Below are positions 1 through 16,276 of a stretch of DNA of 16,276 nt, in pieces. Source of the DNA: Verrucomicrobia bacterium TMED44 (GTDB taxonomy: Bacteria > Verrucomicrobiota > Verrucomicrobiia > Opitutales > Seribacteraceae); assembly GCA_002168015.1 (NCBI GenBank), contig NHCX01000097.1, positions 1-16,276 on the forward strand, in the 5' to 3' direction. The translations under genes and the position numbers were made by a program. Within the stretch, counting starts at the first letter, position 1. Every line of letters begins with the position of its first letter. Under the pieces are notes generated by a model, which worked only from the letters and a program-made list of their open reading frames with translations, searched no databases and was not told the origin of the DNA.

Positions 1-2
1 AA

Positions 3-3000
3 ACTCGTGGTGGAATTAGTACCGGAAATGCCGATGCCTTTCAGTTCGGAAGGTGGAGAAATGATGGGAATGCTTATTTCCAGGGAAGTTTGGACGATTT
101 ACGGGTTTATGATTCGGCTTTAGGCGGACAGGAAATCCTTCAGATTTTTGCTGGAGATGACCTTCGGGAAGAATTGGTACAGCACCAGTTTGATTTGTTT
201 GCCGCAGGTGATCCTACTGGCTTTTCGGTAAGTGGCTTACCCAGAGGATTAGCTTTAGATTCAGTTACAGGCGAGGTCTATGGTTTACCTTATGAAGTCG
301 GTATTTTTGATCTAAATGTTTCTGCATTTAACATAGCTGGAGAAGGTAAAGGGAATATTCGTTTGATTGTTAATAAAACCGCCCCTGCAACCTCCTCGGT
401 TACACCCAGGTCAGTGACCTCAAGTTCGGCAAAAATGTCGGCTCAAGTAGTTTCTGATGGGGGCGAACCGGTCAGCCTGTCTCTCTTTTGGGGAGTCACA
501 GACGGAGGAGTGAACACTAACACCAACCCTGCAGATCCGAATTTGTGGGATTACCGCATTAATTTGGCCGGAAATTATGCAGATGGTTTAGTTTCCGAGC
601 TTGTTACTGGTTTAGATATGAATGGCACATACTACTACAGGTGGATGGCTGGAAATTCGGTTACGAATGAGGCATGGAGTTCCGCATCAGAGGATGGCAT
701 GCTAGCGTGGTGGTCCTTGGATGAAAATTCAAATTCATTCTCCTTGGACAAAATCACGGATCGTAAGGCGACTTTTGTTGGTATATCTGAGTCTGACCGG
801 GTATTCGGTAGGAAAGGCAATGGCTTGCGTTTTGGGGGTGCTGGTGAGCATCTCGTGGTCAAAGGTTTTAAAGGAATCGTCGGAGATAAAGCCAGAACCT
901 TAAGTCTTTGGGTAAAAACTACTGACAGTACTGGGTCTTTAGTTAGTTGGGGAGATTCAGGTAATGGCAAGCTTTGGGAGGTTGAAGTGAGTAACGGAAA
1001 TTTGGGACTGCGTGTAAATGGTGGAAACCTAGAAACATCACAATCAATTAACAATAATATGTGGCGTCATATCGCTGCCGTTTTTCCAAGTTCAGCTGAA
1101 AACATGGAAGATGCAGTCCTTTATATTGACGGAAGTGCTCAATCCGTACTATCAGTCGGCAACCCCCTGATTAACACAGGAGATTCTCTTGATTTAATCA
1201 TTGGAACGAATTCCGCCGCTAATCATTTTGCTGGAATCCTTGATGAGATTCGTCTCTATGAACGGGGATTAAGTAGCAATGAGATCACCAGTATCTATCT
1301 TGACGGAACCATGGTTTTTACCACTTCTTCAACTGCACAACCTCCCGTAGTAGAACTTTCCAGGGTAATTGCGGAGGCAAATGCCAGTGTTACTGTTGTG
1401 GGCGATCTGGTAAGTAAGGATCTTACTGACCCTACCATTCGTATATATTACGGTCTCAAGGATGGTGGGTATAGCCCTGTTGATTGGAATAATTCGTATG
1501 TGAATGTGAATGGAGGTAGCCCCGTTTCCTTAGGTGAATTCAATGCTACACTAACAGGGCTTGTGCCTGGATCTCGCTATTTCTTTAGAGCCTTTGCCCA
1601 AAGTGCCGATGGCATGGACTGGTCAAGTGGTGACCCTGAGGTTGGTAGCGGTTTATTGGGCTATTGGCGCATGGACGAGGTAAACGGGTCTATGGTTTCA
1701 GACTCATTGTCTCCTTTCCGTCATGCAAATTATCTTGGAAATGATCTTAATAAAACGCGCCCAGTTGGTTTTAGAGCAAAAGCTCTATATTTTGACGGAT
1801 TTTCTAATCGCGTTCATTTGGATGCCAACAATACAGATTATTTGGAGCAATCTTTTGACGGGAGATCCGTAAGTTTGTGGGTGAAACCTGAATCTAAGTT
1901 TTACACCGGACTGAAAGTGGAAAAGTATGAGAACTTGGTTGGATACTATCCCTTTGACACGCAAACAGGGACAACTGTTAATGACATTTCAGTTAATGAG
2001 CTTAAAGGTGATCTACTCAACGGAGCCAGTTTACAAGGTGGTCAGTATGGACAGTCTGTTTACTTTGACGGATCGAATGATCAAGTTACGATTGCTTCCA
2101 GTGGCACAATGGCTTCGCTTAATCAGGAGTCATACACGATCTCGATGTGGGTTATGCCCAATACCAATAATTCAGGTACCTACACTGAGGGGCGTTTACA
2201 TGCCAATGGTTTTCTTCGTGGGATCGATGATACTTATTACACGAACATTGAATCTATGCTTGCTCTTACCCCGAGCGGATCAAATTATTTAACAAATGGT
2301 CCTGGTGGTCGCGGTTTAGATTTCAATAATAACAACGATTACCGAAATGCAGGTATTGGCATTAATCGAAATAATCAGTATCTGAGTTTATTTAATGGCA
2401 TATTTTATGCACCCTCTTCCGGTTCCTATCAGTGGGAGATTCGAGGCAATGACGATCGTGGAACAATATGGTTGGATCTCGATCAGGATGGGGTTTTTGA
2501 GACCAACGGAGATTTGGGTACCGAACAGTTGTTGTATCAGCCAAATTGCTGTGGCACTCAATCTACTACAGTTAACTTGAATTCCGGGTATTATCGTATT
2601 GCGATTGCTCATGGGCAGGGCGGTGGCGGTTCGAATCAGGAAGCTTACTTCTCCACACCTGGAGGTGGGCCAACCAGTTTGACCAAAATAAAACCATCTG
2701 ACTACCCTACCCTCTTTTTAACTGAGAATGAGAAAACCGTTATGAGTCGAGGACCGTTTCGCCTGTCCATGGATGGTGGTAATAATTTGGTATATTCTCA
2801 TGCTGATCAGCTGAGCTCGGTTAGTATCAGTACTAATCAGAGTTTACCTTCTGGAAATTGGGCACACCTGGTGGTTCGTGCTGATTATAATTCATCAAAA
2901 CTAGCTATCTATTTGGATGGTCAGAAGAAAAATGAAGTTTCTATTACAAGTGGTTCCCAACTTGAACTTGCCTCTTCCATTGCATGGACGATGGGTGGCA

Positions 3001-6000
3001 ATAATGTAATGTGGAAAGATTATTTTTCCGGGCAAATTGACGACTTGCGGTTTTATTCCACAAATCTAAGCGACAGCGAAATCCTTTCTATTTTCAATGA
3101 CGATATTAGTGCTGCAGTTACCGCGGCCAAAAAGTCTCAGGTTATTTTTGACGAGGGAACAGACTCTTCTGGTTTAACTATAGCCATAGACGATGATGGA
3201 TTTATAAGTTCAAAAATTGTAGAAGGAGGGGCCACCAGCTCACTCCTTTCTGAAATGTCCTTGCGTGACGAACAGTGGCATCATGTGGTGGTTACTTTTG
3301 GAGACTCTCCCAAGGCGTTTAAGCTCTATGTAGATGGTACTTTGCAAAATCAACCTGTGATTCATTCAAGCGGAATGGTCTCTATCCATTTGGAAGAGCC
3401 ATCACTTGGAGCAGTCGAAGGCACTTCTAATTATCCTGGCTTTGGCCATTTCATGGGCAGCATGGATGAATTACGTATCTACGATCGGGGTTTGGATGCT
3501 GGAGAAGTATCCAAAATACTGATCGGTGATTTTATCAATGAAGGATTTTTGGATTTCCTCGCGATAGAGAAGCCCCAAGTTATTACTCAGACGGCAATAG
3601 ATGTTCGTCCGAGTCAAGCGACTATGCGTGTCGAAGTACAATCTATAGGAGGTGAAATTGAGACGGTTAACTCTTCCAGCGACTTTACCTTCAAGAGAAA
3701 TACTTTTGAGACGATGCAGGCATGGTACTCCGGGTATGAGTTATCCAGTGATTATTCTAACGGTGAAGTGGTCAACCGTTGGTCTGACCTTTCAGGAAGT
3801 GGTAGAGATTTTGAAAATAGTTCAGGAGACCCCCAAGTCCTTTTAAGTGGATTAAAGGGCAAGCCAGTGCTTAATTTTGATGGAAATGATTTGCTCTGGA
3901 CATCTCATGATTTTGACCATCTAGCGAACACTGGCTACACGATCCTTACTTTGGCAAGATATACAGGTTCTGCCAATAATCGGGTAATTTCTTCCCGTAC
4001 TCGAAACTTCTTATTTGGTTTTCATGGAGCCCTAACAGGTAGATGGCATGCAGAGGGTTGGATTTCCACTGCGGGCCCATTGGATTCGGATTGGCATCTG
4101 CATGTTGGTAAGATTGAAGCTAAGGGCGGAGACCCCCAGGCTTTTTTCCGTAAAGATGGAGAAGTTTTGGTTTCCGGTTCACGTGACTCACATAATACCG
4201 CCTTTGCTCCGGGTGTTTTACAGTTAGGTGGTTACATGACTAACAGAGAAATGTCAGCCTGTGAAGTCGCTGAAGTTATGATTTATAATCGTGAACTTAA
4301 TGAGGTGGAGCTTTCTCAATTAGAGGGTTATGTGGCTCATAAGTGGCAAATGAACAATGAACTCCTTCCGGTTTCTCACCCCTACTTCTCCATTGATCCG
4401 TTTGGTGGAAGCAGTGCAGTTACACAGCAGGTGACGAGCGGAGGAGACCGACCCGTGGTTAAAATCTTCTGGGGAGATAATAAAATTGAGAATAATTCAA
4501 CATTGCTTGATCCCAATGACGACAGTAAGTGGGACTATGTTTTTGAAGTCAATGCTTCGGGTCCCGTCGGTCTTGGAAGTTTTCTGGGGACTGTCGATCA
4601 GTTGGTTCAAGACACCCAATATTACTTCCGTGGTCACGCTGAAAACTTAGGTGGGGAAAAATGGGCACCAAACATCGAATCTTTCTTGGCGATGGATACT
4701 ACTTTCACCAAATACACTATGGAAGGTATGGTTCTTTGGCTGGATGCTCAGGATCTAGACGGGGATGGTTATTCAGATGCCGGTTACGCAGATGGACTGC
4801 CCATGCCGATCTGGATTGATAAATCATTAAATGAAAAACATGCCCGACAATCTGTCGCCCAAAAAATTCCCAATTATGCCCAGAATGTATTTGGCGGTTT
4901 GCCCGCGATACGCTTTGAATCTGGTGATGCTTATAATGTTGGTTCCCTCGGAGTAACTTATGGTAATGTCCATGTATTTATGGTGTCTAAAGGGAGTGGA
5001 GTTGGCATAGGTGCTACGGATGGTATAACGGGATGGAGTTTGGATGCGAAAAGTGGTAATGCCTTTGGGTCTTTCAAGAGTGAAAATAATACTCTCCAGC
5101 AGGTCAGTCTTGGGTTTGATCCTAGAACGGGCTATGGCATGCTGATCGGTGAAATTGCGGAGATAATGGTATTTGACCGGGCCCTCCCCAAGGCAGAAGA
5201 GGAAATGATTGAAGGATATCTTGCACACAAATGGGGTGTTGTTGATGATCTAGCTCAAACTGGTTTTAAACTCACACGTGGTTTGAGGTTATACTACCCC
5301 TTTAATGAAACGGATGGTTCGGTTGTCCAAGATTATTCTGTTGAGATGAGGCACGCTGAAGTCATTGATGCAGATCTTAGCGTAAACGGTAAATTTGGTT
5401 CTGCGATTGACTTTGAATCCATCGACCCTTTTACAGCTCGCTTAGCTCTGTATCAGAATGAACTGCAAATCAATAAAGGGGCTTGGACGATGTCTTCATG
5501 GTTTGAAGCTCCGGTCCCTGGCACAGGTGTCACCTTTAGGCATGGACTTGCCTATGGAGAGCCAGGTTATGTTTTCTTACGAAATGATTTTGGAGGTCCC
5601 AGCAAGATTTTGGGATTATTTGACGGTACCTCCGAAAAGCTCACTTCTTATGATGCAAGTTCTCTGAGCAGTGGTTGGCATCACATTACAGTAAGTAGTG
5701 CGGTCGGGAATACCAAATTTTTTATCAATGGTAATCATGTAGGTTCGATTTCTGATAATGTCATTTTAGAAGTAAAAACTGTTGGGAACCTGCTTGCAGG
5801 TAATGGAAAATTTTCTCCTAAATTGGATGATTTTAGAGTTTATGACCGTACTTTTTCAACAGCTGATGTCACGACTTTATATGGAAATGGAAATGGAGAT
5901 TTTGGGGTTCATCCTTATGCAGACTTCCCTCCCTCCTTTGATAATATTCCGGTGATCTTACCACCTCGAAACCCGATTGTTTATTGGACTTTCAATGAGC

Positions 6001-9000
6001 TGAACGGTACGCAGGTTCGTGATGATTCGGGCAAAAATAATCATGGTGTTTTTGATGATAATTTAACTGCATCGCCCAACCTTTTTGATTTCTCAGATGC
6101 AGGGAGAAGTGGAACAGGTATTCGTTTTGACGGGAATCAAACAGTTAAGCTGACAAATGATGCAGGCACTTTTGATATTCGTGGACCTTTTAGTATCTGT
6201 TTGTGGGTTAAAACGAATGATTTACAGGCAGAAATCTTATCAAGTGGGCAATTCTCCCTGCTTATGTCAGATGGCTTTTTGACTGCTTATGCCAATATCG
6301 GATCACAACTTAGGTACACCGAACCCATACCTATTCCTGCAGATCAATGGATTCATCTGATTTTTACTTGGGATGGTAATAAATTGTTTTTATATCGTAA
6401 CAATGAAGAGGTTATCACTCCAGTTAATGCCTCGGGTAACCTTACAGGAGATGCGACCCTAACCCTCGGAGGCAGGAAGCTTTCAGCGGATGGACCCTAT
6501 GAAGGTATGATTGATGATTTGCGTATTTTTGACCAATATCTTACCGCAGCCCAACGAAATGAAGTATTTAACTTTGTGGATCCCCCTCTGATAGCTTATT
6601 TTGGAGAAGATTTTAGTTATCAAGTAGAGACACTTAAAGGTCCCACAGATTTTAATGCGACCGGTTTGCCCAATGGTCTAAATATAGATGGTAAATCTGG
6701 ATTAATTTTCGGAGAAGCAAATCAAACGGGAGATTTTGCGATCACTGTTATTGCATCTAACCAGTCCGGGCAAGATCTGGAGATTTTTACTGATCCACTG
6801 CTTACTGTTCTTAAAGGTCGACAGAGTATTCTTTCTACAAACCAGGCAGACCTGCTAACTTATGGAGACCCACCGCTTGATCTTAACTTAACTGCAACAT
6901 CTGATCTTCCTGTTGCAGTCGAAATCTTAGAGGGTAATCAGTCCGTTGATCTAAATGGTACGACCCTAACTATTAATCATCCTGGATTTGTTCGCCTCCG
7001 TGCGTTCCAAGATGGAGATAATAACTGGCTTCCTGCACAATCATTAATCCTCAATTTCCAGATCATGCCTAAGGAACTGATTATTCGCCCTGATGATCAG
7101 TTTAGACGTCCTGAAGATGCGAACCCTGCTTTTACTCATCAACTGATTGGATTGGCTGAAAATGATTCTCCAAGTGATTTCAATGTGACAGTTGTCTCTC
7201 CTGTGCCTGACGGAAATGGTAGTCACCCTACTCTCTCTGGAGTCTATGACCTTGTACCTGATGCCAATCTCTCTGCAAAATATTTCTATTCCTATCAATT
7301 TGGTACTTTGACCGTTTCTGAAAAGTTAGAGCAAGAAATAGTCTTTGATCAAAATCTATCTGATATTCTCGCAACCACTCCATCTGTTGTTTTAACAGGA
7401 TATTCAAGGGGGATGGACGGTAACCTAACAAACCTACCCCTCACTTACAGTGTTGAGGATGAATCCGTAGCTCAAATCTTAGTTACGCAGAAAGATGCTC
7501 TTCGTGCATATTGGAAATTAAATGAAAATATGTATGCCGGAGCGAAGGATGAGTTGGGTAATTACAATGGAACTCTTCTCGAATTAACTACAACGGGAGC
7601 TGGTAATGTCTGGACTCCTGGACTTTTCGGAAATGGAATTACTCTAGGTGCAGAACGGGGGAGAATTGACTTTGGGACTGTTGAATTTGACTCTAATTTT
7701 AGCCTGAGTTTTTGGATGAAGCCGAGTCAGGTTGATTCCAACAAGACATTAATTTTGTCCAAAGAAGGAATTTCAGGAATGAATCTTTTCAGGATTGAAA
7801 AAAGTGATCAAAATTCAAGTCTGCGGGTATATCTATCTTTAGATGGAATTAATACACAACAAATTATTACTACAAATACAGGAGTCCTGATTGATAATAC
7901 ATGGGTGAACCTTGCCCTTACTTATGAAGATTCGAATGGAACTCTCTCTCTGTTCGCTAACTCGAATTTGATTGGGAGTTCTTCCGGTCATTTCTTCTCA
8001 GGAACTGAAATCTCTTCCCGGTTTACCAGTTTGGTTTTAGGTGGGGGTGTGTTGCCGATAGCTTCTGTAATTGACGATTTGCGTGTTTATAATATCTGTT
8101 TGAATTCAAGCGATTTATCTAATCTGTATGGAAATGGTGGAGCAGACTTTAACCGCATTGAATTAATTGGTGCGGGTCAGACTCGCATTGTGGCAAACCA
8201 GAAAGGAAACCTCGCATACGAAAAGTCACTACCTGTTTATAACTACTTGACTGTTATAAGGGCAGTTCAATCACTGGACTTCTCTTCGGTGGCGGATCAT
8301 TCGGTCGGAGATTTTCCAACCAAGCTTGAGGCGAATGCCAGTTCAGGTCTTCCGGTTTCCTTCTATTCCTCTGATCCTGCACTTGCTACAGTGGTGGGTG
8401 ATTATGTTTATTTGCAGGGTGCAGGTAATGTCACAATTACGGCTCGTCAGATTGGTGATCGTAGGTTTGAACCTGCTCCCGAGAAAACAAGATCATTTGT
8501 CATCAGATGGGGTAATCTCTTTTCGGATTCAACGCCAGGTTTGAAGTTATGGTTTGATGCAACGGATGTAAACGGAGACGGGCAAGTCGATACTTCTAAT
8601 GATTTTATATCTAGTGATAAAATAAGTATGTGGGCGGACAAATCCGGTAACACAAATAATCCAATTCAAGCCCAACTTTCCAATATGCCAAGGTGGACAC
8701 CTGCTGCTTTAAATCAAAAACCCATTGTTACTTTTGATTCCAACTTCAGTCAGATCTTTGAAATTCAGAATGCTGTTTCAAGTCCTTCTTTTGTCTTTCT
8801 GGTTCATCGCCAAAAACAGGTGGGGGAATCTTTGGTGTTGGGTGGAGACTTGAGCACCACAAGCGAAGACGGATTTCTCTCTCTCGAGCATGCTTCAGGA
8901 AGTGTGGAGATTATATCCAAAGCTTCTACCACTGCTTGGAGCATAAGTACTATGCGTGTCGCTCCTAACTCTCAGTCTCTTTGGGTAGATGGTAAAATTG

Positions 9001-10520
9001 TTGGAGCTCAATCATTTGGACAAGGAGCCTTAGCGGTGGATAAGGTTGGAGAACGTTTTGACGGAGAAATCGCTGAGGTTTTAGTATTTGACCAGCAGGT
9101 AAATGCAGTTAATCGGCAGAAGATTGAAGGCTATTTGGCTCATAAATGGAGTCTTAATAAGCAACTGCCTCAATTGCATCCCTATTCTAATGATCCTCCA
9201 GCCTTCGGCGGAGCACAGGAAATCTTCTGGGGGGGATTACTACAGTATACTGAGGACAATAAAACAAAATATAAACTTCCAGACAAAGCTTTTGGTGATC
9301 CAAGCTTCGAACTGATCGCTTATTCTACCTCAGGTTTACCCGTTAGTTTTGTCTCCAGTAATCCCTCGGTTGCTACAATTGTGGGGAATTTAGTTTATCT
9401 CAATGGTGTCGGGGAGTCTACGATCAGTGCCATTCAAATGGGGGATACGCGTTATCACCCAGCTCTGCCCAAGAGCCATGTTCTGAAAGTTATTCAACCT
9501 GTTCCAAAAGATGATCAAACTATTGATTTTAAAGATATTTCCATAAAAGTACGGGATGATCCACCATTCCTAGTTAACGCAACTGCTTCTTCTGGCATGC
9601 CAGTTCTTTTTACCATAGATTCTGGTCCTGCAACGATTGATTCTACAGGTTTGGTCATCCTGGATGGAGTAACTGGAACTGTAGTTGTAACCGCTGCTCA
9701 ACCTGGAAGTGCATATTTTAATCCAGCCCCACCAATAACTCGGATTTTTGAAGTATCTGCTAAGCAAAGACCCGAAATCATCTTTCCGCAAAGTGCTGAT
9801 CACGGGCAACTTGATGATGTCATCTTTGGGCATCGTCCCCTTATTTTACAAGGTGTGTATGCCACCAGCGGTTCACCCTTCGTGATTACGAGTTCAAATT
9901 CAACAATTGTCGATGTTTATCAGGGAGATAAAATTATTCCTAAAGAAGAAGGTACCGTAGTTTTAACCTTTGATGTGCCAGCCAACCAGTTTTTTGTGGA
10001 AGCTGAAACTAAAATTAAAATTTTAAAAGTTGTAAAACCCACCCATATCAATTGGAAAGCTTTTCGTAAAAGAGATGTTCGCTATTCAATTTTACAAGAA
10101 AGATTTGCTAAAAGAATGACTTCCTCGGGAGACAATCCCCTGTATGCTCGGAAGATCTTTGATGAAGATTACAGCGATTCAGACGGAGATGGTTATCGGA
10201 ATGACTTTGAGCGTGCTCTGGGACTTGACTCTCTTGGGGTAGATAGTCCTTACCATTTACCTTTGCAATATGTTGGTGCTTCAGACGGTAAGCAAAGAAT
10301 ATCTTTTATCCGCTACAAAACCCCCCTCCAGACCACGGGTGAGGAATTTAGGTACATTATTGAAAGTAGCGATAATTTGAGAACATGGACGAGCAATGGG
10401 GTTTCCATGGAGGTTGCCCATGACCTTGGCGGTGGCATGGAGCGGGTCACCTTTATCAGTGATAATCAGATTTCAGCAGGGAAAAGAAACTTTCTTCGAT
10501 TACGCGTCGAGAAGCCCTAG
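3..10520 (+). CDS. Giant secreted LamG / Ig-like / jelly-roll multidomain protein (5'-truncated by window)
   Basis: The frame is open to the window edge, so the first codon is upstream and at least 3505 residues are visible. A TTG at position 90 would give an ORF start but lies inside a LamG tail, so it is not the real start. Modules in order (approximate nucleotides): LamG tail 3-160; He_PIG 160-385; Fn3-like 385-690; LamG 693-1308; Fn3-like 1347-1630; LamG 1645-3525 containing a second LamG (1921-3130) that contains a PA14-like module (2175-2714); Fn3 fragment 3600-3665; AHKW jelly roll 3715-4382; Fn3-like 4395-4690; AHKW jelly roll 4713-5250 plus tail 5908-5965 split by LamG 5253-5907; LamG 5970-6575; He_PIG 6580-6810; Ig-like/MBG 6820-7320; Ig-like 7330-8265 split by LamG 7497-8150; Ig-like 8268-8510; AHKW jelly roll 8520-9190; three Ig-like 9195-10035; C-terminal module. 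LamG ends are recognised by repeats of the type DDLRxYDxxL. Only a handful of cysteines occur, and no LPXTG or PEP-CTERM anchor is seen. An adhesion, carbohydrate-binding or surface role is inference; no catalytic domain is recognised. Confidence 0.93.
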   Translation, partial: TRGGISTGNADAFQFGRWRNDGNAYFQGSLDDLRVYDSALGGQEILQIFAGDDLREELVQHQFDLFAAGDPTGFSVSGLPRGLALDSVTGEVYGLPYEVGIFDLNVSAFNIAGEGKGNIRLIVNKTAPATSSVTPRSVTSSSAKMSAQVVSDGGEPVSLSLFWGVTDGGVNTNTNPADPNLWDYRINLAGNYADGLVSELVTGLDMNGTYYYRWMAGNSVTNEAWSSASEDGMLAWWSLDENSNSFSLDKITDRKATFVGISESDRVFGRKGNGLRFGGAGEHLVVKGFKGIVGDKARTLSLWVKTTDSTGSLVSWGDSGNGKLWEVEVSNGNLGLRVNGGNLETSQSINNNMWRHIAAVFPSSAENMEDAVLYIDGSAQSVLSVGNPLINTGDSLDLIIGTNSAANHFAGILDEIRLYERGLSSNEITSIYLDGTMVFTTSSTAQPPVVELSRVIAEANASVTVVGDLVSKDLTDPTIRIYYGLKDGGYSPVDWNNSYVNVNGGSPVSLGEFNATLTGLVPGSRYFFRAFAQSADGMDWSSGDPEVGSGLLGYWRMDEVNGSMVSDSLSPFRHANYLGNDLNKTRPVGFRAKALYFDGFSNRVHLDANNTDYLEQSFDGRSVSLWVKPESKFYTGLKVEKYENLVGYYPFDTQTGTTVNDISVNELKGDLLNGASLQGGQYGQSVYFDGSNDQVTIASSGTMASLNQESYTISMWVMPNTNNSGTYTEGRLHANGFLRGIDDTYYTNIESMLALTPSGSNYLTNGPGGRGLDFNNNNDYRNAGIGINRNNQYLSLFNGIFYAPSSGSYQWEIRGNDDRGTIWLDLDQDGVFETNGDLGTEQLLYQPNCCGTQSTTVNLNSGYYRIAIAHGQGGGGSNQEAYFSTPGGGPTSLTKIKPSDYPTLFLTENEKTVMSRGPFRLSMDGGNNLVYSHADQLSSVSISTNQSLPSGNWAHLVVRADYNSSKLAIYLDGQKKNEVSITSGSQLELASSIAWTMGGNNVMWKDYFSGQIDDLRFYSTNLSDSEILSIFNDDISAAVTAAKKSQVIFDEGTDSSGLTIAIDDDGFISSKIVEGGATSSLLSEMSLRDEQWHHVVVTFGDSPKAFKLYVDGTLQNQPVIHSSGMVSIHLEEPSLGAVEGTSNYPGFGHFMGSMDELRIYDRGLDAGEVSKILIGDFINEGFLDFLAIEKPQVITQTAIDVRPSQATMRVEVQSIGGEIETVNSSSDFTFKRNTFETMQAWYSGYELSSDYSNGEVVNRWSDLSGSGRDFENSSGDPQVLLSGLKGKPVLNFDGNDLLWTSHDFDHLANTGYTILTLARYTGSANNRVISSRTRNFLFGFHGALTGRWHAEGWISTAGPLDSDWHLHVGKIEAKGGDPQAFFRKDGEVLVSGSRDSHNTAFAPGVLQLGGYMTNREMSACEVAEVMIYNRELNEVELSQLEGYVAHKWQMNNELLPVSHPYFSIDPFGGSSAVTQQVTSGGDRPVVKIFWGDNKIENNSTLLDPNDDSKWDYVFEVNASGPVGLGSFLGTVDQLVQDTQYYFRGHAENLGGEKWAPNIESFLAMDTTFTKYTMEGMVLWLDAQDLDGDGYSDAGYADGLPMPIWIDKSLNEKHARQSVAQKIPNYAQNVFGGLPAIRFESGDAYNVGSLGVTYGNVHVFMVSKGSGVGIGATDGITGWSLDAKSGNAFGSFKSENNTLQQVSLGFDPRTGYGMLIGEIAEIMVFDRALPKAEEEMIEGYLAHKWGVVDDLAQTGFKLTRGLRLYYPFNETDGSVVQDYSVEMRHAEVIDADLSVNGKFGSAIDFESIDPFTARLALYQNELQINKGAWTMSSWFEAPVPGTGVTFRHGLAYGEPGYVFLRNDFGGPSKILGLFDGTSEKLTSYDASSLSSGWHHITVSSAVGNTKFFINGNHVGSISDNVILEVKTVGNLLAGNGKFSPKLDDFRVYDRTFSTADVTTLYGNGNGDFGVHPYADFPPSFDNIPVILPPRNPIVYWTFNELNGTQVRDDSGKNNHGVFDDNLTASPNLFDFSDAGRSGTGIRFDGNQTVKLTNDAGTFDIRGPFSICLWVKTNDLQAEILSSGQFSLLMSDGFLTAYANIGSQLRYTEPIPIPADQWIHLIFTWDGNKLFLYRNNEEVITPVNASGNLTGDATLTLGGRKLSADGPYEGMIDDLRIFDQYLTAAQRNEVFNFVDPPLIAYFGEDFSYQVETLKGPTDFNATGLPNGLNIDGKSGLIFGEANQTGDFAITVIASNQSGQDLEIFTDPLLTVLKGRQSILSTNQADLLTYGDPPLDLNLTATSDLPVAVEILEGNQSVDLNGTTLTINHPGFVRLRAFQDGDNNWLPAQSLILNFQIMPKELIIRPDDQFRRPEDANPAFTHQLIGLAENDSPSDFNVTVVSPVPDGNGSHPTLSGVYDLVPDANLSAKYFYSYQFGTLTVSEKLEQEIVFDQNLSDILATTPSVVLTGYSRGMDGNLTNLPLTYSVEDESVAQILVTQKDALRAYWKLNENMYAGAKDELGNYNGTLLELTTTGAGNVWTPGLFGNGITLGAERGRIDFGTVEFDSNFSLSFWMKPSQVDSNKTLILSKEGISGMNLFRIEKSDQNSSLRVYLSLDGINTQQIITTNTGVLIDNTWVNLALTYEDSNGTLSLFANSNLIGSSSGHFFSGTEISSRFTSLVLGGGVLPIASVIDDLRVYNICLNSSDLSNLYGNGGADFNRIELIGAGQTRIVANQKGNLAYEKSLPVYNYLTVIRAVQSLDFSSVADHSVGDFPTKLEANASSGLPVSFYSSDPALATVVGDYVYLQGAGNVTITARQIGDRRFEPAPEKTRSFVIRWGNLFSDSTPGLKLWFDATDVNGDGQVDTSNDFISSDKISMWADKSGNTNNPIQAQLSNMPRWTPAALNQKPIVTFDSNFSQIFEIQNAVSSPSFVFLVHRQKQVGESLVLGGDLSTTSEDGFLSLEHASGSVEIISKASTTAWSISTMRVAPNSQSLWVDGKIVGAQSFGQGALAVDKVGERFDGEIAEVLVFDQQVNAVNRQKIEGYLAHKWSLNKQLPQLHPYSNDPPAFGGAQEIFWGGLLQYTEDNKTKYKLPDKAFGDPSFELIAYSTSGLPVSFVSSNPSVATIVGNLVYLNGVGESTISAIQMGDTRYHPALPKSHVLKVIQPVPKDDQTIDFKDISIKVRDDPPFLVNATASSGMPVLFTIDSGPATIDSTGLVILDGVTGTVVVTAAQPGSAYFNPAPPITRIFEVSAKQRPEIIFPQSADHGQLDDVIFGHRPLILQGVYATSGSPFVITSSNSTIVDVYQGDKIIPKEEGTVVLTFDVPANQFFVEAETKIKILKVVKPTHINWKAFRKRDVRYSILQERFAKRMTSSGDNPLYARKIFDEDYSDSDGDGYRNDFERALGLDSLGVDSPYHLPLQYVGASDGKQRISFIRYKTPLQTTGEEFRYIIESSDNLRTWTSNGVSMEVAHDLGGGMERVTFISDNQISAGKRNFLRLRVEKP
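1645..3525 (+). other. LamG domain interrupted by an inserted LamG + PA14-like cassette
   Basis: The outer LamG starts normally (GLLGYWRMDE, then SVSLWVKPES near 1866-1895) and stops after about 90 residues. A fresh LamG start (NLVGYYPFD, near 1933) follows and runs to its own end signature (QIDDLRFYSTNLSDSEI, near 3033-3083). The missing second half of the outer LamG then appears: QVIFDEGTDSSG, QWHHVVVTFGD, KLYVDGTL and finally MDELRIYDRGLDAGEV near 3463-3510. Each half lacks what the other supplies, so this is one domain split by another, not three tandem domains. Confidence 0.8.
2175..2714 (+). other. PA14/GLEYA-like module nested inside the inserted LamG
   Basis: The inner LamG breaks off after its SMWVMPNT strand and resumes at FLTENEKTVMSRGPFRLSM. 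In between are about 180 residues with the hallmarks of a PA14-like beta sandwich: a flow of FNGIFYAPSSGSYQWEIRG, then NDDRGTIWLDLDQDG with an acidic loop at 2475-2501, then GYYRIAIAHGQGGGGSN. PA14 domains bind carbohydrate or act in adhesion in several families; ligand and activity here are unknown. A vicinal Cys-Cys pair (2547-2552) is unusual in a protein that otherwise has very few cysteines. Confidence 0.65.
3715..4382 (+). other. ConA-like jelly-roll module with AHKW / HPY signature (copy A)
   Basis: The module opens with MQAWYSG, has WSDLSGSGRDF and KPVLNFDGNDL, then EVAEVMIYNREL, and ends with GYVAHKW followed by LLPVSHPY. It is a LamG-like fold variant common in verrucomicrobial and planctomycetal secreted proteins. 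Related copies lie near 4713-5250 (with its tail at 5908-5965) and 8520-9190. It is the one long stretch of the protein with no acidic N-X-S/T sequon. Confidence 0.6.
5253..5907 (+). other. LamG cassette inserted in the C-terminal tail of jelly roll B
   Basis: Jelly roll B (from LWLDAQDLDGDGYSDAG near 4740) reaches GYLAHKWGVVDDL and is then broken. A complete LamG follows, from LRLYYPFNETDG to DDFRVYDRTF and LYGNGNGDFG. Only after it does the HPY element that normally closes this jelly roll appear (VHPYADFPPSF). Copies A and C in the same protein keep AHKW and HPY about a dozen residues apart, which is the internal control for this reading. Confidence 0.65.
7497..8150 (+). other. LamG cassette inserted in a bacterial Ig-like domain
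   Basis: An Ig-like domain starts at QEIVFDQNLSDILATTPSVV and reaches SVEDESVAQILV, where a strand expected to finish with a hydrophobic-G-x-G turn is missing. A complete LamG follows (LRAYWKLNEN to DDLRVYNICLNSSD), ending in LYGNGGADF. The Ig remainder then appears: RIELIGAGQTRIVANQKGN and the closing YNYLTVIR. The intact Ig-like copy at 8268-8510 shows the same order without interruption (PALATVVGDYVYLQGAGNV). Confidence 0.65.
10040..10520 (+). other. C-terminal module with calcium-type acidic loop and terminal beta domain
   Basis: After the last Ig-like domain comes a charged helix-like linker (WKAFRKRDVRYSILQERFAK), then DSDGDGYRNDFERALGLD (10176-10229), which resembles thrombospondin type 3 or dockerin calcium loops. 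A beta-rich end follows with YIIESSDNLRTWT and a final RNFLRLRV. This arrangement is common at the C-termini of large secreted verrucomicrobial proteins. A role in export or surface retention is plausible but unproven. Confidence 0.6.
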
Positions 10521-10558
10521 CTTAATATTTGCCGATCGTTTTAATCTTTTCCTTCCAT

Positions 10559-10581
10559 AGCTTTAGGTGTAAGCTTTTTTT
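10559..10581 (+). terminator. Short intrinsic terminator after the giant gene
   Basis: A 5-bp stem (AGCTT at 10559-10563 with AAGCT at 10571-10575) and a 7-base loop run into a stretch of seven T. It starts 38 bases after the giant gene's TAG. The stem is short, so efficiency is uncertain. Confidence 0.45.
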
Positions 10582-10649
10582 ATGAAAACATACCGAATTA
10601 TTGTTTTCTTACTTTAATCACCAAAATATAAATTCAACCAAAAATTAGA
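10582..10649 (+). promoter_or_regulatory. Candidate promoter/leader region of the rhodanese gene
   Basis: An AT-rich stretch between the upstream terminator and the rhodanese ATG contains a TATAAA hexamer at 10627-10632, but no -35 at standard spacing (TTGTTT lies 20 bases upstream). No Shine-Dalgarno precedes the ATG at 10650. Independent transcription of the rhodanese gene is inferred mainly from the terminator before it. Confidence 0.25.
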
Positions 10650-11030
10650 ATGAAATTATTCTCTTACCTAGCCCTACTTGCCTTTGCTTTTCCTCTATTT
10701 GGGGGTGAATACCCAGACATCAGCGTGAAAGAATTGCAGGCCGCAATTAAAGATGGAAAAGTAGCGGTTATCGATGTTAATGGAGCCAAGTCCTTCGGGA
10801 AAGGACATATACCTACAGCGATTGACTTTTCATCTAAAGGTAAGAAGTTGTCGACCCTTTTACCTAAGGATAAAAATACCTTGGTTGTCTCTTACTGTGG
10901 TGGACCTGGATGCCGGGCTTACAAACGTGGTGCTGACGCTGCAGCTAAGCTTGGTTATAAAAATGTTAAGCATCTTTCAGCCGGGATTTCAGGATGGAAA
11001 CGATCGGGTGCCGAAGTAGCCAAAAAATAA
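10650..11030 (+). CDS. Secreted single-domain rhodanese-like protein
   Basis: The 126 residues begin with a signal peptide (MKLFSYLALLAFAFPLFGG), followed by one rhodanese domain of about 105 residues, the usual size for the single-domain family. Visible landmarks are VIDVNGAKSFGKGHIPTA (positions 40-57, matching the family's DVR...GHIPGA, with Asn for the usual Arg), the active-site strand VVSYC with the presumed catalytic Cys83, and a closing SAGISGWKRSG that matches the GG..GW end. The loop after Cys83 is GGPGCR, longer than the common single-domain loop and with a second cysteine at 88. Rhodaneses carry persulfide sulfur; here the protein should act in the periplasm or outside, where sulfur relay or redox handling is possible, but no partner is encoded nearby. 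The ATG is the natural start because it puts the hydrophobic segment at the N-terminus. Confidence 0.9.
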   Translation: MKLFSYLALLAFAFPLFGGEYPDISVKELQAAIKDGKVAVIDVNGAKSFGKGHIPTAIDFSSKGKKLSTLLPKDKNTLVVSYCGGPGCRAYKRGADAAAKLGYKNVKHLSAGISGWKRSGAEVAKK

Positions 11031-11050
11031 TTACCTTTATCATCAATTGG

Positions 11051-11084
11051 AAAAGGCGCCTTTTATAGGCGCCTTTTTTGTTTT
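11051..11084. terminator. Strong intrinsic terminator shared by convergent genes
   Basis: The arms AAAAGGCGCC (11051-11060) and GGCGCCTTTT (11068-11077) pair over at least 10 bp, with a further T-A pair and a 5-base loop inside. On the + strand the hairpin runs into TTTTTTGTTTT, ideal for ending the rhodanese transcript 20 bases after its stop. On the - strand the same hairpin is followed by only four T, a weaker signal for the convergent gene. Confidence 0.85.
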
Positions 11085-12295
11085 TGGTAATCTTGATTAA
11101 CAGAAGACAAGAACAGGTCGATTGTTTGACATTCCTGCGGTTCAAGGTGGGGATACTTATTTCGGCTATTTTGGGTCAGTACTCTGCTAAGTTTTTTATA
11201 AAATACACTTTTAATTTCTACAGGAAGTCCTGAACAAACTTTTCCGTTTATCATGTATGAACAACGAAACCTAAAAAGCCTTTGGTTTAAGTCGAAATTT
11301 CTCAGTAAATCGTTAGTGGAAGAATTGACTTCTAATTTTTGAAAGTGTTGAGCAAATGGCGAAAAACTTAGTTTGAATGGATTAGGTAGTTTAGGTTCAT
11401 TAAGGAACAAAACATAATCCAGGAATTCATCAGTCCATTGATCAATCATCGACTCTTTTTCAGATTGGGTACTTTTGTACGCTTCCCTGAATTGATACTG
11501 CATTTTGATACACAAGTTTATAAAACCAATTTGATGTTCCAAAACCAAATGAGCTATTGGGTCGCTGAAATGAGTAAGATGATCAGTCGTTCTTGGGTTA
11601 AGGTTTAGATTAATTTGTTGGAGTTCATTTTTTTCAAGAAAGCCCAAGGCGTTGGCCCAATTTTCCCCAAAGATACTTGCATGATTAATATACCAACCCC
11701 CGAATCGTAAGTTGTAGGGTAATTGATGTCCGGGTTTTCCATGATTGAGAACATCGAGCGTACCTCCCCCACTCATAGTAATAACTGATCCGAGCAGCAA
11801 ACCGGGTATAAATTCGGTCTTTTCTGAGGCGTGGCATTTCATGCAACGGCGGGATCGGTAAATTGGAGGGAAGTCGGCGTCTTCTGGGTTCGGCAGCCTA
11901 AAAATGTAGGGGATTGCACCAATCTTTGGGTCAATACCTATCACCTCTATTTGCCCATTTGGAACATACCCAAGATACAGGTCATCTGAAAAAAAGATAG
12001 CCCGAGGGCTTTTCGGGCTAATTTTACTGAGTTGCAGGCTTGTGTTTGAAAAAACTAATACTTGGCTCAGGTATGAAATTTTGAATTCTTTGAGCAGATA
12101 GCTCAACATTGAGGCTCTATTTGAATATCTATCAGTAGAAGATTTGCCAGATTCAATTACACTTTTTAAAGAAGTGAATGAATCTTGAGGTACATGTTGG
12201 TAATATTGATGAATCGAATTTTCAAAATCCACGCTGGAATAAGCAATTGGACTGAAAAGCCAAGAAGTGAGAAAGATCATTTTTGTTAACTTCAT
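11063..12295 (-). CDS. Secreted mono-haem (CxxCH) protein of unknown function
   Basis: The 410 residues begin with a signal peptide (MKLTKMIFLTSWLFSPIAYSS). A family-like core follows: QVLVFSNTSLQLSKISP (79-93), PRAIFFSDDLYLGYVPNG (97-114), then CMKCH at 151-155, the c-type haem attachment motif, after a basic YRSRR. Further on are HQLPYNLRFGGWYINH (190-205) and a mostly helical C-terminal half. I recall this arrangement (VFS.TS, PRAI.F.DD.Y.GWVP, C..CH, R.GGWY) from uncharacterised secreted proteins of Planctomycetes, Verrucomicrobia and relatives; no reaction is established. His190, His205 and others could supply a distal haem ligand. Cytochrome c maturation in the periplasm would be needed. 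The ATG at 12295 puts the signal peptide at the N-terminus; no clear Shine-Dalgarno is present. The C-terminus (KQKRRL) is encoded by terminator sequence. Confidence 0.85.
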   Translation of the reverse strand: MKLTKMIFLTSWLFSPIAYSSVDFENSIHQYYQHVPQDSFTSLKSVIESGKSSTDRYSNRASMLSYLLKEFKISYLSQVLVFSNTSLQLSKISPKSPRAIFFSDDLYLGYVPNGQIEVIGIDPKIGAIPYIFRLPNPEDADFPPIYRSRRCMKCHASEKTEFIPGLLLGSVITMSGGGTLDVLNHGKPGHQLPYNLRFGGWYINHASIFGENWANALGFLEKNELQQINLNLNPRTTDHLTHFSDPIAHLVLEHQIGFINLCIKMQYQFREAYKSTQSEKESMIDQWTDEFLDYVLFLNEPKLPNPFKLSFSPFAQHFQKLEVNSSTNDLLRNFDLNQRLFRFRCSYMINGKVCSGLPVEIKSVFYKKLSRVLTQNSRNKYPHLEPQECQTIDLFLSSVNQDYQKQKRRL

Positions 12296-12383
12296 CTACA
12301 AATCAGTTTAAATTTCTTTTCTCTTTCATTCTAAGAATTTGACTTTGCAATTCCAGTAAAGTTCTAGCAAGTTATTACTAGTC
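12296..12383. promoter_or_regulatory. Divergent intergenic promoter region
   Basis: These 88 bases separate the haem-protein gene and the TIGR02597-like gene. On the - strand a good -10 (TAGAAT, complement of 12328-12333) lies 32 bases before the haem-protein ATG, without a convincing -35. On the + strand TTGACT at 12339-12344 resembles a -35, but the hexamer 17 bases downstream (TTCTAG) is a poor -10. No operator-like inverted repeat is obvious. Confidence 0.3.
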
Positions 12384-14336
12384 GTGATTTCTTACCACAT
12401 TGATTACAAGCAGAAACAATCATTCTGTATGTTATTTTGCTTTTTTTGGATTTCGACAATTTTCGGTCAACAATCCAGTGATTTTCTTGGGTCAGTTTCG
12501 ATTGTCATAAAAGGAGGAACCGAAGCTTCCCCTAACTACGCAATAGTTTCTCCCTCATTGAAAGGGAAAGCGGTTTTTCGTGGTCAAGTTGAGAAAGTAC
12601 TAGATAACAATGTTTCCTTTTACAGGGTACCTGATCTACTAGATCCCACGACACTTTCAAAACCATTTAAAGCAGGAGTCTTTACTTCTCAGAAAGCAAG
12701 AGCCGTCGCAGTATTGAGCGATAACAATTACACCATTGAACGCATAGATGTGCCCCCCAATGGCGGTGGTAATAGTTATCTCGAAGCTCCGAGCGTTTTT
12801 GTGAGATTTCCCACCTTTAACCCAAATTTCACTGGCCAACTACGAAGTGCTAGTGCCAAGGCTCAACTTACTAGTGCCAGCGTCTCTGCAATCCAATTGA
12901 CTGACTCGGGTAATGGGTATTCTTCAATACCAGAAATTGAAATTGAAGGCGGGCCCCATTTGATAAGGCTGGTTGATTATGAATCAAATTATACAGGCAA
13001 GTTTTACCGCATAACTTCCAATTCTGGAGATCAGCTTACACTTCACAACCCACTACAGGAAAGTTTGAACAATATTTTTTTGACAGATTCGGAAGTTGAG
13101 ATCTTTGAAGCTTGGACCCTGGGCGAATTATTCGGTTATGAGTCAACGGCATTAAATGGCATCGACCCGCAAACAAACAGTGTTGCTCACGACCATATCT
13201 ATCTTTTAGCACCGACCAGCGACCAGAACGGTACTACATCAGATTTTATAGGCTTCTTCCATGATGGTACTTCATGGAAAAGATTGGATTCTCCTAGCGT
13301 TGTTGCCAATCATGAGATAATTCTCCCAAATCAATCCTTTGTCGTAGCAAGAAGATCACAAAATGATTTGAACTTGGTTCTCTCGGGAACCGCTTTATCT
13401 AAGAGTACTTACATTGGTGTTCCTGAATTTGGGAAGAAAACAATTTTAAGTAATCCCTATGGGGTAGATTTAATGCTATCTGATTTAATTGACACCAAAT
13501 TTATCACTGAAAATAACCAGTCGGCTTTTTTATGGTTAGCGGATCAGGAACAGGAGAAAGCTGACAATGTATTACTGTTAGAGGATGGGATATGGTCGAC
13601 CTATTGGCATGATGGCAGCAACCGAGCTGTGAGTCTTAACGCATCGGTTACGGCAAGGCCAGGTAGCGGTGCCGGAGCCTCGATGATGCAAAGAGATATT
13701 TCTTTTGCAGAGGGACTAATTACTGCAATGACAAACCCGACTTACGGTAGCAGTGTGAATGTGCAAATTACCTCTCCAAATCATGGACTGAGAGAAGGTT
13801 TTACCATTAAAGTTGAAAAAGCTCGTGGCTATAAGACTAATGATCAAAAGCAATTAATTAACGAGTTTGGTGAAATTGTGGATAATAATTCTTCGGCTTT
13901 AATCATTCAGTCTGGCGCGAATGGGTTCTTCTCTATCAATAAGGTTACTCAGGATAGCTTTTCCTTAGTTGGTAAGGCGGGTGATTGTAATTTTATTAAT
14001 GATGGGCAAGCGAAGTGGGTTACCGGAGGAGGTGGAACAGGTTATGAGTATGATTGTTATGTATCTTTCGTTGGTGGAGGTGGTACCGGAGCAGAGGGTA
14101 TAGCCAAAGTTGATAAAGTGAATGGAGTGGTGAAATCAATTTCCATCACTGATGGTGGCTCGGGTTACATTGAAGCACCCAAGGTGATTATTCATTCGGG
14201 TGGTTGGCGAAAAGTGGGGGCAGGTAATTCACCTTTTAATGATGTACTCATTCCGGCAGGTTCTGGGATAATGATAGTTCGTAACCACCCCGCTGCACAG
14301 GCAATTAGCTTTCCCGTTCGTAACCCATTCGAATAA
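12384..14336 (+). CDS. TIGR02597-like secreted protein with fibre-type insertions
   Basis: The 650 residues start at a GTG. The next in-frame ATG (12429, residue 16) would remove the lysines before the hydrophobic core MLFCFFWISTIFG, so GTG gives the better signal peptide. The core matches what I know of TIGR02597-family proteins of Verrucomicrobia: TGKFYRITSNSGDQLTL (204-220), AWTLGELFG (243-251), HIYLLAP (271-277), SWKRLD (297-302), QSFVVARR (317-324), NPYGVDLMLSDL (357-368), GIWSTYWHDGS (402-412) and a final AGSGIMIVR (625-633). Two blocks interrupt it. Residues about 105-190 carry two GGxxY..AP.V-type repeats. Residues about 415-607 carry an HGL...GFFSINKVTQDSFSLVG element (467-530), like FCCH-type modules in phage tail proteins, and a glycine-rich GGTGA...GGSGYIEAP repeat (564-607). 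Cys535 and Cys558 could pair. The family has no known function; a surface or extracellular role is likely. Confidence 0.85.
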   Translation: MISYHIDYKQKQSFCMLFCFFWISTIFGQQSSDFLGSVSIVIKGGTEASPNYAIVSPSLKGKAVFRGQVEKVLDNNVSFYRVPDLLDPTTLSKPFKAGVFTSQKARAVAVLSDNNYTIERIDVPPNGGGNSYLEAPSVFVRFPTFNPNFTGQLRSASAKAQLTSASVSAIQLTDSGNGYSSIPEIEIEGGPHLIRLVDYESNYTGKFYRITSNSGDQLTLHNPLQESLNNIFLTDSEVEIFEAWTLGELFGYESTALNGIDPQTNSVAHDHIYLLAPTSDQNGTTSDFIGFFHDGTSWKRLDSPSVVANHEIILPNQSFVVARRSQNDLNLVLSGTALSKSTYIGVPEFGKKTILSNPYGVDLMLSDLIDTKFITENNQSAFLWLADQEQEKADNVLLLEDGIWSTYWHDGSNRAVSLNASVTARPGSGAGASMMQRDISFAEGLITAMTNPTYGSSVNVQITSPNHGLREGFTIKVEKARGYKTNDQKQLINEFGEIVDNNSSALIIQSGANGFFSINKVTQDSFSLVGKAGDCNFINDGQAKWVTGGGGTGYEYDCYVSFVGGGGTGAEGIAKVDKVNGVVKSISITDGGSGYIEAPKVIIHSGGWRKVGAGNSPFNDVLIPAGSGIMIVRNHPAAQAISFPVRNPFE

Positions 14337-14347
14337 AGAAAATTCCA

Positions 14348-16276
14348 TTAAGAAATTTGCTGGGCATCGACATCTAAAATATCGTGGACGTCCGGATCGA
14401 GTGGGAACTGTTCTCTAATTTTAACTAATTGTTGAAGAGCGTTTTTAACCGAGGGTGTAAAATAAAAAAAATGGTAACGATAATATCCTTTTATTTTTTC
14501 GAGAGGTGCTGGGGCTGGTCCTTTAAAGCTAAGATTCCGCAGGTTACTTTTTTCTAGTGTTTTTGCCCATTCTGAAGTGTAGAATTCAACTTTTGCCTCG
14601 CTTCTTCCTCGAAAAAGATGGCGAATCAAATGCCTGAATGGTGGATAATTAAATTCTCTGCGCATTTCCATTTCTTCCTCCAGGAAACCATCTAAATCAG
14701 ACTTGCGTGCAAATTGAATACTTGGTGCGTGTGGGGCATAAGTTTGGACATAAACCTCACCTGCCCGGTTACCTCGGCCTGCTCTTCCAGAAACTTGGAC
14801 AAGCATTTGGAAGGCTTTTTCGGAAGCACGGAAATCTTCCATTCTTAATGGCAGGTCGGCATCAATTACCCCCACGAGAGTTACTTTTGGGAAGTCTAAG
14901 CCTTTTGCGATCATTTGTGTTCCGACTAGAATATCAATCTTTCCTTTTCTAAAATCAGATAAAGTTTCTCTAAAGAGATTTTTCTTAGTCATGACATCTG
15001 CATCAATTCTTCTAATTTGAGCTTTTTTCGGAAGCAAATCTGCAACTAAGTCCTCAATTCGTTGGGTACCATGCCCCTTTTTTCTTAAATCAAATGATTT
15101 ACATTTTTGGCAGTTTTTCGGTGCAGGTTTACGAAACCCGCATAAGTGGCAGCGTAAGTATCCATCAGTCCTGTGATATGTCAGTGCAATACTGCAGTCT
15201 TCACACCCTTCCACATGTCCGCATTCAGGACACAGCATCGTGGTATTGAAACCTCTGCGGTTAAGAAAGAGAATGCTTTGTTCACGGTTTGCGAGGCGAT
15301 CGCGTAGAGCTTCAATCAATTGTTGGGATAGGATTGGAAGACTTTTTGTTTTTTCAGCCTCTCTGCGCATATCAACAAGATGAATGAGAGGGAGTTCCCG
15401 ATTATCAACTCGTTTAAATAGTCGACTCATAGCGTATTTACCTTTTTCGACATTATTTATCGTTTCTAGACTTGGCGTGGCGGAACCTAATATGCAAGTT
15501 GAAGCTGTCAGTTTTGCCCGAACAACTGCTACATCCCGTGCATGGTATCTGGGGGTGTCTTCCTGTTTGTAAGCACTTTCGTGTTCTTCATCGACAATGA
15601 TTAATCTTAGTTTTGGTAAAGGGGCAAAGATTGCAGATCGGGCACCCACCACAATTCTTGACTCTTGTTTGATTAAGCTTCTCCAAGCATCCACTCTTTC
15701 CCCTGAAGAAAGATGGCTATGCCAAACCACTACTTTTTCCGAACTGAACCGAGTTCTTAACCTTGAAACGGTTTGGGGAGCAAGTGCCACTTCAGGGACA
15801 AGGAAAAGAACGCTACCCTGTTGATCAAGTGCGACTTGCATCGCTTCGAAATAGACCTCTGTCTTCCCTGAACCTGTGACTCCGGAAAGTAATCTTGTTC
15901 TAAATATCCTGGTATGTAAATCGGTGGAGATTTCTGTAGCAGACTGCTTCTGTTCATCTGTGAGTTCAAGGGAGTGGTGAACTTGATCTGCAGAATCGAT
16001 GAACTGATCTTCGTACGCAATACGCTCAACAATTTCTTTTGTTTCAGCGATATAGCCTTTTGTCAGTAGACTTGCTATTGTTGCTGAAGTCGTTGAGGTT
16101 TCTTTTAAAACTTGGTTCACAGGCACTGCCTTCTTTTCATTTTCTAAAAAGGCAATTACTTTAGTTTGTGCAGGAGCTCTTTTTAATGACGCGTCGTAGT
16201 TTAAGGACTTATCAGTGAGGCAAATAAGCCTTCTTGATTTAGGCTTCATACCCTCCCTTATTGAAGAAGGAATCAT
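14348..16276 (-). CDS. priA: Primosomal protein N', replication-restart helicase PriA (N-terminus cut by window edge)
   Basis: PriA recognises stalled or repaired forks and reloads the replicative helicase in the cytoplasm. The 642 visible residues show the superfamily 2 helicase set: Walker A GVTGSGKTEVY (132-142), DEEH (229-232), GSATPS (264-269), FLNRRGF (337-343), VGTQMIAKGLDFP (451-463) and QVSGRAGRG (494-502). The inserted zinc-binding domain is complete, with eight cysteines at 349, 352, 358, 361, 376, 379, 389 and 392. Family members are usually about 700-800 residues with Walker A beyond residue 220, so roughly 90 N-terminal residues (the fork 3'-end binding domain) lie beyond the window. 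The ATG at the very edge is therefore probably an internal methionine. The visible start corresponds to the winged-helix/linker region. Its stop is 11 bases from the convergent upstream-strand gene. Confidence 0.97.
   Translation of the reverse strand: MIPSSIREGMKPKSRRLICLTDKSLNYDASLKRAPAQTKVIAFLENEKKAVPVNQVLKETSTTSATIASLLTKGYIAETKEIVERIAYEDQFIDSADQVHHSLELTDEQKQSATEISTDLHTRIFRTRLLSGVTGSGKTEVYFEAMQVALDQQGSVLFLVPEVALAPQTVSRLRTRFSSEKVVVWHSHLSSGERVDAWRSLIKQESRIVVGARSAIFAPLPKLRLIIVDEEHESAYKQEDTPRYHARDVAVVRAKLTASTCILGSATPSLETINNVEKGKYAMSRLFKRVDNRELPLIHLVDMRREAEKTKSLPILSQQLIEALRDRLANREQSILFLNRRGFNTTMLCPECGHVEGCEDCSIALTYHRTDGYLRCHLCGFRKPAPKNCQKCKSFDLRKKGHGTQRIEDLVADLLPKKAQIRRIDADVMTKKNLFRETLSDFRKGKIDILVGTQMIAKGLDFPKVTLVGVIDADLPLRMEDFRASEKAFQMLVQVSGRAGRGNRAGEVYVQTYAPHAPSIQFARKSDLDGFLEEEMEMRREFNYPPFRHLIRHLFRGRSEAKVEFYTSEWAKTLEKSNLRNLSFKGPAPAPLEKIKGYYRYHFFYFTPSVKNALQQLVKIREQFPLDPDVHDILDVDAQQIS

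Follow-up and report, generated by a model that had tools for sequence, protein, structure and literature searches.

The window, by which we mean the whole stretch of 16,276 nucleotides analysed here (contig NHCX01000097.1 of Verrucomicrobia bacterium TMED44, probably a marine bacterium), carries at 3..10520 of the forward strand a gene that lacks its 5' end and encodes a giant protein with LamG, He_PIG and MBG modules, 3505 aa of which are visible. The ORF is open at the contig start. Pfam search found Laminin_G_3 in seven stretches of the protein (E = 6e-106), with He_PIG over its cut-off and MBG_2 under its own. The product is a predicted N-glycoprotein with 31 acidic sequons (D/E-X-N-X-S/T), encoded on the forward strand at 309-323, 615-629, 1374-1388, 1482-1496, 1536-1550, 1677-1691, 1743-1757, 1821-1835, 2883-2897, 4488-4502, 4545-4559, 5997-6011, 6054-6068 and 6129-6143, then at 6648-6662, 6714-6728, 6879-6893, 6930-6944, 6948-6962, 7176-7190, 7209-7223, 7260-7274, 7347-7361 and 7416-7430, and finally at 7689-7703, 7734-7748, 7806-7820, 7929-7943, 8328-8342, 8736-8750 and 9252-9266. 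The middle ten, from DFNAT to DGNLT, form a dense cluster (6648..7430, forward strand) in a He_PIG and MBG region, where Pfam places He_PIG at residues 2201-2257 and MBG_2 at residues 2359-2437. A second predicted N-glycoprotein of 650 aa, assigned to the signal-peptide class by a crude rule, lies at 12384..14336 (forward strand), and a PriA-like helicase fragment, named so by the first-pass annotation, lies at 14348..16276 (reverse strand) and serves as the cytosolic control in the window.

The first-pass annotation had counted 49 N-X-S/T sites (X not Pro) in the giant protein, 31 of them with Asp or Glu at -2, and our recount of the ORF returned exactly these numbers (21 D and 10 E). It had also estimated that five to six acidic sites would arise by chance, and the strong excess it saw was borne out: 5,000 residue shuffles gave a mean of 4.1 and a maximum of 12 acidic sequons, and with D+E at 11.8% of residues the binomial P-value for 31/49 is 2e-17. 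The mirror motif (S/T-X-N-X-D/E), described there as rare, was found twice. Around the 49 sequon Asn residues, D/E occurs 31 times at -2 and 1 to 9 times at the other positions between -6 and +7, +2 being zero by definition. When N in the motif was swapped for other residues, 9 matches at most were obtained, the highest number with Leu. In the 12384..14336 protein, six of ten sequons are acidic as had been claimed (starts at 12603, 12720, 12981, 13221, 13509 and 13881, forward strand) and no mirror motif is present, but the name "TIGR02597-like" given to it is a loose label because no NCBIfam model matched at E 1e-3; a relative on contig C8 matches TIGR02597 at 2e-6. The PriA fragment has two N-X-S/T sites, neither acidic, as first reported. 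The ORF at 11063..12295, which the earlier count had left out, has two sites, one acidic, and the ORF at 10650..11030 has none.

To compare exported with cytosolic proteins, a sample of about 0.69 Mb, 29% of the 2.35-Mb genome, was divided into crude protein classes. With these crude classes and in this 29% of the genome, acidic sequons make up 113 of 274 in large modular S/T/G/N-rich proteins, 97 of 394 in the signal-peptide class and 62 of 522 in the cytosolic class, the last being equal to background and accompanied by 58 mirror motifs. Signal-peptide proteins other than the large modular ones have 70/336, about 1.7-fold enrichment by the same crude classes. Several large S/T/G/N-rich proteins have no acidic sequon (L003:11938-14376, 0/16; L248:10910-12811, 0/13; L233:1906-3117, 0/8; L021:2-2419, 0/7), and L003:11938-14376 and L233:1906-3117 among them belong to the signal-peptide class. 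In this way, the proposed enrichment in secreted proteins holds over the cytosol but is not uniform, being strong in large modular proteins, about 1.7-fold in others and nil in some large ones.

The STT3/PglB homologue for which a search had been proposed is present in the genome, with WWDYG. This oligosaccharyltransferase (OST) is encoded on contig C108 (PF02516, E = 3e-24) and passes the Pfam cut-offs of both PF02516 (81.6 bits against 24.5) and PF21436 (79.4 bits against 23), and its best solved relative is PglB 5ogl (E = 7e-70 over two stretches). In an alignment of 19 family sequences with 38 Campylobacterota PglB sequences, D105, D207, D209, E445, R457, R523 and W637-W638-D639-Y640 are identical in all. 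WWDxG and the acidic metal/acceptor residues (EL1 Asp, EL2 DxD, numbered D154/D156 in Campylobacter PglB, and EL5 Glu) occur in 19/19 family OSTs; so does R457, which aligns with C. jejuni R328 (C. lari R331), the Arg contacting the acidic -2 residue. The score for the PglB equivalog model NF050801 (NCBIfam) is 188.6 bits against a cut-off of 1300; judged by sequence, the enzyme is related to Campylobacter PglB and is not its equivalog by this model. Family OSTs are 1,038-1,140 aa long (n = 19), and 17 of the 19 have IxxI instead of MxxI at residues 750-753. The predicted model of the OST of L102 (mean pLDDT 82, pTM 0.79) has long helices up to residue ~612 and mixed and beta structure beyond it, a pattern that a polytopic N-terminal part with a soluble C-terminal part would give, and an extra C-terminal beta-rich region is confidently predicted at residues ~890-1080. 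A stretch near residues 981-1026 of the model reads to us as LysM-like (beta-alpha-alpha-beta); Pfam listed no LysM in the OST at 0.01.

Neighbouring the OST gene are genes for a membrane protein of 775 aa, a coiled-coil protein of 566 aa and a FecR protein. The pgl-like glycan cluster that the first-pass annotation had suggested looking for was not seen beside the OST gene in this family. Three PF02397 sugar-phosphate transferases are encoded in the genome, and the two loci examined by Pfam both lie among polysaccharide-type genes. The 775-aa and 566-aa proteins were considered as partners of the OST only and rejected, since other families of the same order have relatives of both (of the 566-aa protein in 11/20 genomes, of the 775-aa protein in 10/20), adjacent to each other in several of them; no WWDxG-type OST was found in these same-order genomes. 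Weak PF02516 matches in G042 and G052 were rejected as OSTs, no WWDxG being present in ORFs >400 aa of the fetched stretches.

Among relatives (Opitutia/Opitutales records), the OST was found in 29 of the 37 genomes of its own family. Seven of the eight family genomes without it also lack both neighbour genes, and in the eighth the locus ends at a contig break. Across genomes, the sequon enrichment co-occurs with the OST: in giant LamG proteins of 10 OST-bearing genomes, 350 of 843 sequons are acidic, and 10/10 giants are enriched (P-values from 4e-3 to 5e-34), while in four same-order genomes without OST the proportion is 34/308, equal to background, and 0/8 giants are enriched (P-values from 0.23 to 0.99). 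With the window protein included, the family giants have 381/892 acidic (511/892 non-acidic) against 34/308 (P-value = 8e-27, Fisher test). The signal varies within the family, the G035 giant being weakly enriched (18/106) and the TIGR02597-type protein of G031 having 0/5 acidic. Beyond the family, PglB-bearing Verrucomicrobiota include enriched cases (G436, 24/41; G439, 19/70 and 7/24) and cases with little signal in the stretches examined (G435, 5/49; G437, 8/69; G438, 7/34).

The fine structure of the sequons was analyzed in 13 giants (448 acidic and 579 non-acidic sequons). Ala at +1 is found in 96/448 acidic against 39/579 non-acidic sequons (P-value = 7e-12), and Pro is scarce in acidic sequons at +3 (2/448 against 28/579), where it disfavours N-glycosylation, and at -1 (4/448 against 28/579). 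In 10 giants, D/E-X-N-P-S/T occurs three times, compared with 350 non-Pro counterparts. Acidic and non-acidic sequons also differ outside the PglB rule, one example being the higher frequency of Leu, counted 69 against 37 times at -1 and 59 against 34 times at -5. The median gap between consecutive acidic sequons is 70 residues.

Several other explanations were weighed. The OST might be real but act on few substrates or conditionally, the sequons of the giants being a relic of past use. The acidic share, which spans 17% to 59% among family giants, would fit this, but every catalytic motif tested is intact in 19/19 family OSTs, and the -2 bias persists while sequon contexts diverge, from which we infer ongoing selection; we regard a relic as improbable. 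Alternatively, the motif could be a structural element of LamG/Ig-like modules, whether as a signature of the domain or as a D-x-N-x-S/T/D loop that binds Ca, since many extracellular proteins bind Ca through D-x-[DN]-x-[DNST] loops and the proteins concerned here are built of repeated modules. However, just 45/381 acidic sequons lie inside LamG domains (119 domains located with a purpose-built profile), spread over 16 match columns plus inserts, which agrees with the earlier view that one conserved domain motif is insufficient. Glu is frequent at -2 (135/381), non-sequon Asn residues of the window giant have D/E at -2 below composition (14/181), and to our knowledge neither +1 Ala nor the rarity of Pro at -1, +1 and +3 is a feature of Ca loops. 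As a general explanation it is refuted by the unenriched OST-less giants, and we consider it very unlikely. Another use of D/E-X-N-X-S/T, for example as a protease or lectin recognition motif, might select the same sequence, and glycosylation is here a prediction from sequence; but the co-occurrence with PglB and the fit to its acceptor rule at -2, -1, 0, +1 and +2 leave this reading scarcely credible. Composition (S+T+G+N is 0.327 of the residues of the window giant) or recent repeat duplication has a negligible chance of explaining the acidic count, being refuted by the shuffle, mirror and all one-residue substitution controls and by the uniqueness of 380/381 15-mers around acidic sequons, because of which neither repeat copying nor a single domain motif is the explanation.

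Very probably, then, the giant protein and those related to it serve as acceptors of a PglB-type N-oligosaccharyltransferase. The proteins would first be exported and then modified by the membrane OST encoded on contig C108, which would move a glycan already assembled on its lipid carrier en bloc to the Asn of D/E-Z-N-X-S/T (neither Z nor X being Pro). This transfer would occur at the outer face of the inner membrane, with R457 presumably pairing with the acidic residue at -2. The sites conform to this rule as an evolutionary footprint only. Through selection, such sequons would have accumulated in the large modular proteins of the surface, which in their mature form may be densely N-glycosylated, possibly for protease or phage shielding, solubility or adhesion. 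The first-pass annotation had proposed a general system of this type; the OST and the exported-protein enrichment support the type, but "general" is too wide, as the signal is centred on large modular proteins.

Like the PglBs of C. jejuni and C. lari, the family OST is a single-subunit STT3-type enzyme with conserved acidic and Arg residues and WWDYG; excerpts of PMC6215017 and PMC4894442 name D56, E319, R331 and R375 in Campylobacter PglB. As in the Campylobacter pgl system, the predicted acceptors follow D/E-Z-N-X-S/T, seldom have Pro at Z or X and show a preference for Ala at +1, the C. jejuni rule being D/E-X-N-X-S/T, neither X Pro, with the optimum DQNAT (excerpts of PMC4894442). Unlike the 713-aa C. 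jejuni PglB, the family OST has its greater length and predicted C-terminal beta-rich region, and unlike Campylobacter it has IxxI for MxxI in most members, no pgl genes seen beside it, giant modular proteins as strongest predicted acceptors, and a different phylum as host. Desulfovibrio PglB is likewise a bacterial STT3 outside Campylobacterota, but the tested Desulfovibrio OSTs are relaxed at -2 or favour non-acidic residues there, whereas a strong -2 acid preference is read here, from genomes alone; some OSTs keeping the -2 Arg are relaxed, so this Arg is not sufficient for acidic preference (same excerpts). Archaeal control sequences match the same Pfam families as the OST, and many N-glycans per surface protein, here predicted, recall the archaeal AglB/S-layer system, such as the Sulfolobus surface coat (excerpts of PMC4287180); the acidic -2 rule and the closest solved relatives of bacterial PglB kind set the family OST apart from AglB. 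A 2015 study places most bacterial OST genes in epsilonproteobacteria and smaller numbers in deltaproteobacteria and Aquificae (excerpts of PMC4894442). In the open-licence papers searched, no description of an OST in Verrucomicrobiota (including Opitut*) was found, and the excerpts of PMC4973528, PMC6048260, PMC5088730 and PMC4210606 state none.

PglB-type N-glycosylation would by these results extend to Verrucomicrobiota, and the acceptor rule of an uncharacterised OST, including +1 Ala and Pro scarcity, can be read from genomes alone and matches the Campylobacter rule. The family OST may serve glycoengineering as a useful new OST. Single open frames reach 14,789 residues and the sampled density is ~6 acidic sequons per 1,000 residues; if it holds, such frames would carry some 90 each. 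We tentatively raise a further possibility, itself rather doubtful, of an N-glycan coat that would be shared by the whole lineage and reserved for giant surface proteins, in which an OST with an added C-terminal domain, sitting in a fixed envelope operon, would be selective for very large modular adhesins and provide a eukaryote- or archaeon-like shield against proteases, phages or grazers. The operon would comprise the 775-aa, 566-aa, OST and FecR genes. The giants, being rich in sequons, would offer natural examples of heavy protein glycosylation in bacteria, with a testable purpose.

The first ORF of the window (3..10520, plus strand) encodes a giant modular protein of 3505 aa, open at the contig start, with Laminin_G_3 in seven stretches, He_PIG and MBG. 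It contains 49 N-X-S/T sites (X not Pro), of which 31 have D/E at -2 (acidic sequons), exactly as tallied in the first-pass annotation; the mirror motif S/T-X-N-X-D/E occurs only twice on recount. In 5,000 residue-wise shuffles the mean number of acidic sequons was 4.1 and the maximum 12, so the excess stands against both controls. It is confined to position -2, and only with S/T at +2: of the 181 other Asn residues in this protein, 14 have D/E at -2, and exchanging the Asn of the motif for any other residue gave at most 9 matches (Leu). The earlier counts for the ORF at 12384..14336 (plus strand, 6/10 acidic) and for the PriA control (fragment at 14348..16276, minus strand, 0/2) were reproduced. 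The ORF at 10650..11030 has no N-X-S/T site. The 410-aa protein (11063..12295, minus strand) has 1/2 acidic, a signal-like start by eye and one CxxCH motif, with no match in Pfam or NCBIfam.

The genome to which the window belongs as its 16.3-kb contig C58 comprises 2.35 Mb in 132 contigs and is 82.5% complete. A PF02516 search of it gave one match, a 1095-aa ORF on contig C108 (L002:1792-5079, minus strand), which is above the Pfam cut-offs for STT3 and STT3-PglB_core and carries W637-W638-D639-Y640; the STT3/PglB-type oligosaccharyltransferase (OST) that the first-pass annotation had proposed to look for is thus present. Using an alignment of 19 family OSTs as query (E 1e-3), four distinct solved sequences were matched: the C. 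lari PglB chains 5ogl, 6gxc and 3rce (best 7e-70) and 3aag, a 'general glycosylation pathway protein'. When the family OSTs and PglBs are aligned together, D105, D207, D209, E445, R457, R523 and W637-W638-D639-Y640 are invariant in 19/19 family and 38/38 Campylobacterota sequences. Counted along the aligned 5ogl row, D105 corresponds to D56 and R523 to R375, and D56, E319 and R375 are given as conserved PglB residues in PMC6215017. C. jejuni R328 occupies the alignment column of R457. According to PMC4894442, where 3rce is C. lari PglB, the counterpart of R328 in C. lari is R331, for which a salt bridge with the Asp at -2 has been proposed. The PglB match stops at profile position 873 of 1069; beyond it, the predicted model of the family OST from locus L102 (mean pLDDT 82, pTM 0.79) has a confidently predicted beta-rich extension (residues about 890-1080). 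A CxCxxC motif at residues 465-470 of the own OST, in the EL5-side insert, is found in 15 of the 19 family OSTs and absent from L054, L061, L070 and L065; it is perhaps a metal site or a disulphide. Among other PglB homologues, L167:5738-10546 and L169:7956-12827 are far above the usual length (1,603 and 1,624 aa), with 490 and 530 residues from the EL5 Arg to WWDYG vs 180 in the window's genome, and that of L165 (7054-9878, Verrucomicrobiae MAG G437) appears to be in pieces, interrupted in the assembly, a matching 251-aa ORF being followed by further ORFs.

Among 57 related genomes (own included), PF02516 was matched in 29 of the 37 of the own family and, weakly, in 2 of the 20 others of the order, where WWDxG was not found in the fetched stretches. 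Missing assembly is the likely cause in the eight family genomes with no match, because seven of them also lack both OST neighbour genes and in the eighth (G033) a contig end truncates the neighbour gene. A phylum-wide draw, which held few family members, gave PF21436 in 2/387 genomes, the own and G344, where two contigs each give a partial match. The public relatives of the enzyme (112 confirmed matches, reduced to 76 loci) are headed by MAGs and single cells named Opitutia, Opitutales or Verrucomicrobia, whose record names suggest a marine lineage; the remainder comprise Campylobacterota plus a few further Verrucomicrobiota. Fifty-seven OST sequences, none of them archaeal or deltaproteobacterial, were placed in a quick tree, where the family forms one clade (support 100); four other Verrucomicrobiota group together (support 86, flagged as long branches meeting), with Campylobacterota on the other side.

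The sequon excess follows the enzyme in a non-random comparative set of 20 stretches around LamG giants, picked from the listed matches for long open frames. In ten enzyme-bearing genomes, ten ORFs of at least 1500 aa (58,464 aa, cut at stretch ends) had 350/843 acidic sites (42%; mirror 54), with D/E at 7 to 11% at other tested offsets, vs 34/308 (11%; mirror 39) in eight ORFs (30,081 aa) from four enzyme-less genomes of the same order. Per protein, enrichment was seen in 10/10 enzyme-bearing giants (weakest G035, 18/106, p 4e-3) and 0/8 enzyme-less ones. Shorter ORFs (600-1499 aa) had 6/45 acidic in enzyme-less stretches, G042 included, and the sole family ORF of this size (G015, 1218 aa) had no N-X-S/T. 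For TIGR02597-matched proteins (30 of the 45 listed matches examined), the counts were 105/225 (mirror 23) in the family, ranging from 0/5 (G031) to 11/20 (G010), with 62/139 where the OST was found and 43/86 where it was not, and 5/21 (mirror 1) in other families. Two other PglB-bearing Verrucomicrobiota repeat the pattern (G436, 2544-aa protein, 24/41; G439, two proteins, 19/70 and 7/24); the stretches of G435, G437, G438 and G344, with few giants, gave 5/49, 8/69, 7/34 and 1/6. Single open frames with LamG domains reach 10,771 to 14,789 residues, very large for bacteria (G016:C5, G034:C106, G015:C101, G008:C62, G026:C22, G028:C6).

Repeat copying could not account for the acidic sequons, since 380/381 acidic 15-mers are unique; nor could one conserved domain motif, as the first-pass annotation had argued, because only 45/381 lie inside LamG domains (own profile), spread over 16 match columns plus inserts. 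Pro at +3 disfavours N-glycosylation. Comparing 448 acidic with 579 non-acidic sequons of 13 family giants (nominal p-values over about 160 comparisons), Pro was found at +3 in 2 vs 28 and at -1 in 4 vs 28, Arg at +1 in 4 vs 32, Trp at +1 in 1 vs 19, and Ala at +1 in 96 vs 39 (p 7e-12); at +2, 221 vs 241 had Thr and not Ser (p 0.016). In the ten enzyme-bearing giants, D/E-X-N-P-S/T occurs 3 times vs 350 with non-Pro. The C. jejuni PglB acceptor is given as D/E-X-N-X-S/T, neither X being Pro, with DQNAT as optimum, in PMC4894442. Preferences that this rule does not predict include Leu at -1 (69 acidic vs 37 non-acidic) and -5 (59 vs 34), Val at +3 (48 vs 29) and Pro at +5 (34 vs 17).

In the own genome, 381 kb (the window, C108, C1-C18, C28, C100 and C101, several of them truncated to at most 20 kb) and, once the pattern was seen, a further 305 kb (C19-C27, C29-C39) were sampled. 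By crude rules of our own for ORFs and export classes, which make errors (the window's 410-aa protein and L238:825-5489, 11/32 acidic, were classed as cytosolic despite signal-like starts by eye), acidic sites numbered 62/522 in the cytosolic class (mirror 58), 97/394 in the signal-peptide class (mirror 56; 70/336 without giant L010), 113/274 in the large S/T/G/N-rich class (mirror 20), 20/116 in the membrane class (mirror 18), 3/40 in the open-ended class (mirror 4) and 7/43 in the other class (mirror 4). The giants met were L010:1043-10804 (27/58) and, in the second sample, L234:3242-16387 (40/77). Six of the 16 S/T/G/N-rich proteins had no acidic sequon (largest counts 0/16, 0/13, 0/8 and 0/7). 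The earlier attribution of the excess to secreted proteins therefore holds on average and fails as a uniform rule, the heavy load being on large modular proteins. An identical 45-residue start of a giant protein occurs in ORFs on two contigs, L237:1694-2443 and L010:1043-10804, which may be strain variants or a duplicated gene within the assembly. The 15.5-kb contig C5 (L008) has the same 148-aa ORF at 2915-3358, 7980-8423 and 13044-13487, about 5,065 bases apart (first 60 residues compared, identical), and an ORF that is recombinase-like by eye; it is perhaps a concatenated small circular element.

The family gene order is a 775-aa membrane protein gene, a 566-aa coiled-coil gene, the OST and a FecR-domain gene. 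Of 30 public loci of the family type (L101-L130), several truncated at contig ends, 29 have the 566-aa relative, 27 the 775-aa relative and 21 a FecR-gene relative. The 775-aa and 566-aa proteins were rejected as OST-only partners because relatives occur in other families of the order, where no WWDxG-type OST was found. PglB of a different Verrucomicrobiota genome (L135) has UDP-sugar dehydrogenase, epimerase and aminotransferase genes next to it.

The family OST belongs to the STT3/PglB family and would work in the same way as the Campylobacter system. However, it falls below the NCBIfam PglB equivalog cut-off, and the linked pgl-like glycan cluster that the first-pass annotation had proposed to look for is lacking at the family locus, unlike in Campylobacter; it would thus be a variant of the known PglB system. 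Judged from sequence, this Opitutia family very likely has an active PglB-type N-glycosylation system with the acidic -2 rule, and the giant protein of the window very likely ranks among its main predicted acceptors.
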